The notes beneath the pieces were generated by a model. The model was not told where the DNA came from, did no database searches, and saw only the letters and a program-made list of their open reading frames with translations. The position numbers and the translations under genes were made by a program. A stretch of 64,000 nt of DNA from an uncultured Geobacter sp. (GTDB taxonomy: Bacteria; Desulfobacterota; Desulfuromonadia; Geobacterales; CAIOGM01): assembly GCA_903857795.1 (NCBI GenBank), contig CAIOGM010000122.1, forward strand, positions 1-64,000, given 5' to 3'. Each line of letters opens with the position of its first letter. The stretch's first letter is position 1. Of the stretch, positions 1 to 64,000 are shown piece by piece.

Positions 1-499
1 ATGTCGCAGCTTTTCTTGGAATTTTATTAAGAAGCGAGATTTCAAAACAATCACGTTTTTAGATGGTTACAGCGTCAGCGGGAATAACTGCACCAGAGAC
101 AACAACATTAGCCAAACCAAATTGCATAATCATCTCTTCTAAAACTTATGAAAGTGAAATATTCCAGTCATTGACACAGTATAAAAATCTAGGAATCGAA
201 GTTTTGCGATTATATACATAAAACTTTAGCTGTAGTATTTTTAGAACCTACATTTTTCCAATAAATAAATTAAATTTATGACCGACACCAAAAAGACAAG
301 TTCTTTAAATAACTACACCACGGATTAACCAGCTTCATAGAGGATTCACTCCTATATGAATCACCCAAAAACAACTAAAATGCAAAATTACAGCCTACAT
401 AGCTGCAAAGCAATTATAATTTTTTTGTCAATATTCTATCAAGAAACTTAACATTACCAGCCATTATCTAATCAGAATTGGCTAAAAAAAGGATTCCCT
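1..499. other. AT-rich stretch without a recognisable gene
   Basis: No reading frame of useful length and no recognisable RNA is seen in this AT-rich stretch. It ends in an AAAGGA ribosome-binding sequence (about 489-493) in front of the methyltransferase gene at 500. The base composition differs strongly from the GC-rich flagellar genes further right, which fits acquired or decayed DNA. Nothing more can be supported. Confidence 0.6.
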
Positions 500-2233
500 A
501 TGAAGATTGTTGTTTTTGGCACTGGCCAGGATTCTACCGGCATTGAATATGCCTGTCTTTTGTATGGGTTCTATATTGTCGCTTATCTGGACAACGATCC
601 GAACAAAGTCGGCTTGTCCAGGCATGGAAAACCAATCATTTTCCCTTCGGATGTCAAGAGTATCTGTTTCGATCGTGTAGTAACAGCCAGTTTTGACTCA
701 CAAGATGAAATGAGAAAACAACTCTACGAACTCGGTGTACAAGAAGAAAAGATATTGAATCTACCACAAACACAGTTTAAATTTTCTACTGGCAGTGAAG
801 GTAAGCAAATACTCGTTTTTGGCACAGGCCAAAGCTCTACAGGCATAGAACATGCCTGCCTCTTGCACGGATTCAATATCGTCGCTTATATCGACAATGA
901 TCCGAAAAAGATCGGCGCTATCAGACATGGCAGACCAATTATTGCACCATCTGACATATATAAATTCAGTTATGACCGTGTAGTAACTGCCAGTATTGCG
1001 TTCCAGGATGAAATGCGGAAACAACTCGTTGAACTCGGAGTTCCAGACGGGAAAATTTCCTCCATCCAACCCCCATCAGGGAGTTGGCTTAAAGGTGGCA
1101 GTTATCTAATTCACTACCGACACTCAATCGATTCCGATGGATCAAGCGTACAGACTGAAACTGAAGGGTTTGAGATGACCGGTATCTCATCTGTTGACAT
1201 ACCCCCACCTGTTGACACACAAACTCACGAAATATTGCTCAAACGTTTGATAGTTTCCCTCGATGTCGCCGAGCAGGAGGCAAAGACTTGCTCAGAGCCT
1301 TATCAAACTGGTGAAAATTGGCATAATTTCCTAATTCAAACCCGCCCTGAATACCATTCTGTTCGACTTAATAATGACTTTGAAGGTCTGAGTAAATTAC
1401 TCTCCAATTTTTGCAGAAACGAGATGAGTTCCGGAATTCTTGGTGGTCGGGAAGCGTTTGAGGCTTATATCGGTCATCCAGGAATGGAGGCTGGTATCCG
1501 GGCGAATTTCAATATTTGGGCTTATAGCATAGGCGCCGCACCTCTACACGAACTGGCCTCTCCCCTGATTGGCAATCCCTATGGGCACTTAATAGATGGC
1601 CATATAATCCACCCCAACACTTTTTTAAACCATTATCGAGGATGTATGGTTCGCAAGCTGGTCGATGGAATTGACCGACCGGTTATCGCTGAAATCGGAG
1701 GTGGTTTTGGTGGGTTTGCTTTTTATGTAAAGAAATTTATTCCAGATTCATGCTATATCAATTATGACCTTCCGGAAAATCTTTTAATTTCGTCTTATTT
1801 TTTATCTTTGGCGTACCCTGACTTGCGAATCCATTATTACACAGGGCAAGAAGATATGGCTGAGCTCATCAAGACCCACGATATAATTCTGATGCCAAAT
1901 CATGCGTTACCGCTACTACCAGACAGATCTGTCGATTTATTTGTTAACACCATAAGCTTATCAGAGATGAGCTACTTGACGATTACAGAATATTTGAGCC
2001 AGATTACGCGTACTTGTGACAAGTTCTTTTACCATGAAAACTTGATCGAAAACGGGACCGGTTATCTTTATTACCCTATTGACACCTTCCCTCTCCTTCC
2101 AGATTTCATGGAACTATCACGGCAGCCGTCTCGCTGGCCTTATTTTTCTTCAACGTCTCCCCAGCATTGTCACGTTGAGCAACTGTACCTCCGACGTGAT
2201 AGGTTTTTATTGTCAAACGGTACACCTAAATAA
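500..2233 (+). CDS. putative sugar O-methyltransferase with two tandem Rossmann-like N-terminal repeats
   Basis: The C-terminal half (about residues 270-577) resembles the putative sugar O-methyltransferase family: it has a glycine-rich SAM-binding stretch (IAEIGGGFGGFAFY) and the NPYGHLIDG and YDLPENL segments. Such enzymes would methylate a sugar hydroxyl of a surface glycan, using SAM, in the cytoplasm. The N-terminus holds two tandem copies of a domain of about 86 residues (about 1-88 and 102-190), each opening with (V/L)VFGTGQ.STGIE and containing YxDNDPxK; they are roughly two-thirds identical. They look like small nucleotide-binding Rossmann domains, with ligand unknown. A similar domain ends the glycosyltransferase at 4138. 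The gene is visibly AT-richer than genes to the right, suggesting transfer. Family assignment is from recognition only. Confidence 0.7.
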   Translation: MKIVVFGTGQDSTGIEYACLLYGFYIVAYLDNDPNKVGLSRHGKPIIFPSDVKSICFDRVVTASFDSQDEMRKQLYELGVQEEKILNLPQTQFKFSTGSEGKQILVFGTGQSSTGIEHACLLHGFNIVAYIDNDPKKIGAIRHGRPIIAPSDIYKFSYDRVVTASIAFQDEMRKQLVELGVPDGKISSIQPPSGSWLKGGSYLIHYRHSIDSDGSSVQTETEGFEMTGISSVDIPPPVDTQTHEILLKRLIVSLDVAEQEAKTCSEPYQTGENWHNFLIQTRPEYHSVRLNNDFEGLSKLLSNFCRNEMSSGILGGREAFEAYIGHPGMEAGIRANFNIWAYSIGAAPLHELASPLIGNPYGHLIDGHIIHPNTFLNHYRGCMVRKLVDGIDRPVIAEIGGGFGGFAFYVKKFIPDSCYINYDLPENLLISSYFLSLAYPDLRIHYYTGQEDMAELIKTHDIILMPNHALPLLPDRSVDLFVNTISLSEMSYLTITEYLSQITRTCDKFFYHENLIENGTGYLYYPIDTFPLLPDFMELSRQPSRWPYFSSTSPQHCHVEQLYLRRDRFLLSNGTPK

Positions 2234-2290
2234 TCTCCGCTACACTAATAAGAGAGATTCCGTCGACAGTATACATTTAGGAGCAGACGC

Positions 2291-4141
2291 GTGAAAATTC
2301 TACTAACCAACCCTCCCTGGTATCAGGCGCCCACAGCAGAGACACCGGGCTGGCGTGGTGTGCGTGCAGGTTCCAGGTGGCCGCACACATTCGAGATACA
2401 TTCACACAGCATAACTAACGGAATAATCAGTGAATTGCTCGGTGGATACTTGCCGTTTCCCGTCTGGCTCGCGACCTGTGCCGCGCTTATCAGGCAAGAA
2501 GGCTTCGATGTGGTCTTGCGCGACTCGATTTCAATGGGTGAGACGTATGCAAGCTATTATGCGTTTGTGGAGGATTGTCGCCCTGACGTTATCCTCCTAG
2601 AGACCTCAACACCGGCAGTAAACGCTGACCTCAGGATAGCCGCAAAGATACGTCAACTGGTTCCGGGCGTCAGGATACTCTTCACCGGACTTCATGTTGA
2701 ACATGAGCAGGTCGAGTTTCTGCAAAACCACCCGGAGATCGATTTTACAATATACGGTGAGTATGAAAGTCCTGCCCTCAAGTTACTCTGTGCGCTCCGT
2801 GATGGCACCGATTTGAAGGATGTACCGGCCCTTATATACAGGGATGGCGATCACGTATCAAAGACAGCCCCAACAACGCTGCCAGATATCTCCAAATTTC
2901 CGTGGGCAGAGCGGGAGAGCTTACCCAATCAGAACTATTTTGACGGTGTCTGCGGTCTTGAACGGCCCCAATTGCAACTTATGGCCACGAGGGGCTGCCC
3001 CTACGGCTGCATCTTTTGTGCTTGGCCGCAGATGCTTTTCCGCGGCCCCCATTATCGTATGCGTGACCCACAGGATGTTGTAGATGAAATCAAAGAGAAT
3101 CTCGCCTTATTTCCCTACAAAAGTATTTATATAGATGACGACACGTTTAACATCAACAAACAGTACGTTGTCGAACTTGCAACAAAAATGAAAGAAGCAG
3201 GAATTGGCGGCAGGATTCCGTGGTCCACCATGGGGCGAGCCGATCTCATGGATGAACCCACCTTGGCAGTCTTGCGCGATGCCGGTTTGTTCAGTATCAA
3301 ATACGGTGTCGAATCCGCAGAACAAGGGATTCTCGACGAAATCGACAAACGGATGAACGCCGAAAAGAACATCGCCATGATCAAGCTCACTAAAGAGTAC
3401 GGCATCCGGGTACATCTCACATTTACCTTCGGCTTGCCGAGCGATACTGTCGAGACCATAGAAAGAACCATCGATTTAGCATGCTCTCTCCCTGCTGATA
3501 CCGTACAGTTTTCTATCGCAACCCCTTTTCCCGGCACGGAAATGTACAGAATTTACAAAGAGCGCGGTTGGGTAGTTTCAACTAACTGGGACGACTACAA
3601 CGGTTCCACTGTAGCAGTTTCACGAACCGAAAACTTTACTGCAGAACAGTTGGAATATTATGTAGTTGAAGCTTATCGTCGTTTTAACGAGGCACAGATG
3701 ACCCGCTGTTTTACGTCAGAGGAAACGCGTGACAGACTGAAAGCTGCAGCGTCTACACTCAAGACAGGCGACCGAGTGGTAGTGATGCAAACATCACGCG
3801 TCCCTTTTACCAGCTGGATAATCAGCACTCTGGATTCACTTGGATTAGAGGTTCATCTGGTCGCACCACTGAGTTTCAGTAACCAATTTACCTCCGTCCT
3901 CGCGCCTGAGAAAATACATACATTCTCTACGGGGACCCACTTTCATTACCTGAATCACCGCGAGTGGCTCGACAATCTCCAGACATCCTATAATTTCAAG
4001 GGAGTATTTATCCCGTATTCATTCGATTCACGTGATGGCTATGCCGACGTAGAACGCCTGGCCGGTCATTTGGGGGAAACAGTAGTCGGTATGACTCTCA
4101 AAGGACAGATCTTACCCATAGGAAAGCAGACAACTCTATGA
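2291..4141 (+). CDS. B12-binding-domain radical SAM protein
   Basis: A 616-residue protein with a GTG start at 2291, preceded by AGGAG 7 nt upstream. The N-terminus (MKILLTNPPW, then a Rossmann-like cobalamin domain to about residue 190) and the central radical SAM cluster motif CxxxCxxC (C236, C240, C243; RGCPYGCIFC) place it in the class B cobalamin-dependent radical SAM family. Members often methylate unreactive carbons or rearrange sugars, antibiotics and lipids. The C-terminal 150 residues after the TIM-barrel core are not recognised. It overlaps the next gene by ATGA at 4138. Location among sugar-modifying genes suggests a C-methylated or rearranged sugar for a glycan, but the substrate cannot be read from the sequence. 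Confidence 0.85.
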   Translation: MKILLTNPPWYQAPTAETPGWRGVRAGSRWPHTFEIHSHSITNGIISELLGGYLPFPVWLATCAALIRQEGFDVVLRDSISMGETYASYYAFVEDCRPDVILLETSTPAVNADLRIAAKIRQLVPGVRILFTGLHVEHEQVEFLQNHPEIDFTIYGEYESPALKLLCALRDGTDLKDVPALIYRDGDHVSKTAPTTLPDISKFPWAERESLPNQNYFDGVCGLERPQLQLMATRGCPYGCIFCAWPQMLFRGPHYRMRDPQDVVDEIKENLALFPYKSIYIDDDTFNINKQYVVELATKMKEAGIGGRIPWSTMGRADLMDEPTLAVLRDAGLFSIKYGVESAEQGILDEIDKRMNAEKNIAMIKLTKEYGIRVHLTFTFGLPSDTVETIERTIDLACSLPADTVQFSIATPFPGTEMYRIYKERGWVVSTNWDDYNGSTVAVSRTENFTAEQLEYYVVEAYRRFNEAQMTRCFTSEETRDRLKAAASTLKTGDRVVVMQTSRVPFTSWIISTLDSLGLEVHLVAPLSFSNQFTSVLAPEKIHTFSTGTHFHYLNHREWLDNLQTSYNFKGVFIPYSFDSRDGYADVERLAGHLGETVVGMTLKGQILPIGKQTTL

Positions 4142-6099
4142 AAGTACTTGCTCTTGGTGGTTTGTGGATACCGTACATTCGAGAGAATTGGTTCGATTCA
4201 ATTCGCCATGTTCTGGGGCATGACGCCCTTGTTGTAAACGCCGGCCCTCTGTTGGTAAATAACGAATTAAATATTAGATGGCCTGAAGGATACCATTCCG
4301 CATATATATACGAACTCCTGAGACGCGAGCATTTCGACTATCTCTTTTTCTACCATGACTGGATACACGGGTCATTCTCTGACAGTTTTTTCAATAAAGT
4401 TCGCTCCGCCGGCGTGCGGACGGTAGCCTTTCATCCCGATGATGAACCGGAACACTGGTTTGCGCGAAATTCGGCATATGACCACCATTTCGACTTGATT
4501 GCCTCTCATTCACGCGAAGGTGTAGCACGTCGGCGCGCGACAGGTTGGGGGGAGAAGGTCATGTACCTGCCGTGGGGGTACAACCCAAGGACGCGTTACA
4601 GATTGCCCGATATACCGAAGAGTTATGATGTGGTCTTTATCGGCAAGTACAAGGTCAGCGACACGATAAGCCACGCCCCTGTGGAAGACGGCGCTCAACG
4701 GGACCAGGTGCTCACCCATCTGGCGGAGACCTGTGAGCAAAACGGTTGGATTTTTCGCATTTTTGGCTACGGATGGGAGAAACACCCTATTTTGCACCGT
4801 TACTTCGGAGGAACACCGTCAGACGATGAAATGGTGCTTATTTTCAATAAGGCCCGAATTGTATTCAACCCAGCATGGTCCTCGGATGGTGACCCTAATG
4901 CGGTGCAAACAAAGCTCAGGCATTTTGAAGTACCGGGCTGCGGAGCATTCCAGCTGACCAACGAAAATCCGGAGTTGGCGGAGCTGTATGCCCCCGGGAA
5001 AGAGGTGGTATTTTATCGAACAAACGAAGAGCTCATCGCAACTGTCGATAAATTTCTCTCCGATGATGCGGCACGAGACGCCGTTGCTCACGCCGGCCAC
5101 GCTCGATCTCTGCGGGAGCATACTCTTGATCACCGGGTGAAATCCCTCTTTAGCCACGCGACAACTCTCTATCCACCACTTCAGTCCAATCAGGGTGCTC
5201 AGAATCGGGTCAGAACCATCGAACTCCACGACCGGGATGAACTGACCGATTTGCGAAACAGCCTGCAAAGCGGTACGTATCCATTGGACAGTGCGGAATG
5301 GTTCCACATAGTAGGCGGTAAATTCGAATCATCACGGAGTGACTACCGTGTCCTGGACCCTTTTTTTCAGCACTTCCCTGACAAGATTTTGACGGTCAGG
5401 ACATTTATTGACTTCAATGGTCTTGCGGCCAACCCATTACAGCCAAAACCCACTGAGAGTGACGGCTACATCCTGACCGAAAATGTCAAAGTCAAAGATT
5501 TCAGTCTCAGCCCGTTCGGCGACTATGCCGACCACTTTATGGGAGTCTGGTCTGAAGATTCCGCACTCCTGTTGATCAATTACATAGCGCCTCGTTCACG
5601 ATTAAAAGAGATGCTGAATCTGTTTTGCAGCGGATCAATCGCGGCTATTCACCAGTTGGAAGCACTTCCCACCGGCCGCATCGTTACGGAAGCGCTCATA
5701 AGTATACCTCTCGGCCTTGATTCACGGCGAGGGGTGATACGCAACTTCGAGTACGTGAAACGCCTCAATATCTTGCTCCCACTATTACTGGAACAGGACA
5801 GAAAGATAGTTGTCTACGGAATAACCGGTATGGGAGAGGTCACGCTTAAATTAATAAAGCAGACAAGTGGCCTTAATATTATCGGAGTAATAGATCGGGC
5901 GCTCGACACAGAATATTATGACAACATTCCAGTCTTGCATATTTCAGAATTATCTTATTTAAAACCTGACATTATAATTCTAACTTCGGGATCATCGGGT
6001 CCGAGCATTCATGCTGCTATCGAATACTTGGAAGCGATGATCTGTATTTTACCTCTTTACGACCTGGGGCATCCAGCATGGGCGGTGGTCTTACCATGA
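4138..6099 (+). CDS. CgeB-like glycosyltransferase with C-terminal Rossmann-like domain
   Basis: A 653-residue protein starting in an ATGA overlap with the radical SAM gene. The first about 360 residues resemble the CgeB/DUF3880-type glycosyltransferase family: a DDEPEHW segment, then a C-terminal GT-B part with the pattern KLRHFEVPGCGAFQLT and a final REHTLDHRV helix, which recurs in the other CgeB-like genes of this window. Residues about 360-550 are not recognised. The last about 100 residues (KIVVYGITGMGEVTLKLI, then VIDRALD) form a small Rossmann-like domain resembling the repeats at the start of the methyltransferase at 500. It probably transfers the sugar made by its neighbours to a protein or glycan; acceptor unknown. 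Confidence 0.75.
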   Translation: MKVLALGGLWIPYIRENWFDSIRHVLGHDALVVNAGPLLVNNELNIRWPEGYHSAYIYELLRREHFDYLFFYHDWIHGSFSDSFFNKVRSAGVRTVAFHPDDEPEHWFARNSAYDHHFDLIASHSREGVARRRATGWGEKVMYLPWGYNPRTRYRLPDIPKSYDVVFIGKYKVSDTISHAPVEDGAQRDQVLTHLAETCEQNGWIFRIFGYGWEKHPILHRYFGGTPSDDEMVLIFNKARIVFNPAWSSDGDPNAVQTKLRHFEVPGCGAFQLTNENPELAELYAPGKEVVFYRTNEELIATVDKFLSDDAARDAVAHAGHARSLREHTLDHRVKSLFSHATTLYPPLQSNQGAQNRVRTIELHDRDELTDLRNSLQSGTYPLDSAEWFHIVGGKFESSRSDYRVLDPFFQHFPDKILTVRTFIDFNGLAANPLQPKPTESDGYILTENVKVKDFSLSPFGDYADHFMGVWSEDSALLLINYIAPRSRLKEMLNLFCSGSIAAIHQLEALPTGRIVTEALISIPLGLDSRRGVIRNFEYVKRLNILLPLLLEQDRKIVVYGITGMGEVTLKLIKQTSGLNIIGVIDRALDTEYYDNIPVLHISELSYLKPDIIILTSGSSGPSIHAAIEYLEAMICILPLYDLGHPAWAVVLP

Positions 6100-6956
6100 T
6101 ATATTCCAAAAAAATACTGCTAACCGGCTCGACAGGATACGTGGGGAGCTTGATCCGAGCCGGGTTAGGTGACCACTGGGACCTCACCGGCGTGAGTTTG
6201 CATGCGGATGAGACTAAAGAGCAGATACAGTGCGACCTTACAGATATTCAACAAGTGAATTGTTTGCGCGAGCGGATCTCTCCAGACGTCATTGTGCACG
6301 CATCTGGCGACAAGAACCTGGTCCGATGCGAAGCTGATCCGAAGACCGCCTATCTTACCAATGTCCAGAGTACGCTGAATCTAATTGCAACATTTCCCGA
6401 GTCACGTATCATCTTTATTTCCAGTGATTATGTATTCCCTGGAGATCGCGGCAGTTACCGCGAAGATGCCCCTTTTTCACCGGCGACTGTCTACGGCCAG
6501 ACCAAGGCCTGTGCCGAATTAGCAGGACTCATGCTGTGCCAACATTTTTTCGTGCTGAGACTAAGCGCGCTTTACGACCGCAATGCAACATTCATCCGTT
6601 TTCTTCGCGAAAAACTGACTGCCGGTGAACCGGTCAATTGCTATTCCGACGCCTTTTATTCACCTACCTACTTTGGTGACTTTCTCGCCGTATTACAACG
6701 ATTGGTAGAAAACAACGACCTCACCCGCCGGATTTACCACTCCTGTGGGCATCGGACTTCACGTTACTATTTTGCCAAACTTTTTGCCCGTTCATCAGGC
6801 CTGGATGACAAATTAGTTCTTCAATCCAGTCGCGCCCTGGACAAAGCCTCCTTCCTGTTCGCAGATATCTCTCTGGAAAATACACTCACCCGCGAAGCTC
6901 TCGAAATCACCATGGGGGGCCACGAGGGGTCCTTGAACGCAATGGCGGCCTTATGA
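6096..6956 (+). CDS. RmlD-like NAD(P)-dependent sugar-nucleotide reductase/epimerase (SDR family)
   Basis: An extended short-chain dehydrogenase: the N-terminal nucleotide-binding motif TGSTGYVG, a DVIVHASG segment, a serine-containing SSDYVFPGD strand and the catalytic YxxxK (VYGQTK). The overall pattern matches dTDP-4-dehydrorhamnose reductase (RmlD)-type enzymes, which reduce the 4-keto group of an activated deoxy-sugar. I chose the ATG at 6096 because it makes the same ATGA overlap with the preceding stop as neighbouring junctions; an in-frame ATG at 6078 would add six residues (MGGGLT). It overlaps the next gene by 4 nt at 6953, so the six genes from 2291 to 8703 read as one translationally coupled operon. 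Confidence 0.8.
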   Translation: MIYSKKILLTGSTGYVGSLIRAGLGDHWDLTGVSLHADETKEQIQCDLTDIQQVNCLRERISPDVIVHASGDKNLVRCEADPKTAYLTNVQSTLNLIATFPESRIIFISSDYVFPGDRGSYREDAPFSPATVYGQTKACAELAGLMLCQHFFVLRLSALYDRNATFIRFLREKLTAGEPVNCYSDAFYSPTYFGDFLAVLQRLVENNDLTRRIYHSCGHRTSRYYFAKLFARSSGLDDKLVLQSSRALDKASFLFADISLENTLTREALEITMGGHEGSLNAMAAL

Positions 6957-7357
6957 AAAAGCTCGACTACTACACCCACTTCGAGGATGCACGCGGCAAG
7001 TTGCTCGGGTTATTGAATGAGGGGCAGTGGGAAGAAATCAATTATCTGGAAACTCGCTCCGGCGAGACCAGGGGCAATCACTACCACTCACACACGGTCG
7101 AGGTTTTTTTCATAATTTCGGGGGTTATCGACGTTGAAATCAGGCAACCGGATGGCGTTACCCTGAACGAACATCTGGTTTCAGGCGACGTCTTGAAAAT
7201 TGAGCCGGGTGAAGTTCATACGTTTCACTGCACCACTGACACACGCTGGATCAATGTTCTCTCCAGTCGCTTCGATCCATTAAATCCGGACATACATTCC
7301 GGTCTCCCCAATGATGACCGGTCACAGCAGAAGACGACACTGGATTCTCCTCAATGA
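6953..7357 (+). CDS. cupin-fold protein, possible sugar-nucleotide isomerase/epimerase (WxcM/FdtA-like)
   Basis: A 134-residue single-domain cupin. The metal or substrate motif reads GNHYHSHTVEVFFIISG, followed by the second cupin motif (GDVLKIEPGEVHTFHC). Short cupins of this kind in glycan loci act on dTDP-keto-sugars (FdtA/WxcM-type 3,4-ketoisomerases or 3,5-epimerase relatives), acting next to an RmlD-like reductase. The sequence does not decide between a catalytic and a regulatory role. It overlaps both neighbours by ATGA, so it belongs to the same operon. Confidence 0.7.
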   Translation: MKKLDYYTHFEDARGKLLGLLNEGQWEEINYLETRSGETRGNHYHSHTVEVFFIISGVIDVEIRQPDGVTLNEHLVSGDVLKIEPGEVHTFHCTTDTRWINVLSSRFDPLNPDIHSGLPNDDRSQQKTTLDSPQ

Positions 7358-8703
7358 GATACATCATCGTGGCTCCGGCCTATACACGACGTTCGGCGGG
7401 AATAGTTGTACTGCATGAACTACAGAAGTGGCTCATCAGATCCGGAAAGGATGCCATGGTCATGCACTTCAATGATCCATTTCCCATAGAAGACGATGAT
7501 ATTGTTGTATATCCTGAGATAATTTGCGGGAATCCGTTAAAAGCAAAGCGGGTGGTCAGATACATCCTCAATGAACCCGGAAAACTCGGCGGGGACAAAA
7601 ATTACGATATCACCGAAATACTGGTAGCGTACAATCCAGACTTCTCAAAATTTTCAGGTGATCATTATCTTGAAATACCTATCATCGAAGATTTTTTCAC
7701 TAATAGGGGTAACGAAAGAGTAATAGACTGCTTCTGGGTCGGAAAAGGCACAAACAACAACCATCCTGCAACGTCAGGGTCTATTGAAATAACCTATCAA
7801 TGGCCAGCTACCCGGAGGGAGTTGGCTGAACTATTGAACAGGACAAGAACTTTTTACTGTTATGATGAAAAGACGCATCTATTGACCGAGGCTATGCTCT
7901 GTGGTTGCAAAACCAAACTTCTGAGGGGTGCTGAAGTCCTCGACCACGTCCAAGTCCCTCCGCCGACTAAAGATGCATGTAATTTGCAATTGCAACATTT
8001 TATACAACGTACCTGGTACCCGGAAATCAACCCGGCATCGGATATGGCCAAACATATCTGTGAGCGCGGAGTGCAACTGAAGGCTGAACAACGTTATGAC
8101 GAGGCGTTGACTACGTTACAGCTGGCGTGCAAGGAAGGCGCCACCTCCGGTTATGCCCATATGGGAGACTGCCTGGCTCAACTCGGAAACAGTAGTGACG
8201 CCGAAACCGCCTATCTGGACGCCCTCAAATACGATATTACCGACCCTCGGGCAAATACCGGCATCGGTGTGCTCAAACTCCTTGCCGGTCAAGCCGCCCC
8301 GGCAATCGCCGCATTCAGCAAGGTGCTCAAGATCGAACCGGACAACTCCAGGGCGCTCTGCGGTCTCGGCATGGCGCGGCAACTGGAAGGGCGGCCAGAG
8401 ATCGGCTTCGGCTACCTGGTCAAGGCCTGCCGCGCCGACGCTGAAAATCTCACCGCACTCACCGAACTGATCAAGGCGTCCTACGCACTCAACCGTTTCG
8501 ACGAAGCCGTCCGCTGCACCCAGAACTACCTCATGTATCATCCGCTGGAATCCGACCTCCTCTTCTCTCTCGCCGGCCTCTTCTACAAGCAGGGGAAGTT
8601 CAGAGACGCAACCAATACAATTGAAAGCCTCCTCATCGCTTCCCCAGAGTATGAAGGCGCGGCAGAACTCATGGCGAAGGCTGCTGAAGAGTTACCAACT
8701 TAG
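7354..8703 (+). CDS. TPR-repeat protein with N-terminal glycosyltransferase-like domain
   Basis: 449 residues. Residues 1-220 look like a divergent GT-B half (MRYIIVAPAYTRRSAGIVVLHEL, typical of glycosyltransferases lacking the usual catalytic C-lobe). Residues about 235-445 consist of tetratricopeptide repeats (for example YDEALTTLQLACKEGATSGYAHMGDCLAQLGN, in about six copies). TPRs here probably hold a protein partner or acceptor. It is the last gene of the sugar operon. A 45-nt piece of its 3' end (8629-8673) recurs at 9568-9612 with 38 of 45 positions matching, showing that this end was once duplicated. Confidence 0.65.
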   Translation: MRYIIVAPAYTRRSAGIVVLHELQKWLIRSGKDAMVMHFNDPFPIEDDDIVVYPEIICGNPLKAKRVVRYILNEPGKLGGDKNYDITEILVAYNPDFSKFSGDHYLEIPIIEDFFTNRGNERVIDCFWVGKGTNNNHPATSGSIEITYQWPATRRELAELLNRTRTFYCYDEKTHLLTEAMLCGCKTKLLRGAEVLDHVQVPPPTKDACNLQLQHFIQRTWYPEINPASDMAKHICERGVQLKAEQRYDEALTTLQLACKEGATSGYAHMGDCLAQLGNSSDAETAYLDALKYDITDPRANTGIGVLKLLAGQAAPAIAAFSKVLKIEPDNSRALCGLGMARQLEGRPEIGFGYLVKACRADAENLTALTELIKASYALNRFDEAVRCTQNYLMYHPLESDLLFSLAGLFYKQGKFRDATNTIESLLIASPEYEGAAELMAKAAEELPT

Positions 8704-8829
8704 AAAAGCAGTCCACCACTGAGACACGGAGACACGGAGAAAAACTTGGTGCATTGAAACAGCTATTTGTGGCACCTACCAAGCGTTCGACTTTGTGAAA
8801 TACGCGCACCGGTATCTTGACGAGCATCA
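8704..8829. repeat. dispersed repeat piece (GACACGGAGACACGGAGAAAA type) after the TPR gene
   Basis: The stretch right after the TPR stop carries CCACTGAGACACGGAGACACGGAGAAAA (about 8714-8742), one copy of a repeat family also present near 49470, 49660, 55350 and 55660. No gene is seen in the rest of this gap. Confidence 0.6.
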
Positions 8830-8849
8830 ACATGTCTTTCAAGACATGT
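8830..8849. promoter_or_regulatory. perfect 20-bp palindrome, probable antitoxin operator
   Basis: ACATGTCTTTCAAGACATGT is a perfect inverted repeat (9-bp arms, 2-bp centre) ending 23 nt before the start of the decayed toxin gene. HigA/Xre-type antitoxins autoregulate by binding such palindromes, so this is the likely binding site of the antitoxin encoded at 9119. That function is inference. Confidence 0.55.
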
Positions 8850-8872
8850 AAAAACATGGTATGGTGGTTTCC

Positions 8873-9117
8873 ATGAAATGGAATGTTCTTTTTTTTGATG
8901 AGTTCGACCCCGAATTACGGCATTTCCTCGTGAGGTACAAACAGCACTGCTTGCCAAAGCACGAATGCTTGAATATTTTGGACCACAACTTGGACGGCCC
9001 CATGTTGACACGCTGGAGGGATCAAAACATCCCAACATGAAGGAATTACGTTTTGATGCCGCCGACGGAGACAAGAGGCTTGACGACTATCTCGACCGGC
9101 AAAAGAAAAGGGCATGA
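8873..9117 (+). pseudogene. decayed HigB/Gp49-like (RelE superfamily) toxin
   Basis: The start reads MKWNVLFFDEFDPE, the typical N-terminus of phage-derived Gp49-like HigB toxins. Near 8916-8920 the frame shifts: the downstream frame continues AFPREVQTALLAKARMLEYF and then GRPHVDTLEGSKHPNMKELR, as expected for this family. After FDAADG the sequence jumps to DKRLDDYLDRQKKRA and the TGA at 9115, so the core strand segment that normally carries toxin residues (about 30 codons) is missing. A frameshift plus an in-frame deletion means no active toxin. The stop lies 1 nt before the antitoxin start, the normal toxin-antitoxin arrangement. Confidence 0.85.
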
Positions 9118-9118
9118 C

Positions 9119-9481
9119 ATGGCGAGAACATTGAACGATGTAATAGAGGAACTGCCCCTCGACCAACAACAAGAAGTTGAAGCACAAGCCGCACGCCTAA
9201 TAGAAGAAGAAATTACATTGCGCGATTTACGCAAAGCTCATGACCTCACGCAAGATCGTATGGCCGAAGCTCTGCACATTTCACAAGATGGTGTGTCAAG
9301 AATTGAAAAGCGTAGTGATTTTCTCCTTTCTACGCTGCGTTCTTATATAGAAGCTATGGGCGGCAAGCTACGACTTATTGTCGAGTTTCCTGATCGGCAA
9401 CCTGTTTCTATTTCCGGTTTAACAGATTTAGGCACGCACACCAAAGAGAAGAGGAAGAAAAATCAGCACGTTCCTGCATAA
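9119..9481 (+). CDS. HigA-like Xre-family antitoxin (partner toxin decayed)
   Basis: 120 residues from the ATG at 9119 (an in-frame upstream ATG at 9053 lies inside the toxin remnant and is not used). Residues about 32-90 form an Xre helix-turn-helix (LRDLRKAHDLTQDRMAEALHI, then SQDGVSRIEKRSD), followed by LRSYIEAMGGKLRLIVEFPD as in antitoxins of the Gp49/HigB group. It normally neutralises the toxin by direct binding and represses the operon through the palindrome at 8830. Here the antitoxin is intact while the toxin is broken, so it is an orphan that may still protect against related toxins. Confidence 0.85.
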   Translation: MARTLNDVIEELPLDQQQEVEAQAARLIEEEITLRDLRKAHDLTQDRMAEALHISQDGVSRIEKRSDFLLSTLRSYIEAMGGKLRLIVEFPDRQPVSISGLTDLGTHTKEKRKKNQHVPA

Positions 9482-9509
9482 TAACCGTATATGTCGCCCC
9501 GTTCCCTTC

Positions 9510-9535
9510 GACTCCGCTCAGGGAACACCTTGTGG
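9510..9535. repeat. small inverted repeat GTTCCCT/AGGGAAC
   Basis: A short inverted repeat (GTTCCCT, spacer TTCGACTCCGCTC, AGGGAAC) in the gap after the antitoxin gene. This motif resembles a common dispersed bacterial intergenic repeat; no function is visible. Confidence 0.5.
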
Positions 9536-9567
9536 AAAGTGCGGAAAGTTACATTACGGAGGTGAAC

Positions 9568-9612
9568 GTCCTCATCGCCTCCCCGGAATATGAAGGCGGC
9601 GAAGAACTCATG
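9568..9612 (+). pseudogene. fragment of the TPR gene 3' end
   Basis: 45 nt encoding VLIASPEYEGGEELM match the end of the TPR gene (8629-8673, LLIASPEYEGAAELM) at 38 of 45 positions. There is no gene around it. It marks a former duplication or the site where the toxin-antitoxin cassette was inserted behind the sugar operon. Confidence 0.75.
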
Positions 9613-9614
9613 AT

Positions 9615-9898
9615 CGGATTGTAGCCCTGACAGGAGCTCGGCAGACCGGCAAGACGACTCTCTGTGAGACCCAGTTTCCCGATCTCCTGCAACTTCCCTA
9701 CACCTACGTCTCCTTTTAATCCTCTCAAGCTGGTGACAGACAGGGAGGCCCGAACCCGTTCCCCAGCGTAAAACGTTCATTCTCACCGGATCGTCGCAAC
9801 TCTTGATAGGCCTAATGGTCTACTCGGGAGACGAAATGACTGAAATCCGCAGGGGGGTCTGGGCCGTACCGGACTGGTTTCTGTTGGGATCCCTCTGA
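9615..9898 (+). pseudogene. remnant of a P-loop ATPase of the AAA/DUF4143 type
   Basis: From 9615 one frame reads RIVALTGARQTGKTTLCETQ and on to a stop at 9717; GARQTGKTT is a Walker A motif in the form typical of ATPases with a DUF4143 C-terminus. In another frame, 9752-9898 reads EPVPQRKTFILTGSSQLLIG, then LMVYSGDEMTEIRRGVWAVP and a stop, which resembles the middle (ILTGSSQ) and the very end (VYGGD...R..GV.V.P) of the same family. The domain in between is missing. This is a gene destroyed by deletion and frameshift. Confidence 0.7.
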
Positions 9899-9923
9899 AT
9901 TTTCAGGACGACTCTGCCGTCTC

Positions 9924-9960
9924 TTGTCCCTTGACAAATGGCAAAGCAAAATGGACAATA
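9924..9960 (+). promoter_or_regulatory. putative promoter/operator of the Xre-RES pair
   Basis: A consensus -35 hexamer TTGACA (9931-9936) lies between the arms of an inverted repeat, TTGTCC (9924-9929) and GGACAA (9953-9958). The -10 region (around 9954-9960) is a poor match. Autorepression by the Xre protein at such a site would be normal for this family, but this is only a pattern match. Confidence 0.3.
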
Positions 9961-9976
9961 CGCCAAAGGAGATATC

Positions 9977-10387
9977 ATGAGATCTGCTACCGGAGTCACC
10001 TATAAAGGATCAGTCAGGATGCCTCCTCATTTGCCGGTGGAAATTGTGGCGGCAGGATTGCCGTACTCCAAAGTCGAGGAACTCCGCAAACTGCTTGACC
10101 TCTCCGTTGAAGAACTGTGTCGCCTGCTCCCCATATCCCGGCGGACCCTGTCCCGATACCGGGGGAAAAGACTTGATTCCCGCACCTCCGACCATCTGAT
10201 GATGATCGAACTGGTCTACCAGCGTGCGGTAGAGGTCTTAGGATCCATGGATAACGCCCGGATTTGGCTCAACTCCCCGAATTACACCTTCAGCTACCAG
10301 AAACCGCTGGAGTACCTGTCCACTTTTACCGGGGCGCAGGAACTCCTGGACGAACTGGGCCGGTTACAGCACGGAATCTTTGTCTGA
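9977..10387 (+). CDS. Xre/MbcA/ParS-type antitoxin (DUF2384)
   Basis: 136 residues from the ATG at 9977, which has AAAGGAG 6 nt upstream; an upstream in-frame ATG at 9938 lacks one. Residues about 35-80 are an Xre-like helix-turn-helix (LLDLSVEELCRLLPISRRTL) and the C-terminus has the MbcA/ParS toxin-binding pattern (VYQRAVEVLGSMDNARIWLN, then KPLEYLSTFTGAQELLDELG). It would bind and block the RES toxin encoded immediately downstream (1-nt TGATG overlap) and repress the pair. A complete-looking module. Confidence 0.9.
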   Translation: MRSATGVTYKGSVRMPPHLPVEIVAAGLPYSKVEELRKLLDLSVEELCRLLPISRRTLSRYRGKRLDSRTSDHLMMIELVYQRAVEVLGSMDNARIWLNSPNYTFSYQKPLEYLSTFTGAQELLDELGRLQHGIFV

Positions 10388-10860
10388 TGCTGTTGTACCG
10401 CATCACCGAACCACAATTCGCCGATGACCTGTCCGGTGACGGCGCTCGACTTTACGGGGGACGGTGGAACCCCAAAGGTATACCGCTCATCTACACCTCG
10501 GAATCGGTTGCGCTGGCGGCGCTTGAAGTCATCGTCCGACTGGCCACCCCGAAACTGTACAGCCGTGTCACCTATGAACTTCCGAACGATGTAAGCACGG
10601 AACTGATGACTATAGCCGACTTACCGCCAAACTGGGAACTTCCCTTCCCGAATATCCGCTTATTGGAATTCGAAAAAAGTTGGGCCAAGGAGCAACGCTC
10701 CCTAGCGCTCAAAGTCCCTTCGGCGGTTGTGCGGGGCGAAGGTTGGAACTACCTCCTGAATCCCCTCCACCCGGAGAGCAGAACAGTCCGTATTACCAAT
10801 ATCGCCCCTTTTTCTTTTGATGCTCGCCTGCTGGCAAAGCTGTTGCCGCGTTCAAAATAA
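10387..10860 (+). CDS. RES-domain toxin (NAD+-degrading)
   Basis: 157 residues from the ATG that overlaps the antitoxin stop (TGATG). The RES family signature residues are visible: Arg in LLYRIT, YGGRWNPKG near residue 22, the Glu in ALAALEVIVRL, and a Ser/Arg-rich C-terminal part (NPLHPES). Characterised RES toxins degrade NAD+ and arrest growth. Frame and length are intact, so unlike the HigB relict just upstream this pair should be functional. It sits between two glycosylation gene blocks and is probably a recent passenger. Confidence 0.9.
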   Translation: MLLYRITEPQFADDLSGDGARLYGGRWNPKGIPLIYTSESVALAALEVIVRLATPKLYSRVTYELPNDVSTELMTIADLPPNWELPFPNIRLLEFEKSWAKEQRSLALKVPSAVVRGEGWNYLLNPLHPESRTVRITNIAPFSFDARLLAKLLPRSK

Positions 10861-10868
10861 CCTGTGGA

Positions 10869-10890
10869 GATGACCAGCTTCGTGGTCATC
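10869..10890. terminator. hairpin after the RES gene, possible terminator
   Basis: GATGACCA-GCTTCG-TGGTCATC is a perfect 8-bp stem with a 6-nt loop, 8 nt after the RES stop. There is no T-run directly after it, so it may be a weak terminator or an RNA-processing hairpin. Confidence 0.4.
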
Positions 10891-10950
10891 GCTCCGGTAT
10901 TTGCACCAACCCATCCGATTTCGATCATCTGTTTTAGGACGTAAGCTCCC

Positions 10951-12747
10951 ATGAAACTCTTTGAGAAGAACCTGGCGACCCTCCGCCGCAACAACTCTCT
11001 CCTCGCGGAATCGATACTGCGCGTGAAGCCGTCGGGTGATCTGCTGTCTCTCGAACGGGCGCGTAACGGTCAGCCCAGCGCGAAGAAGAACGGAGTCCTG
11101 CTTCATTCGACCTATGATCCGGGGAAGGAGGCGCTCGCCTGGCTCTCCTCCGCGGTACAGGGAGAACCGCGCAAGCTCTGCGTGCTGGGGTGCGGCCTGG
11201 GCTACCACCTGGCGGCGCTGGCCGACAAGGGTTACCATGGCGCCTTCATCGAGCCCGACCCGGCGCTGTTCCGCCTCGCCCTGGAGCAGCAGGATCTGAC
11301 CGCGCTCCTTGAGAATTTCCGCCCCCTCGTCGGCGTTTCCCTGGAGACCCTGCGGCGCGCCCAGCGGGATCTTCTTGCCGGAGAGACCATCGCCCATCCC
11401 GCCTCCGTTCGGGCCAATCCCTCATATTTCTCTCCTTTGATCGACTACGGCCGGGCATTGAGCCTGGTGAGACGCGGTGGGCTGAAGATCCTCCTGGTCA
11501 ATCCGCTCTACGGCGGCTCCTTACCCGCGGCCCGCCTGAGCGCCGCGGCGCTGGAAAGGCAGGGGCATACTGTCGAAGTTTTCACCTCCGAGTCGTTTGC
11601 CCTGGGACACGAATATGCCGACCAGTTCACCCATCAGGCGCACAAGAAAGAGTTCACCAGCGGCCTGGTCTCTCTTCTGGGGAAGGGGATACTGCTGAAG
11701 GCGCAGGAGTTCGAGCCGGACCTGGTGCTGGCCCTGGCCCAGGCGCCGCTCCACCTCCCGACCCTTGGCCGCCTGGAACAGATGGGAATCCCCACAGCCT
11801 TCTGGTTTGTAGAGGATTATCTGTCGCTTCCCTACTGGCGTATCGTGGCCCCAAACTACGGCTACTTCTTCGGGATTCAAAAGGGTGAGTTCGTCAGCCA
11901 ACTCCGGAGCGCCGGGGTCCGCAACTACGCCTATCTCCCCACCGCAGCCGCGCCGGAGATCCATACTCCGCTCACACTCACCGGGGAGGAGCAGCAGGAG
12001 TTCGGTTCACCGCTCTCGTTCATCGGTTCCGGCTACCATAACCGGCAACGCTTTTTTCGCGGCCTGCTGGACTACTCCTTCAAGATCTGGGGGAGCGAAT
12101 GGCAGTTGACCCGCCCCTTGGCCCCTTGCATCCAGCGGGACGCCGCACGGGTGGACACGGAAACCTGTGTGAAGATCTTCAACTCCTCGGCCATCAATCT
12201 GAACCTGCATTCGTCCACCTACCACGAGGGGATCGATCCGGCCGGTGACTTCGTTAATCCCCGCACCTTCGAGATCGCCTGCTGCTCGGCGTTCCAGCTG
12301 GTCGACCGGCGCAGCCTCATTTCCGAACTCTTTGCAGATGACGAACTGGAAACCTTCGGGAGCATGGAGGAGCTTCGGACCAAGATTGACCACTACCTGG
12401 CCGATCCCGCCGGCCGGCAGCGGGTGGCCGCCAAGGGGAGAGCCAGGGTGCTGGAGGAACATACCTATGAGGCGCGGATGGAGGAGCTCCTCACCCTCAT
12501 GCTCTGCGCCTTTCCCCGGATCGCTGAGCGACAGGAATCCCGCCTGAACAAGGAGCACACAGTGCGTAACGCGCTCGAATCCCTCCCCGGAATGGACGAA
12601 GTCATGCAACATCTTCCCGCCAGCGGCGGAATCGATCTGGCCTCAATCTGCGACGCCATCGACAATGTGCAGGGGACTCTGACGCGGGCGGAACGGATCT
12701 TCCTCATGCTCAAGAACATGCAGCCCGCCAAGGGGAGTACGCCGTGA
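10951..12747 (+). CDS. CgeB-like glycosyltransferase with N-terminal Rossmann domain (flagellin glycosylation candidate)
   Basis: 598 residues. Residues about 40-170 form a Rossmann-like domain (LHSTYDPGKEALAWL, then LCVLGCGLGYHLAALADKGY and FIEPDPALF), a pattern also seen near the start of Maf-type flagellin-modifying proteins. From about residue 175 follows a CgeB-type GT-B glycosyltransferase (KILLVNPLYGGSLPAARL; WFVEDYLSLPYWRI; PRTFEIACCSAFQLVDRR; EEHTYEARMEEL). The same two-part design occurs at 16454. It ends in a GTGA overlap with the next gene, and the pair precedes flbD-motAB. Transfer of sugar to flagellin is inferred from context. Confidence 0.7.
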   Translation: MKLFEKNLATLRRNNSLLAESILRVKPSGDLLSLERARNGQPSAKKNGVLLHSTYDPGKEALAWLSSAVQGEPRKLCVLGCGLGYHLAALADKGYHGAFIEPDPALFRLALEQQDLTALLENFRPLVGVSLETLRRAQRDLLAGETIAHPASVRANPSYFSPLIDYGRALSLVRRGGLKILLVNPLYGGSLPAARLSAAALERQGHTVEVFTSESFALGHEYADQFTHQAHKKEFTSGLVSLLGKGILLKAQEFEPDLVLALAQAPLHLPTLGRLEQMGIPTAFWFVEDYLSLPYWRIVAPNYGYFFGIQKGEFVSQLRSAGVRNYAYLPTAAAPEIHTPLTLTGEEQQEFGSPLSFIGSGYHNRQRFFRGLLDYSFKIWGSEWQLTRPLAPCIQRDAARVDTETCVKIFNSSAINLNLHSSTYHEGIDPAGDFVNPRTFEIACCSAFQLVDRRSLISELFADDELETFGSMEELRTKIDHYLADPAGRQRVAAKGRARVLEEHTYEARMEELLTLMLCAFPRIAERQESRLNKEHTVRNALESLPGMDEVMQHLPASGGIDLASICDAIDNVQGTLTRAERIFLMLKNMQPAKGSTP

Positions 12748-14288
12748 AAGAGATCCTCGTGCTCAATCTGACCCGGTTCGGCGATCTCATCCAGACAACC
12801 CCGCTCCTGAGACGGCTTAAAGCCCAGCACCCGTCGGCCCGGGTGACCCTCGCCGCTCAGCAGCGGTTCAGCGCCATCCTCCCGCTCATGTCCGGATATG
12901 ATCGCTGCATCCTCTTCGATCAGGACGATGTTACGCTCCGCCTGGAGAGAGATGAGCTTCTGGCCGGCTATGAAGCGGTGGATCGCTTCGTTGCGACTCT
13001 TGAGGAGGTTCAGTACGATCTGGTGGTGAATCTGACCGCCAACCGGATGAGCGCGTACCTGGTGTCGCTGCTGCATACCAACCAGACCGCAGGCATCACC
13101 TCCTCGGACAGCGGTCAGCGGCTCATCAGTGGCGCCTGGGGGCTCTATCTCTACAGCTTTCTCCTGGGTGACGCCAGGCGGTATAACCGGATCAATCTGG
13201 TGGACATCTTCAGCAAGATGGCTGGGGTCGAGCCGGACAGCCGTCCCGTGGAGCTTCACGAAACCGCCGCAGGCCGTCTGTTCGCCACGACATTCCTTGA
13301 CAAATCAGGGATCGGAACGGACCGGCTGGTGGGTCTGCAGCTGGGCGCCAGCGACACCGACCGCTGCTGGTCATCGGAATCCTTTGCCTCCCTCTCGGAC
13401 CGGCTCCAGGAGCTGGACGGAGTCCGCACCATCCTCTTCGGCGCCCCCTCGGAACTCCCTCTGGCGAAACGGGCGATCTCGCTCATGAAACATCCCCCCA
13501 TCAATGCGGTCGGGGCGACGAGTATTCCGGAACTCTTCTCTCTCCTGAAGAGCTGTTCTCTCCTGGTAAGTAACGATACCGGCACCATGCACTTCGCCGC
13601 AGCCGGCGGCGTCCCGGTGGTGATGCTGACGGTGGGCCCGGCGGCGTTCTACTGCACCGGCCCGTACAGCGCCGGCAACATCGCACTCCAATCCCCCCTC
13701 CCCTGCTCTCCCTGCCGCTATCATACGGAGTGCAACAATCCCGTCTGCCGTGACCTGATCCCGGTGGAGAGCGTCCTGGACGGGTGCCGACTCCTGCTGG
13801 GAGAGACGGCGGAGCTTCAGGGCAGAGACGCTGGTGTCCGGTTTTTCAGGAGCCGATTCGGTTCGGACGGATACCTGGAGTGGGAGGTTATCCGCAACGG
13901 TAACGAACCCCTGGAACGGCTCTCCCGCCGTTACTCCATCGCCCTGAAACGATTTCTTGACGACGCAACCGCGAGCCCCCTCTCCACCGTCCCACTCTTC
14001 CCGGAGCTGGTGGCTCTGACGGAACAGGGGATAACATTGACCTCCCGGATCATGAAGGCGGCGGCTCAGACTCCCCTTCCCATGGAGCTCATCGGCTCAC
14101 TGGGCGCCGAGGAGTCGGCCATCGAAGCCGAACTGAAGCGCCTCGGCGCCGTCAAACCTCATCTGGCGCCGCTGGTGGATTTCCTCACCCTCATGCGGGA
14201 AAACATCAGCAGCGACGACCTGGCAACGGTGGCGGAAGAGACCCGGCAGCTCTACCACCAGGGAAACCTCTTCGCCCGACAGCTGTAG
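12744..14288 (+). CDS. glycosyltransferase family 9 (heptosyltransferase-like)
   Basis: 514 residues with a GTG start in a GTGA overlap. The N-terminal lobe (LVLNLTRFGDLIQTTPLLRR) and the C-terminal lobe (LVSNDTGTMHFAAAGGVPVV) are the two family-9 signatures of heptosyltransferases. The ordinary GT9 core ends near residue 350; the last about 160 residues are an unrecognised, mostly helical extension. A cysteine cluster (CSPCRYHTECNNPVC) follows the core as in several GT9 enzymes. Family 9 enzymes work at the inner face of the membrane on LPS core sugars, but the coupling to a CgeB-like gene suggests a flagellar or surface glycan. Confidence 0.8.
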   Translation: MKEILVLNLTRFGDLIQTTPLLRRLKAQHPSARVTLAAQQRFSAILPLMSGYDRCILFDQDDVTLRLERDELLAGYEAVDRFVATLEEVQYDLVVNLTANRMSAYLVSLLHTNQTAGITSSDSGQRLISGAWGLYLYSFLLGDARRYNRINLVDIFSKMAGVEPDSRPVELHETAAGRLFATTFLDKSGIGTDRLVGLQLGASDTDRCWSSESFASLSDRLQELDGVRTILFGAPSELPLAKRAISLMKHPPINAVGATSIPELFSLLKSCSLLVSNDTGTMHFAAAGGVPVVMLTVGPAAFYCTGPYSAGNIALQSPLPCSPCRYHTECNNPVCRDLIPVESVLDGCRLLLGETAELQGRDAGVRFFRSRFGSDGYLEWEVIRNGNEPLERLSRRYSIALKRFLDDATASPLSTVPLFPELVALTEQGITLTSRIMKAAAQTPLPMELIGSLGAEESAIEAELKRLGAVKPHLAPLVDFLTLMRENISSDDLATVAEETRQLYHQGNLFARQL

Positions 14289-14302
14289 CACCATGTTGGT
14301 GC
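14288..14302. terminator. short hairpin after the GT9 gene
   Basis: GCACCA-TGT-TGGTGC, a 6-bp perfect stem beginning at the last base of the GT9 stop codon, just upstream of the sigma-28-like promoter. No T-run follows; terminator function is uncertain. Confidence 0.3.
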
Positions 14303-14319
14303 GTCTCCGGCCATAACGC

Positions 14320-14346
14320 TAAAGATTCCCGGCACAATGCCGAATT
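14320..14346 (+). promoter_or_regulatory. sigma-28 (FliA) promoter of flbD-motAB
   Basis: TAAAGATT, 11-nt spacer, GCCGAATT. The enterobacterial sigma-28 consensus is TAAAGTTT-N11-GCCGATAA; spacing is exact and 13 of 16 positions agree. It lies 41 nt before the flbD start. The window encodes FliA itself (49746-50501). Confidence 0.8.
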
Positions 14347-14386
14347 AAATAAGAGGGTCATAACTCTCATTATGAAGGGACACGCC

Positions 14387-14653
14387 ATGATCTACCTGAC
14401 AGGGCTCCATGGGAGGGCGATCTACGTCAACCCCGACCAGATTCAATCCATAGAAGAGACTCCGGACACCCACGTAACCCTCATGAATGGCAATATTTTT
14501 ATTGTCGTGGACAAGACCGAGAAGATCGTCGAAAAGATCATCACCTTCAAGTCGGCCATCCTCCGCCGCGCCGGAGGCGCCCCCATAAAGAAATACCTGG
14601 TCAAACGAAGGACATCCGGGTATCACGTCAGAACGAATCACTTCGAAGAGTAG
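14387..14653 (+). CDS. flbD: FlbD-family flagellar protein
   Basis: 88 residues from the ATG at 14387, 6 nt after GAAGGGA; an in-frame ATG at 14372 would overlap that ribosome-binding site. The N-terminus MIYLTGLHGRAIYVNPDQIQ and the following TPDTHVTLMNG identify the small FlbD family found beside motA in many bacteria. Its biochemical role is not settled. The C-terminal basic tail (IKKYLVKRRTSG) is longer than usual. It is 7 nt from motA and shares the sigma-28 promoter at 14320. Confidence 0.85.
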   Translation: MIYLTGLHGRAIYVNPDQIQSIEETPDTHVTLMNGNIFIVVDKTEKIVEKIITFKSAILRRAGGAPIKKYLVKRRTSGYHVRTNHFEE

Positions 14654-14660
14654 GATAATC

Positions 14661-15452
14661 ATGGATATAGCAACAATTATCGGCCTGTTAATGGGCTTTG
14701 GCGCGGTCATAGGCGGGCAGACTCTCGAAGGGGGCAGCATTATGGCCCTAATTCAACCGACTGCAGCCATCATCGTCCTCGGCGGCACCTTCGGCGCCAC
14801 CATTGTCAGCTTCCCCATGAACCACCTCATGCAGGCGGTGAAGGATATCCGGAAGGTCCTCTTCCCCACCCATGCAAGTCCGGAACCGTTGATCAAGGCG
14901 ATCATGGGTTTTGCCTCCAAGGCCCGCAAGAACGGTCTGATCTCCCTGGAACCCGAGGTGCAGAAGACCAAGGACACGTTTCTCAGGAAGGGACTCTCCC
15001 TGGTGGTGGACGGTATCGACCCCCAGAAGCTCAAAGAGACCATGGAGATCGAACTGAACAGCTATGAAGAGCATGCCAAGGGGAGCGCTGAAGTCTTCGA
15101 ATCCGCCGGCGGCTTCGCCCCGACCATCGGCATCATCGGCGCCGTCCTGGGGTTGATCCATGTCATGGAAAACCTCAGTGACAGCTCAAAACTCGGGGGA
15201 GGGATCGCCGTCGCCTTCGTTGCGACCATCTACGGTCTCATGACGGCCAACCTCGTCTGCATCCCGTTCAGCACCAAGCTGAAACAGCGACTCAAGGAAG
15301 AGATCCTGCAGAAGGAGATGATCATCGAAGGGCTCATGGCCATCCAGAACGGCGAGAACCCCCACTTCATCGAGCAGCGGCTCAATTCATTCGTCCAGCA
15401 CACATCTTCGGACAAGAAGGGGCCACCAGGTGGCAAGAAAACAGAAGCATGA
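14661..15452 (+). CDS. motA: flagellar motor stator protein MotA
   Basis: 263 residues with four expected membrane segments (about 4-24, 34-50, 148-170, 182-202). The stator signature GGFAPTIGIIGAVLGLIHVM and FVATIYGLMTANLVCIPF match MotA/PomA/MotP-type ion-channel subunits, and the charged cytoplasmic loop between segments 2 and 3 would contact FliG. With MotB it forms the ion channel that drives rotation. The motB start lies inside its 3' end. Confidence 0.95.
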   Translation: MDIATIIGLLMGFGAVIGGQTLEGGSIMALIQPTAAIIVLGGTFGATIVSFPMNHLMQAVKDIRKVLFPTHASPEPLIKAIMGFASKARKNGLISLEPEVQKTKDTFLRKGLSLVVDGIDPQKLKETMEIELNSYEEHAKGSAEVFESAGGFAPTIGIIGAVLGLIHVMENLSDSSKLGGGIAVAFVATIYGLMTANLVCIPFSTKLKQRLKEEILQKEMIIEGLMAIQNGENPHFIEQRLNSFVQHTSSDKKGPPGGKKTEA

Positions 15453-16224
15453 AAAAGAGGCCAACCACGAGCGGTGGCTGGTCTCCTACGCCGACTTCAT
15501 CACCCTGCTCTTTGCGGTGTTCGTCTGTCTCTACGCCATGTCTCAGGCTGACCAGAGAAAGGTCGAATCACTGGTTGCATCCATGCGGGAATCGTTCGGC
15601 CATGTGAAGACCGGCGCCTCTTCCGAGAAGGTCAACTTGGTGGAGAGCACCGACCTGCGCAAGATCCCTTCGATCAAACCGGAGACGCTGAGTCCCGGCA
15701 AGGGGGGAGAGGACGTCAAGGTCATGAAGAGGAGCAGGTCCCGGGCCGAAGCGAAGGATTTTCAGCAGGCCAAGGCCATTATCGACGCAGCCTTAAAGAC
15801 TTACGGAGCCCAGGATAAGGTCAGCGTACAGGTCACCAAACGGGGGCTGGTGGTGAGTCTGAAGGAGGCGGGATTTTTCGATTCGGGGAGCGCCGACGTC
15901 AAGAACAACTCGCTGCAGCTTCTGGAGTCAGTGGCCAAGGCGTTGGGCCAGTTCAGCAACCCCGTCAGGATAGAGGGGCATACCGACAACATGCCGATCA
16001 ACTCCCATGCCTTCAAGTCAAACTGGGAGCTCTCCACCTCCCGCGCCACCAACATCGTCCATTATTTGGTGGAAAACTATCAGTTCCTCCCGGAAAACAT
16101 CTCGGCGGTCGGCTGCGGAGAGTTCCGCCCCATCGCCGACAACAGCACCGAGGAGGGGAGGCGAAAAAATCGCCGGGTGGACATCGTCCTCCTCTTCAAG
16201 GAGAGCGACGGCGGCGAAACGTAA
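15430..16224 (+). CDS. motB: flagellar motor stator protein MotB
   Basis: 264 residues from a GTG at 15430, overlapping motA by 23 nt, with AAGGGG 6 nt upstream. A single membrane helix (about residues 16-38) contains the ion-binding aspartate D22 (YADFITLL). The C-terminal half is an OmpA-like peptidoglycan-binding domain (EGHTDNMPINSHAFKSNWEL, then STSRA; GRRKNRRVDIVL). It anchors the stator to the wall. Which ion is used cannot be decided here. Confidence 0.95.
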   Translation: MARKQKHEKEANHERWLVSYADFITLLFAVFVCLYAMSQADQRKVESLVASMRESFGHVKTGASSEKVNLVESTDLRKIPSIKPETLSPGKGGEDVKVMKRSRSRAEAKDFQQAKAIIDAALKTYGAQDKVSVQVTKRGLVVSLKEAGFFDSGSADVKNNSLQLLESVAKALGQFSNPVRIEGHTDNMPINSHAFKSNWELSTSRATNIVHYLVENYQFLPENISAVGCGEFRPIADNSTEEGRRKNRRVDIVLLFKESDGGET

Positions 16225-16238
16225 GGGGCACGACGTAG

Positions 16239-16441
16239 GGGCGAGGCATGCCTCGCCCAGTGCGCAAGAGCAGGGCCAACGCAGTCCCCATCCGCAGGGG
16301 CGTATGATATACGCCTGTACCCAAATTCAACAGACGGGCGACTCATGAGTCGCCCCTACAAGTCGCCCCTACAAGTCGCCCCTGCAAACCCTTCGCACCC
16401 GACCCGAAGGCGCATCCGTAGGGGCGAGGCATGCCTCGCCC
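16239..16441. repeat. cluster of four palindromic repeats with different cores
   Basis: Between motB and the converging glycosyltransferase lie GGGCGAGGCATGCCTCGCCC at 16239-16258 and again at 16422-16441, GGGCGACTCATGAGTCGCCC at 16336-16355, and GGCGTAT-gat-ATACGCC at 16299-16315. All share GGGCG/CGCCC-type arms with different centres. An AGTCGCCCCTACA unit is repeated in tandem at about 16349-16386. No coding potential is seen in 16225-16453. Confidence 0.85.
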
Positions 16442-16453
16442 GCCGGGAATAAA

Positions 16454-18094
16454 TCACAACCCCAGCAACGCCAGGAGTTCTCCCATCCGGTGCCGATAGG
16501 TATGGCTCTTGAGGACCCGCTGCCTGGCCAACCGGACAATCTTCTCCCGAACATGAGGCCGTTTCAGGTAGAAGTTCGCCTTCTCCGCCAGATCCCCCAC
16601 CCCCTCATAGACCGCAAGCTCCTCCTCCTCGAACAGCTCGAAGAGCTCTTCCTGCCGGTCCGTCAGCAAAAAACCGCCGCAGAGGGGAACGTCGAAGAGC
16701 CGCTGATTTACCGTGCGCGGCATCTGCAGGCTGGTGGCGTTGAAGTTGACAATGGATGAGGCGTAGACCGCCGGCGTCTCGGCAAAATAGTTCACATCCG
16801 GCAACGCCCTGATCCTGTCGCCGAAGATCGCCCGCCACCCGTCGGGGTCGCCGAAGAAGGTCAGCCCCAGGGGGATGAGCTGTTCCAGCAGGGTGGTCCG
16901 ATAACGGGTCGTGGCACTATGGAGGGCATAGGCACGGAAGAAGAGCTCGGCCTCCTGGCAGGGGAGATCCAGCTCTTCTGTCGCCACCACCTCTTCCAGC
17001 AGTTCCAGTTGGCGCCCCCGGTTCTCCAGGAGAAGCGTCACCGCCCGCTCCAGAACCACCCGGTTGGCGGCCGTTTGCGGGAATTTAGTGGCCAACCGCG
17101 ACAGGAAGTCACTCACCAGAGAATTCCCCACAAAGGAGAGCTTCGCCCTGAATCGCTCCGTCAAGACGGCGTGGTTCTTCAGCGTCGCATCCGCGGCGAG
17201 TGGGAGGTGGAAGGTCTGGAATCCCAGCGCCGTGATGTGGGGCAGGTAGCTCCGGTCCCAGAGGAAGAGCCTCGCGATCTCCGTCAAGGGTAACGCCGTG
17301 TCGTTCAGGATGAAGTCAGGAGAGTCGACGAACCAGAGCGCCAGGGGGATGCCGAGCCTCGTCAGTACCTGTCCGATGACCCCATTGCTATCCAGGCCGC
17401 GCATATTGATACTGAACACCAGATCGGGGCGTTCCGTGACCAGAGCCCGATGGAAAGCCGAGAGGGTCTCGGCCTCACCCTGAAGGTACTCGACGATGAC
17501 CACCCGGTGCCCCAGCTCCCGGAACCCCCTGATGCACTCCCGCTGACCATAATAGCCGCCGAACAGGACCAGGATGGTCAGGGAGCTCTTCCGTACCGGT
17601 TCATGACGCGGCCGGCCGATGGAGGCGAAACAGGCGTGGAGATGGGCGTACCAGGCGGGGTTGATGCTCAGAGAGGGGGGGTGGGGGACAATCTGGAGCC
17701 GGGCGGCGTCCAGATCAAGGGGGAGAGCCGCTGCCCCGCCGCCGGTCGGCTCTCCGGTCACGGTATCAATCAGCAACCCTCGGTCGCGGATCCGTTCCGC
17801 GGCGACAGCCGCCAACTCCGGATACCGCTCCACGATGACAACCCGCTTCACCGAGGGATTGGCGGCAACTGTCAGCTCTATGTGGTAGCCGAGACCGCTC
17901 CCCAGAAAGACGACGGTCTCCTGTTCTATCCGCTCGGGAACGTGGCTTTCGGCTTCGTGGAGCGGATCATAGCGCGAGTGAAGATACTGGCAGCCGCCGT
18001 CTTCGGCCACCAGACGCGCCGTCTCGACCCCTTTCTTCCCGGGAAGGAGTTCGACTCTCATTCCCGCAAGATTTTCATCAGGGGGGTCAGCCAT
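16454..18094 (-). CDS. CgeB-like glycosyltransferase with N-terminal Rossmann domain
   Basis: 546 residues. Residues about 35-150 give the same pattern as the start of the protein at 10951 (YLHSRYDPLHEAE, VVFLGSGLGYHIEL, VVIVERYPELAAV). The rest is a CgeB-like GT-B enzyme (ILVLFGGYYGQRECIRGFRE; ALWFVDSPDFIL; PRTVNQRLFDVPLCGGFLLT; KSHTYRHRMGELLALLG). It is the last gene of the operon fliD-fliS-fliT-like-GT-unknown-GT (its ATG overlaps the preceding TGA by one base), which argues that its acceptor is a flagellar protein, probably flagellin. No glycan data exist here to prove this. Confidence 0.75.
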   Translation of the reverse strand: MADPPDENLAGMRVELLPGKKGVETARLVAEDGGCQYLHSRYDPLHEAESHVPERIEQETVVFLGSGLGYHIELTVAANPSVKRVVIVERYPELAAVAAERIRDRGLLIDTVTGEPTGGGAAALPLDLDAARLQIVPHPPSLSINPAWYAHLHACFASIGRPRHEPVRKSSLTILVLFGGYYGQRECIRGFRELGHRVVIVEYLQGEAETLSAFHRALVTERPDLVFSINMRGLDSNGVIGQVLTRLGIPLALWFVDSPDFILNDTALPLTEIARLFLWDRSYLPHITALGFQTFHLPLAADATLKNHAVLTERFRAKLSFVGNSLVSDFLSRLATKFPQTAANRVVLERAVTLLLENRGRQLELLEEVVATEELDLPCQEAELFFRAYALHSATTRYRTTLLEQLIPLGLTFFGDPDGWRAIFGDRIRALPDVNYFAETPAVYASSIVNFNATSLQMPRTVNQRLFDVPLCGGFLLTDRQEELFELFEEEELAVYEGVGDLAEKANFYLKRPHVREKIVRLARQRVLKSHTYRHRMGELLALLGL

Positions 18095-18717
18095 CAGGCA
18101 AAGGACTCTTGCGCCATCCGGGAGAACATGACAAACACCTCTTGCCAGTAGTCGATCAGGGGCAAGAGTTCGTATTCCAGGAGATCACCCAGCAGGACCC
18201 AATCCCGATTTTCCTGGGACTGGATGATCTCCATCAGGATTTGATTGAGACTCTCTATCTCCCCGGCAAGCGGGACTCCGCCGCTTCTAAGGGTGCTGAA
18301 ATCCAGCTGCAGTGTCTCGCCGATATCCCCTGTCAGATTAACGAACTCCTCCAGACAGCTTACCAGCGTCACGAACGACTTGATCCCCTTGGGGTCATTG
18401 CCGCAGCGGTACGCCTCCACCGTCTCCCCGAGCAGCACCCGCAGGTCTGAGATCAGGGTCTCCCCGTAGGAGATTGCGCCATAGACCAGGTCGAATGACG
18501 ATCCGCTGGTCACCTCCACCACCGAGTCGACACTCAGAGTTCTCTGCACAAACCATTCGGAGCCGGGGAGTATTTCCCGGCCGTTGATCTTGAGCGTTGA
18601 GATGAATCTTCGGCCTCGCGCCATTTCAGCGGAAAGGTTGTCCATGAAGCCGGCAAAGTCATCGGCGTCACTCTGTTCCATGATCCGCGGTAGTCCATCG
18701 ATCGTGCACGTCGTCAC
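18094..18717 (-). CDS. protein of unknown function in the fliD operon
   Basis: 207 residues from a GTG at 18717 with AAGGAGG 6 nt upstream; longer frames to 18831 would run over 100 nt into the preceding gene. I do not recognise a family. The N-terminal about 65 residues look like an alternating strand/helix domain (TCTIDGLPRIMEQSD, then ISTLKINGREILPGSEWF). The remainder is helical and acidic and ends with LGDLLEYELLPLIDYWQEVF. No signal peptide or membrane segment is seen. It lies between two CgeB-like glycosyltransferase genes with 1-nt and 10-nt spacing, so a helper role in flagellin modification is possible but unproven. Confidence 0.7.
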   Translation of the reverse strand: MTTCTIDGLPRIMEQSDADDFAGFMDNLSAEMARGRRFISTLKINGREILPGSEWFVQRTLSVDSVVEVTSGSSFDLVYGAISYGETLISDLRVLLGETVEAYRCGNDPKGIKSFVTLVSCLEEFVNLTGDIGETLQLDFSTLRSGGVPLAGEIESLNQILMEIIQSQENRDWVLLGDLLEYELLPLIDYWQEVFVMFSRMAQESFA

Positions 18718-18727
18718 CGTAGCCTCC

Positions 18728-19906
18728 TTAATGATGTCGTTCCCGCATGTGAGATACGAGAATAGACATTCTCTTTTCATAGGTATGTTCAGCCAGAACC
18801 CGCTTTCGTGCCGCCCGGGCAATCTTCTCACGCTCTTTGGGATTTCTCAGGTAGTACGCGGCCAGGGCGACGGCCTCGTCGGTGGAATCGTAGCAGACCG
18901 ACTCGAGCCCCGGCTCGAAGAAGCAATCCATATCGGCCATCCGGTCGGTCAACAGAAACGCTCCGCAGGCCGCCACATCGAAGACTCTCTGATTGACTGC
19001 ACTCTTCATCTGCAGGTTGGTGGCGTTGATATTGACATCGGTTCCGTTGAACACGCGGGGCAACTCACGATAATAATTAACCTGAGGTCTGAGGGAGGCA
19101 CCCTTACCCAGGAGATTTCGCCACCCATCATCACCGTAGACGATGAGCCCCAGGGGGAGCAGCGCCTTCACCACCCCCAATCGGTAGACAAGGGTAGTGT
19201 CCCAAACAAGAGCGCTCTCCAGGTCCAGGAGCTCCTCCGGCGCAATCCCCTCAATATCGCCGAGGATGGCGGACATCGGCTCCAGTCGCGATTCCAGTTG
19301 TCGTGGTACAGCCTTCTCCCTGATTGCGGCGTATCTCTCCGGGAGGAATTTATCGCTCTTTTCCTTTGTCGGCTGTTCCAGTGAATAGCCGACAAACGTG
19401 AGCGCTCCGCCGATTGTGGCTCTCCCTGACCGAGCCATCGGTCTGAATATCTCCGGATCGGTGGCCAGGGGAAGATGAACCGGCCGGACAAACCCCATGG
19501 CCTCTATCTGATTCAGATACCACCGTTCCCAGCAGAAGAGCGTACAGAGGTCGGAGACATTTTTTCGGTGATGTTTCAGTACGTACGTCGGGCTGTCCAC
19601 ATACCAGGAGGCGAACGGGATCCCCAGATCGGTGAGCAGCGCGGTCAGGGCGCCGTCCTCGTCAAACCCCAGATGATTTACGGTCAGCAGGAAATCGGGC
19701 CGAACCGTCACCAGGAGGTTCAGGAGCCGCTTGATAAAATCGTCTCCCAGGGGGAGCATGAAGACCTTGTGCCCGAGCCGTTCCAACCCCCTGGCGCACT
19801 CGGCCACGGTGAAGTAGCCGCTGGTGAGAAACACGACAGTGCATGAATCGGTTCCGAATCGGGGATAGTGCAATGCATCCCGGAGGGGTGAATTATGAGG
19901 TATCAT
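18728..19906 (-). CDS. CgeB-like glycosyltransferase (flagellin modification candidate)
   Basis: 392 residues: a CgeB-type GT-B enzyme without the N-terminal Rossmann domain of its relatives at 10951 and 16454. Visible family segments are VVFLTSGYFTVAECARGLER, ASWYVDSPTYVL, FCWERWYLNQIEAMGF, KSAVNQRVFDVAACGAFLLT and the C-terminal LAEHTYEKRM. The start overlaps the stop of the upstream fliT-like gene by one base (TGATG), so it is coupled to the fliD-fliS-fliT-like block. Confidence 0.8.
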   Translation of the reverse strand: MIPHNSPLRDALHYPRFGTDSCTVVFLTSGYFTVAECARGLERLGHKVFMLPLGDDFIKRLLNLLVTVRPDFLLTVNHLGFDEDGALTALLTDLGIPFASWYVDSPTYVLKHHRKNVSDLCTLFCWERWYLNQIEAMGFVRPVHLPLATDPEIFRPMARSGRATIGGALTFVGYSLEQPTKEKSDKFLPERYAAIREKAVPRQLESRLEPMSAILGDIEGIAPEELLDLESALVWDTTLVYRLGVVKALLPLGLIVYGDDGWRNLLGKGASLRPQVNYYRELPRVFNGTDVNINATNLQMKSAVNQRVFDVAACGAFLLTDRMADMDCFFEPGLESVCYDSTDEAVALAAYYLRNPKEREKIARAARKRVLAEHTYEKRMSILVSHMRERHH

Positions 19907-20334
19907 CAGCCGCTGAATCCATGCAGCGAGGAACGTATGTTACCGCTCTGATAGCCGTGGAGCGCCCTTCGCCCACTGGAGAGGGCCCGTATCTCCTCGC
20001 GCAACGAGAGCAGCTTCTTCCCGGCAAGAGCCAGCACCAACCGCTCCATCTGCGCGATGCTCTCCAGCATGCCGCTCAAACGCTCCTGGGACTCTCGTCG
20101 GAAAGCCAGCTCCTCTCGTGGAACCGGGACCGGAGAGTGACTCAGATAGCCGTTCAATTTAGTGTCAAAATCAGCCAACCCGCTGACAAGTTTTTGACGC
20201 CGCTCCAGGAACCGTTCAAGATCGTCCGGCGCAATGGCATCCACCTTTCTCAGGCAGGCGGCGGTCTCCTCTTCCAGGGAGCGGAGCAACTCCTCCCCCT
20301 CATTGAGCAGTGTCTGCAGGGCGCTGTCGATCAT
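19906..20334 (-). CDS. FliT-like flagellar chaperone candidate
   Basis: A 142-residue, mostly helical protein (LQTLLNEGEELLRSLEEETA; LERFLERRQKLVSGLADF; LESIAQMERLVLALAGKKL) in the position where FliT, the chaperone of the filament cap FliD, is normally found: directly after fliS and overlapping it by 4 nt. Sequence similarity to FliT is weak, as is usual, so the name rests mainly on size, helical content and position. Confidence 0.55.
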   Translation of the reverse strand: MIDSALQTLLNEGEELLRSLEEETAACLRKVDAIAPDDLERFLERRQKLVSGLADFDTKLNGYLSHSPVPVPREELAFRRESQERLSGMLESIAQMERLVLALAGKKLLSLREEIRALSSGRRALHGYQSGNIRSSLHGFSG

Positions 20335-20747
20335 CGGGATTGTGACATCTGCAGGCTGCCGCCGGCGAGGCGTTCCTTTTTGGCGAGATCTATTGCTTCC
20401 ACCCAGGTGTCGCGCATTTTCGACATGATCCGGATGACGTTGTCCAGGTGGGTCGGGTTGTTGCTGATGTTTGCGGCGACGTATTCGTCGATCATATACA
20501 CATAGAGTCGCTCCAGATCTCTGGCGATCACCGGCGCGATGTCATGATTGAGCGTGTTCATCAGTTCGGCGACAATAGCCTGCGCCAGACTTATGTACTT
20601 TCCCTTCCCCGGCTTGTCCCCCTTCACCATCTTGTCACGGGCAATCTTGGTAAAATTAAGCGCGCCATCGTAGAGCATCAGGAGAATTTTCTCCGGTGAA
20701 GATGTTGTTACCTGCGTTTTTTGATACGGGTTACCAGGGCCAAGCAT
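20331..20747 (-). CDS. fliS: flagellin chaperone FliS
   Basis: 138 residues with the family's opening NPYQKTQVTTSSPEKILLML and YDGALNF, and the helical core. FliS binds the C-terminus of flagellin in the cytoplasm, prevents premature assembly and delivers it to FlhA. An ATG at 20747 has GGAG a few bases upstream. It lies 46 nt downstream of fliD. Confidence 0.95.
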   Translation of the reverse strand: MLGPGNPYQKTQVTTSSPEKILLMLYDGALNFTKIARDKMVKGDKPGKGKYISLAQAIVAELMNTLNHDIAPVIARDLERLYVYMIDEYVAANISNNPTHLDNVIRIMSKMRDTWVEAIDLAKKERLAGGSLQMSQSR

Positions 20748-20793
20748 AGTCCCTCCAATACGGGCTGTTTATTCTGATAAAAAACTAACTATT

Positions 20794-22911
20794 TTAAGCC
20801 TTCATATTGCTCAGCGTTGTCAGAAGAGAGTTCCACCCGCCGCTGCTCATGTTGCTGACCATCGTCTCCATGGCGGTGAACTGTTTGGTCATGATGCTCT
20901 CCTTCTGAGTCATGAGCCGCTCCATGGCGGCGACCTGATCATCGATGCTGGTCATCTTCTTCTGCAAGCCGTTGATCCGCGTAGCGATGGTGCCGTTGAG
21001 CCCCGAATTCGCTCCGATATAGGCGTGGGTAAAGGTGTCCAGCTGCTTATTGAGCTGCTCGGCCATGCCGTATTCATTGCTCTTTTTACCATACGTACCG
21101 GTATTATGCGTAAAGAGATCGGACACGGCCGAAGGGTTTGCCGTCAGGGCTGCGGTGAGTTTCGTCGAATCGATAGAGAGAGTCCCGTCTGTAGAACTGC
21201 TGGTGATCCCTATCTGTGAAAGCAGGTGATACGAATCGTTCACACCGGAGACCGGACTACCGATCAGACTCTGAAGGGTGGACTTGAGGCTCCTCACCGT
21301 CGAGTCGCCGGCAAGCACCGACGCGGTCTTTGCCTTGGTGTCGTAGGCCGAGTATTTGTTGAAGAGACCCATGGCGTCGTTGTAGGCGTTAACGAAGGTG
21401 CTTATTCTCGAGGAGACGGTCGACGTATCATTGGTTATGGAGAGCGTGGTGGTTGCCGGGACAGCCTTAGTTGCAGGAGGACCCACAGTAGCCTGACTCC
21501 CCTCTTTGAGAAGGTTAAGAGTCACCCCCGGAATGACGTCGGACACATTGTTCGAACTCCTCGTGAGAGCGACACCGTCAACACTGAAACTTGCAGCCTT
21601 ACCTGCGACATAGGTACCGGCCGTCACAGCAGCCGCAGATTTATCAAACGTCGGATTATCATAGAGTACGCCGGTGCTACTCGTGGGGTACGCAAGTCCA
21701 GAAGTATCGATAGTATTAATATTCGTATCTGTGCCATTGAGAACCAAACGATATGACGGAGAACTCGGACTCCCTCCGTTGATCACCGATGCCGTAACTT
21801 TCGCCCCGGACTTATTGATAGCGGCAGCGATACCGTTCAGGGAGTTATCAGTATCACCGATAGAAACAGTGGTTACGGTAGACGACATGGTCGGATTAGC
21901 ATATGTCCCTGTTACTCCACCAGTACCACTGCCATCAAGTCCACTGGTATCAATCGTGAACTGGGATAATTTAGACCCGTCTTTCGCATTGAGAACCAAG
22001 CTGTACGGTGATGAAGTACTATCCGTACCTAATGAAGCAACGACATCACTGCCGGTTTTCTTGTTAATTTCGGCAATAATTCCGTCCAGTGAATTGGTGG
22101 TTGAATCAATAGCCACCTCGGTAACGTTAGAGTTCATGGTGAGACCGCTACCGGCGCCAATCGTGTACGTTCCCAATTTACTCGAATCTTTCGCATTAAG
22201 AAGCAAGTGGTATGGGCTATTGCCGCCATCATTGCTGATCGACGCCGTGACATCGCCTCCCAGGTCATTGATGGCCTTAACCATCCCGTCCAGGGAGTTG
22301 TTGGTTGGACCGAGAGTCACAGAAAGCGGACTGCTTCCTCCCGTAATGGTAAATGTGCCGGCGTTTAGGCTTAGTGCCGATGTGCTCGCAAATCCCTGTG
22401 AATAATTCTGTCGTAGCGGATCCGCAGCAATTTTCAGGGTGCCGGTGTTGAAGTTTTGAGCCGCCTTGCTCGCATATCCCTGTGAATAATTCTGTCGGAG
22501 AGCCTCTGCCCCAATGGTAATTTTGCCGGTATTGAAGTTGAGATCACTGGCGCTCGAATATCCGTTTGAGAGTTGCCGTTCAAATGTCGCCAGGCTAGTG
22601 ACCGCTATAGTATGAACGCCGGTGGACACGGAGCCCGACGCCGAGGCGGTCATAACCGTTGCATCACTCACCGACGCATTGAGGCTTTGAAAGGACGCGG
22701 CGGTATTCATTCCCGCCACCACCCCTTTGAGGTTCGTGAGCGAGGTGCTGAAGAGGTTGAACGCGTCGATCTGCTTCTGGGCCGCCGTCTGCTGCGCGGT
22801 CAGCAACTTCTCCGGTAACCGCTCCAGGCTCATCAGTGAGGAGACGAGGGACTTGGTGTCGATACCCGTGGCGAGACCACCTACCGATAATAAACTGGAC
22901 GCTGTTGACAT
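20794..22911 (-). CDS. fliD: flagellar filament cap protein FliD, enlarged form
   Basis: 705 residues, clearly longer than the usual 450-500. The conserved N-terminus (GGLATGIDTKSLVSSLMSLE) and C-terminal region (LNGTIATRINGLQKKMTSID) are normal. The extra length lies at about residues 135-430: a twice-repeated LRQNYSQG(Y/F)AS unit, then three copies of the flagellin-hook IN-type motif (NNSLDGMVKAIND; TNSLDGIIAEINK; DNSLNGIAAAINK), each followed by PY.L.LNAKD- or PSYRLVLNGTD-like strands. This middle part is exposed on the filament tip in other FliD proteins. Its DNA is less GC-rich than the ends. Transcription probably starts at the sigma-54-like site at 22936. Confidence 0.95.
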   Translation of the reverse strand: MSTASSLLSVGGLATGIDTKSLVSSLMSLERLPEKLLTAQQTAAQKQIDAFNLFSTSLTNLKGVVAGMNTAASFQSLNASVSDATVMTASASGSVSTGVHTIAVTSLATFERQLSNGYSSASDLNFNTGKITIGAEALRQNYSQGYASKAAQNFNTGTLKIAADPLRQNYSQGFASTSALSLNAGTFTITGGSSPLSVTLGPTNNSLDGMVKAINDLGGDVTASISNDGGNSPYHLLLNAKDSSKLGTYTIGAGSGLTMNSNVTEVAIDSTTNSLDGIIAEINKKTGSDVVASLGTDSTSSPYSLVLNAKDGSKLSQFTIDTSGLDGSGTGGVTGTYANPTMSSTVTTVSIGDTDNSLNGIAAAINKSGAKVTASVINGGSPSSPSYRLVLNGTDTNINTIDTSGLAYPTSSTGVLYDNPTFDKSAAAVTAGTYVAGKAASFSVDGVALTRSSNNVSDVIPGVTLNLLKEGSQATVGPPATKAVPATTTLSITNDTSTVSSRISTFVNAYNDAMGLFNKYSAYDTKAKTASVLAGDSTVRSLKSTLQSLIGSPVSGVNDSYHLLSQIGITSSSTDGTLSIDSTKLTAALTANPSAVSDLFTHNTGTYGKKSNEYGMAEQLNKQLDTFTHAYIGANSGLNGTIATRINGLQKKMTSIDDQVAAMERLMTQKESIMTKQFTAMETMVSNMSSGGWNSLLTTLSNMKA

Positions 22912-22935
22912 GGCAAATCTCCCTTAGACCTTGTT

Positions 22936-22951
22936 AGCAAGAATGGAACCA
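22936..22951 (-). promoter_or_regulatory. putative sigma-54 promoter of fliD
   Basis: Read on the minus strand: TGGTTC-CATTC-TTGCT, against consensus TGGCAC-N5-TTGCW. The invariant GG and GC are exactly 10 nt apart. It would start transcription about 14 nt before the fliD ATG, leaving the AAGGGAG ribosome-binding sequence intact. Confidence 0.5.
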
Positions 22952-23356
22952 AGTCGTATTTATGTTCTAGTATCAGCTAGTTGCAAAACAAACTGTCATG
23001 GCTCCGGACTTTTGTTTTATCACGAGTCAACCTTATGACGGAGCGGTTCACGAAACAGCGAAAGTGCGAGACGACGCTACACCTCATAGTATCCATATCG
23101 GCATAACAGGATGATAACTTTAAGATACGGAGCACCATCAAAAATGGCGAACGGCCAGATGGAGTCGTAGGCAGGATCAAGCGGAGCGGATCCGGCGGGG
23201 CGGCTGATATTCGGTCAAAAATCGCCGGTTCCGCTGCGCTTGAACCGGCCTACACCTTCACTATGATTTCACGTCACCCGAGCAGTTCCCTTGCCAAAAC
23301 AGTCCGGATACGGTACAAGCGCATGGATAACAATCCTCTCCCGGGAAATGACGCCC
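22952..23356. repeat. gap with a 31-bp imperfect inverted repeat
   Basis: No gene is seen. Two arms at 23167-23197 and 23223-23253 (GTAGGCAGGATCAAGCGGAG... and its near-complement ending TTGAACCGGCCTAC) pair at about 27 of 31 positions around a 25-nt spacer. The motif resembles a GTAGGCCGGTTCAAGC-type repeat dispersed in many bacterial genomes. Confidence 0.75.
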
Positions 23357-25054
23357 ATGAATATACTGCTGCTCGGCCTGCCGCTCTTTGTCCAAGAACT
23401 CCGCCTGCTCGGTCATACCGTGACAACCGCCGGAACCACCGATGACCGGGATCTGGTCCTGGAACCGGCGGAGTTTTCCATGCCGAACCTGCTTGGGATG
23501 TTGGGTCCAAAACGGCAGCCCGACATCTGTCTGGTGATCGAAGAGATGCGCGACCGCCGCTTTCCGCTGCGCATCGAAGAGTGTCCTTCTCCTCTGGTCT
23601 TCTACTCCATCGACACCCATCTCAACAATTTCTGGCTGGAAGAGTTCGCTCCGGTCTGTGACCTCGTCCTGACGACCCAGAAAGATTATGTAGAGACCCT
23701 TAAAAGACGAGGCGGTGAGGTCGCATGGCTCCCCTGGAGCGTTCATCCCGATGAGTTCATGGACCTCGGAGTGGAGCGGGATCTTGACATGGCCTTCATC
23801 GGCACCATAGACGATCACCGGCAACGGCGCAAGAGCCTGCTCGCCCAACTGTCCGGCAGGTTTCAGGTCACTCTCGGCACCCCAGGCAGGTTCTATTCGC
23901 CGCAGGAGAGCTCCACCATCTTCAGCAGGGCACGGATCGTCATCAACGAGGCCATCAGCAGTGAGCTGAACTTCAGGGTGTTTGAAACCATGGCCACCGG
24001 AGCCATGCTCCTGACCGAGCAGGTGGGAAACGGTCTTACCGACCTGTTCATCGACGGGAAGGAGATCGTCACCTTTACCCCTTATGACGTCATCAGCAAG
24101 GCGGACCATTATCTGCGCAATGAGACGGAGCGGTCAGAAATCGCCGCCGCCGGGCAGCGGGCGGTACGGGAGCGCCACAGCCGCCGGATCCGGGCGGAGG
24201 AACTCGCGGAGCTGTTGCAGCAGGCTCTCCATCGGGGCAAGGTGGCCAGGGGGAATCCCGGCGGCTGCTATCTGCTCATGCTCAGGCGGGGGCTCATCGA
24301 TAGGAATCAGTATCTGGCGGAGACGGAGCGGTTGCTTACAACATCCTGCCGAAACACCCCGGACGATGGCGAGCGGATCGCACTCCTTGCCGAATTTTAT
24401 GCGGCAGACAACAGGAGCGCCGATGCGGTTCAGTTGTTCCAATCGGCATTGAACTGCGGATTTCATAATTTCCGGATGCTTGCCCAGTGGGGATTGCTGA
24501 TTCTTGAGGCAGGGGACGAAGAGGCCGCCCGCGGCATCTTCTCCCTGATCGCAGAGGAGAAGCTCCCCCACGAGCTGCGCGAAGGGCTGATAACTGCACT
24601 GTCCGGTCGACTCCCGTCCATGGAGCTGTACCGCCGGCTGGGGAGAATCGCCGAAACAACCGGCGACCGGTTCCAGCCCGGTTTTTTCCCTCTGCAGAGC
24701 ACGGCCCTCCCCTTCTCCGGATTAGACTACCTGAACCGCTCTCTGGCCGGGGGCGAAGAGCAGCCGGAAAGCCACGCTCTCATCGGGGATATCTTCTGGA
24801 AGAACCGGGTCTTTCTCGACGCCGCCGACAACTATCTCAAGGCGCTGATTACCGGCGGCTACAGGAACGCCGAACTGGCGTTTCAGGCGGCCCAGGCGCT
24901 GGCCTGGTCATTTCGCCTGGAGGATGCGCTGCAACTGGCGCGGTTGGCCTGGGATCTGAAACCTCACCCCCGGCATCTGGAGTTGATGCGGCAGCTGGAC
25001 GAGGCCCTCGCCCCTTCCGTGGAGCGAATCACCACTCCCGCGCCACCTCCCTGA
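23357..25054 (+). CDS. CgeB-like glycosyltransferase with C-terminal helical repeats
   Basis: 565 residues from the ATG at 23357 (GGGA 10 nt upstream; ATG at 23348 has no usable spacing). Residues 1-310 are a CgeB-like enzyme: MNILLLGLPLFVQELRLLG, FYSIDTHLNNFWLEEFAPVC, LDMAFIGTIDDHRQRRKSLL, NFRVFETMATGAMLLTEQVG. Residues about 320-565 form TPR-like helical repeats (LLAEFYAADNRSADAVQLFQ). It ends convergently with the family-2 glycosyltransferase, overlapping it by 26 nt. Acceptor unknown; its place between fliD and flagellin genes suggests filament glycosylation. Confidence 0.75.
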   Translation: MNILLLGLPLFVQELRLLGHTVTTAGTTDDRDLVLEPAEFSMPNLLGMLGPKRQPDICLVIEEMRDRRFPLRIEECPSPLVFYSIDTHLNNFWLEEFAPVCDLVLTTQKDYVETLKRRGGEVAWLPWSVHPDEFMDLGVERDLDMAFIGTIDDHRQRRKSLLAQLSGRFQVTLGTPGRFYSPQESSTIFSRARIVINEAISSELNFRVFETMATGAMLLTEQVGNGLTDLFIDGKEIVTFTPYDVISKADHYLRNETERSEIAAAGQRAVRERHSRRIRAEELAELLQQALHRGKVARGNPGGCYLLMLRRGLIDRNQYLAETERLLTTSCRNTPDDGERIALLAEFYAADNRSADAVQLFQSALNCGFHNFRMLAQWGLLILEAGDEEAARGIFSLIAEEKLPHELREGLITALSGRLPSMELYRRLGRIAETTGDRFQPGFFPLQSTALPFSGLDYLNRSLAGGEEQPESHALIGDIFWKNRVFLDAADNYLKALITGGYRNAELAFQAAQALAWSFRLEDALQLARLAWDLKPHPRHLELMRQLDEALAPSVERITTPAPPP

Positions 25055-25853
25055 TCCGCAGCGCCTTTTCCCCCTCCCCCAGCTCCACCAGCAGGGCGCA
25101 ATAATAGTCGATAAAGGCGCCCAAAAACGGATAACTCCCCCTGTCACCGCTCCGGGCAAACAGGTCAAAGGTCTTCTCAAGATAGGGGAGAGCTTCACTT
25201 TTCTGACCCGCCTCACAGAGGGTGGTCCCGAGCTTGTAGTTGGCGAAGATGCTCTCCGGCTGGGCTGTTACCCACTTCTGCATCAACTGGATGTTGCGGT
25301 GGTGCTTCCCCGTGGCGTTGAGGGAGAGATACCCGTAATGCCGGAAGTGGACATCGAGGAGTCGGGGGACCAGCTCCGGCCAGTGGGCATAGAGCGACTC
25401 GCCGATACTTTCATGCACCGGGTTGGAGAAACGGATGGCCGGGTCGTTGCGAAAGAGGCGCAGCCCCTTCACCGACTCCACCGCTCCCGAATCGAACAGG
25501 TTGTCCAGCCAGACGATGTACGCCCGGGCGTCGCGCTCCTGCAGGGCGGCGATGATCGTCTCCCCGGCTTTTTTGTCATAGAGGACTTCGTCGGTGTCCA
25601 CATTCAGAATCCAGGAGAACCTCGCCCGGTCGATGCCGAAATTTTTGGCCTTGGCAAAGTCGTCCACCCAGGGAAACTCGAAGATCCTGCAGCCAAACTT
25701 TCGCGCAATCGCCACCGTCCCATCCGTCGAGCCGGTATCCACCAGCACGAACTCAGAAGCTATCACCTTGAGAGAGCGAAGCACCAGCGAAAGATACTTT
25801 TCGGAGTTCCCCGCAATCATGACGACCGAGAGTCCGTGAGGCAGAGCGTTCAT
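25029..25853 (-). CDS. family 2 glycosyltransferase with C-terminal TPR
   Basis: 274 residues. The GT-A nucleotide-binding fold is clear: SVVMIAGNSEKYLSLVLRSL, VLVDTGSTDGTVAIA, and the metal-binding DxD in NVDTDEVLYD. Residues about 195-270 form one or two TPR-like helix pairs. It starts in an ATGA overlap with the FkbH-like gene and is the last gene of a four-gene operon read from 30072. Confidence 0.85.
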   Translation of the reverse strand: MNALPHGLSVVMIAGNSEKYLSLVLRSLKVIASEFVLVDTGSTDGTVAIARKFGCRIFEFPWVDDFAKAKNFGIDRARFSWILNVDTDEVLYDKKAGETIIAALQERDARAYIVWLDNLFDSGAVESVKGLRLFRNDPAIRFSNPVHESIGESLYAHWPELVPRLLDVHFRHYGYLSLNATGKHHRNIQLMQKWVTAQPESIFANYKLGTTLCEAGQKSEALPYLEKTFDLFARSGDRGSYPFLGAFIDYYCALLVELGEGEKALRIREVAREW

Positions 25854-27988
25854 GGTGCTCCTCTCCGGGAAGGTTCACTCTCATCCCAGACGGTGACGAT
25901 ATGCGAGGGGGGCGCCAGGGCTTGAATGACGGGGAGAGCGACGCCGTTCCAGCCGGATGCGAGAAAGAACGCCCGCGCCGCCCGGTTCCGTTCGGTCTCG
26001 GCGAAGGCGAAGGTCAGGGGGCCGAACCGTCCGCAGAGTTCGCTCACCACCGCCTCATCCACTCCGAGACCGATGACGCGACAGCTTATGGCCATGGACT
26101 CCACCCGTTGCCCTGCTTCATCCAGGAGCACGACAGCCACCGTGCCATAGGAGCTGCCCGAGTCGGCGACCTCCGCGGAATAAACCCTCTGTTCGACGAA
26201 ATAGCGAGCCATCCCGGCATCGCTCACCCTCACGCCGTTCAGGTTCCACTGGTTGGTCTTGTTGAGCAGCTGCTGGGCCCGTTCCCTCCCCGCCTCATCC
26301 TCCCCATGAACCGGGCCGATGGTGCAGCGAAGTCCCAGGTGGTCCAGGTAGCTCCCCCGTCCACTCTCCGAACTCTGCGTCCGGAATGCAACCCGCTTCC
26401 TGATCGATTCCCAACGGTTACTGTCCTCTGCGGTGATCGTCACGCTCTGGAGATAGGGGCTGCAGAGGAGTTCCCGGCGGAGATAATTAAGCTCCGCCCC
26501 CAGGGTGCGCAAGGCGGGAAAGGCCGCTATGGCCGACTCCCGTTCCAGAGGATTGTCATCGATGAAGAGCGCCTGTTCGGGCAGGATATTGAGGAGCTCC
26601 AGGATTTCCCCGATACTCTCCGGCTTGGGCCTGAAGTTGATCCGGACCAGGGCGAAATCATCCAGGGTAAGGGGGATGGTGAGCGGAGCCACCGCATAGG
26701 AACCGAGGATCTCCCGCCACCGCTCCCGGATGAACGCCTCATCGTTCTTGCTGGCGATGGCCAGGAGAATCCCCCGCTTCCTCAGAATCAGCAACGCCTC
26801 GACAATGGCCAGAGGACGTCCCTCCCAGCTGCCGATCCTCATATCCGAAGCCAGACCGCGCCAGAGGGTATTGTCCAGATCGATGATCACCAGCTTGATC
26901 CTGGCTTCGGTGGTAAGGATGATCTGTCGGAGCAGGATTCCCCTGATCAGTTGTTCCAGATAGAGATCGATGCCGATCTCGAAGCCCATGGTAACCGGGA
27001 TGTCGGTAACGGGAAAATCGGCATCCAGCGGAGCATCATAGTCCAGCAGAAAGCCGCGATGACCGGAGAAGTTGACCAGGCCGTCGTCCACCCGGGACTT
27101 CCCTACGGCCGCCGCAACGGCGTCGGCATCGATGAAATAGCAGCCGGGCCGGGTGGCGCACCACGCCGCAGTCGCCTCATTGAGCTCCCGGACGAAACGC
27201 CTAAAGTTCGCTCTCCCGCCGCCAGCCATGAACAGCCCCAGAGGATTGGAGGTCGGCTCCACAAAACCGATGACGAAGGTCGCAGTGCTGATCTCCCTCG
27301 GAGTGACCGCGTCCAGGTACGCCAGGAGATGACCCTGCGCCTCCTGGAAGAAGAGATCGGAGTCACCGCTGCAGTAATACAGGTCCATGAGTCTCGGGTG
27401 CATGGCCCGAAACGGCGGAATGACAACCCTGATCCGCTCCCACCCCGGTGCCGGGGGAGAGAGACTCTCCTGGGAACTGACCGGAAGCGGGGCGTTCCTG
27501 ACGGTCAGCACCGTCCGGCTCTCAATGCCCAGCTCTCGCGCCGCCTCCTGGAACTTGAGTTGCATCTCCTGGCCGCTGCACCCCCCGATCAGCTCCACCT
27601 CAAGCGGCTTGAACGTCTCCTGCACCGGCTTCAAGGCCATGGGAGAGTCCATCATCCTTACGGCGTTGCAGGGGAGGTAATACTCCTCCAGCCATCTCCG
27701 ATAGGCGGCTTCCAGCTCCGACCAGGTCACGACCCGCGCCCCGGAGAGCTGAAGATACGAGGGGACCGGCATGGCGCCGGCGGTAAGCAGCACGTTTATC
27801 TGTCGCTTACCGGACTCTCCGTGGAGAACAATATCCGAGATATGAAGAGGGAGAGACTCCAGGAGTATGGAGAGATAGGGGATTGTATCGACGGGGCACA
27901 AGCGGAGATGGGGGAACCGGCCGCGAAGCGCATGACCGGCCGCATCCTGAAGAGCTGTTGCCTCGTAAAACCCGACTATGAAGTACAT
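25850..27988 (-). CDS. FkbH-like protein (HAD-IIIC phosphatase domain plus GNAT domain)
   Basis: 712 residues from the ATG at 27988, 1 nt after the preceding stop, with CGGAG upstream; a longer frame would run 130 nt into the neighbour. The middle shows the HAD phosphatase motifs (LVIIDLDNTLWRGLA; LAIASKNDEAFIRERW; LFIDDNPLERESA), followed by a GNAT-like C-terminal domain (QLLNKTNQWNLNGVR; SCRVIGLGVDEAVVS). The first about 380 residues are probably an SGNH-like region. FkbH proteins load glyceryl groups from 1,3-bisphosphoglycerate onto carrier proteins in polyketide pathways; in glycan clusters they may build a glyceryl-type or acyl substituent. No acyl carrier protein is seen nearby. Confidence 0.8.
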   Translation of the reverse strand: MYFIVGFYEATALQDAAGHALRGRFPHLRLCPVDTIPYLSILLESLPLHISDIVLHGESGKRQINVLLTAGAMPVPSYLQLSGARVVTWSELEAAYRRWLEEYYLPCNAVRMMDSPMALKPVQETFKPLEVELIGGCSGQEMQLKFQEAARELGIESRTVLTVRNAPLPVSSQESLSPPAPGWERIRVVIPPFRAMHPRLMDLYYCSGDSDLFFQEAQGHLLAYLDAVTPREISTATFVIGFVEPTSNPLGLFMAGGGRANFRRFVRELNEATAAWCATRPGCYFIDADAVAAAVGKSRVDDGLVNFSGHRGFLLDYDAPLDADFPVTDIPVTMGFEIGIDLYLEQLIRGILLRQIILTTEARIKLVIIDLDNTLWRGLASDMRIGSWEGRPLAIVEALLILRKRGILLAIASKNDEAFIRERWREILGSYAVAPLTIPLTLDDFALVRINFRPKPESIGEILELLNILPEQALFIDDNPLERESAIAAFPALRTLGAELNYLRRELLCSPYLQSVTITAEDSNRWESIRKRVAFRTQSSESGRGSYLDHLGLRCTIGPVHGEDEAGRERAQQLLNKTNQWNLNGVRVSDAGMARYFVEQRVYSAEVADSGSSYGTVAVVLLDEAGQRVESMAISCRVIGLGVDEAVVSELCGRFGPLTFAFAETERNRAARAFFLASGWNGVALPVIQALAPPSHIVTVWDESEPSRRGAP

Positions 27989-27989
27989 T

Positions 27990-29318
27990 TCAGAGCTCCG
28001 ATACACCGCGCAGTACCTCGGCGATGACCCCACGCCACTCCCCCAGCCGGGCTTGACGAAACATCCGCATCTGCCCATACCACGGCCCCAACTGCTCCTG
28101 CAACAGCCACCGCCAATCCGGTGCATAGGGGAGCAGCAACCAGAACGGTTTTCCCAGGGCGCCGGCCACGTGAGCCACCGACGTATCGACGGTCACCACC
28201 AGATCCAGCTGGTCGATCAGCGCGGCGGTGTCGGCATAGTCATGAATCAGGGGTGAAAGATCTATCAGCTGCTCCGGCCACGGTTCCGGACGCTCCCCGC
28301 CAATCTGCAGGCTGTAATAGCCGTGGTTTCCGCCTCTCAGGAGCCGGGAGAAAATCGGCCATGGAATGGAGCGGCTGGCGTCGTTGGTATGTTTGCCGCT
28401 CCCCGCCCAGACAAGGCCGATCTTTTTATTGTGAGACTCCAGCGGCGCCGCCGGCAGCAGCGGTCGCCCCGGTGAGGTCAGAGAGAGAGCAGGGGTATGG
28501 CTAAGGCTCTCCAGCAGGCAGTATGATCCGAGGCTCATGACCGGAATTGTGGCATCGAAGCCCATGGGCTCCTTCCCCAGTTCGACGATGCGCCGTAGGC
28601 CGGGAAGCCCCCGGAGCAACCGGAGGAGCTCCGGGTAACAGGCCAGCGTCACCTCCACCCCTCTCCCGGCCAGCTGCGGGATGAACCGGGCAAACTGGAT
28701 CGTGTCGCCATACCCCTGCTCGGCGGAGACCAGCAGCCGGAACCCTTCTCTGACCGTGCCGTCCCAGCGCGGATAGGGATACTCCCGCGGCGGACAGGTG
28801 GGACGTTGAAAGCGCCATTCATACTCGGCGAACCCCTCATCCCATCTGCCGAGCCCCAACAACAGCTGGGCATACTCGAAATGCCCCTGGGGATCGGCGG
28901 GACGCAGGCGGAGAAACTGCTCTATGGCCGTACAGGCAGCCGGATAATCGGCCAGATCGCGCCGCGCCATGGCCAGCACCAGCCAGGTCGAGGGATTTCC
29001 CGGGTCAAGAGCGGCGGCACGGGCATACAGCACCGCAGCCCGACCGGTGTCACCGAATTTCTGCGCGGCATGACCTTGCCAGAGAGCCAGCATGGGATCA
29101 GCGGGGAAGAGCAGCACCCCCTGTTCCAGTTGCCGGAACGCCGCCTGATAATCGTGAAGCTTGAACAGCGCCAGGGCGAGGTTCTGCTGCGCCTCCAGGA
29201 GGTACGGATCCACCGCCAGCAGCTCCCGCCAGATCCGGACAGCCGGTTCGAGCCGCCCTGCGGTGGCGGCGGTGAGCGCCTCGGCTAACAAACGGGAAGA
29301 GTCCGGCGGATCAGCCAT
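27990..29318 (-). CDS. TPR protein with C-terminal GT-B/heptosyltransferase-like domain
   Basis: 442 residues from the ATG at 29318, overlapping the preceding gene by 8 nt (a TTG at 29342 is possible but less likely). Residues about 10-165 are TPR repeats (AQQNLALALFKLHDYQAAFR; LYARAAALDPGNPSTWLVLA). Residues about 190-440 resemble GT9/GT41-like transferases (LLVSAEQGYGDTIQFARFIP; LVVTVDTSVAHVAGALGKPF; YAPDWRWLL). Such TPR-glycosyltransferases are common in flagellin-glycosylation islands and often modify Ser/Thr of flagellin, though the acceptor here is inferred from context. Confidence 0.75.
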   Translation of the reverse strand: MADPPDSSRLLAEALTAATAGRLEPAVRIWRELLAVDPYLLEAQQNLALALFKLHDYQAAFRQLEQGVLLFPADPMLALWQGHAAQKFGDTGRAAVLYARAAALDPGNPSTWLVLAMARRDLADYPAACTAIEQFLRLRPADPQGHFEYAQLLLGLGRWDEGFAEYEWRFQRPTCPPREYPYPRWDGTVREGFRLLVSAEQGYGDTIQFARFIPQLAGRGVEVTLACYPELLRLLRGLPGLRRIVELGKEPMGFDATIPVMSLGSYCLLESLSHTPALSLTSPGRPLLPAAPLESHNKKIGLVWAGSGKHTNDASRSIPWPIFSRLLRGGNHGYYSLQIGGERPEPWPEQLIDLSPLIHDYADTAALIDQLDLVVTVDTSVAHVAGALGKPFWLLLPYAPDWRWLLQEQLGPWYGQMRMFRQARLGEWRGVIAEVLRGVSEL

Positions 29319-30072
29319 GGAGGAGCCGCCAATAGGGCGCAATCTTTGGGAAAACAGTCTGTATCATGAATTGCGGCATGAGGAACTGGGGAAAAGATTT
29401 GCTGGAATTCCCTCGGTGCAGGATATGCAGGGAGAGCCCCGTAGTATCGGAGAGGCAGACAACCTTCCCGCTGCGGGTGGCGGCGGTGATGAACGGACCA
29501 TCCTCATTCCAGGTAACGTCGGGAAATTTCACCTGATCCCATACCCGCTTTTTATAGAGGTACGAGAAGCCGTATCCCAGGTGATTGTCCGCAAAGTTCT
29601 GATTATTTTGTTCCGTCAGCAGCACCGTATCAACAGGCTGACCGGACCAGATAAAGTGCAGCCCCGTCTTCACCATGAGATCCCAGTAGGCAAACTGGTC
29701 ATAGAGGCCGCTATAGAGGAAGAACCCCGACAATTTGACAAAATCGGCCTGATGAGCGCTCATGACGGAAAGCATCTGCGAGAGATAATCCGGCGCATAA
29801 TAGTCATCATCGTCAAAATGGGCGATAATTTCGCCTCGCGCCCGTGCAACCAGCACATTTCTCTTCACCCCCACCGACCGGCGCACCGGGTCGTGATGAT
29901 ACTGAACCCGAGGATCGGAGAGCGCGGTCATAAAGGGAGAGGGAGCGGGGCTGTCGTCATCCACCAGCCATTGGATGCTGGGCCACTCCTGGGATTGGAT
30001 GCAGGAGTAGATCAGCGGGAGGAGAGACTCTCTGCCGTAGGTTGGGGTGATGATGCTTACCAGGGGTTTCAT
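29311..30072 (-). CDS. family 2 glycosyltransferase
   Basis: 253 residues from the ATG at 30072 (GGAG 9 nt upstream; an in-frame TTG at 30081 lies against the ribosome-binding site). Typical GT-A signatures: MKPLVSIITPTYGRESLLPL, WLVDDDSP, RNVLVARARGEIIAHFDDDD with the metal-binding aspartates, and a late WNEDGPFI. First gene of the operon running to 25029. Confidence 0.9.
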   Translation of the reverse strand: MKPLVSIITPTYGRESLLPLIYSCIQSQEWPSIQWLVDDDSPAPSPFMTALSDPRVQYHHDPVRRSVGVKRNVLVARARGEIIAHFDDDDYYAPDYLSQMLSVMSAHQADFVKLSGFFLYSGLYDQFAYWDLMVKTGLHFIWSGQPVDTVLLTEQNNQNFADNHLGYGFSYLYKKRVWDQVKFPDVTWNEDGPFITAATRSGKVVCLSDTTGLSLHILHRGNSSKSFPQFLMPQFMIQTVFPKIAPYWRLLHG

Positions 30073-30081
30073 CCGTGTCAA

Positions 30082-30907
30082 CTCCGGGGTTCGGGGTTCG
30101 GGGTTCTATGTTCAAAGTTCTAACCGATTAGGGATAATCTGTTCGCAACGACCCGTAGGAGCGTCCTTTAGGCGCGAATTCTCAGCATCATTCGCGGCCT
30201 ATACCCAGCCATGTCCGGCTAGATAATTGCCGAAAGGTGAAACCCTGATTTAACCCCTCACCCGGCCTTCGGCCACCCTCTCCCGTTGGGTGAGGGTATG
30301 ATTTCGATCCTTCTCCTTTAGGCCCGTATTTTAGGGTCCCGGGGGAGAAGGTGCCCCATAGGGCGGATGAGGAAGGGGGGGAACGCCACGGGACCGACAA
30401 CGATGGACTATACCCGATTTTAGAAACGGACGCACCGCAAAAAAATCAGCGTTATCCGGTTTGGTAATGCCTGGGGTTATAAGTCCCCCCGCCCCTTGCG
30501 GGAGGGGGTTAGGGGGCGGGGGAAGCCGCGAGGAAAGTACGTTTTCGCCATTCATAAACAGTGACATTATAAGTATTTTCAAAAAAATCCGCTCTGTACG
30601 ATTAGCCTAAGCAGCCATTTGCAGAACTACAATCAACCATTTATCAGCTAATTACGCTGTTAACCCATCCCCACCCTAACCCTCCCCTTGAAAGGGAGGG
30701 GATTTATTGGCTCCTCCCCCTTCAAGGGGGAGGTTGGGAGGGGGATGGGGCTACGGTAGTGCTGAACTGAAATCTAATCATACAGTGCAAAAAAATTTGA
30801 AGTTTTCTTGAATAGCAATGCCTGCAAGTGACTTCCCCCACCCCCCAGCCCCCTCCCGCGAGGGGAGGGGGAGCTTGATGCAAGAATCCAAGGCGCCGGA
30901 CGCACCG
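30082..30907. repeat. gene-free stretch filled with GC-rich inverted repeats
   Basis: No gene is supported. Visible units: GGTTCGGGGTTC direct repeats near 30090; CCCTCACCC/GGGTGAGGG arms at 30255-30263 and 30288-30296 around a GGCC-TTC-GGCC hairpin; a CCCCGCCCCTTGCGGGAGGGGG hairpin near 30486-30507; a long imperfect inverted repeat at 30664-30750 made of CCTCCCC-CTT and AAG-GGGAGG blocks; and a related unit near 30836-30871. An 18-bp direct repeat (GGACGCACCGCAAAAAAA) occurs at 30428-30445 and 30898-30915, the second copy supplying the T-run of the flagellin terminator. Confidence 0.8.
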
Positions 30908-30936
30908 CAAAAAAAACCCCAGTCATGGACTGGGGT
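30908..30936 (-). terminator. Rho-independent terminator of the second flagellin gene
   Basis: Read on the minus strand: ACCCCAGTC-CAT-GACTGGGGT (9-bp perfect stem, 3-nt loop) followed by eight T. It lies 71 nt after the flagellin stop. Confidence 0.9.
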
Positions 30937-31006
30937 CATTTCATTTAACAGCTTGTTTTCGGGAGAGCGACTTCAAGCGTCAGTACTCCCGGGTATCAGC
31001 TTAAAA

Positions 31007-31918
31007 TTACCTCAGGAGAGAGAGGGCCGCCTGGGGAGTCTGGTTCGCCTGGGACAGGATGGCGGTGCCGGCCTGAGTCAGGATGTTGTTCCGGGTCATG
31101 TTTGCCGTCTCGGAAGCCACATCGACGTCTCTGATGCGGGATTCGGCGGCGCTGGTGTTCTCGACGGCCACCGCCAGGTTGTTGATGGTGGACTGGAGCC
31201 GGTTCTGCGTGGCGCCCAGGTTGGAACGCTGGCTGGAGATACTCTGAATGGCATTATCGATGGCATTCAGTGCGCTCTGAGCGCCGCCCTGAGTACTGAC
31301 CTGAACAACACCTCCGCCGGTACTGGCAAAATTGACGCCGATGGCCTTGGAATCTGCAGACGCAACATCCAGCGTAATCCGGTCCAACGCATTACCTGAA
31401 GTACTTGTGGTTGTATTGGTATCATTCCGCGGGCCGATATGGAAGACCATCGTCCCGGCCCCCGGAGTCGTGGTCACGGAGCCGTCACCGGACATTGTTC
31501 CGTCCAGCAGTTTTTTACCGTTGAACTCGGTGGAACCGGCGATCCGGTCGATTTCACTGGTCAGCTTGTTGAATTCACTCTGGATATAGCCCCGCTCGGT
31601 GCTCCCCACGGTGCCGGTGGCGGACTGCTCGGCCAGTTCCCGCATCCTGACGAGGATGGAACTGGTTTCATTGAGCGCCCCTTCAGCCGTCTGGATGAGG
31701 GAAACGCCGTCGTTGGCGTTACGCGTCGCCTGATTCATACTGCGAATCTGGCCCCGCATGTTCTCCGAAATGGAGAGACCGGCGGCGTCATCGGCCGCGG
31801 TGTTGATGCGGTAGCCCGATGAGAGGCGCTGCATGGATTTCGCGAGTTGGCCCTGCGATACGCTCAAGTTTCTCTGGGCGTTGATCGAAGCCGTGTTGGT
31901 CTGAATTGACATTGCCAT
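31007..31918 (-). CDS. fliC: flagellin (second copy)
   Basis: 303 residues with the conserved flagellin ends: N-terminal SINAQRNLSVSQGQLAKSMQ, RLSSG, TRNANDGVSLIQTAEGALNE, and C-terminal NNILTQAGTAILSQANQTPQ. These D0/D1 helices build the filament; the central variable part is short (about residues 150-215), so the protein is a small flagellin with little surface domain. It is highly similar to the flagellin at 32258 in both terminal parts. AAGGAGG precedes the ATG by 6 nt. No convincing sigma-28 or sigma-54 element was found upstream. Filament proteins of this type are exported via FlhA/FliS and are the expected acceptors of the glycosyltransferases around them. Confidence 0.97.
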   Translation of the reverse strand: MAMSIQTNTASINAQRNLSVSQGQLAKSMQRLSSGYRINTAADDAAGLSISENMRGQIRSMNQATRNANDGVSLIQTAEGALNETSSILVRMRELAEQSATGTVGSTERGYIQSEFNKLTSEIDRIAGSTEFNGKKLLDGTMSGDGSVTTTPGAGTMVFHIGPRNDTNTTTSTSGNALDRITLDVASADSKAIGVNFASTGGGVVQVSTQGGAQSALNAIDNAIQSISSQRSNLGATQNRLQSTINNLAVAVENTSAAESRIRDVDVASETANMTRNNILTQAGTAILSQANQTPQAALSLLR

Positions 31919-32257
31919 GATATTCCTCCTTGAGTGGTCGGCGATAGCACGCGAGTTACAATGTGCGAGCGATCACCTGGTGGGCTTTCCATGCCCGTGT
32001 AGGGGTATCTTTATTTAGACCCTCAACCCCCTATCGGGTCCTTCGTCACAACGTATGTACCATTTCACCTCCCTTTCTCATGACAGCCGTAGCGCCGTCG
32101 GGTAATTATTCCTTGAGATTACAGCTAATTGCACCACACTGATCCGGTAGGCAGATACAGGTACAGGGGGACTCACCGGGCCACTAGGCCATGCAAGTCC
32201 CCCTTTCGTCCCGGCGTGAAGGGTGTACGTAGCTGCGATTAAGATTTCAAAGAGCCG
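31919..32257. other. gap between flagellin genes: leader with minigene and hairpin
   Basis: No protein gene. On the minus strand it holds a strong ribosome-binding sequence AGGGAGGT (32074-32067) followed by a complete five-codon reading frame MVHTL and TGA (32063-32046), about 125 nt before the flagellin start. Near the other end, AGGGGGACT (32165-32173) and AGTCCCCCT (32196-32204) form a 9-bp stem with an inner GGGCC-ACTA-GGCC hairpin, which may end or process the transcript of the first flagellin gene; there is no T-run. Confidence 0.5.
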
Positions 32258-33172
32258 TTACTTCAGGAGCGAAAGCGCCGCCTGGGGTGTCTGGTTGGCC
32301 TGGGACAGGATGGCGGTGCCGGCCTGGGTCAGGATATTGTTCCGGGTCATGGTGGCGGTCTCCGAAGCCACATCAACGTCTCTGATGCGGGATTCGGCGG
32401 AACTGGTGTTCTCAATGGCCACCGCCAGGTTGTTGATGGTGGACTGGAGCCGGTTCTGGGTGGCGCCCAGGTTGGAACGCTGGCTGGAGATACTCGCGAT
32501 GGCGCTATCGATAGAATTCAGTGCGCTCTGAGCGCCTGCCTGAGTACTGACCTGAACAGAAGTTGTGCTGCCGAAATTAACACCGATGGCCGTAGAACTT
32601 GCAGCCGAAACGTCCAGCGTAACCCGGTCCAACGCATTGCCGGCGGTACTGTTATTGGTATTGCCGATACTGGTATCATTTCTCGGGCCGATATGGAAGA
32701 CCATCGTCCCATTTCCCGGAGTCGTAGTCACGGTGCCGTCGCCGCACATGGTTCCGTCGAGCAGTTTCCTGCCGTTGAACTCGGTGGATCCGGCGATCCG
32801 GTCGATCTCACTGGTCAGCTTGTTGAATTCACTCTGGATGTAGCCACGCTCGGTGCTCCCCACGGTGCCAGTGGCTGACTGCTCGGCCAGTTCCCTCATC
32901 CTGACGAGGATGGAGCTGGTTTCGTTGAGCGCCCCTTCTGCGGTCTGGATCAGGGAGACGCCGTCGTTGGCGTTGCGCGTCGCCTGGTTCATGCTCCGGA
33001 TCTGTCCCCGCATATTTTCGGAGATAGCCAAGCCAGCAGAGTCATCGGCCGCGGTGTTGATCCGGAAACCCGACGAGAGGCGCTGCATGGACTTGCTGAG
33101 AGCCAACTGCGAGGTTGAGAGGTTGCGCTGGGCGTTGAGGGACGAGACGTTGGTCTGAATTGACATGGACAT
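32258..33172 (-). CDS. fliC: flagellin (first copy)
   Basis: 304 residues with the same terminal helices as the gene at 31007 (SLNAQRNLSTSQLALSKSMQ; NDGVSLIQTAEGALNE; NNILTQAGTAILSQANQTPQ). The short central part differs more, and it carries a single cysteine (DGTMCGDG) where the other copy has serine. GGAGG precedes the ATG by 8 nt. A near-perfect sigma-28 promoter lies about 150 nt upstream, making this copy the one most clearly under FliA control. The long leader has several GGA motifs that could bind CsrA, whose gene is in this window. Confidence 0.97.
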   Translation of the reverse strand: MSMSIQTNVSSLNAQRNLSTSQLALSKSMQRLSSGFRINTAADDSAGLAISENMRGQIRSMNQATRNANDGVSLIQTAEGALNETSSILVRMRELAEQSATGTVGSTERGYIQSEFNKLTSEIDRIAGSTEFNGRKLLDGTMCGDGTVTTTPGNGTMVFHIGPRNDTSIGNTNNSTAGNALDRVTLDVSAASSTAIGVNFGSTTSVQVSTQAGAQSALNSIDSAIASISSQRSNLGATQNRLQSTINNLAVAIENTSSAESRIRDVDVASETATMTRNNILTQAGTAILSQANQTPQAALSLLK

Positions 33173-33328
33173 GGTGTAATCCTCCGTGATTAGTTAGCGG
33201 GTATCCTTACCCTATTTGTTTCTGTTCCTGACTCTCACACTCACCTGCAAAGCTGCTGTTAGTACAATCCTCCTTTCGTTCTGATTACCCGTGTGGGAAT
33301 TTTCTTTTTTCCTCAGCCTTTATAAAAG

Positions 33329-33355
33329 TTATCGTCTCCCCAGGTGAAAACTTTA
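33329..33355 (-). promoter_or_regulatory. sigma-28 (FliA) promoter of the first flagellin gene
   Basis: Read on the minus strand: TAAAGTTT, 11 nt, GACGATAA. The -35 element is identical to the sigma-28 consensus and the -10 differs at one base (GCCGATAA); spacing is exact. It leaves a leader of roughly 150 nt. Confidence 0.9.
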
Positions 33356-33389
33356 GCCGATCTCTAAAAAAATCCCCGACAAATCATCT

Positions 33390-33405
33390 TGGCAAAGAGT
33401 ATGCA
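33390..33405 (+). promoter_or_regulatory. putative sigma-54 promoter of the corrinoid/kinase operon
   Basis: TGGCAA-AGAGT-ATGCA; the invariant GG and GC are 10 nt apart and the -12 element ATGCA is the same as in the flgD promoter at 63922. It lies about 80 nt before the corrinoid protein start at 33485. Differences from TGGCAC-N5-TTGCA: one base in each element. Confidence 0.5.
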
Positions 33406-33484
33406 TCAAATTTTCTATCCTCATGAACTGTCAAACCGGAGTATAGTGGGGCCGGACAGAGGTCGCCCCCTTTCAAGGAGCATC

Positions 33485-34132
33485 ATGGACACCCGGGAAC
33501 CGCTGCACCAGGAGTTGGAGACGGCCCTGTTGAGCCTCAACAAGGTTGCAACCCGCCGCATATTCAAGGAGTCTGGGCTCTCCCCCATCCGCTTCGCGGA
33601 AGAGCTCTTCATGCCGGTTCTGGATCGGATCGGCGCCAAGTGGGAGCGGGGCGACTGCGCCCTGTCACAGATTTATGTGAGCGGGCGGATCTGCGAATCG
33701 CTGCTCAACGAACTCCTCCCCACCGCCCCGGCGGAGCAGAGCATGAATCCCCCCATGGCGGTGGCGACCCTCGAGGATTCCCACCTGCTGGGCAAGCGGC
33801 TCCTCTCTTCCGTACTCAGATCGAGTGGATACCATTTCCACGATTACGGACAGCAGAATCTGGAGAATCTGGTCAGTAAGGTACAGTTCGACGGGATACG
33901 GATCCTGCTCGTCTCCACCCTCATGCTCTCCTCGGCCCTCCGGGTGAAGGAGCTGCGGCGACGGCTGGACAAACAGGGGCTCCAGGTAAAGATCGTGGTG
34001 GGGGGCGCCCCCTTCAGATTCGACCAGGCGCTCTGGCGGGAGGTCGGGGCCGACGCCACGAGCCCCACCGCCACCGGCGCTCTCGCCATCGTCCGGCGCC
34101 TGGCAGACGAGGTGCGACATGAAAACCAGTAA
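33485..34132 (+). CDS. corrinoid (B12)-binding protein, methyltransferase-type
   Basis: 215 residues from the ATG at 33485, with AAGGAG 5 nt upstream. An N-terminal helical cap (FAEELFMPVLDRIGAKWERG) precedes a Rossmann-type cobalamin domain. The lower-ligand motif DxHxxG is present (EDSHLLG), as are the later LVSTLMLS and IVVGGAPFRFD segments that hold the nucleotide tail. In known systems such proteins carry a methyl group on cobalt between two methyltransferases, or act as B12 light/redox sensors. It overlaps the methyltransferase-fold gene by 14 nt, pointing to joint function; the downstream kinases suggest sensing rather than bulk metabolism. Confidence 0.85.
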   Translation: MDTREPLHQELETALLSLNKVATRRIFKESGLSPIRFAEELFMPVLDRIGAKWERGDCALSQIYVSGRICESLLNELLPTAPAEQSMNPPMAVATLEDSHLLGKRLLSSVLRSSGYHFHDYGQQNLENLVSKVQFDGIRILLVSTLMLSSALRVKELRRRLDKQGLQVKIVVGGAPFRFDQALWREVGADATSPTATGALAIVRRLADEVRHENQ

Positions 34133-35168
34133 TTCCATGGAGAGGGTGCTCACCACCCTGAGCCATCAGGAACCGGATCGGGTCCCCTTCTTCCTCCTGG
34201 CGACTCTCCACGGCGCCCGGGAGCTGGGAGTCGGCATCAGAGAGTACTTTTCCCGGGCAGAGCAGGTCGTCGCCGGCCAGCTGCGGCTGCGGGCCAGGTA
34301 CCGCCATGACTGTCTCTCCGGTTTCTTCTTCGGCCCCCTGGAGATCGAGGCGTGGGGGGGGGAGGTACTCTATTACGATGACGGCCCCCCAAACTCCGGG
34401 GAGCCGCCTCTCAGAGAGCTGGAGCAGATCAGCAGCCTCAAGCCCCCCCGGATCGCCGAGGCCCGCTGCCTGCACCGGAGCCTGGAAGCCATCCGGCTGC
34501 TGAAACAGCAGTCAGGGGGCGAGGTCCCGATCCTGGGGGTAGCCATCTCCCCTTTCTCCCTGCCGGTGATGCAGCTGGGGTTTGATCGCTATTTCGACCT
34601 GATCCATGAGCGGCCGGAGCTGTTTCAACGGCTCATGGCCATCAACGAAGAGTTCTGCGTGGAGTGGGCCAATGCCCAGCTGGACGCCGGCGCCACCGCC
34701 ATCTGCTATTTCGACCCGGTGGCCTCCCCCACCATCCTCCCCCCCGAACTCTATGAGGCCACAGGCTTCCAGGTGGCGAGAAGGACCCTGGCCCGGATCA
34801 AGGGGCCCACTGCGACCCATCTGGCGTCGGGGCGCTGCCTCGGGATCATGGAGCTCCTGGCCCGGAGCGGCACCGTCGCCATCGGGGTCAGCGCCCAGGA
34901 GAATCTGGCGGAGGTCAAGGCCGCCGCTGCCGGCCGCGTATCGCTCATCGGCAACCTGAACGGCATCGAGATGCGGCGCTGGAGCGAGGCAGAGGCGCGG
35001 GAGAAGGTCCGGGAGGCCATCACCAGGGGGGGCGCCGGCGGCGGCTTCATCCTGGCGGACAACCATGGCGAGATCCCCTGGCAGGTCTCCGATGAGCTGC
35101 TCATGACCATCTCCGACGCGGTCCTGACCTTCGGGCAGTACCCGCTCTCCCCGGGAGTTTCGGAGTGA
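34119..35168 (+). CDS. MtaA/UroD-family protein, corrinoid-linked methyltransferase fold with altered zinc site
   Basis: 349 residues of the uroporphyrinogen decarboxylase superfamily, branch of corrinoid:CoM methyltransferases (opening MERVLTTLSHQEPDRVPFFL; NAQLDAGATAICYFDP; VSLIGNLNGIEM). In MtaA-type enzymes zinc is held by His-x-Cys and a distal Cys. Here the first site reads THLAS (His kept, Cys replaced by Ala), and the distal region reads LADNHGEIPW with His but no Cys. So thiol activation as in MtaA looks impaired or changed; the protein may sense rather than turn over a methyl donor. It overlaps the corrinoid protein gene upstream and, by GTGA, the kinase downstream. Confidence 0.75.
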   Translation: MKTSNSMERVLTTLSHQEPDRVPFFLLATLHGARELGVGIREYFSRAEQVVAGQLRLRARYRHDCLSGFFFGPLEIEAWGGEVLYYDDGPPNSGEPPLRELEQISSLKPPRIAEARCLHRSLEAIRLLKQQSGGEVPILGVAISPFSLPVMQLGFDRYFDLIHERPELFQRLMAINEEFCVEWANAQLDAGATAICYFDPVASPTILPPELYEATGFQVARRTLARIKGPTATHLASGRCLGIMELLARSGTVAIGVSAQENLAEVKAAAAGRVSLIGNLNGIEMRRWSEAEAREKVREAITRGGAGGGFILADNHGEIPWQVSDELLMTISDAVLTFGQYPLSPGVSE

Positions 35169-37078
35169 AGAGGGATCGCCTCTGCATTCTGGTCTGCGAA
35201 CTGTTCGCCCCCGAGATACACGGAGTGGCCGCGTCCGGCGCCTCACCTTACGTTGATTTTGCCACCTTTGCGGGGCGTTGCGGCCGGCCGCCGCTCTCGC
35301 TTGTGGACCTTCAGGCGGCGCTCCCCGATTTCCCCGACTACGGAAGGGTGCTCCTCTTCGGCGGTTGCTGCCTCTCCCGGCTGGAGAGCGCTCCGGAACT
35401 GCTCACTATCTGCCGGTTCAGCCGGTTGGATTCCTGTTTCTGCCTGGTGGCGGACAGATCAACCGTACATCAGTACCAGCGAGGAGGGGGATATCTGGTC
35501 ACCCCCGGCTGGCTGCAGTCGTGGCGACGCCATCTGGATACGCTCGGTTTTGCCGGAGATCGGGAGACGGCGATGGAATTCTTCGCCGAATCGGCCAGGT
35601 CCATAATCCTCCTGGAGACCGGCGCCACCCCTGACGCCGCAGAGCTCCTTGCCTCCTTTGCCGGGTATATAGGACTCCCTGCCATCACTATCCCGGTGGG
35701 GCTCGACCTGCTCAGGCTGCGGATTGAGCTGGCGACCAGCCAGTGGCAGGCGGACTCCTGCCGGAATTCCCATGAACTGCTCCAGCGGATCTGTGCCGAC
35801 TACATCATGGCCCTGGACCTCCTGGATCTCATCGCCCAGTCCAATGAAGAGTCGGAGATCGTCGGAAAGGTTCTGACGCTGTTTCAGACCCTCTTCGCCG
35901 CCACCGGGGTCGCCTTCGTCTCATTCAACGACGGCCTCCCGGACAAGGTGATCCTCCAGGGGTATTTCGAGGAGGGTGTTCAGGCCGAACTCCTCTACGA
36001 GGCGGCGGCCCTGAGGAGCGAATCGGCACTCCCCGACGACGATGGAGGACGGTTTCTCCTGCAGGTGAACAATCGCGGGCAGACTCTCGGCGTCATCGTG
36101 GTTGACGGCCTCGCCCTCCCCCGCTATCGGGAACAGTACCTGAGTCTGGCCTTGACCACCGCCGAACTTTCCGGCATCATCCTGAAAAATGCCCGGGTTT
36201 TCAACGAATTGAATGCGGTGACGCGGGAGCTGGCCGGTCAGCGCGATGAACTTCACAAGGCCTACGCCGACCTGAGAGACGCCAAGGCCGTGGCGTTTCA
36301 GCAGGAGAAGCTCGCCGCCATCGGCCAGTTGGCGGCCGGCGTGGCCCACGAGATCAACAACCCCCTGGGGTTCATCGTCAGCAACCTGGGGACGCTGGGG
36401 AAATACCTCAACCGGATCATCGAGTTCATCGAGGTTCAGGCCGATTGCCTTGCGGAAAGCGGCCTCCCCTCTCTCCGCAAGCGCGCCGGGGAGTCGGCCA
36501 CCCGCCTGAAGATTGAGTTTATTCTTCGGGACTCCCCACAGCTGATCTCGGAATCAGCCACAGGCGCCGAGCGGGTCCAGAAGATCATCCACAATCTGAA
36601 GATTTTTTCCCGGGTCGATGACTCCGCTTTCGCCTCCGTCGACCTTAACGACTGTCTGGAGAGCGCCATCAGCATCGCACAGAGCGAGTTGGCCCCGGTG
36701 GCGCAGATCAGGCGGCGCTACGGGATCATCCCGCGTCTCCGCTGTTATCCGCAGCAACTGAGCCTGCTGTTTATGAATCTTCTTTTCAACGCCGCCCATG
36801 CTCTCACCGGCAGAGGGAGCATCACGGTCACCACCTGGCTGGAGGGAGAGACGATCTGCGCGGCCATCAGTGATACCGGCTGCGGGATTCCCGAGGCGCA
36901 CCTCTCCCGCATCTTCGAGCCGTTCTTCACGACCCGGGAGGTGGGAATGGGGACCGGTCTCGGGCTCTCCCTCTCCTACGACATCGTCAAACGGCACAGT
37001 GGAGAGCTTACGGTGGAGAGCAGAGTGGGAGAAGGGTCGACCTTCACGGTACGGCTCCCCGTTGTCGGTCTCCCGTAG
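35165..37078 (+). CDS. histidine kinase with DUF1638-like N-terminal domain
   Basis: 637 residues with a GTG start in a GTGA overlap. Residues about 1-190 resemble DUF1638, a family found beside corrinoid methyltransferase genes ([48 protein letters not shown]). It has several cysteines (C7, C11, C39, C68, C69). About 220-350 is GAF-like, then a coiled coil, then HisKA with phospho-acceptor H395 ([12 protein letters not shown]) and HATPase ([32 protein letters not shown]). No membrane segment is seen, so it senses a cytoplasmic signal, presumably the corrinoid/methyltransferase state. DUF1638 is assigned from memory of its pattern. Confidence 0.75.
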
Positions 37079-37280
37079 CTCCTCCTGCTTCAACTCCGCA
37101 ATCAGAAAGCCATTCAAAATCAGCGCACCGGATGACACGGATCTTGACGGATAAATGCGGATCAATCTATTATTGGTTCAACCTCAAAGTCTGTTTTGGC
37201 TTGATCCGCCTTGATCCGTGTCGTCCGTGTCATCCGTGTGAAACGGTTTTTTCGAAATTATTACTCGGATTGTAACTATT
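37079..37280. repeat. gap with ATCCGTGT-type repeat
   Basis: Between the two kinases lies a stretch with GGATCTTGACGGAT, GCTTGATCCGCCTTGATCC and TCGTCCGTGTCATCCGTGTG units, one of a family of dispersed inverted-repeat elements (compare 40420-40530). It can be read as an open frame in front of the next kinase but looks non-coding. Confidence 0.55.
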
Positions 37281-37294
37281 CAAGAGGAGCAGAT

Positions 37295-39013
37295 ATGGGG
37301 ACTGGAGAAGAAACCACGGGGACGCAGGAACAGGGGCACGAAGAGCTGCTCCTGAAGCTCCGCATCCGGCTCATGGAGTATGCCGTCGGCCACACCCTGG
37401 ACGAACTGCTGCAGTACACCCTGGATGAGGTCTGCGCCTTCACCAACAGCCCCGTCGGCTTCTATCATTTTGTCGATCCGGATCAGGAGTCCCTCACGCT
37501 CCAGGCATGGTCCACGAGAACCCTCAGGGAGTTTTGCACTGCGGAGGAGCATAGCCGCCACTATCCCGTCAAGGAGGCCGGTGTCTGGTGCGACTGCCTC
37601 CATGCGCGAAAACCGGTGATCCATAACGATGTCGCCGCGCTCCCCCATCGCAAGGGGCTCCCCACGGGGCACGCCGTAATCATCAGGGAACTGGTGGCGC
37701 CGGTGCTGCGCAACGAACTGCCGGTGGCGCTCTTGGGGGTCGGCAACAAGCCTGAACCGTACACCGACGACGACGTGCGGGAAGTCTCCTTCCTGGCGGA
37801 TGTCGCCTGGACCATTACCGAACAGAAGCGGACCCAGGTGGCCCTGCAGGAAAGCGAAGCGCTGTTACGACTCTTCCAGGAGCACAGCCCGGTCTACACC
37901 TACATCAAGGATGAACAGCTCAAGATCGTGGACGCCAGCCGAAACTTTGAGCAGATGCTCGGCAGACCGCTGGATCAGATCATCGGCAGAAAAACGGAAG
38001 AGCTCTTCCCGCCGGAGTTCGCCCAAAAGATCATTCAAGACGATCGCGCCGTGCTGGCCGGCGGCGCCGCGGCCGAGTTCGAGGAGGAGTTCGGCGGGAG
38101 GAGCTACCGAAGCATCAAGTTCCCCCTCAAACGGGGCGACCGGAACTATCTGGCCGGCCATACCATGGATATCACCGAATACAGAACGGCAGCGCGGGAG
38201 CTGAGCATCCTGCGGCAGCAGATGCTCCGGCAGGACAAGATGGCCTCCATCGGCCTCCTTGCCTCGGGAATCGCCCATGAGATCAACAACCCCGTGGGAT
38301 TCATCTCCAGCAACCTCATGACCCTCGGGAAATATTTTGACCGGCTGGAATCCTATATGGAAACGCTGGAGGAGGAGCTCGGGGAAGAGGGGGACCACCA
38401 GGAGAAGCTGGAAAGAATCACCGCTCGCAAGGAAGCTCTCAAGATCACTCGCATCCGGCAAGACCTGCCGCAACTGATCGGCGAATCCTCGGAGGGAACC
38501 GAGCGGGTAAAAATGATCGTCCAAGAGCTCAAGCTCTTTTCCCGCAGTGATGAAAACAGGGCGCTGGAATCGACCGACCTGAACCTCTGCATCAGGAGCG
38601 CCGTCAACATCGTGACCAACGAAATCAAATATGTGGCCGACCTGAAGCTCTTCCTGGGAGATATCCCCCGGATCTGCTGCAATCCGCAGCAGATCAGCCA
38701 GGTGGTGATGAACCTTCTCGTGAACGCGGCGCAGGCGATGATCGGTCACGGGGAGATCACCGTCCGGAGCTGGAGCGACGCCGACAGGGTCTACATCAGC
38801 GTCCGGGATAGCGGGCGCGGCATCCCGGAACGGGAACTCCCCCGGATATTCGAACCGCTCTTCACCACCAAGGAGGCCGGCAGGGGGACCGGACTGGGGC
38901 TCTCCATCTCCCTCGATATCGTCAGGAAACATGGGGGGACCATCCAGGTGGAGAGCAGTGAGGGGGAGGGGTCGCTCTTCACGATTCAGCTCCCCATGAG
39001 GAGTGCGGCATGA
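37295..39013 (+). CDS. GAF-PAS sensor histidine kinase
   Basis: 572 residues from the ATG at 37295, 5 nt after GAGGAG. Residues about 20-175 are a GAF domain (TLDELLQYTLDEVCAFTNSP; a DCLHARKPVIHND segment), about 180-300 a PAS domain (LLRLFQEHSPVYTYIKDEQL), then HisKA with H328 (GIAHEINNPVGFISSNLMTL) and an HATPase domain (LLVNAAQAM; DSGRGIPE; GRGTGLGLSISLDIV). It is soluble. Its kinase half is close to that of the upstream kinase, suggesting duplication. It overlaps the HD-GYP regulator by ATGA, its likely phosphotransfer partner. Confidence 0.9.
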   Translation: MGTGEETTGTQEQGHEELLLKLRIRLMEYAVGHTLDELLQYTLDEVCAFTNSPVGFYHFVDPDQESLTLQAWSTRTLREFCTAEEHSRHYPVKEAGVWCDCLHARKPVIHNDVAALPHRKGLPTGHAVIIRELVAPVLRNELPVALLGVGNKPEPYTDDDVREVSFLADVAWTITEQKRTQVALQESEALLRLFQEHSPVYTYIKDEQLKIVDASRNFEQMLGRPLDQIIGRKTEELFPPEFAQKIIQDDRAVLAGGAAAEFEEEFGGRSYRSIKFPLKRGDRNYLAGHTMDITEYRTAARELSILRQQMLRQDKMASIGLLASGIAHEINNPVGFISSNLMTLGKYFDRLESYMETLEEELGEEGDHQEKLERITARKEALKITRIRQDLPQLIGESSEGTERVKMIVQELKLFSRSDENRALESTDLNLCIRSAVNIVTNEIKYVADLKLFLGDIPRICCNPQQISQVVMNLLVNAAQAMIGHGEITVRSWSDADRVYISVRDSGRGIPERELPRIFEPLFTTKEAGRGTGLGLSISLDIVRKHGGTIQVESSEGEGSLFTIQLPMRSAA

Positions 39014-40332
39014 CAATGAAGCAGAAGGCGCCCGATGCGGTTAAGGTGCTCTGTGTGGATGATGAGGAGTACATCCTCAACTCCCTCAAGCGTCTGTTCA
39101 TCGATGAGGAGTTTGAGGTCATCACCGCCCTCTCCGGGCAGGCGGGACTTGCCCTGCTGGCCGACACCAACAATGTGGGGGTGATCATCTCCGACCAGCG
39201 GATGCCGGGGATGCTCGGCGCGGAGTTTCTCCACGCCTGCCGTACCGTGGCCCCCGATGCCGCCAGGATCCTGCTGACCGGCTATTCCGACCTCACCTCC
39301 ACCATCGACGCCATCAATAACGGCGGGTTGTCACGCTATCTGGGCAAACCATGGAACGATGAAGAGCTGCTCATGGTGGTGCGGGACGCCCTGCAACAGT
39401 ACACGCTGATCATCGAGAACCGCCGTCTGAACGGCGTGGTACAGCAGCAGAACGAGGAGTTGCAGGAGTGGAACAAGAATCTCAAAGGGCGGGTTCTGGC
39501 GCAGACCATCACCCTGCGCCAGAAAAACGAAGAGCTCTACCTCACCCTGCAGCGGATCAAGCAGAGCTATGAATCCATGATTGTGGCGCTGGCGGGGCTG
39601 GTCAAGCTGCGCGAACAGAGCCTCTTTCAGCATGCCTGCAACGTGGCGGATCTCTCCCGCAGCGTCGCCATAAAAGCCGGCATCACCCCCTATGGTGTGG
39701 AGAACATCAGGGTAGCCGCGCTCCTGCACGATCTGGGGAAACTCGGCATTCCCGAACGGATCCTCCATCTGACCCCTGAACAGCTGAACCCTGAGGAGCT
39801 GCGCGTCTACCAGACCCACGCCATCCGGGGGCAGATGGCGCTCCATATGATCGAAGAGTTGCGGCCGGCCGGAATTCTCATCCGCCACCACCACGAGCAT
39901 TTCGACGGCAGCGGTTTCCCCGACCGGCTTGGCGGCAGCGATATCCCCCTGGGGGCGCGGATCATCGCCTTCGCCGATTTCATCGACAACACGTTTACAG
40001 GACAGACAGCCACCACCCTGGAGCTCGCCCTGGATCAGGCCGAGGAGCTCGGCGGCAGCCGGCTCGACCCCCAACTCCAGAGACTCTTCGAGCGGGTCGC
40101 CGCCAACCTGTACGGTCTTGAGACCGACCGCTTCACCGGAACCGTTACCGAACGGGAGATCTCACCCTTCGAGCTGCAGAGCGGCATGACCCTGAGCAGA
40201 CACATCTATACCGGCTCGGGGGTTCTGCTCCTGAGACAGGGAACGGTTCTGGATGATTTCAAACGGGAGGCGATCCAGCGCTTTTACACGTTCGACCCCA
40301 CAAACCAGGGGGTCTTCGTCATGCTGAGGTAG
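39010..40332 (+). CDS. response regulator with HD-GYP cyclic-di-GMP phosphodiesterase domain
   Basis: 440 residues. A receiver domain (1-125) has the acidic pocket (VDDEE), phospho-acceptor D62 (IISDQRMPG) and the conserved Lys in LGKPW. A coiled coil (about 130-190) joins it to an HD-GYP domain: HD pair at H240-D241 (LLHDLGKLGIPERIL) and HHHEHFDGSGFPDRLGG, where the name-giving GYP reads GFP. Such enzymes degrade cyclic-di-GMP, favouring motility. A C-terminal extension of about 70 residues ends in a PilZ-like or unknown fold. Last gene of the corrinoid/kinase operon. Confidence 0.9.
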   Translation: MTMKQKAPDAVKVLCVDDEEYILNSLKRLFIDEEFEVITALSGQAGLALLADTNNVGVIISDQRMPGMLGAEFLHACRTVAPDAARILLTGYSDLTSTIDAINNGGLSRYLGKPWNDEELLMVVRDALQQYTLIIENRRLNGVVQQQNEELQEWNKNLKGRVLAQTITLRQKNEELYLTLQRIKQSYESMIVALAGLVKLREQSLFQHACNVADLSRSVAIKAGITPYGVENIRVAALLHDLGKLGIPERILHLTPEQLNPEELRVYQTHAIRGQMALHMIEELRPAGILIRHHHEHFDGSGFPDRLGGSDIPLGARIIAFADFIDNTFTGQTATTLELALDQAEELGGSRLDPQLQRLFERVAANLYGLETDRFTGTVTEREISPFELQSGMTLSRHIYTGSGVLLLRQGTVLDDFKREAIQRFYTFDPTNQGVFVMLR

Positions 40333-40798
40333 GGAGAGAGGCGATTTATCCTAAACCGGACAAGCCGGAACCAAATAGGAAAGTCTTAAGCTGGATAAGC
40401 GAGAACCAAATAGGACGCGGATAAACGCTGATGAACGCGGATCTAAAACATAAAAACCTAAAAAAATAGCAGCAAGCGAGTGGCCTCAGAGTGTATAAAG
40501 AGGGTTGATCCGCGTCCATCCGCGTACAACGGTCTTGAATTTTGAAGTTTGCTCAGTTTTTGTAAAGAGTGAAGTTGTAAGTGACTAATCTGCGGCAAAC
40601 AGAATCTCCCTCCCTTTCAAGCCTGCCCTGAGCTCTGTCGAAGGGGGGAGGGCTGGGGTGGGGATGGGGTAAGAACAGTCGCTCGACAACCCCATCCCCC
40701 TCCTGACCTCCCCCTTGAAGGGGGAGGAACGATTAATGCCGCAGATTGATAGCATTAAGGTGATTCGCACCAATAAAGATTCCATGCTAACCAACAGT
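40333..40798. repeat. gene-free stretch with two repeat families
   Basis: A direct repeat GAACCAAATAGGA occurs at about 40367-40380 and 40402-40414. GCGGATAAACGCTGATGAAC and its counterpart GATCCGCGTCCATCCGCGT (40420-40530) make one inverted pair. From about 40600 to 40730 a CCTCCC...GGGGGAGG element like that at 30664-30750 appears, ending in the perfect hairpin CCTCCCCCTT-G-AAGGGGGAGG. No gene is supported. Confidence 0.75.
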
Positions 40799-41323
40799 TC
40801 AGGCGCAGGCGAGGGTGAGCCCTACTTCGGACAGGAGCGAAGAAAACATACTGACCGGAACCGGACGGCTCACCGTCCGGGCGCTCTTCTCGGCGACCGG
40901 AGTGGCCTCGGGAAAGAGGGGGTGCCGGGTCGCCGCCTGGACCGCCTCCAGCACGACCTGTTTCGCGATCATCCTCGTGGGGTTGATGACGATGGGTCCC
41001 TGCAGATTCATCGTGATCTGGCGGGGGTCACGAGCCATGGTTACCACCGAGAGAAGGACGATCTCGTCATCAGCCGACAGTTGCAGCCGGTCGTATTCGT
41101 CCTGGGTCAGCTTTACCCGATACTCCGGGACAAACAGGGTCGGATCGACCACCACGAAGGCCAGTTCAGGATTCTCCACGGCCTGGAGCCAGCAGAAGGG
41201 GCCCTTTTCCGGGTTGAGAAACATGAACCGGTTCTCCCTGAATCCGACCATTCCGTCAGGCATCTGGATGACCTTCTCCTCATCGATTTCCAATTCGCCG
41301 AAACGTGCCGTCTTGATTTTCAC
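40799..41323 (-). CDS. fliW: flagellar assembly factor FliW
   Basis: 174 residues with the family pattern (FGELEIDEEKVIQMPDGMVG; WLQAVENPELAFVVVDP; INPTRMIAKQVVL). FliW binds CsrA and flagellin, so that free flagellin releases CsrA repression of flagellin translation. Its start overlaps the csrA stop by 4 nt, the usual pairing. A C-terminal tail of about 25 residues beyond the core is unusual and poorly conserved in character. Confidence 0.95.
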   Translation of the reverse strand: MKIKTARFGELEIDEEKVIQMPDGMVGFRENRFMFLNPEKGPFCWLQAVENPELAFVVVDPTLFVPEYRVKLTQDEYDRLQLSADDEIVLLSVVTMARDPRQITMNLQGPIVINPTRMIAKQVVLEAVQAATRHPLFPEATPVAEKSARTVSRPVPVSMFSSLLSEVGLTLACA

Positions 41324-41568
41324 AGTCGTGACTCCTTCTTCTGGTCGGTGAACAGATTCACCGCGGTTTGAAAATCGGCCAGATCCCAGGTTGCAGCCAA
41401 CCGGTTCTGCTCCTGTACCTTCAGGTAAATTTCTTCCCGGTAGATCCTGAAGTCCGCCGGCGCATCGATCCCGATCCGGATCGAATTCCCCTTTACCTCC
41501 ACAACCCTGATCTTAATCTGGTCCCCGATGGCGATGGATTCGCCAACCTTCCTGGTCAATACCAACAT
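41320..41568 (-). CDS. csrA: translational regulator CsrA
   Basis: 82 residues: MLVLTRKVGESIAIGDQIKI and the RVVEVKGNSIRIGIDAP core are diagnostic. CsrA dimers bind GGA motifs in mRNA leaders. The C-terminal tail of about 20 residues is longer than in E. coli CsrA (61 residues), as is common for the FliW-regulated type. It lies downstream of flgL and overlaps fliW. Confidence 0.97.
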   Translation of the reverse strand: MLVLTRKVGESIAIGDQIKIRVVEVKGNSIRIGIDAPADFRIYREEIYLKVQEQNRLAATWDLADFQTAVNLFTDQKKESRL

Positions 41569-41624
41569 CGTTTCGCCCTCCGTGGCATGGAATCATCCGG
41601 TACTGGACGCCCTGACGGCGCCCG

Positions 41625-42509
41625 CTATTTGAGATAGTTGAGCAGCGACAGCTGTGAAATCTTGGCGGTGGTGGAGAGGGCCGCCTGATAGGCTGTCTGC
41701 TGATTGGCAAGTTCGCTGTACACTTTCACCACATCGATATTCTGAGTATCCGAGAGAGACTTGCTGATGTTGATGTTGGCGCTGTCCCGGTCCGCGGTGA
41801 CATTATCCAGCCGATTCATGCGTGAACCGGCATCCGAGCGGGCGGAGGTGATCTGCGTCAGCGACGTATCCAGGGTGTTGAGGGTCGCCTCGACCCCGCT
41901 CTGACTGTTGGTGGAGAGCGCGGTGGAGAGTTTCTGCAGCTCGGCGAAGATATCGATCCCCCCCCCTGTCCCCTTCAGCAGCTTCCCCCCCGAGTAGTTG
42001 ATGGCGACATTTGTATTGTCCCCCACATTGATGGAGACGGCGTCCTCGGTGCCGGTAAAGGCGCCGGTGGTGCTGAAGGGAGGGGCGTCGTCCTTGAACC
42101 CGCCGAAGATGTATTTACCCCCCACCTGCGTATTGCCTAACTGCACCATCTGGGCCGTCAACTGCGTCACTTCGTTCACGGCGCCGGCCCGGTCACTGGC
42201 GTTGTAGGTGCCGTTGGCCATCTCCATGGCGATCTCATGAGCCCTGGTCACCACATCTCCCATGGAGGACATGGCGTTGTCCGTCTGCCCCAGCCAGGCG
42301 GTACCGGTGACACTGTTGCGGGCGTACTGATCGTTATCCTTGAGCGTCCCCTTCAGCTGGAGCGTCTTTACCGCGCCGGCCGGGTCGTCCCCCGGGGCGT
42401 TGATCTTCAGCCCCGACGATGCCTGTTGGGAGAGCTTCGTGAGCCGCTCCAGGTTGCTCTGCAGGGTGGCCAGGCTGTTGTTGGCGATACTCTTGTCGGT
42501 GACCCTCAT
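41625..42509 (-). CDS. flgL: hook-filament junction protein FlgL
   Basis: 294 residues with flagellin-like ends (RVTDKSIANNSLATLQSNLE at the start, KVYSELANQQTAYQAALSTT near the end). It is the second of the two adaptor proteins that join hook and filament and is exported by the flagellar system. AAGGAG precedes the ATG. It follows flgK with 11 nt. Confidence 0.95.
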   Translation of the reverse strand: MRVTDKSIANNSLATLQSNLERLTKLSQQASSGLKINAPGDDPAGAVKTLQLKGTLKDNDQYARNSVTGTAWLGQTDNAMSSMGDVVTRAHEIAMEMANGTYNASDRAGAVNEVTQLTAQMVQLGNTQVGGKYIFGGFKDDAPPFSTTGAFTGTEDAVSINVGDNTNVAINYSGGKLLKGTGGGIDIFAELQKLSTALSTNSQSGVEATLNTLDTSLTQITSARSDAGSRMNRLDNVTADRDSANINISKSLSDTQNIDVVKVYSELANQQTAYQAALSTTAKISQLSLLNYLK

Positions 42510-42520
42510 GATCTGTCTCC

Positions 42521-43960
42521 TTAACGCACCATGCCGAGCACGGTATCGATCATATCCGACGCCGTGGTAATCAGCTTGGCGGCGCCTTCATAGGCCTTCT
42601 GATAGGAGAGGAGTTTCATCAACTCCTCGTCCAGCGCCACGCCGAGAGTCGACTCTCTCAGGTTGTCCAGCTGGGTGAGCATGGAACTGCTCTGGGACAC
42701 CGCCTGGGTATTGTTCTGCACCGTGACCCCGACCTTCCCCACCAGGGAGTTGTAGAGCCCCGGCAACGTGGTCTGCGAACCGGAGACGGTGATGGCCTTG
42801 GTCTGCAGAGCGGCCAGGGAGAGGGCATTCACGTTATTACCGGTGGCGCCGGGGAGCGATGCCGCGGCAAGATCGTTGGTGGAGGTGATGCTGACCCCCA
42901 TGATGGAGCTGTAGCCCGAGGTATAGGTTGCCGGCGGAGTCGGGGAAGCGGGGGGGGTAAAGAGATTCAACCCGGTGCCGCCGGTGAGACCGTACCCCGA
43001 CGAGTGGACGCTGTTCACCTCGGTCGCCAGATTGTAGGCCGCCTCGTCCAGGCTCCCCAGGAATCCCGGTATGATCTGATCCCTCACCTGTAGCGTCCCC
43101 CCCAGGGTCCCGGACTTGGTGTCGGCCGCGATGAGGGAGGTGACATCGGTGCCCGGATCGGTGCTGCTGCTCTTCAGGAGGATGGATGAGGCGTTGGGAG
43201 TCACCCCGCCGGTGGTGAGGATGGAGGAGGTGACGCCGCTCACCAGGGTCGGCCCCCCGGAACTGCTCCCCAGGGTCACCGTCACGGTGCCGTCACTCTG
43301 TTCCTGAGTGGAGATGCCGACCTTCTGGGAGATACTCTTCAGCAGCAGATCGCGGCTGTCGCGCAGCTGGTTGGCGCTCCCCCCCCCGGTCTCGATGGAT
43401 TTGATCTGGGCGTTGTAGTCGGCAATCTGCTTGAGATTGGTGGTGATGCCGGTGGTAAGAGACGGCAGGGAGTTGTTGGCCTGGAGCAGCTGATCGTTCA
43501 GCCCCGTGCTGATCCGGTGAAAATTGTCGACCACACTCTGGCTCTTGTCCAGCACCGCCTGCCGTTCGGTGGTCCCCTGGGGGTTCACGGAGAGGTCCTG
43601 CCAGGCGGTGAAAAACTCCTGGAGGGACGAGGAGAGGCCGGTGTTGGCGGTCTCATTGAACAGCGGTTCTACCGTGGCCAGGGCGCTCTGCAGGGCGCTC
43701 TGGTTGCCGTTGAAGCCGCTCTCACCCAGGATCTGGGTCTGCAGGTAGTTGTCCTGAGCCCGTTGCACCGAAGCGACATTGACCCCGTTCCCCGTGAAGA
43801 AGCGGGGATCGATGGTTCCGGCGCTTGATTCCAGGTTGACGCTCTGTCGCGAATAGCCGGGGGTATTGACGTTGGAGATGTTCTGCCCCGTCACGTCAAT
43901 GGCGGTCTTTTGGGCCATCAGAGCCTTGCTGCCGATATCGAGAATGGTAGAAATGCTCAT
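42521..43960 (-). CDS. flgK: hook-filament junction protein FlgK
   Basis: 479 residues; N-terminal rod-family motif (ALMAQKTAIDVTGQNISNVN, TPGYSRQ) and C-terminal LLSYQKAYEGAAKLITTASD are typical. First hook-associated protein. It begins one base after the FlgN-like stop codon, and GGGAG precedes the ATG. Confidence 0.97.
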   Translation of the reverse strand: MSISTILDIGSKALMAQKTAIDVTGQNISNVNTPGYSRQSVNLESSAGTIDPRFFTGNGVNVASVQRAQDNYLQTQILGESGFNGNQSALQSALATVEPLFNETANTGLSSSLQEFFTAWQDLSVNPQGTTERQAVLDKSQSVVDNFHRISTGLNDQLLQANNSLPSLTTGITTNLKQIADYNAQIKSIETGGGSANQLRDSRDLLLKSISQKVGISTQEQSDGTVTVTLGSSSGGPTLVSGVTSSILTTGGVTPNASSILLKSSSTDPGTDVTSLIAADTKSGTLGGTLQVRDQIIPGFLGSLDEAAYNLATEVNSVHSSGYGLTGGTGLNLFTPPASPTPPATYTSGYSSIMGVSITSTNDLAAASLPGATGNNVNALSLAALQTKAITVSGSQTTLPGLYNSLVGKVGVTVQNNTQAVSQSSSMLTQLDNLRESTLGVALDEELMKLLSYQKAYEGAAKLITTASDMIDTVLGMVR

Positions 43961-44458
43961 CTAGATCTCCCGACTGAGAAAACTCATTCCCATGGAACCG
44001 GCGGCGAGACGTCCTCGGGCGCCATACACATCGCCCCCCCCCAGGAGGCCTCCGATGAGCGACAGGGAGCGCTGGATCAATGCCAGTGAACGGGAGAGGA
44101 GCCTCCGGTTCAGCTCCTGCTGCCGCCCCAGAGAGCCGGCCAGGAGCAGCAGCCGCCGTTGCAGCGGCACGAGCCTCTCCTTCTCGGAGTCAGAGGCGGA
44201 ACCGATCAGGAGAGAGAGGGTGATCTCCTTGTCTATCCCCCGCTCGGCGCCGAGCGACTCCATGAGCCGATGGCACTCTTCGGTCAGCCGCGCAAGCCGG
44301 GAGGTGACCTCTCCCTTGCACCGGTTGGACTCTTCCATGGAGACGGAGTTCATGTCGATGATCCGGCTCTGCTCCTCTTCCAGGGAGCAGGACAGCTCTT
44401 CCATGAGGCGCTCCTTGGACTCAAGCAGCGCCAATAACCTGACCATATTATCTGACAT
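43961..44458 (-). CDS. flgN: FlgN-like chaperone of FlgK/FlgL
   Basis: 165 residues, strongly helical, in the normal FlgN position between flgM and flgK. It opens with LLALLESKERLMEELSCSLE and ends with the glycine-rich tail (YGARGRLAAGSMG) seen in FlgN homologues. The chaperone delivers FlgK and FlgL to the export gate. Sequence conservation in this family is low; identification rests on size, pattern and place. Confidence 0.8.
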   Translation of the reverse strand: MSDNMVRLLALLESKERLMEELSCSLEEEQSRIIDMNSVSMEESNRCKGEVTSRLARLTEECHRLMESLGAERGIDKEITLSLLIGSASDSEKERLVPLQRRLLLLAGSLGRQQELNRRLLSRSLALIQRSLSLIGGLLGGGDVYGARGRLAAGSMGMSFLSREI

Positions 44459-44756
44459 TGAACGCTCTCCAGTTATCCAGCATCTTTCCGGCGACTGCCT
44501 CGGAAGCCACCTGGTATGAACCGTCGGAGAGCTGCTGCCTGATCTGGGAGACCTTCTCGCCGGAAGAGTCCGGCGGCTGCGGCATCAGCGTCTTCAATTT
44601 TTCCACCTTCTCCCTGCTCCGCGATAGATTGACCCGGTCGGCGCCGGAAGCAGCCGCGCCGGTGGTGGTGTTGGAAGAGGAGTCCCCCTTCTTGGCGATG
44701 CTTTCGGCGGTGGACTGCACCAGCGGCGGGAGGAGCTGATTATTTGTTATTTTCAT
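44448..44756 (-). CDS. flgM: anti-sigma-28 factor FlgM
   Basis: 102 residues. The C-terminal helices (KVSQIRQQLSDGSYQVASEA, VAGKML) are the sigma-binding part of FlgM; the N-terminal half is low-complexity and probably disordered (SNTTTGAAASGADRVNLSRS). FlgM holds FliA inactive until exported through the finished hook. It overlaps flgJ by 17 nt and flgN by 11 nt. Confidence 0.9.
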   Translation of the reverse strand: MKITNNQLLPPLVQSTAESIAKKGDSSSNTTTGAAASGADRVNLSRSREKVEKLKTLMPQPPDSSGEKVSQIRQQLSDGSYQVASEAVAGKMLDNWRAFNVR

Positions 44757-45156
44757 GGGTAACTCCGGTTAGCTCGCTGGGGTATCGGCCGTCATTTCCG
44801 GCGCCGCTCCGGCTCGCGCGGCTGCTTGCCACATGAGGAGCGAGCTGCTTGTCCAGCATCGTTGACATCCCTATTCCGCCATGCTCGGTGATGATCCGTG
44901 CGTACTCCTGATCCAGCATGGAGTGAAACATCTCTTCGCCTTGGCCACCGCCGGTGATCGAATCCTTCCCCACCGTGTCCCTCATGGATTTGAGCATCAT
45001 GCCGACAAACAGCCCCTCAAACTCCCGGGCCACCTTCTTGGCCGCCAGCTCATCCTTGCTACGGGGCGCCGGAGCGCCGGATTTCACCACGCTGTCCGCC
45101 TTGAGGGACCCGGCGGCGTACTGCAGACTCTCCATGCTCCCGCTCTTGAGTTCCAT
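44740..45156 (-). CDS. flgJ: rod-binding protein FlgJ (N-terminal domain only)
   Basis: 138 residues: the FlgJ rod-binding domain (AAKKVAREFEGLFVGMMLKS; GEEMFHSMLDQEYARIITEH) without the C-terminal muramidase domain of enteric FlgJ. Single-domain forms are normal in many lineages; the muramidase must come from elsewhere. Confidence 0.9.
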   Translation of the reverse strand: MELKSGSMESLQYAAGSLKADSVVKSGAPAPRSKDELAAKKVAREFEGLFVGMMLKSMRDTVGKDSITGGGQGEEMFHSMLDQEYARIITEHGGIGMSTMLDKQLAPHVASSRASRSGAGNDGRYPSELTGVTHENNK

Positions 45157-45203
45157 ACCTATTACTCTCTCCTATCGACAGCTTAGGGCAAAACTTTAAG
45201 GAG

Positions 45204-46304
45204 TTAGATGATCACCAGCTCGGCGTTGAGCGCGCCGGAGGCCTTGATGGCCTGCATGATGCCGATCAGGTCGCGGGGGGTTACTCCCAGGGAGTTGAGC
45301 GCTCTCACCACCTCCCCGATATTGGCCCCGGCCTCCACCACCGCCAGACGCGCCCCATCGGCGTTGTCGTTGACCTTAATCGAAGTCCGCGGCACGACCT
45401 GGGTGCTCCCTGTATTGCTGAAGGGGGTCGGCTGGGAAACTTCGGGGGTCTCCTTGATGTACAGAGTCAGGTTGCCGTGGGAGATCGCCACCGTTGAGAT
45501 TCGCACCTTGTCCCCGATGACGATGGTTCCGGTCCGCTCGTTCAGCACCACCTTGGCCGGATTGTCCGGTGTCACCTCCAACCGCTCCAGGTCGGCCACG
45601 AACTCCACCGTCCGCCCCTTGTAGTCGGGAGGGATGACAAGGAGCACCGACCCCGGATCGATGTTTGAGGCAAGAACCGTCTTGAATTTGTCGTTTATCG
45701 CCTTGGATATTCTGTTGGCGGTGGTGAAGTCCGGCTGGTGGAGATTGAGCTTGAGGGTGCTCCGGTCGACGAGAACATTGGGGATTTCCCGCTCCACCAG
45801 CCCTCCGCCGGGGACTCGTCCCGCGGTGGGGTGATTCTTCTGGGCGGAAGCGGCCTGGCCGCCGTAGGAGAAGGCGTTGGTAGAGACCGCCCCCTGAGCC
45901 ACCGCATAGACCTGGCCATCCCCCCCCTTCAGGGGAGAGAGGAGGAGCGTCCCCCCCGAGAGAGATGTGGCGTCACCAAGGGAGGAGACCAGCACGTCCA
46001 TGGTCGCCCCCTGCTTGGCGAAGGGGGCGAGCACTGCGGTCACCATGACCGCCGCCAGGTTCTTGACCTTGATATCGACCCGGTTGACCGTCACCCCCAT
46101 CCGCTCCAGCACGTTGACCAGCGACTGCACCGGGAACTTGGTCTGGTCGCTGTCACCGCTCCCGTTGAGTCCCACCACGAGCCCATAGCCGACCAGCTGA
46201 TTGTCACGGACCCCGTCGAAACTGGCGATATCCTTGATCCGGATCGCCAGGGCCGGTTGGGCCATGAAGCCAAGGAGAAGCATGCTCAGAAGAAACCGTT
46301 TCAT
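45204..46304 (-). CDS. flgI: flagellar P-ring protein FlgI
   Basis: 366 residues from the ATG at 46304, which puts a normal signal peptide (MKRFLLSMLLLGFMAQPALA) at the start; an in-frame upstream ATG at 46337 would add 11 residues before it. Core pattern RIKDIASFDGVRDNQLVGYG, LVVGLNGSGDSD is diagnostic. It forms the periplasmic P ring around the rod. Confidence 0.97.
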   Translation of the reverse strand: MKRFLLSMLLLGFMAQPALAIRIKDIASFDGVRDNQLVGYGLVVGLNGSGDSDQTKFPVQSLVNVLERMGVTVNRVDIKVKNLAAVMVTAVLAPFAKQGATMDVLVSSLGDATSLSGGTLLLSPLKGGDGQVYAVAQGAVSTNAFSYGGQAASAQKNHPTAGRVPGGGLVEREIPNVLVDRSTLKLNLHQPDFTTANRISKAINDKFKTVLASNIDPGSVLLVIPPDYKGRTVEFVADLERLEVTPDNPAKVVLNERTGTIVIGDKVRISTVAISHGNLTLYIKETPEVSQPTPFSNTGSTQVVPRTSIKVNDNADGARLAVVEAGANIGEVVRALNSLGVTPRDLIGIMQAIKASGALNAELVII

Positions 46305-46324
46305 AAGATACCCACCACTGCCGG

Positions 46325-46999
46325 TCAGAACGGCCATGCGTAATCAAGGATGTTCATGAGCCACCCCGGCCGCTGCCGGTCACTGATTACCCCTTTACCG
46401 CTGTAGGTGATCCGCGCATCGGCCAACTGTGCGGAGTTTATCAGATTCTCAGGCGTGATATCCCGGGGGCGGACGGTCCCCTCCAGGACGATGGTCTGGT
46501 CCTCATTGTTGACCATGACGTGGCGCCGCCCCTCGATGAGCAGATTGCCGTTGGCGAGGACATCGATGACCCGGGCCGTAATGGTGGCGGTGAGGGCGTC
46601 CTTGCGGGTGGTCGAGCCTGAACCTGCGTATTTCGAGTCGATGGAGGCGGCCGCGAGCTTGGTCAGATCCATCCCGTTGAGACCGGCCAGCTTGGACTCC
46701 ATCCCCAGCAGATTGGGAATTCCGGCCGCGATGGACGCGGCCCGACCGGTATCGGTGGTGGCGGCCTTGCTGGCGCTGGTCTGCTCGGAGATCACCACGG
46801 TGAGGGTATCTCCGATCCGGCGCGCCTTCATGTCATCCACCAAGCCGGGCGTGGTGGACTGCCAGAGCGAGCCGTTGGCGTAGCTCACCGGAGGCTTGTC
46901 CAGGTGCTGTTCCCGGGCGGGAAAGGTGCTCTCCGGCGGTGGGTGGACGCAGCCGGCGACAAGGAGGAGTAACAGCGAGGCTAAACAGTAGCGTTTCAT
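46325..46999 (-). CDS. flgH: flagellar L-ring lipoprotein FlgH
   Basis: 224 residues from the ATG at 46999. A lipoprotein signal peptide ends in LLLLVAGC with the acylated cysteine. The body (SLWQSTTPGLVDDMKARRIG, DTLTVVISEQTSA; TITARVIDVLANGNLLIEGR) is the L-ring protein in the outer membrane. It begins 1 nt after the flgA stop. Confidence 0.97.
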   Translation of the reverse strand: MKRYCLASLLLLLVAGCVHPPPESTFPAREQHLDKPPVSYANGSLWQSTTPGLVDDMKARRIGDTLTVVISEQTSASKAATTDTGRAASIAAGIPNLLGMESKLAGLNGMDLTKLAAASIDSKYAGSGSTTRKDALTATITARVIDVLANGNLLIEGRRHVMVNNEDQTIVLEGTVRPRDITPENLINSAQLADARITYSGKGVISDRQRPGWLMNILDYAWPF

Positions 47000-47000
47000 A

Positions 47001-47720
47001 TCAGAACTCCACCCGTACCTGGCCTTCACCGATCACCACGGCCTGAATATCCTTCTGCGCGTTGGGATTCTGCACCATTATCTGGTCCCCTTCGGCGCCG
47101 TTTCCCCGGGCCCTGCCGGTGGCGGTGATCTTGAATGCGCTGTTTTCGGCGATGATGGTGACCATCTGGCCGCTCCTGACCAGCGGCGGTTTCTCCAGGT
47201 AATCGGCGCGCAGCGAGGAGTTGACCCGCATCCCCACCTTGACCCGCTTGCCGATGACCTCGTCGATGCCGCGGCAGACCCGGTTGGGCGCCGTCGCCAG
47301 ATCCCGCTTCTGCAGAGTCACGTCACCGGAGGTGAGCAGCATGCCAAACTCCAGCTGTCGGGTGGCTACCACCACGTTGGCCAGCGCCTCCACCTCCACA
47401 TTGAGCGTGAGATTTTTCTCCACCCGGTCATTGACCCTGACGATGAGCGCCAGAGACTTTCGCCCCCACCCTTCCCACTCCTGGGGCGCAACCACCTCAT
47501 AGCTGACCTCACCGGGAGGGAGCAGGCTCTCGCCCGAATAGCCGAGACTCTTCAGCCGGATCGTCACCTCCTGATTTTCGCTTCGTTGGACCAGGTAGTC
47601 GGTAACCACACGGCGGACCACGGCCTCCGTCATGAGCGTCCCCTTGGCGCCCCATGACGTGACAGCCGTCAGGAGAACCATGAGCAGCGCCGGCGTCAGT
47701 AGTTTCAAGATTCGTTTCAT
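47001..47720 (-). CDS. flgA: P-ring assembly chaperone FlgA
   Basis: 239 residues from the ATG at 47720 (GGAG upstream). Signal peptide about 1-25, then the SAF-type C-terminal domain (VVVATRQLEFGMLLTSGDVT; LQKRDLATAPNR; GQMVTIIAENSAFKITATGR). It helps FlgI assemble in the periplasm. Confidence 0.92.
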   Translation of the reverse strand: MKRILKLLTPALLMVLLTAVTSWGAKGTLMTEAVVRRVVTDYLVQRSENQEVTIRLKSLGYSGESLLPPGEVSYEVVAPQEWEGWGRKSLALIVRVNDRVEKNLTLNVEVEALANVVVATRQLEFGMLLTSGDVTLQKRDLATAPNRVCRGIDEVIGKRVKVGMRVNSSLRADYLEKPPLVRSGQMVTIIAENSAFKITATGRARGNGAEGDQIMVQNPNAQKDIQAVVIGEGQVRVEF

Positions 47721-47744
47721 ACTCCGCTCCCGCGTCACAGCAGC

Positions 47745-48530
47745 TTACCGTTTGAGTTCGTTGGCCTTCTGAAGCATCTCGTCGGAAGCCTGGATCGCCT
47801 TGGAGTTGGTCTCGTAGGCCCGCTGGCTGACGATCATGTTGACCATCTCTTCCATGACGCTCACGTTGCTCATTTCCAGGATCCCCTGGGCGGTGGTGCC
47901 GACTCCGTTCTGTCCCGGAGTTCCATTGGTGGCCGCACCCGACGAGTCGGTGGGCTGATAGAGGTTGTGCCCCATGCTGGAGAGCCCCGAGGGGTTGGAG
48001 AACATGGCCAGCTGGATATTGCCGACGGTGGTGGCGGCCGTTGTCCCGGCCTGAAGCACCGAGACGGTGCCGTCGTTGCCGATGTTCACCTTGGTGGCGT
48101 TGTTGGGAATGGTGATGGACGGCACGAGGGGATAGCCGTCTGAGTTGACGATCCGTCCCTGATTGTCCTTCTTGAAGGCGCCTGCCCGACTGTAGCCGGT
48201 GGTTCCATCGGGGAGCTGGATCTGAAAGAAACCATCCCCCTCGACGGCGATATCCAGCTCATTGCCGGTCTGGGAGAAATTGCCGGCGGTGAAAAGCTTG
48301 GTTACGGCGGCGGCCTTGGTCCCGAGTCCCACCTGAATCCCCACCGTCTGCGTCGTGGCGGTGGACGGTGCGCCGGTGGCCTTGAGGTTCTGATACATGA
48401 GGTCCTGGAAATCGGCCCGGCTCTTCTTGAAACCGGCGGTGTTCACGTTGGCCAGGTTGTTGGCGATCACATCCATATTGAGTTGCTGCGCCTGCATGCC
48501 GGAAGCGGCGGTCCAGAGTGCGCGTATCAT
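47745..48530 (-). CDS. flgG: distal rod protein FlgG
   Basis: 261 residues: [36 protein letters not shown] at the start, [20 protein letters not shown], and the C-terminal [20 protein letters not shown] motif. The length matches the family. It follows flgF with 17 nt. Confidence 0.97.
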
Positions 48531-48546
48531 GACAATCCTCCTGTTG

Positions 48547-49305
48547 TTACAGCTTACCCAGTTCGCCGGTGGCCTTAGCCGCCATGTCGTCGTAACTCTT
48601 CACCGCCTTGAGGCAGCTCTCGTAATAGCGGGACGTCTCTATGAGATTCGCCATCTCCAGGATCGGGTTGACGTTGGAATCCTCCAGGAACCCCTGTTTG
48701 ACCCCCGTGCTCTTGGCCGGTTCGGCCGTCACCCCCTCCCCGGCGGTAAACAGCGCCCCTCCGACCTTCTGCAGGGTGTACGGTTTCGGGAATTCGACGA
48801 CATTCAGGCTCCCCACCTGGTTCCCGTCGGCGAATATCCCCCCCTTGGCGTCAACCTCGATCTTGTTGCCGACCACGGTAATGGCTCCACCGTTGCTTCC
48901 CTGGACCTCGTCCCCCTGGGCGGTAAGGAGCTTCCCCCCGGCGTCCAGGTGAAAATTCCCCTGCCGGGTATAGGCGGTCCCCTCGGCGCTCTTGACCACG
49001 AAATAGCCCTCCCCATCCAGGGCGAAATCCAGCGGGACGCCGCTCTGCCGTACCGGTCCCCCGGAATAGTCGGTCACGACAGTACCGCCGGTATGCAGCG
49101 GTGTCCGCGCCGCCGTTACGGGAGAAGCCGCGACGGCGGGAGAGGCCGGCGTGGTGGAATTAACATTGGCCAACACGCTTTCGAACAGCACCCGGTCTCT
49201 CTTGAACCCGGTGGTGTTAAGATTGGCGAGATTGTTGGTCAGGACCTCCATCCGCTGGATTGAAGCCATGCTCCCCGAAAGCGCCGCATACATTCCGCTG
49301 TTCAT
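48547..49305 (-). CDS. flgF: proximal rod protein FlgF
   Basis: 252 residues from the ATG at 49305, preceded by AAGGAG at 7 nt (an in-frame start at 49323 lies upstream of that site). The start [35 protein letters not shown], and the C-terminal [20 protein letters not shown] are rod-family signatures in the FlgF form. First gene of the twelve-gene operon ending at fliW; a sigma-54-like element lies 65 nt upstream. Confidence 0.95.
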
Positions 49306-49369
49306 GATCACTCTCCTTGGCAAACTTCAGGTACAACATCCCAGGATATCGAGGGGACAGGATGGCTAA

Positions 49370-49386
49370 TGCAAGAACCTAACCGG
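49370..49386 (-). promoter_or_regulatory. putative sigma-54 promoter of the flgF operon
   Basis: Read on the minus strand: CGGTTAGGTTCTTGCA, with GG and GC 10 nt apart and a consensus TTGCA -12 element; the -24 element is less good than TGGCAC. Expected start of transcription is about 50 nt before flgF. Confidence 0.45.
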
Positions 49387-49459
49387 ATACGCGGGAATCG
49401 GGAAGAATGTGGCAGAAACGTGGGGGGAAGCGGAAATTTTCCTGAAACACGTGAATAGT

Positions 49460-49700
49460 GAGTCTAAAAACGGCACTTGAGACACGGAGACACGGAGAAA
49501 ATCAGGTAATGCATATGGGTGTCATCCTGAGCGACAGCGAAGGATCTGCTTCCGCCTGAACAGCAGATCCTTCACTTCGTTCAGGATGACAAACTGAGTT
49601 GTAGTGTTGTACCTCGATTGGCCTCAGAGTGAACTATACGAAACTGTGAGAGATTATTCTCCGTGCCTGCGTGGTGGACTGTTTTTTCGAGGTTTATTCG
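49460..49700. repeat. nested inverted repeats between fliA and flgF
   Basis: Two known-looking dispersed repeats are nested. Outer: GAGACACGGAGACACGGAGAAAA (about 49479-49501) against TTCTCCGTGCCTGCGTGGTG (about 49657-49676). Inner: GTCATCCTGAGCGACAGCGA at 49521 paired with TCGTTCAGGATGAC ending at 49590. No gene is supported in 49306-49745. Confidence 0.8.
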
Positions 49701-49709
49701 GATTCAAAA

Positions 49710-49740
49710 ACATGACAGCTCTGTCAATTTTTTTTCCGCG
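49710..49740. terminator. bidirectional terminator-like hairpin after fliA
   Basis: TGACAG-CT-CTGTCA (49713-49726) flanked by T-rich tracts on both strands, 20 nt after the fliA stop. It is a plausible end of the fliL-fliA operon, though the stem is short. Confidence 0.45.
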
Positions 49741-49745
49741 ACCGG

Positions 49746-50501
49746 TCAATCGTAGTGCGGTTTCATCTTTGATCTGAGCCGGACCACCGCCTGGCTGTGC
49801 AGCTGGGAGACCCGCGACTCGGTAAGGCCGAGGATCTCGCCGATGTCCTTGAGCTTGAGCTCCTCATAGTAGTAGAGGGTGACAACAATCCGCTCCTTCT
49901 CCGGCAGGATATCGATACAGCCGGCCAGGGAGTCGATGAGCTGCCGATACTGGAGCTGCGCCTGGGGATTGAGCGCGGCGTTGTCCGCCACCATATCCAG
50001 GAGAGTCACCAGGCTCCCGTCATCATCCTCCATGGATTCGTTGAGGCTGACAAAGGAGAAGGTATGCACCTCTTCCAGAATCCGGTAGTACTCCTCCAGA
50101 TCCACCTCCATGGCGGCGGCGACCTCCTCGCCGGAGGGATCGCGCCCCAGCTTCTGACAGAGGCGGGCGAACTCCCGCTCCAGCCGCTTATACTTTTCCC
50201 GTACCGACCGGGAAAGCCAATCCTGAGAGCGGAGCTCATCGAGGATCGTCCCCTTGATCCGTTGTTCGGCGAAGGTCTTGAAGAGAATCCCCCTGGCCGG
50301 CTCGAACCGTTCGGCGGAGGAGATGAGTCCCATCACCGCGGCGCTCATAAGTTCATCCTCATCGATATGGGGGGGGAGATGCGCCGCCATCCGTTTGACG
50401 ATGTACTTGGCCAACGGCAGATGCTCGATGATCAGTGCGTCACGGATGGCAAGGGAGCTCCGCTGGGACTCCTCGGCATAGCCTCTCAACGCAGGATTCA
50501 T
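49746..50501 (-). CDS. fliA: flagellar sigma factor FliA (sigma-28)
   Basis: 251 residues with sigma-70 region 2 ([60 protein letters not shown]), region 3 and region 4 ([20 protein letters not shown]) in the compact FliA form. It directs transcription from TAAAGTTT-N11-GCCGATAA promoters; two are visible here (14320 and 33329). FlgM at 44448 is its inhibitor. It starts in an ATGA overlap with flhG. Confidence 0.97.
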
Positions 50502-51430
50502 ACATACCTCATGGAAGGGATTTCTTCAAAGTAGCGCCTGAAGAGGAACTGGATGTTCCCCTTCACCGACTGGGATGCGGGACTGCTCCTGAGCGTGCGA
50601 GCCAGTGTGGCGAAACAGCGGGCGGCGGCCGAACGGGGGTGAAGTTCCACCACCGCCCTCTGCCGACGGACCGAATCAACCAGCCGCTCGTCGCGGACGA
50701 TACAGCCGAAAAAATCCAGGGAGACATCCAGGAAGCGGCTCACCACCTGGGAGAGTCTCTTGAACATCTCCAGCGCCTCATCACTGTCCCTGACCATGTT
50801 GACCAGCACCTTGAAGCGCCGTTCCCCGTGGCGGGTCGCCATCACCTTGATCAGGGCGTAGACATCGGCCAGTGAGGTCGGCTCCGGAGAGAGGACCACC
50901 ACGATCTCCTGGGCCGCGGCGTTGAAGTAGGTCACATTCTCCGAGATGCCGCTCTCCGTATCGATGATCAGGACGTCGAACTCCTCGTCGATGGCGTCCA
51001 GCTCATCCATCAGGAGGAGCCGTTCCCGCGGGTTGAGTATGGAGCACCGGTCGCCTCCCGATCCGGCGGGGATGATCCTGATCCCGCCGGGTCCGGTCAC
51101 GATGACCTCGGAGAGACGCCGGCTCCCGTTGAAGACGTCGTCCAGGGTCAGCGTCGGCCGCAGCCCCAGGAGGATCCCCACATTCCCCAGCCCCACATCG
51201 GCATCCATGACCAGAACCCGCTCCCCCTCGTTGGCCAGAGCCAGGGCGAGGTTCACCACCACGCTGCTCTTGCCGACCCCCCCCTTGCCGCTGGTGACCG
51301 AGATGACACGGGCGCCGCACTTCTTCTTCGCCGGAGGGAGAGTAGTGGCGAACCGGATCTGGCCGGGATAAGCCCCCGCCATCATGTTCAGCCGGTCGGT
51401 ATGGATCATCACTCCACTGCTGCAGTTCAT
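50498..51430 (-). CDS. flhG: MinD-like ATPase FlhG (FleN)
   Basis: 310 residues with the deviant Walker [11 protein letters not shown] (about 47-56), [19 protein letters not shown] and [12 protein letters not shown]. FlhG limits flagellar number and works with FlhF at the pole. A conserved Gln-rich activation helix at the extreme N-terminus, as in FlhG of polar flagellates, is only weakly recognisable. It overlaps flhF and fliA by 4 nt each. Confidence 0.92.
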
Positions 51431-53166
51431 GGTGTCATCTCCCCGAGAACAAGATCGGCGACCCGCTTGGGAGTCGCGACCAGTAGGTCCTCCGGCACTC
51501 TCTGGCCGGTGGTGAAGTAGGAAAGGGGCACCCTGTTCTTCAGATGCATGTTGATGATACAGCCGAAACTCTCGCTCTCATCCAGCTTGGTGAAGAGCAC
51601 CTTCCCCACCGGGAGAATGCTGAACCGGGCGAAGATCTGCTCCAGCTCCCGGTCCCGGGTGGTCGCCGCCAGACAGAGATGGGTCTCGATCTCCGGATTA
51701 ACCTCCAGAAACTCCTTCATCTCCAGGAGCCGCTCCTGGTCCCGGGGGTTACGGCCGGAGGTGTCGATGAAGATCAGCTGCTTGTCGCTGTTGGCGTCGA
51801 TGGCAGCGGCCAGCTCGGCGGGGCTCTCGGCCACGGCGAAGGGGAGCCCCATGATGGCGGCATACGCCTTCAGCTGATCCACGGCGCCGATGCGGTAGGT
51901 ATCGGTGGTGATGATGGAGACCCGAACCCGGTGCTTTACCGCAAGCGCCGCCAGCTTGGCGATGGTCGTGGTCTTTCCCACCCCGGTGGGGCCGACAAAA
52001 GCCATGATGCGCGGGGAGTCATTCTTCAGAGCCACCTGCTTGGCGCAGACCACGCCGGCCATGATCGCCTCGCGCAGTCGCTCGCGGAGCAGTTCGTGGC
52101 TTTCGCCAGCCAGCGGCGCCCCCCTGAGCGGCGCCAGGAGCAGTTCGATCTCCTCTTCCCCTACCCCGTTGGTGCGGAGCAGTTCCCCGAAGCTCTCCGC
52201 CTGCTCCTGAACCAGAGGAACAACCGTCGCTGTTTTCACGGGAGGCTCCACGTCAGCGGTCGGTTCCAGGTTGAGGAACCGCTGCAGGGCCACCTTCAGA
52301 TCATCGGCCTCCGAGCAGTGGTGGTGTGCCGGACGGTTTTCTCCGGCATCGGGTTTCCACTGGGTCTGCCGTCCCGCCGCCGGGGCGCCGATCGCCACCC
52401 CTGAAAACGTGGGGAACTCACCGGCGCTCTTCCCCTCGCGCAACCCCGACGGGGCGCCGGAACCGGCGGCAGGAAGGGGCTTGAAGGCGGCGGGTCTGGC
52501 CGTCCCCGACCCGTTGGCGAGGGCCAACAGCTGTTTCAACTCGTCCAGATCCCGCCGTCCGGCGGAGAGCTCTCTCCGCTCCACGGGCGGGACAGCCGCG
52601 CTCTCCTGCTCCTTGCGGCTCCCCATGGATGCCAGGAGAATCTTTTTCAGCTCTTCGATGTCGCCGCGAAGCTTTTCGGTGGCTGCGGAGTCGGGAACCG
52701 GCTTGCCCGGTGAGCCCCCTTTCTCCCCCTCCCCCGCACGGATCAGATACTGCTTCAGCTCTTCAACCCCGAAGCGGGGATCAACGGGATTCACCGGAGA
52801 GTCTGATGGTTTGCGCGCCGCCGGGAACGGCTCAACCTTCTCTTCCGGCGCGGAGAGTACTTCGACCCGGGAGCGGAGCTCCTTGAGCTCCCGGGCCAGG
52901 GGGGCCAGCATGGAGTTCTGGAACTCTTCCCTGGTGTTGGTCTGGCGGGCCGGCTCTTTCGGCGGCTCCGGCACGGGATAGTCGGCCCGGGTGGGGCGGC
53001 TGTCCAGGAGCGCGGTGACCTCGTAGTACGGCTTGGCGAAAAAGGAAAAGAGCCCCTTGCGCCGCAGCTTCTTGGAGGTAAGGATCATGGCGTCGGGGCC
53101 GAACTCGGCCTTGACCAGCCGGAGCGCCTCCGCCATATCCTTAGCCTGAAAGGTTTTAATTTGCAT
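51427..53166 (-). CDS. flhF: SRP-type GTPase FlhF with long linker
   Basis: 579 residues. N-terminal B domain ([34 protein letters not shown]), then a long Pro/Ser/Gly/Glu-rich linker (about 60-310) with repeated EELK and DELK stretches, then the NG domain (P-loop [17 protein letters not shown] near residue 391; [25 protein letters not shown]). FlhF sets the position of the flagellar base. It is longer than most FlhF (about 400-450), the excess being the linker. It overlaps flhA by 11 nt. Confidence 0.95.
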
Positions 53167-55249
53167 TGAGACTCACCACTCCCAAGGATTGAATCTTGAT
53201 ATTCGGCGGGACCTCGCTGTGCGACAGCACCACCAGGTTCGGCAGAAAGCGCTCCGTAAGCTTTTTAATGTGACGTCTGATGGAAGGTGAGGCGATCAGC
53301 ACCGGGTTAGTCCCCGTGACATTGAATTTTTCCATTTCATGACGCAGGCTCAGCAGAATCTTCTGCACGATGGCCGGCTCACACGCCAGGTAGCTCCCCT
53401 GATCGTTGGACTGGACCCCGTCGATGACCGCCTCCTCCACGCTCCGGTCGAGGCTCAACAGACAGAGGGTATCGTCGTCGGATTTGTACTGCTCGACGAT
53501 GCTTCTCCCCAGCCCCTGGCGGACGAACTCCGTCAACATCTCCGGGTCTTTGGTGATCCCCCCGTAATCGGCCAGGGTCTCCATGATGCTCCGGAGGTCG
53601 CGAATAGAGGTCCCTTCACGGAGCAGGTTCCGGACGACCCGCAGGACCGTGCCGATGGAGAGGATCGATGGGACCAGCTCTTCCACCACCTTGGGACAGG
53701 TAGTGGCCAGATTGTCCATGAGCTGCTGCAACTCCTGACGTCCCACCAGCTCATGGGAGTATTTTTTGATGGTCTCGCCGATATGCGTGGCGACCACGGT
53801 GGTGTTGTCCACCACGGTGTAGCCGCAGAGCTGGGCATGCTCCTTGTCGGCGCCACGGATCCAGACGGCGGGAAGCCCGAAGACCGGTTCGGTGGTCCGC
53901 GCCCCTTCGACCTCACCGGTGGTGGCCCCGGAATCCATGGCCAGAAACTGGCCGGTCAGCTCGCCCCCGCCGACCTTTGCCCCCTTTATGAGGATGCTGT
54001 ATTCGTAGGGACGCAGCTGCAGATTATCATGAATATGAATCGGAGGGACTATAAAACCCATCTTCTGGGCGTACTGACGGCGGATATTCCTGATCCGATC
54101 CAGCAGTTCTCCCTCCTGGGACTCGTCCACCAGCGGCACCAGGGCGTACCCCACTTCCAGCTCCAGCATCTCCAGCGGCTTGATGGAACGGATCTGGTCC
54201 CCCCCCTCTTCCCCTTCGGCTGGGCCGTCCATGAGCTGCGATTCATCCTCCCCCTCAATCTTCTCCTTGGCCACCCGACCGGCCAGGTACGCCCCCCCGG
54301 CGAGGGTAAAAAAGGCGAGGTGAGGCAGTCCCGGCAGCATACCGAAGCAGACAAGGATGCCGCAGAGGGTGTAACAGGCCCGGGGATAGTAGAGGAACTG
54401 ACCACTGATCTCGCGGCCGAAGTTGTTCTCATCGGCGGAGCGGGTAACGATGATGCCGCCGGCGGTGGAGATGATGAGGGCGGGAATCTGGGCCATGAGC
54501 CCCTCCCCAACCGTCAGCAGGCTGTAGTTGGCCAGCGCCGTGTCAAACGGCATCCCCTGCTGCCAGACCCCGATGACAAAGCCACCGATCAGGTTGATCA
54601 GCATGATCAGGATCCCGGCGACGGCGTCTCCCCGGACGAACTTGCTGGCGCCGTCCATGGAGCCGTAGAATTCCGCCTCACGGGAGATCTTCAGCCGCCG
54701 GGCCTTGGCCTCCTTGTCGGTGATGGAACCGGAGGAGAGGTCGGCGTCGATGGCCATCTGCTTGCCGGGCATGGCGTCCAGGGTGAAGCGCGCGGCCACT
54801 TCGGCCACGCGACCGGCGCCCTTGGTGATGACCACGAAGTTGATGATGACCAGGATGAGAAAGAGCACCGCGCCGACCACGTAGTTGCCGCCAACCACGA
54901 ACTGCCCGAAGGACTTGATGACCGCACCGGCCGCCTCCGGCCCCTCATTGCCGTGGAGCAGGATGAGCCGGGTCGAGGCGATGTTGAGGGCCAGGCGGAA
55001 CAGGGTGGTCACCAGGAGCACGGAAGGAAATACGGAAAAATCGAGTGGTTGGGTGGTATAAAGACAGACCAGCAGGATGGCGAGGGCAATGGTTACGTTG
55101 GCGGCCAGGAAGACATCCAGCATGAAGGCGGGAAGCGGGATCACCATGAGCCCCAGCACCCCTACCAGCGCCAGTGCCATGATGACATCGGAGTTCTTTT
55201 TCAGCATCGAAGAATCGAACCCCTGAGACGGAACCGCCAGATCTGCCAT
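53156..55249 (-). CDS. flhA: flagellar export gate protein FlhA
   Basis: 697 residues from the ATG at 55249 with GGGAG 8 nt upstream. The N-terminal half holds about eight membrane segments and the conserved cytoplasmic FHIPEP-type loop region (FPSVLLVTTLFRLALNIAST; RFTLDAMPGKQMAIDADLSS). The C-terminal about 350 residues form the cytoplasmic ring that docks chaperone-substrate pairs. The gap to the hemerythrin gene (about 550 nt, filled with repeats) separates it from flhB. Confidence 0.97.
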   Translation of the reverse strand: MADLAVPSQGFDSSMLKKNSDVIMALALVGVLGLMVIPLPAFMLDVFLAANVTIALAILLVCLYTTQPLDFSVFPSVLLVTTLFRLALNIASTRLILLHGNEGPEAAGAVIKSFGQFVVGGNYVVGAVLFLILVIINFVVITKGAGRVAEVAARFTLDAMPGKQMAIDADLSSGSITDKEAKARRLKISREAEFYGSMDGASKFVRGDAVAGILIMLINLIGGFVIGVWQQGMPFDTALANYSLLTVGEGLMAQIPALIISTAGGIIVTRSADENNFGREISGQFLYYPRACYTLCGILVCFGMLPGLPHLAFFTLAGGAYLAGRVAKEKIEGEDESQLMDGPAEGEEGGDQIRSIKPLEMLELEVGYALVPLVDESQEGELLDRIRNIRRQYAQKMGFIVPPIHIHDNLQLRPYEYSILIKGAKVGGGELTGQFLAMDSGATTGEVEGARTTEPVFGLPAVWIRGADKEHAQLCGYTVVDNTTVVATHIGETIKKYSHELVGRQELQQLMDNLATTCPKVVEELVPSILSIGTVLRVVRNLLREGTSIRDLRSIMETLADYGGITKDPEMLTEFVRQGLGRSIVEQYKSDDDTLCLLSLDRSVEEAVIDGVQSNDQGSYLACEPAIVQKILLSLRHEMEKFNVTGTNPVLIASPSIRRHIKKLTERFLPNLVVLSHSEVPPNIKIQSLGVVSLNAN

Positions 55250-55797
55250 CGAAACCACTCCCGTATATCAATAAAAAAATCCGTCCGTTATGGTGGACTG
55301 CAACCGTTGTGCCACTTGGCGCGACGAAACAAGGGAGAAAGCCGTAGTCCACCACGGAGGCACGGAGACACGGAGAAAAATAGTCATATACAACAGTCTG
55401 TTGCACCGTTGCGACCTGTACCTTCGATCTAAAAAAGTCGGGGTGAAATTATTTTGAAAACGGCAGTTCAAATAACACTGAGCAACGGAGCAACCGAGGA
55501 ATCAAGACCTTACGTCAAGAGAGTTTTTTTGCAACAAGGTGAGTCGTTGAAAATATTTTCTCAATGAATTTCGCCCGGATTCCACTCCGTTGCTCAGTTG
55601 CTCCGTGTTTCAAGTGCTCTTCCAAGGATTATACGGCGGAGTTTCTCTTTGAGTTCTCCATGTCTCCGTCTCTCCGTGGTTCAAATGCCGCTTGAGGGAT
55701 GGGATTTTTGTGCGAGACGGTAATTTGACACGGTTTCGTACGACTGCGGGAGGGGCCAAGGTTTTGACCTGTCGGCATGAAGAGAGGAAAAGAAGCG
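55250..55797. repeat. gene-free stretch with two inverted repeat pairs
   Basis: Outer pair: CCACGGAGGCACGGAGACAC (about 55351-55370) against CATGTCTCCGTCTCTCCGTG (about 55659-55678). Inner pair: CTGAGCAACGGAGCAACCGA (55479-55498) against CCGTTGCTCAGTTGCTCCGT (55587-55606). Both resemble dispersed bacterial repeats. No gene or clear promoter for flhA was found in it. Confidence 0.75.
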
Positions 55798-56202
55798 CTA
55801 ACTTCGCCGGGAGAGGTAGGAGGCGAACTCCTTGTCAGAGACGCGGATATGTTTTATGAACCAGAGAATCAGGAGCCGCTTGGCGACCATGATATGTCTC
55901 GAGTTGGTATCGTCTCCACGCACATCGGCCTGGAGCCGGGTGAGATCATCCAGGAACGTGCGATGAGCAATTTTGTGCTCGGCAAGTTCAGGGTACCGTG
56001 AGCCGGCCATATAATCCTCTTCATCCCAGAAGTGCTGCTGGGTATACCGTTCCAGGAAGAGGAGAAGCTCCGTCAGCACTCCCAGGGCGACCCCCTGGTC
56101 GAAGGCGTCGGAGAACGCATCGAAGCGGCTGAATATCTCCTTATGTTGGATATCCACCACCTCGATGCCGGTGGCCAGATCGTCCTGCCAGGTAATCGCC
56201 AT
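55798..56202 (-). CDS. bacteriohemerythrin
   Basis: 134 residues, a single four-helix hemerythrin domain. All seven diiron ligands are present: H20, H57, E61 (HxxxE), H76, H80 (HxxxH), H118 and D123 (HxxxxD). Such proteins bind O2 reversibly, for storage, delivery or sensing. It starts 33 nt after the flhB stop and so is probably co-transcribed with the flagellar export genes, which is unusual and suggests oxygen-linked control or protection of motility. Confidence 0.95.
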   Translation of the reverse strand: MAITWQDDLATGIEVVDIQHKEIFSRFDAFSDAFDQGVALGVLTELLLFLERYTQQHFWDEEDYMAGSRYPELAEHKIAHRTFLDDLTRLQADVRGDDTNSRHIMVAKRLLILWFIKHIRVSDKEFASYLSRRS

Positions 56203-56235
56203 GATTCCTCTCCTTCACTATAGAGTGCGCTCCCG

Positions 56236-57300
56236 TCAAATTTTGCCCCGCATGCTGAAGACGTAGGCCAGGATCTCCGCGACCGCGGCGTAGAGACTCT
56301 CGGGGATCTCGTGCCCTTCTTTCACCTGGGCGTACAGCTCCCGCGCCAGGAAGCGGTTTTCCGCGATCATCACCTTGTGCTCCCGTGCGATCTGCTTGAT
56401 CCGCTGGGCCATGTTGTCGGCCCCCTTGGCGATGACAATGGGCGCTCCCATCCGCTCCCGATCGTATTTCAGGGCGACGGCATAATGGGTCGGGTTCGTC
56501 ACGATGACATCGGCGGTGGGGATGATCTTCTGCATCCGGCGGTTGTGCTGGGCAAACTGGAGGTTTCGGATCTTTCCCTTGACCTGGGGGTCCCCATCAG
56601 AATCCTTATGCTCCTGCTTTACCTCTTCCTTGGTCATCTTGATATTGGAGGTGAAACGCCACCGGGTATAAAAGAGATCGAGGATAGCCAGGCCGAAAAG
56701 CACCCCACAGCTGTTGATGACCAGCCGGAAGGAGAGCCTGCCGATATAGACGAAGATCTCATCCAGATCCTGCTCTCCCAGAAAGGTCAGGTTCTCCGCC
56801 TCCCCGTGGATGATCCGGTAGGCGATGTACCCCACGAAGGCGATCTTCAGGGACGATTTCACCATCTCCACGACGGCGTCCTTGTTGAAGAGCCTCCCGA
56901 AGCCGCTGATGGGATTCATGGAGTCGAACTTGAGCGCCAACTTGTCGAAGTTGACCGAGGCGTCCCCCTGGGCAAAATGGAGGGCCAGACCGGAGGCCAT
57001 GACGGTGAGCAGAAAGGGGCCAAGGATCAGCCCCATGATGCCGAAGAACTTCACCATGAGGCCGTACACTCCCCCCTCGGTGACCTGGGACGGCTCCAGG
57101 TTTCCCAGTATCTCCCGACTCCCCTGCTGGAGGGTGGCGAACATGTAGCGGCCGGTGGCGGAGAGGGCCAGGATTCCCGCCAGGAGAGTTATGGTGGAGT
57201 TGAGGTCGCGGCTTCGGGGAGGACCGCTGTCCTTGAGGGCGTCTCCCCTCCGTTTCTCGGTGGGTTCTTCTGTTTTTGAGTGTTTGTCTTCGTCAGACAT
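56236..57300 (-). CDS. flhB: flagellar export switch protein FlhB
   Basis: 354 residues: an N-terminal acidic/basic cytoplasmic start (KTEEPTEKRRGDALKDSGPP), four membrane segments, and a cytoplasmic domain with the autocleavage motif NPTH at residues 269-272. Cleavage there switches export from rod/hook to filament proteins. It begins 4 nt after fliR. Confidence 0.97.
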   Translation of the reverse strand: MSDEDKHSKTEEPTEKRRGDALKDSGPPRSRDLNSTITLLAGILALSATGRYMFATLQQGSREILGNLEPSQVTEGGVYGLMVKFFGIMGLILGPFLLTVMASGLALHFAQGDASVNFDKLALKFDSMNPISGFGRLFNKDAVVEMVKSSLKIAFVGYIAYRIIHGEAENLTFLGEQDLDEIFVYIGRLSFRLVINSCGVLFGLAILDLFYTRWRFTSNIKMTKEEVKQEHKDSDGDPQVKGKIRNLQFAQHNRRMQKIIPTADVIVTNPTHYAVALKYDRERMGAPIVIAKGADNMAQRIKQIAREHKVMIAENRFLARELYAQVKEGHEIPESLYAAVAEILAYVFSMRGKI

Positions 57301-57304
57301 GGGA

Positions 57305-58093
57305 TCAGGCTCCCAACAGCCGGAAGAGGATACTCATCTGCTGAGAGAGATTGGCGAAGGAGTTGCTGAGGGTATGAAAGAAGACCTTCGCGGTGATCCC
57401 GAGGACGATGAAGCCAAGCCCGATGTTCAGGGGGAAACTCATCATGAAGATGTTCATCTGGGGGAAGATCCGCGCCATGACCCCCAGGGAGACGGTGGCC
57501 GCCAGCAGGGAGGCCATAAGCGGCGCGGCCAGCTTGATCGCCAGAGTGAAGATCCCCCCGGTGGTGCTCACCACGAAGGCCAGGAGTGCGCCATTCACAT
57601 GCCACGCCCCCAGCGGGACTACCCGATAACTCTCGATGATGGCGTTCAGGAAGAGGTGGTGCATCCCCAGGGTCATGAAGAGGAGCGTCGCCAGCAGATT
57701 CTCCAGCACCGACAGCACCGCCGTCTGCGTCCCCATGGTGGGGTCGAACATGGACGCCGTGGTGAACCCCATCTGCATACCGATGAACTGTCCGCAGAAT
57801 TCAACCGCGGAGAAGACCACCTGGGAGAGGAGCCCCATGGAGAGCCCCACGAGCACCTCCCTCCCCACGAGCAGTCCCAGGGAGAGCACATCCGTCGGAA
57901 TGGCCGGTAAATAGCTCCGCACCACGGGGAAGAAGACCAGCGCCATGGTGAAGATGATCGCAACCTTGACTCTGGAGGGAACCCCCTTGCCGCCGAACAG
58001 CGGGATGGCCGTGAAGAGCCCCGCCATCCGCCCGATCACCAGGGTGAACAGGATAATCTCCGACGGCTCCGGAAAGGGGAGGAGCGGAAACAC
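57305..58093 (-). CDS. fliR: flagellar export membrane protein FliR
   Basis: 262 residues, GTG start at 58093, six membrane segments. Conserved stretches FTLVIGRMAGLFTAIPLFGG, FCGQFIGMQMGFTTASMFDP and LGVMARIFPQMNIFMMSFPL. Together with FliP and FliQ it forms the helical export core. It lies 3 nt downstream of fliQ. Confidence 0.96.
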   Translation of the reverse strand: MFPLLPFPEPSEIILFTLVIGRMAGLFTAIPLFGGKGVPSRVKVAIIFTMALVFFPVVRSYLPAIPTDVLSLGLLVGREVLVGLSMGLLSQVVFSAVEFCGQFIGMQMGFTTASMFDPTMGTQTAVLSVLENLLATLLFMTLGMHHLFLNAIIESYRVVPLGAWHVNGALLAFVVSTTGGIFTLAIKLAAPLMASLLAATVSLGVMARIFPQMNIFMMSFPLNIGLGFIVLGITAKVFFHTLSNSFANLSQQMSILFRLLGA

Positions 58094-58096
58094 CGG

Positions 58097-58366
58097 TCAA
58101 TGCCTCATGTTGGCGATCATGCCGTAGATCTCACGGGTGAAGTCGGACATATAGCTCATCATCCAGGGAAAGAAGATGATCATCGCCACCATGACCGCAA
58201 CGATCTTGGGGACAAAGGCGAGGGTCGCCTCATTGATGGAGGTCACCGTCTGAAAGACGCTCACCAGAAGCCCCACCACCAGGCTGAAGATCAGGAGCGG
58301 CGCCGACAGGAGCAGGGTGACCTCGAAGCTGCGGCGGGCCAGTTGTACGATCAGTTCAGGGGTCAT
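58097..58366 (-). CDS. fliQ: flagellar export membrane protein FliQ
   Basis: 89 residues, two membrane segments (about 17-38 and 52-75); pattern MTPELIVQLARRSFEVTLLL, VGLLVSVFQTVTSINEATLA is diagnostic. The ATG at 58366 has only a weak ribosome-binding sequence, and a hexamer repeat lies just upstream. Confidence 0.96.
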   Translation of the reverse strand: MTPELIVQLARRSFEVTLLLSAPLLIFSLVVGLLVSVFQTVTSINEATLAFVPKIVAVMVAMIIFFPWMMSYMSDFTREIYGMIANMRH

Positions 58367-58383
58367 GAAGCCGCCGGTGAAGC

Positions 58384-58418
58384 AGGTTGAGGTTGAGGTT
58401 GAGGTTGAGGTTGAGGTT
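58384..58418. repeat. hexanucleotide tandem repeat (AGGTTG)5+ between fliP and fliQ
   Basis: Five exact AGGTTG copies (CAACCT on the coding strand) plus a partial sixth, between the fliP stop (58424) and the fliQ start (58366). Such a run can change length by slipped-strand mispairing. Confidence 0.95.
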
Positions 58419-58423
58419 CCCCG

Positions 58424-59182
58424 TCAGCCGAAACTCTTGACCAGGGAGCCGATCACCAGCCCCCAGCCGTCCACCAGGACGAAGAGGAGAATCTTGAAAG
58501 GGAGCGAGATCATGGCTGGCGGGAGCATCATCATCCCCATGGACATGAGCACCGAGGCGACCACCATGTCCAGCACCAGAAAGGGAATGTAGATGAGAAA
58601 ACCGATCTGAAACGCGGTGCGCAACTCGCTGATGATAAACGCCGGCACGATGGTCAGGGTGGGGACATCATCGGAATTCTTGGGGCGCGCCTGCTTGGAG
58701 AGGCTGATGAAGAGCGCCAGATCTTTCTCCCTGACCTGGGAGAGCATGAACTTCCTGATGGGGGCGACCCCGCGATTCAGCGCCTGCTCCTGGGTGATCG
58801 TCTGAGCCTTGTACGGCTCCAGGGCCTGGCTGTTCACCTGCTGCCAGACCGGGGTCATGATGAAAAAAGTCAGGAAGAGCGAGAGGGCGATGACAATCTG
58901 GTTGGAAGGGGCCTGCTGGGTCCCCATGGCGTTCCGGAGAAACGAGAGAACCACGACGATCCGGGTAAACGAGGTCGTCATGATCAAGAGACTCGGCGCC
59001 AGGGAGAAGATCGTCATGAGGAAGAGGATCTGGAGCACCGTGGCCGTCTCCCCCGGTTTCGACGCCGTCCCTACCCCCAGTAATCCGGGGAGCGAGAGCG
59101 TCTCGGCCGCTGCGGTTCCGGCAGTCAGCAGGAGCGCGACCGCGGCGACCGGCAGGCCATATCTTTTCACCGGGAATCTCAT
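58424..59182 (-). CDS. fliP: flagellar export membrane protein FliP
   Basis: 252 residues: a signal peptide (about 1-26) followed by the FliP core ([58 protein letters not shown]-like end). Its start overlaps the fliO stop by ATGA. Confidence 0.97.
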
Positions 59183-59652
59183 CCTTCACTCCGCGAAAAC
59201 GCCGCCGAGAGCCGGGGGAGTGTCAAGTTCCCCATGAATCCTTCGAGCCGTGCCTGAAATTTTTCTCCGGTGGTAACCTCCCGCCCCACCACCTCGATCA
59301 CCTCGGCCTCTTCCACCATGTCGATCTGCTTGATGAGGCTGATGCCGTCGGCATCGCTGCTGAGGAGCAGGTACTCTCCGGCCACCTCCACGAGAAGTAG
59401 AGATTTCTTCGGCGCCAGGCAGCGGGACTCCACCACCCGGATATGGGTTCGGAGGCCGTTCCCCCCCTTTATGCCGGTGAGAGTCCGGCGGCCCAGATAG
59501 GCCAGAAGGTAGATCGCCCCCAGCACCACCGCCAGAGAGGAGAACATCTGCAGCAGACAGGTGGTAAAACTGAAGCCGCCATCGCCCCCCGTGCCGGCCA
59601 GAGCAGCGCCGGGGAAGAGGCACCCTGCCATTACCGCCATAAGACGCCTCAT
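59179..59652 (-). CDS. fliO: flagellar protein FliO
   Basis: 157 residues: a short N-terminal hydrophobic or signal segment, one membrane helix (about 31-51, [20 protein letters not shown]) and a small cytoplasmic domain ([28 protein letters not shown]). FliO helps FliP assemble. It overlaps fliN and fliP by 4 nt each. Confidence 0.9.
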
Positions 59653-59957
59653 AACACCTTCTCCATCCTCTCGGTGGGGCTGACGATATCCACCAGCCGA
59701 ACGCCGAACTTCTCGTTGACCACCACTGCCTCGCCCCGGGCGATCAGCTTGGAGTTCACATAGATGTCAAGGGGGTCCCCGGCGAGCTTGGAGAGTTCGA
59801 CCACGGAGCCCTGATTCAACTTCAACACGTCCTTCACCAGCAGATTGGCCCGCCCCAGCTCAACGGTCAGCTGAAGAGGAATATCGAGAATAAAGCTCAA
59901 CTTCTGCATCTCGAGTTCCAGAGCAGCGACTTCCGCGTGTTCTGTTACTTCACTCAT
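59649..59957 (-). CDS. fliN: flagellar switch protein FliN
   Basis: 102 residues, SpoA domain (LSFILDIPLQLTVELGRANL, LVKDVLKLNQGSVVELSKLA, GDPLDIYVNSKLIARGEAVV). Part of the C ring that controls direction. It overlaps fliM by 8 nt. Confidence 0.97.
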   Translation of the reverse strand: MSEVTEHAEVAALELEMQKLSFILDIPLQLTVELGRANLLVKDVLKLNQGSVVELSKLAGDPLDIYVNSKLIARGEAVVVNEKFGVRLVDIVSPTERMEKVL

Positions 59958-60939
59958 ATTCAGCCTCCCTGGTAATGCTGCGCAGTATCTGGACAGCCTT
60001 GTTGCCGCGATACACCCCCGGAGTTCCCACGAACTTGTTGACTCCGCCGATGTTCACCATCATGGGGCTCTGAACATCCTTGTCGAGCATGATGGTATCA
60101 CCAAGCTCCAGGTGGAGCAGTTCGCGCATGGTGATGTTGGCATGCCCCATCTCCACGGTAACGCCCAGCGGTGCATCGCAGAGCTCCGTGGAGAGCTTGT
60201 ACGTCCAGCGGGGATCGCTGGTCTCGGAATCGATCTGCGCCCCATGCTTCAGCTTGTCCTTGAGAGGATCCACCGTCATGTAGGGGATGGCGAATACCAT
60301 ACTCCCCCGGGTGTTCTCCACCTGAATCTCCAACTCCATGGTCACCACCAGGTACTCCGGCGGCACGATATTGACCAGCCGCGGGTTCGACTCCATGCGC
60401 AGCAGATTCATCTTGGTGTTGTGCTGGAGATGCAACCAGGCCTTTTCCAGATCAAGGAGCGCATCCTTCATGATCTTCTGCATGATCCGCAGCTCGATGG
60501 AGGTATAAATCCGGTTGGTCTCCATGATACTCGGGGCGCCGGTCCCCCCCAGGACGCTGTCGATGATGGCATAGACGAGATTGTTGTCCATGGCCAGCAC
60601 CGAGGCCCCCTTCAGGGGATCGATGCGGAAGATCCCCATACAGATCGTCGGCGACAGGGTCTTGAGAAAATCGTCAAATTTATACGGCCGCGCCCCGATC
60701 TTCTTGATCTCCACGATCTTGCGCAGGCGGTTCGACATGGAAACGCGATGATACCGGATGAAGCTGTCATAGACGATATCCAGGTTGGGCATCAACCCCT
60801 TGTGGGCCGTCGTGTTGAAGAGATCGTAGACGACGACCGAGCCCCGTTGACGCGCCAACTCCTTGTCGGGGTCGATACGCCCCTCGGAAACAGCGGTCAA
60901 CAGTGCTTCGATTTCGTCCTTGGTAAGCAGCTTATCCAT
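59950..60939 (-). CDS. fliM: flagellar switch protein FliM
   Basis: 329 residues: N-terminal CheY-P-binding motif (LLTKDEIEALLTAVSEG), middle domain (LDIVYDSFIRYHRVSMSNRL) and C-terminal SpoA domain. Forms the rotor C ring with FliN and FliG. It lies 20 nt after fliL. Confidence 0.97.
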   Translation of the reverse strand: MDKLLTKDEIEALLTAVSEGRIDPDKELARQRGSVVVYDLFNTTAHKGLMPNLDIVYDSFIRYHRVSMSNRLRKIVEIKKIGARPYKFDDFLKTLSPTICMGIFRIDPLKGASVLAMDNNLVYAIIDSVLGGTGAPSIMETNRIYTSIELRIMQKIMKDALLDLEKAWLHLQHNTKMNLLRMESNPRLVNIVPPEYLVVTMELEIQVENTRGSMVFAIPYMTVDPLKDKLKHGAQIDSETSDPRWTYKLSTELCDAPLGVTVEMGHANITMRELLHLELGDTIMLDKDVQSPMMVNIGGVNKFVGTPGVYRGNKAVQILRSITREAEYE

Positions 60940-60959
60940 AAACTCCCCCCGACAGGCGG

Positions 60960-61472
60960 TTACTGAACCACGAAATCGGTGAAAAACACCTGAGTTACCT
61001 TGCCGCGGGGAAAGATCCGGACCGCCGAGGTCATGATCTCCTGCCTGAGACGGGTCTTGCCGGGGAGATCCTGAACGTCGGCCAGGGTCTTGGAGGTGAG
61101 GAGCATGAGAATCGAATCCCTGAGTTTGGGGAGGTAGGGATCGAACTCGGCCTTCACCTCGGGTCCGGCCGCGATGACCTCGAACTCCAGCTTGACCTTC
61201 AGGTAGCGGACATCCGTGTTATCGCGAATATTGACAACAAACGGCTCCACGGGATAGAGGGCTGTCGCCTCATGTTTTTTGCTCGATGACTCCGCCTTCT
61301 TCCCCCCGGGTTGGTCAGCCGCCTCCCCTGCGGTGCTGTTCAGATAAAAAGCGACGCCGCCGGCGATACAGGCCAACGCCACCAGAATCGCGGTTCCGAT
61401 GATGATCAGCTTCTTCTTCCCCCCCTCCGGCTTTTCAACAGACTCTTCTTCATGCTCTTCGCCCTTGGCCAT
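60960..61472 (-). CDS. fliL: flagellar basal body protein FliL
   Basis: 170 residues: charged N-terminus, one membrane helix (about 22-47, IIIGTAILVALACIAGGVAF), then a periplasmic domain (TALYPVEPFVVNIRDNTDVR; IMTSAVRIFPRGKVTQVFFT). FliL supports the stator. First gene of the operon reaching to fliA, with a consensus sigma-54 promoter 85 nt upstream. Confidence 0.95.
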   Translation of the reverse strand: MAKGEEHEEESVEKPEGGKKKLIIIGTAILVALACIAGGVAFYLNSTAGEAADQPGGKKAESSSKKHEATALYPVEPFVVNIRDNTDVRYLKVKLEFEVIAAGPEVKAEFDPYLPKLRDSILMLLTSKTLADVQDLPGKTRLRQEIMTSAVRIFPRGKVTQVFFTDFVVQ

Positions 61473-61556
61473 ACGTCACTCCTTGTTGTGGTATCCATGC
61501 AACCGCGGAATAATAAGCGTTATGGAGCAGGAGTACAACGAATATATAGAACTCCG

Positions 61557-61572
61557 TGCAACAGAAGTGCCA
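61557..61572 (-). promoter_or_regulatory. consensus sigma-54 promoter of the fliL operon
   Basis: Read on the minus strand: TGGCAC-TTCTG-TTGCA, identical to the consensus TGGCAC-N5-TTGCW at every fixed position. Expected transcription start about 73 nt before fliL. Binding sites for an activator were not identified. Confidence 0.85.
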
Positions 61573-61744
61573 GAGTTGCCGATGTGCTGCAAATAGATTT
61601 GCGGGGGAGGTGATTACTCCTCTTCCCTTGCGAATGCACCATTGAAGCAGGTGGAGCTAACCGGCTACGCCACTTTTTATGAGGAGGAGATAACAGAATC
61701 GGCAGGGAGGTGAAGTCAGTGTTTTGACAATGAGTGGAGAGATC

Positions 61745-61771
61745 AAAAAAAGGGCGGCTCGGAAGCCGCCC
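61745..61771 (-). terminator. Rho-independent terminator of the flgD-flgE operon
   Basis: Read on the minus strand: GGGCGGCT-TCCG-AGCCGCCC (8-bp stem, stable TCCG-type loop) followed by seven T, 31 nt after the flgE stop. Confidence 0.92.
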
Positions 61772-61801
61772 CTGGTAAGGGTACTCACTGTCTCAGAAAA
61801 A

Positions 61802-62638
61802 TTACCGTACCATCTGGATCGCGTCGTTGGTCAGCTGGTCGTTGACGGTAATGGTTTTGGAGTTGGCCGAATAAGCTCGCTGGGTGACGATCATGTTGAC
61901 CATCTCCGCCGCCATGTCCACATTGCTCGACTCCAGGGAGTTGGCAACAATTTTTTCCGTCGGGGACAACCCCGCGCCTGCGAGGTTGGCGTAGACGAGA
62001 GGAGTGCCCGAGGTGGTGCTGGAGTTATAGAGAGATCCGCCCCCTTTCTGCAGCTCCGTGGGGACTTGGACCCTGACGAGACCGATTCTGCCGGAGCCCG
62101 TTACCGGAGCCAAGATAGTGGTGCCGGTGGTGTCAACAGCGGTGATCTTGCCGGTGGAGTCGATTCCGGTAATCCTGCCGAATGTCGCCGGATTATAGCT
62201 TAGCCCCAATCCGGCATCATCCAGCACATTTTTTCCATCGGGATTGACCAGGTTACCCAATGCGTCCAGATTAAAAGCCCCGGCCCTGGTCAATTGAGCG
62301 GCAGCAGGGAGGGTAACTGGAGCAGGGCCTCCTGTCGCCGTGAGATTGGCGACTGCGAAGAAGAGATTGTCCCCTTGAAGCGCCACATCGCTGACGTTAG
62401 CCGTTGTCTGGAGGGAGCCGCCAAAAAACTGATTCTCCACCTTCTGGACCTGGGTGCCGAGTCCGACCTGGGAGTTGTTGTGTCCGATATTCTGGGAGAG
62501 GAGATCGGAGAAGAGGGTGCGGGCGGCCTTGTACCCGGTGGTGTTGACGTTGGCGATGTTGTTGCTGATCACGCCCATGGCTTCGCTCTGGGCCTTCATT
62601 CCATTGACGCCGGTAAACAGTGCGGATGTGATGCTCAT
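61802..62638 (-). CDS. flgE: flagellar hook protein FlgE, short form
   Basis: 278 residues: N-terminal rod/hook motif (SALFTGVNGMKAQSEAMGVI, SNNIANVNTTGYKAARTLF), middle GLGTQVQKVENQFFGGSLQT, and C-terminal SLESSNVDMAAEMVNMIVTQ, RAYSANSKTI. The C-terminal motif and the location after flgD and the flagellar operon protein point to FlgE, but the length is well under the usual 400 or more, so the outer hook domains are small or absent. A FlgF/G-like rod protein is the alternative; those are already encoded at 47745-49305. Confidence 0.8.
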   Translation of the reverse strand: MSITSALFTGVNGMKAQSEAMGVISNNIANVNTTGYKAARTLFSDLLSQNIGHNNSQVGLGTQVQKVENQFFGGSLQTTANVSDVALQGDNLFFAVANLTATGGPAPVTLPAAAQLTRAGAFNLDALGNLVNPDGKNVLDDAGLGLSYNPATFGRITGIDSTGKITAVDTTGTTILAPVTGSGRIGLVRVQVPTELQKGGGSLYNSSTTSGTPLVYANLAGAGLSPTEKIVANSLESSNVDMAAEMVNMIVTQRAYSANSKTITVNDQLTNDAIQMVR

Positions 62639-62832
62639 GATATGCCTCCTTACGGCAAATTAGTAGCGGGATACCTCGGTCGGTCGGTACCCCCGGGCTT
62701 CCTTCTGGAGGTCCAGCCCGTTAAGTTCTGGTGTAAAGTCGGGGTTCTAGGTTCTAGGTTCTGGGTTCGATGTTCTGGGTTCGGGTTAGCTGCCAATTGT
62801 AAATTATTAATTGTTAATTAGTCCATTGCTTG
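62639..62832. repeat. gap with GGTTCTAGGTTCTGGGTTC direct repeats
   Basis: The stretch 62739-62787 is a run of imperfect 7-10-nt units (GGTTCTA, GGTTCTG, GGTTCGATGTTCT), similar to the run at about 30090-30120. No gene or promoter is recognised. Confidence 0.6.
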
Positions 62833-63216
62833 TCAAATGACTGCCACTGAATCGATGTTGGTGATGACACTGCCAACCATACTCTTCCGGTCCATCGCCG
62901 TAATCACCGTCCGATTTGCCACACTGACCACGAAGGCTGTATCCCCCTGCATGATGAGTGATTCTCTCCCCCCCTTTTTCGCCACACTCTCCATGGCGCC
63001 AGCAAGACTCTTGAGGTCTGACTCGCTGAGGGTTATCCCCCGGGTTCGAAGCCGCTCCTGTGCATGCTGTGAAAACTTGATCCCCTCTGCCGGAAGTTTT
63101 GTATCCAGGATCTTGGCAAAGGGTGACGCCACCCCCGAAACAGCACTCTTGGATTCTACCGGTTTCCTTGATGGCTGGATTACGAGTGGATCGGGGAAAA
63201 AAACCTTGTCGATCAC
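62833..63216 (-). CDS. flagellar operon protein (TIGR02530-type)
   Basis: 127 residues with a GTG start. The core (GIKFSQHAQERLRTRGITLS, ESDLKSLAGAMESVAKKGGR; VVSVANRTVITAMDRKSMVG) matches the small protein of unknown role that sits between flgD and flgE in many flagellar loci. It lies 6 nt after flgD. Confidence 0.85.
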   Translation of the reverse strand: MIDKVFFPDPLVIQPSRKPVESKSAVSGVASPFAKILDTKLPAEGIKFSQHAQERLRTRGITLSESDLKSLAGAMESVAKKGGRESLIMQGDTAFVVSVANRTVITAMDRKSMVGSVITNIDSVAVI

Positions 63217-63222
63217 ATCATA

Positions 63223-63870
63223 TCACCCCCCTACCCCTATGACGTTGGCCAACGGCACGTTCCCCCCGGCACTCTGCAGCACCGGTGAACCTTGATTCAT
63301 CGTCACTCCGGTCACGGCTCTCTTGACAAGGGAAGTCCCGTCGAACGTACTCCCATAACTATTGACCCCGGTGACGGAGAACGTGTACGCTCCGGAAGCT
63401 GCCTGGGCGCCGGTACTATCCAACCCATCCCATGTCATGCTCCCGTTTCCGGTTGCCGCACTCCCTCCAGTCAGCACCCGGACGGTGCTTCCGGCGCTGT
63501 TCTTAATCGTCACCTTAACCGAGTCCGCCGCACTTCCGAGATTGTAATTGACTTGCGAAGCCGAACCCGAAGCCAGCTGAATATCCGATCCTTGGGCGGT
63601 GATCGTCTTGCCGATATACGACACTGCCGTCAGATTTGACTGTGCGGTCAGCAGATTCGTCAGATTGGTATTGGCATTGTACGCCTGCTCAACCTGGGTA
63701 AGCTGGGCCATCTGCGCCACCATCTGCGTACTGTCGGTCGGGTTCATCGGATCCTGATTTTGCAACTGCGTGATAAACAGCTTCATGAAGTCGTCTTTGT
63801 TGAGACCGGTCGTCTTCTTCATATATGCCGCAGCGGCAGAGGTATCATTTGTAACTGTTGAAATAGCCAT
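63223..63870 (-). CDS. flgD: hook capping protein FlgD
   Basis: 215 residues from the ATG at 63870 with AAAGGAGG upstream. The N-terminal capping segment (LNKDDFMKLFITQLQNQDPM, NPTDSTQMVAQMAQLTQVEQ) is diagnostic. The C-terminal FlgD Ig-like and Tudor-like parts follow (VRVLTGGSAATGNGSMTWDG). It caps the growing hook. A sigma-54-type promoter lies 52 nt upstream. Confidence 0.97.
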   Translation of the reverse strand: MAISTVTNDTSAAAAYMKKTTGLNKDDFMKLFITQLQNQDPMNPTDSTQMVAQMAQLTQVEQAYNANTNLTNLLTAQSNLTAVSYIGKTITAQGSDIQLASGSASQVNYNLGSAADSVKVTIKNSAGSTVRVLTGGSAATGNGSMTWDGLDSTGAQAASGAYTFSVTGVNSYGSTFDGTSLVKRAVTGVTMNQGSPVLQSAGGNVPLANVIGVGG

Positions 63871-63921
63871 ACATCTCACCTCCTTTCTTTTTGTAATCGA
63901 GAGACCTTATGCTATTCCTTT

Positions 63922-63937
63922 TGCATCAGTAGTGCCA
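63922..63937 (-). promoter_or_regulatory. sigma-54 promoter of the flgD operon
   Basis: Read on the minus strand: TGGCAC-TACTG-ATGCA. The -24 element is consensus, spacing is exact (GG and GC 10 nt apart), and only one base of the -12 element (TTGCA) differs. It lies about 50 nt before flgD. Confidence 0.75.
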
Positions 63938-64000
63938 GTTACACAATCTATTTAAAATTTCTTTTTATCACATAAAAATGTTGTAAATCGGTCAGTTCTG

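Follow-up and report, generated by a model that had tools for sequence, protein, structure and literature searches.

In Geobacter sulfurreducens, the part of the RpoN promoter study drawn on here places sigma-54 promoters before the fliA operon (its top-scoring site), fliL and flgJ, the last of these assigned by primer extension (PMC2725144). A sigma-28 element precedes fliC in three Geobacter species, with 127–160 nt from the predicted transcription start to the start codon (PMC2577667), and FgrM, an RpoN-dependent activator, is required for flagella in Geobacter (PMC8844916). In Vibrio cholerae and Pseudomonas aeruginosa, FlgM is FliA-dependent and lies below the sigma-54 tier, and the motor components of V. 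cholerae are among the late FliA-dependent genes (PMC3930126). The available portion of PMC7064773 does not mention Geobacter. As with the first source, the statements from the other papers, and the comparisons made below, refer to portions of the published texts.

The flagellar locus described here resembles that of Geobacter in having sigma-54 elements before fliL and before the run of genes from flhA that includes fliA, and a sigma-28 element far upstream of fliC. It differs from G. sulfurreducens at flgJ, where a sigma-28 element takes the place of the sigma-54 promoter, and from Geobacter more broadly in that flgD has a sigma-54 site of its own, here and in two congeners. The likeness to V. 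cholerae and P. aeruginosa lies in a sigma-54 middle tier and in a late tier under FliA, to which flagellin(s) and FlgM belong, together with motor parts in the case of Vibrio; unlike in those species, neither an FlrA/FleQ-type master nor an FlrBC-type pair was identified here. The locus very probably encodes an ordinary two-sigma flagellar hierarchy, arranged as published for Geobacter. Since this sigma-54-then-sigma-28 layout has already been described for that group, our main finding adds one more member to it.

Window, gene identities and scoring

The window is the whole stretch of DNA analysed, bases 1–64000 of a 65,862-base contig (C122), from a genome of 4.05 Mb in 179 contigs. Its flagellar genes, with the basis of each name, are as follows.

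63223..63879, minus strand: flgD (NCBIfam FlgD models)
62833..63216, minus strand: TIGR02530 family flagellar protein (family search)
61802..62638, minus strand: FlgE-like hook protein gene (named by reading and position)
60960..61472, minus strand: fliL, leading the fliL–fliM export and switch run (family search)
53156..55258, minus strand: flhA (TIGR01398)
49746..50501, minus strand: fliA, encoding sigma-28, within the run behind flhA (TIGR02479)
44740..45156, minus strand: flgJ (TIGR02541 match, below cut-off)
44448..44756, minus strand: flgM (TIGR03824 above cut-off; PF04316, 46.3 bits)
43961..44458, minus strand: flgN (PF05130)
42521..43960, minus strand: flgK (named by reading and position)
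41625..42509, minus strand: flgL (TIGR02550 above cut-off)
32258..33172, minus strand: flagellin gene 1, fliC1 (flagellin models)
31007..31918, minus strand: flagellin gene 2 (flagellin models)
20794..22911, minus strand: fliD (FliD models)
14372..16224, plus strand: flbD, with two stator genes, one MotA-type and one MotB-type (PF06289; MotA/MotB-type models)

Family searches also named FliM, FlhB, a bacteriohemerythrin and FlgF in the window, and the frames that follow flgL read as CsrA- and FliW-like. Of the 117 genomes of the order that were searched, 95 gave a match for FlhA and 97 for FliM.

The sigma-54 pattern was TGGCACN5TTGCW, with GG and GC held invariant, and the sigma-28 pattern was of the TAAAGTTT-N11-GCCGATAA type; both matrices were written by hand from consensus frequencies rather than trained on mapped starts. 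For each of 32 genes, the highest score within some 255 bp upstream was compared with 20,000 simulated sequences, and the resulting P values are raw across 64 tests. With up to two mismatches allowed, the window has 26 matches to the sigma-54 pattern, where shuffled sequence would yield 26.1. As this loose pattern was not enriched, it was dropped as evidence and we relied instead on strict matches, the simulated per-gene controls and conservation. Genome-wide there were eight perfect sigma-54 matches, against three for a reversed-pattern control, and two of the eight fall in the window. The sigma-28 pattern with up to three mismatches gave 30 matches genome-wide against 20 in the control; four had two mismatches or fewer, of which two are inside the 64-kb window.

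For conservation, 41 genomes with flhA were chosen, spread over families f1–f4, and their flanking DNA was scored against thresholds of 11.5 and 11.4 bits, which derive from simulated regions of 210 bp although the scan itself reached 450 bp. The 450-bp scan omitted genes whose match started past query residue 60, leaving 31 of 39 fetched loci scored for fliL; for flgD, scored separately, the figure was 22 of 24. A 200-bp scan, which omitted genes with a match starting past residue 45 or with less than 60 bp upstream, gave counts of 29/41 for flhA, 16/30 for fliL, 17/40 for flgJ, 7/16 for flbD, 4/5 for fliC and 2/41 for flgF. As operon-internal controls we used flgL, flgK, flgN, flgM, flgI, flgA, flgG, fliA, flhF and motA. 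One of 333 such upstream regions exceeded the 99 per cent threshold for sigma-54, and ten of 333 did so for sigma-28, about three times the expected 1 per cent.

Strong and weak promoter elements

The elements are listed here, apart from the sigma-28 element before flgJ, which is taken up with FlgM below.

63922..63937, minus strand: sigma-54 element TGGCACTACTGATGCA before flgD (one mismatch)
61557–61572, minus strand: sigma-54 element TGGCACTTCTGTTGCA before fliL (perfect match to the pattern)
55299..55314, minus strand: sigma-54 element TGGCACAACGGTTGCA before flhA (perfect match)
49370–49385, minus strand: weak sigma-54-like element CGGTTAGGTTCTTGCA before flgF (GG and GC present, rest of the -24 box poor)
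22936..22951, minus strand: marginal sigma-54 element before fliD (two mismatches)
33329..33355, minus strand: sigma-28 element before flagellin gene 1 (one mismatch)
14320..14346, plus strand: sigma-28 element before flbD-motA-motB (matrix match of moderate strength)

No sigma-54 site in the window scores higher than the one before flhA (18.7 bits, P < 0.0001), which was absent from the list in an earlier note on this DNA; the sites that the note does list are all present at the positions it gives. It opens the run that includes fliA, so the earlier note's placing of FliA in the sigma-54 tier is supported, by way of a site it had not listed. The flhA element was above threshold in 29 of 41 relatives. 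All 24 genomes of f1–f3 have it at 16.3 bits or more, and five of the 17 genomes of f4 reach the threshold; in the remaining 12 the best match ends 37–62 bp upstream, with the form CGGCAY...TGCA in ten. The perfect element before fliL, which the earlier note had reported, was confirmed at 17.7 bits (P = 0.0001) and occurs in 17 of 31 relatives. These are all 16 of the f1–f3 genomes and one from f4, G052; no sigma-54 match before fliL was found in the other 14 of the 15 f4 genomes. G052 is filed in f4, yet its FlhA is nearer the window's (80 per cent) than other f4 members' FlhA. Between flgE and fliL there is a hairpin with a run of T that resembles a terminator (61773–61750), in a scan that was no richer than shuffled sequence (13 sites in total against 15.6). 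The element claimed before flgD also proved strong (14.5 bits, P = 0.0012), and it is above threshold in two of 22 relatives, both of them congeners.

Two observations concern the shape of these sites. Across 17 genomes there were 59 matches to TGGCAYNNNNGTTGCA, and 32 of them fall at flhA or fliL promoters (a hand count from coordinates), and for TGGCAYNNNNNTTGCT there was one at those promoters among the 150 matches listed, of 179 counted. Inheritance of the two promoters may explain all of the clustering of TGGCAYNNNNGTTGCA. We had considered a GTTGCA -12 box as a general trait of flagellar sigma-54 sites, and narrowed this to flhA and fliL because in relatives most of the sites that precede a FlgB-like gene have TTTTGCT or a similar sequence at their end.

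Among the sigma-28 elements, that of flagellin gene 1 is strong (23.3 bits, P < 0.0001) and ends 156 bp upstream of the gene. In relatives, five of six flagellin genes, from five genomes, have one, and the earlier note's claim for this gene stands. No convincing element was found before flagellin gene 2, where sigma-28 scored 7.9 bits (P = 0.057) and sigma-54 scored 3.8 bits. The gene at 33389 owes its sigma-28 score of 11.9 (P = 0.0065) entirely to an overlap with the fliC1 element, which lies on the opposite strand, and csrA scored 9.3 (P = 0.027). The flbD element, where TAAAG and CCGA boxes at an 11-nt spacing would be expected, is the third-best sigma-28 matrix match of the window (13.5 bits, P = 0.0020), though the sigma-28 pattern did not find it with up to three mismatches. 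Within 250 bp of flbD, eight of 16 relatives have a sigma-28 element and three, all of genus g16, have a sigma-54 element. The proposal that the stator genes and a flagellin belong to the sigma-28 tier is supported by a strong site for the flagellin and by a moderate one for flbD-motAB, present in half of the relatives.

Separate sigma-54 promoters before flgF and fliD, also proposed in that note, are weakly indicated. The sequence cited before flgF is there, but at 4.9 bits it scores no better than chance (P = 0.22), is not among the pattern matches with up to two mismatches and is above threshold in two of 41 relatives. The fliD element is present with its two mismatches and scores 9.0 bits (P = 0.035), which is weak for a separate promoter; a sigma-28-like match at -183 scores 11.9 bits (P = 0.0062) before the same gene. 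Some of the weaker sites, at flgF, fliD and flbD, could well be chance matches whose genes are served by read-through or by another promoter, a reading we consider nearly balanced but lean against. It draws on the per-gene values just given and on the second match before fliD. It has to contend with the GG and GC before flgF, which are preserved in the window and in G001, G003 and G052, with the half of relatives that keep a sigma-28 element at flbD, and with a strong sigma-54 site that ends 13 bp before fliD in two of three relatives scanned to 200 bp (by score alone all three have a sigma-54 site, one of them 318 bp upstream).

The flgJ operon and the supply of FlgM

The second-best sigma-28 site of the window sits between flgI and flgJ and was also missing from the earlier list.

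45172..45198, minus strand: sigma-28 element ahead of flgJ-flgM-flgN-flgK-flgL (two mismatches)

It scores 21.0 bits (P < 0.0001). Both of its boxes are preserved, with an altered spacer, across the window, G001, G003 and G052. Among relatives the element is patchy, occurring in 17 of 40: two of two in f1, three of three in genus g16 and 12 of 17 in f4, with none found in the 12 f2 genomes outside g16 or in the six of f3. In the window, sigma-54 scores before flgJ reach no more than 1.5 bits, and no sigma-54 site there reached threshold in any of the 40 relatives. Since only 15 nt lie between the end of the -10 box and the flgJ ATG, a sigma-28 transcript would be nearly leaderless on flgJ, and the promoter would chiefly serve flgM, flgN, flgK and flgL.

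A second flgM lies on another contig and encodes a FlgM of 96 amino acids. Both copies have the FlgM domain above the curated cut-off of 25, the second at 52.7 bits for PF04316. A sigma-28 match with one mismatch (C70:1213–1239) ends 125 bp before it; the genome has two single-mismatch sigma-28 matches, this one and that of fliC1. We found no paper on two flgM genes per genome for this group in the open-access papers searched. At least one FlgM was found in 95 of the 117 searched genomes of the order. From the FlgM list we chose 31 flgM genes outside the flgJ–flgK neighbourhood (one, in G006, is about 11 kb from fliM) and scored them with spacers of 10–12 nt allowed. Twenty-five have a sigma-28 element above the 99 per cent null of 13.1 bits. 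The six below it are a copy in G048, one of two scored in G026 and all four from the window's own genus (one in G001, two in G003 and one in G002), for which no sigma-28 element turned up within 250 bp. A sigma-28 element at flgM outside the operon is thus strong across the order and, within the genus, is present only in the window's genome. G002 retains FlgM though FlhA and FliM were not found there.

These results do not support the earlier note's placing of FlgM among the products of the sigma-54 tier, since the gene is in an operon behind a sigma-28 element of 21 bits that the two examined congeners retain, and the second flgM has such an element too. Read-through from sigma-54 promoters may still supply extra FlgM. 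That it is the main source, with transcripts from the flhA and flgF promoters reaching flgM and the 45172 element minor or unused, seems unlikely to us. The genes are closely spaced on the same strand, the terminator scan (no richer than shuffles) has no minus-strand site between flgI and flgJ, and G. sulfurreducens, in the portion of PMC2725144 cited above, has its sigma-54 promoter at flgJ itself. Weighing more heavily are the score of the 45172 element, the retention of its boxes in three other genomes despite the changed spacer, and the lack of a sigma-54 site before flgJ in the window and at threshold in its relatives. Should FlgM come largely from sigma-28 transcription, and from two genes, the late wave would be self-limiting.

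More tentatively, the usual anti-sigma-28 factor of the order could be a sigma-28-driven flgM outside the flgJ–flgK operon. Some lineages, including that of the window, would have a further flgM inside flgJ-flgM-flgN-flgK-flgL, where the promoter has switched between sigma-54 and sigma-28. The late wave would then be set by FlgM from two sources that differ in timing. The promoter class of the flgJ operon and of flbD-motAB appears to differ between related genera, and these differences form a natural series for studying how genes move between tiers.

Order of transcription and the activator

The arrangement of elements supports an order of sigma-54 and then sigma-28. Sigma-54 polymerase, with an activator encoded elsewhere, would transcribe the flgD, fliL and flhA units, and these would yield the basal body, the export gate and FliA. 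FliA would in turn transcribe one flagellin gene, flbD-motAB and flgJ-flgM-flgN-flgK-flgL. Because both flgM genes stand behind sigma-28 elements, FliA would also raise the supply of its own inhibitor, FlgM, which is predicted to bind FliA and to be exported; this would be a negative feedback of the kind known in Vibrio and Pseudomonas. The earlier note had likened the late stator and flagellin genes to those of enteric bacteria; the late tier is supported, but Vibrio and Pseudomonas resemble it more closely than enterics do, on the portion of PMC3930126 used here. That loose consensus searching alone produced all of these matches is highly improbable, for although the two-mismatch sigma-54 pattern is unenriched in the window, strict matches are rare genome-wide, score above simulated sequence and, at flhA and fliL, show conservation that extends across families.

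The same note held that the master tier uses sigma-54, which the window does not show. None of the genome's 31 matches to PF00158 is on this contig, and the search described here did not single out an activator. Matches to this family were listed for G000, G038, G005, G052, G002 and G007, and sequences were compared for G000, G038, G002 and G007. For an FgrM-type regulator we looked for an enhancer-binding protein that a flagellated relative shares and that genomes lacking flhA do not have. Of the genome's own frames, 27 were compared, picked by motif among the 31 matches; none had a reciprocal best hit in G038 together with none in both G002 and G007, and no counterpart of FgrM (PMC8844916) was identified in this genome. 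One frame, L142, has a reciprocal best hit with the flagellated G038 but none with G002, a genome that gave no match for flhA, though G002 may merely be incomplete (92 per cent). We dropped L142 as a candidate because 110 of 117 genomes match it at E ≤ 1e-110, some of them without flhA, and a reciprocal best hit in G007, which has no flhA.

Two further sigma-28 matches point to other candidate late genes: one with three mismatches before L031, which on reading alone resembles a methyl-accepting chemotaxis protein, and one with two mismatches before L012, a frame of 346 amino acids.

Promoter classes in related genera

In g16, a genus of family f2, flbD-motA is preceded by a predicted sigma-54 element in place of a sigma-28 element (loci L067, L045 and L079, from genomes G072, G096 and G098, respectively). 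From this element, a change of tier for the stator genes is possible. A gene for a PAS-like sensor protein, so named from a reading of its sequence only, lies upstream in the flagellar region; the element it carries is of the sigma-54 kind in g16 (L267, L272) and of the sigma-28 kind in other genera (L266, L274, L154).

Sigma-54 sites, a bacteriohemerythrin gene and intergenic stretches in the flagellar region

The predicted sigma-54 sites of flhA (55299-55314) and fliL (61557-61572), compared across the window and seventeen genomes, have the -12 box GTTGCA in common. By contrast, the six remaining perfect sigma-54 matches found by a genome-wide pattern search of the window's own genome end in TTGCT. 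The flagellar region also includes a bacteriohemerythrin gene and two long intergenic stretches that appear repeat-like on reading, and a further sigma-54-like site lies elsewhere in the window:

55798-56202, minus strand: bacteriohemerythrin gene inside the export run, flanked by flhB and flhA
about 49400-49740: intergenic stretch parting fliA from flgF
about 55320-55790: intergenic stretch parting the hemerythrin gene from flhA
33390-33405, plus strand: sigma-54-like site (14.8 bits)

This last site lies where a gene for a B12-binding protein begins; that gene runs divergently from the flagellin, and genes of the URO-D family and histidine kinase types come after it.

Loci elsewhere in the genome

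A second flgM is found on another contig, C70 (locus L148, C70:1-3000), apart from the window's contig:

C70:824-991, minus strand: FlgM match
C70:1213-1239, minus strand: sigma-28 element ahead of this flgM, with a single mismatch

Two enhancer-binding proteins of the window's genome (L126 and L140) are 100 and 99.8 per cent identical to proteins of G002, a genome of the same genus, while other reciprocal best hits share about 71-92 per cent identity. The near-identity of L126 and L140 can be read as either recent transfer or contamination.
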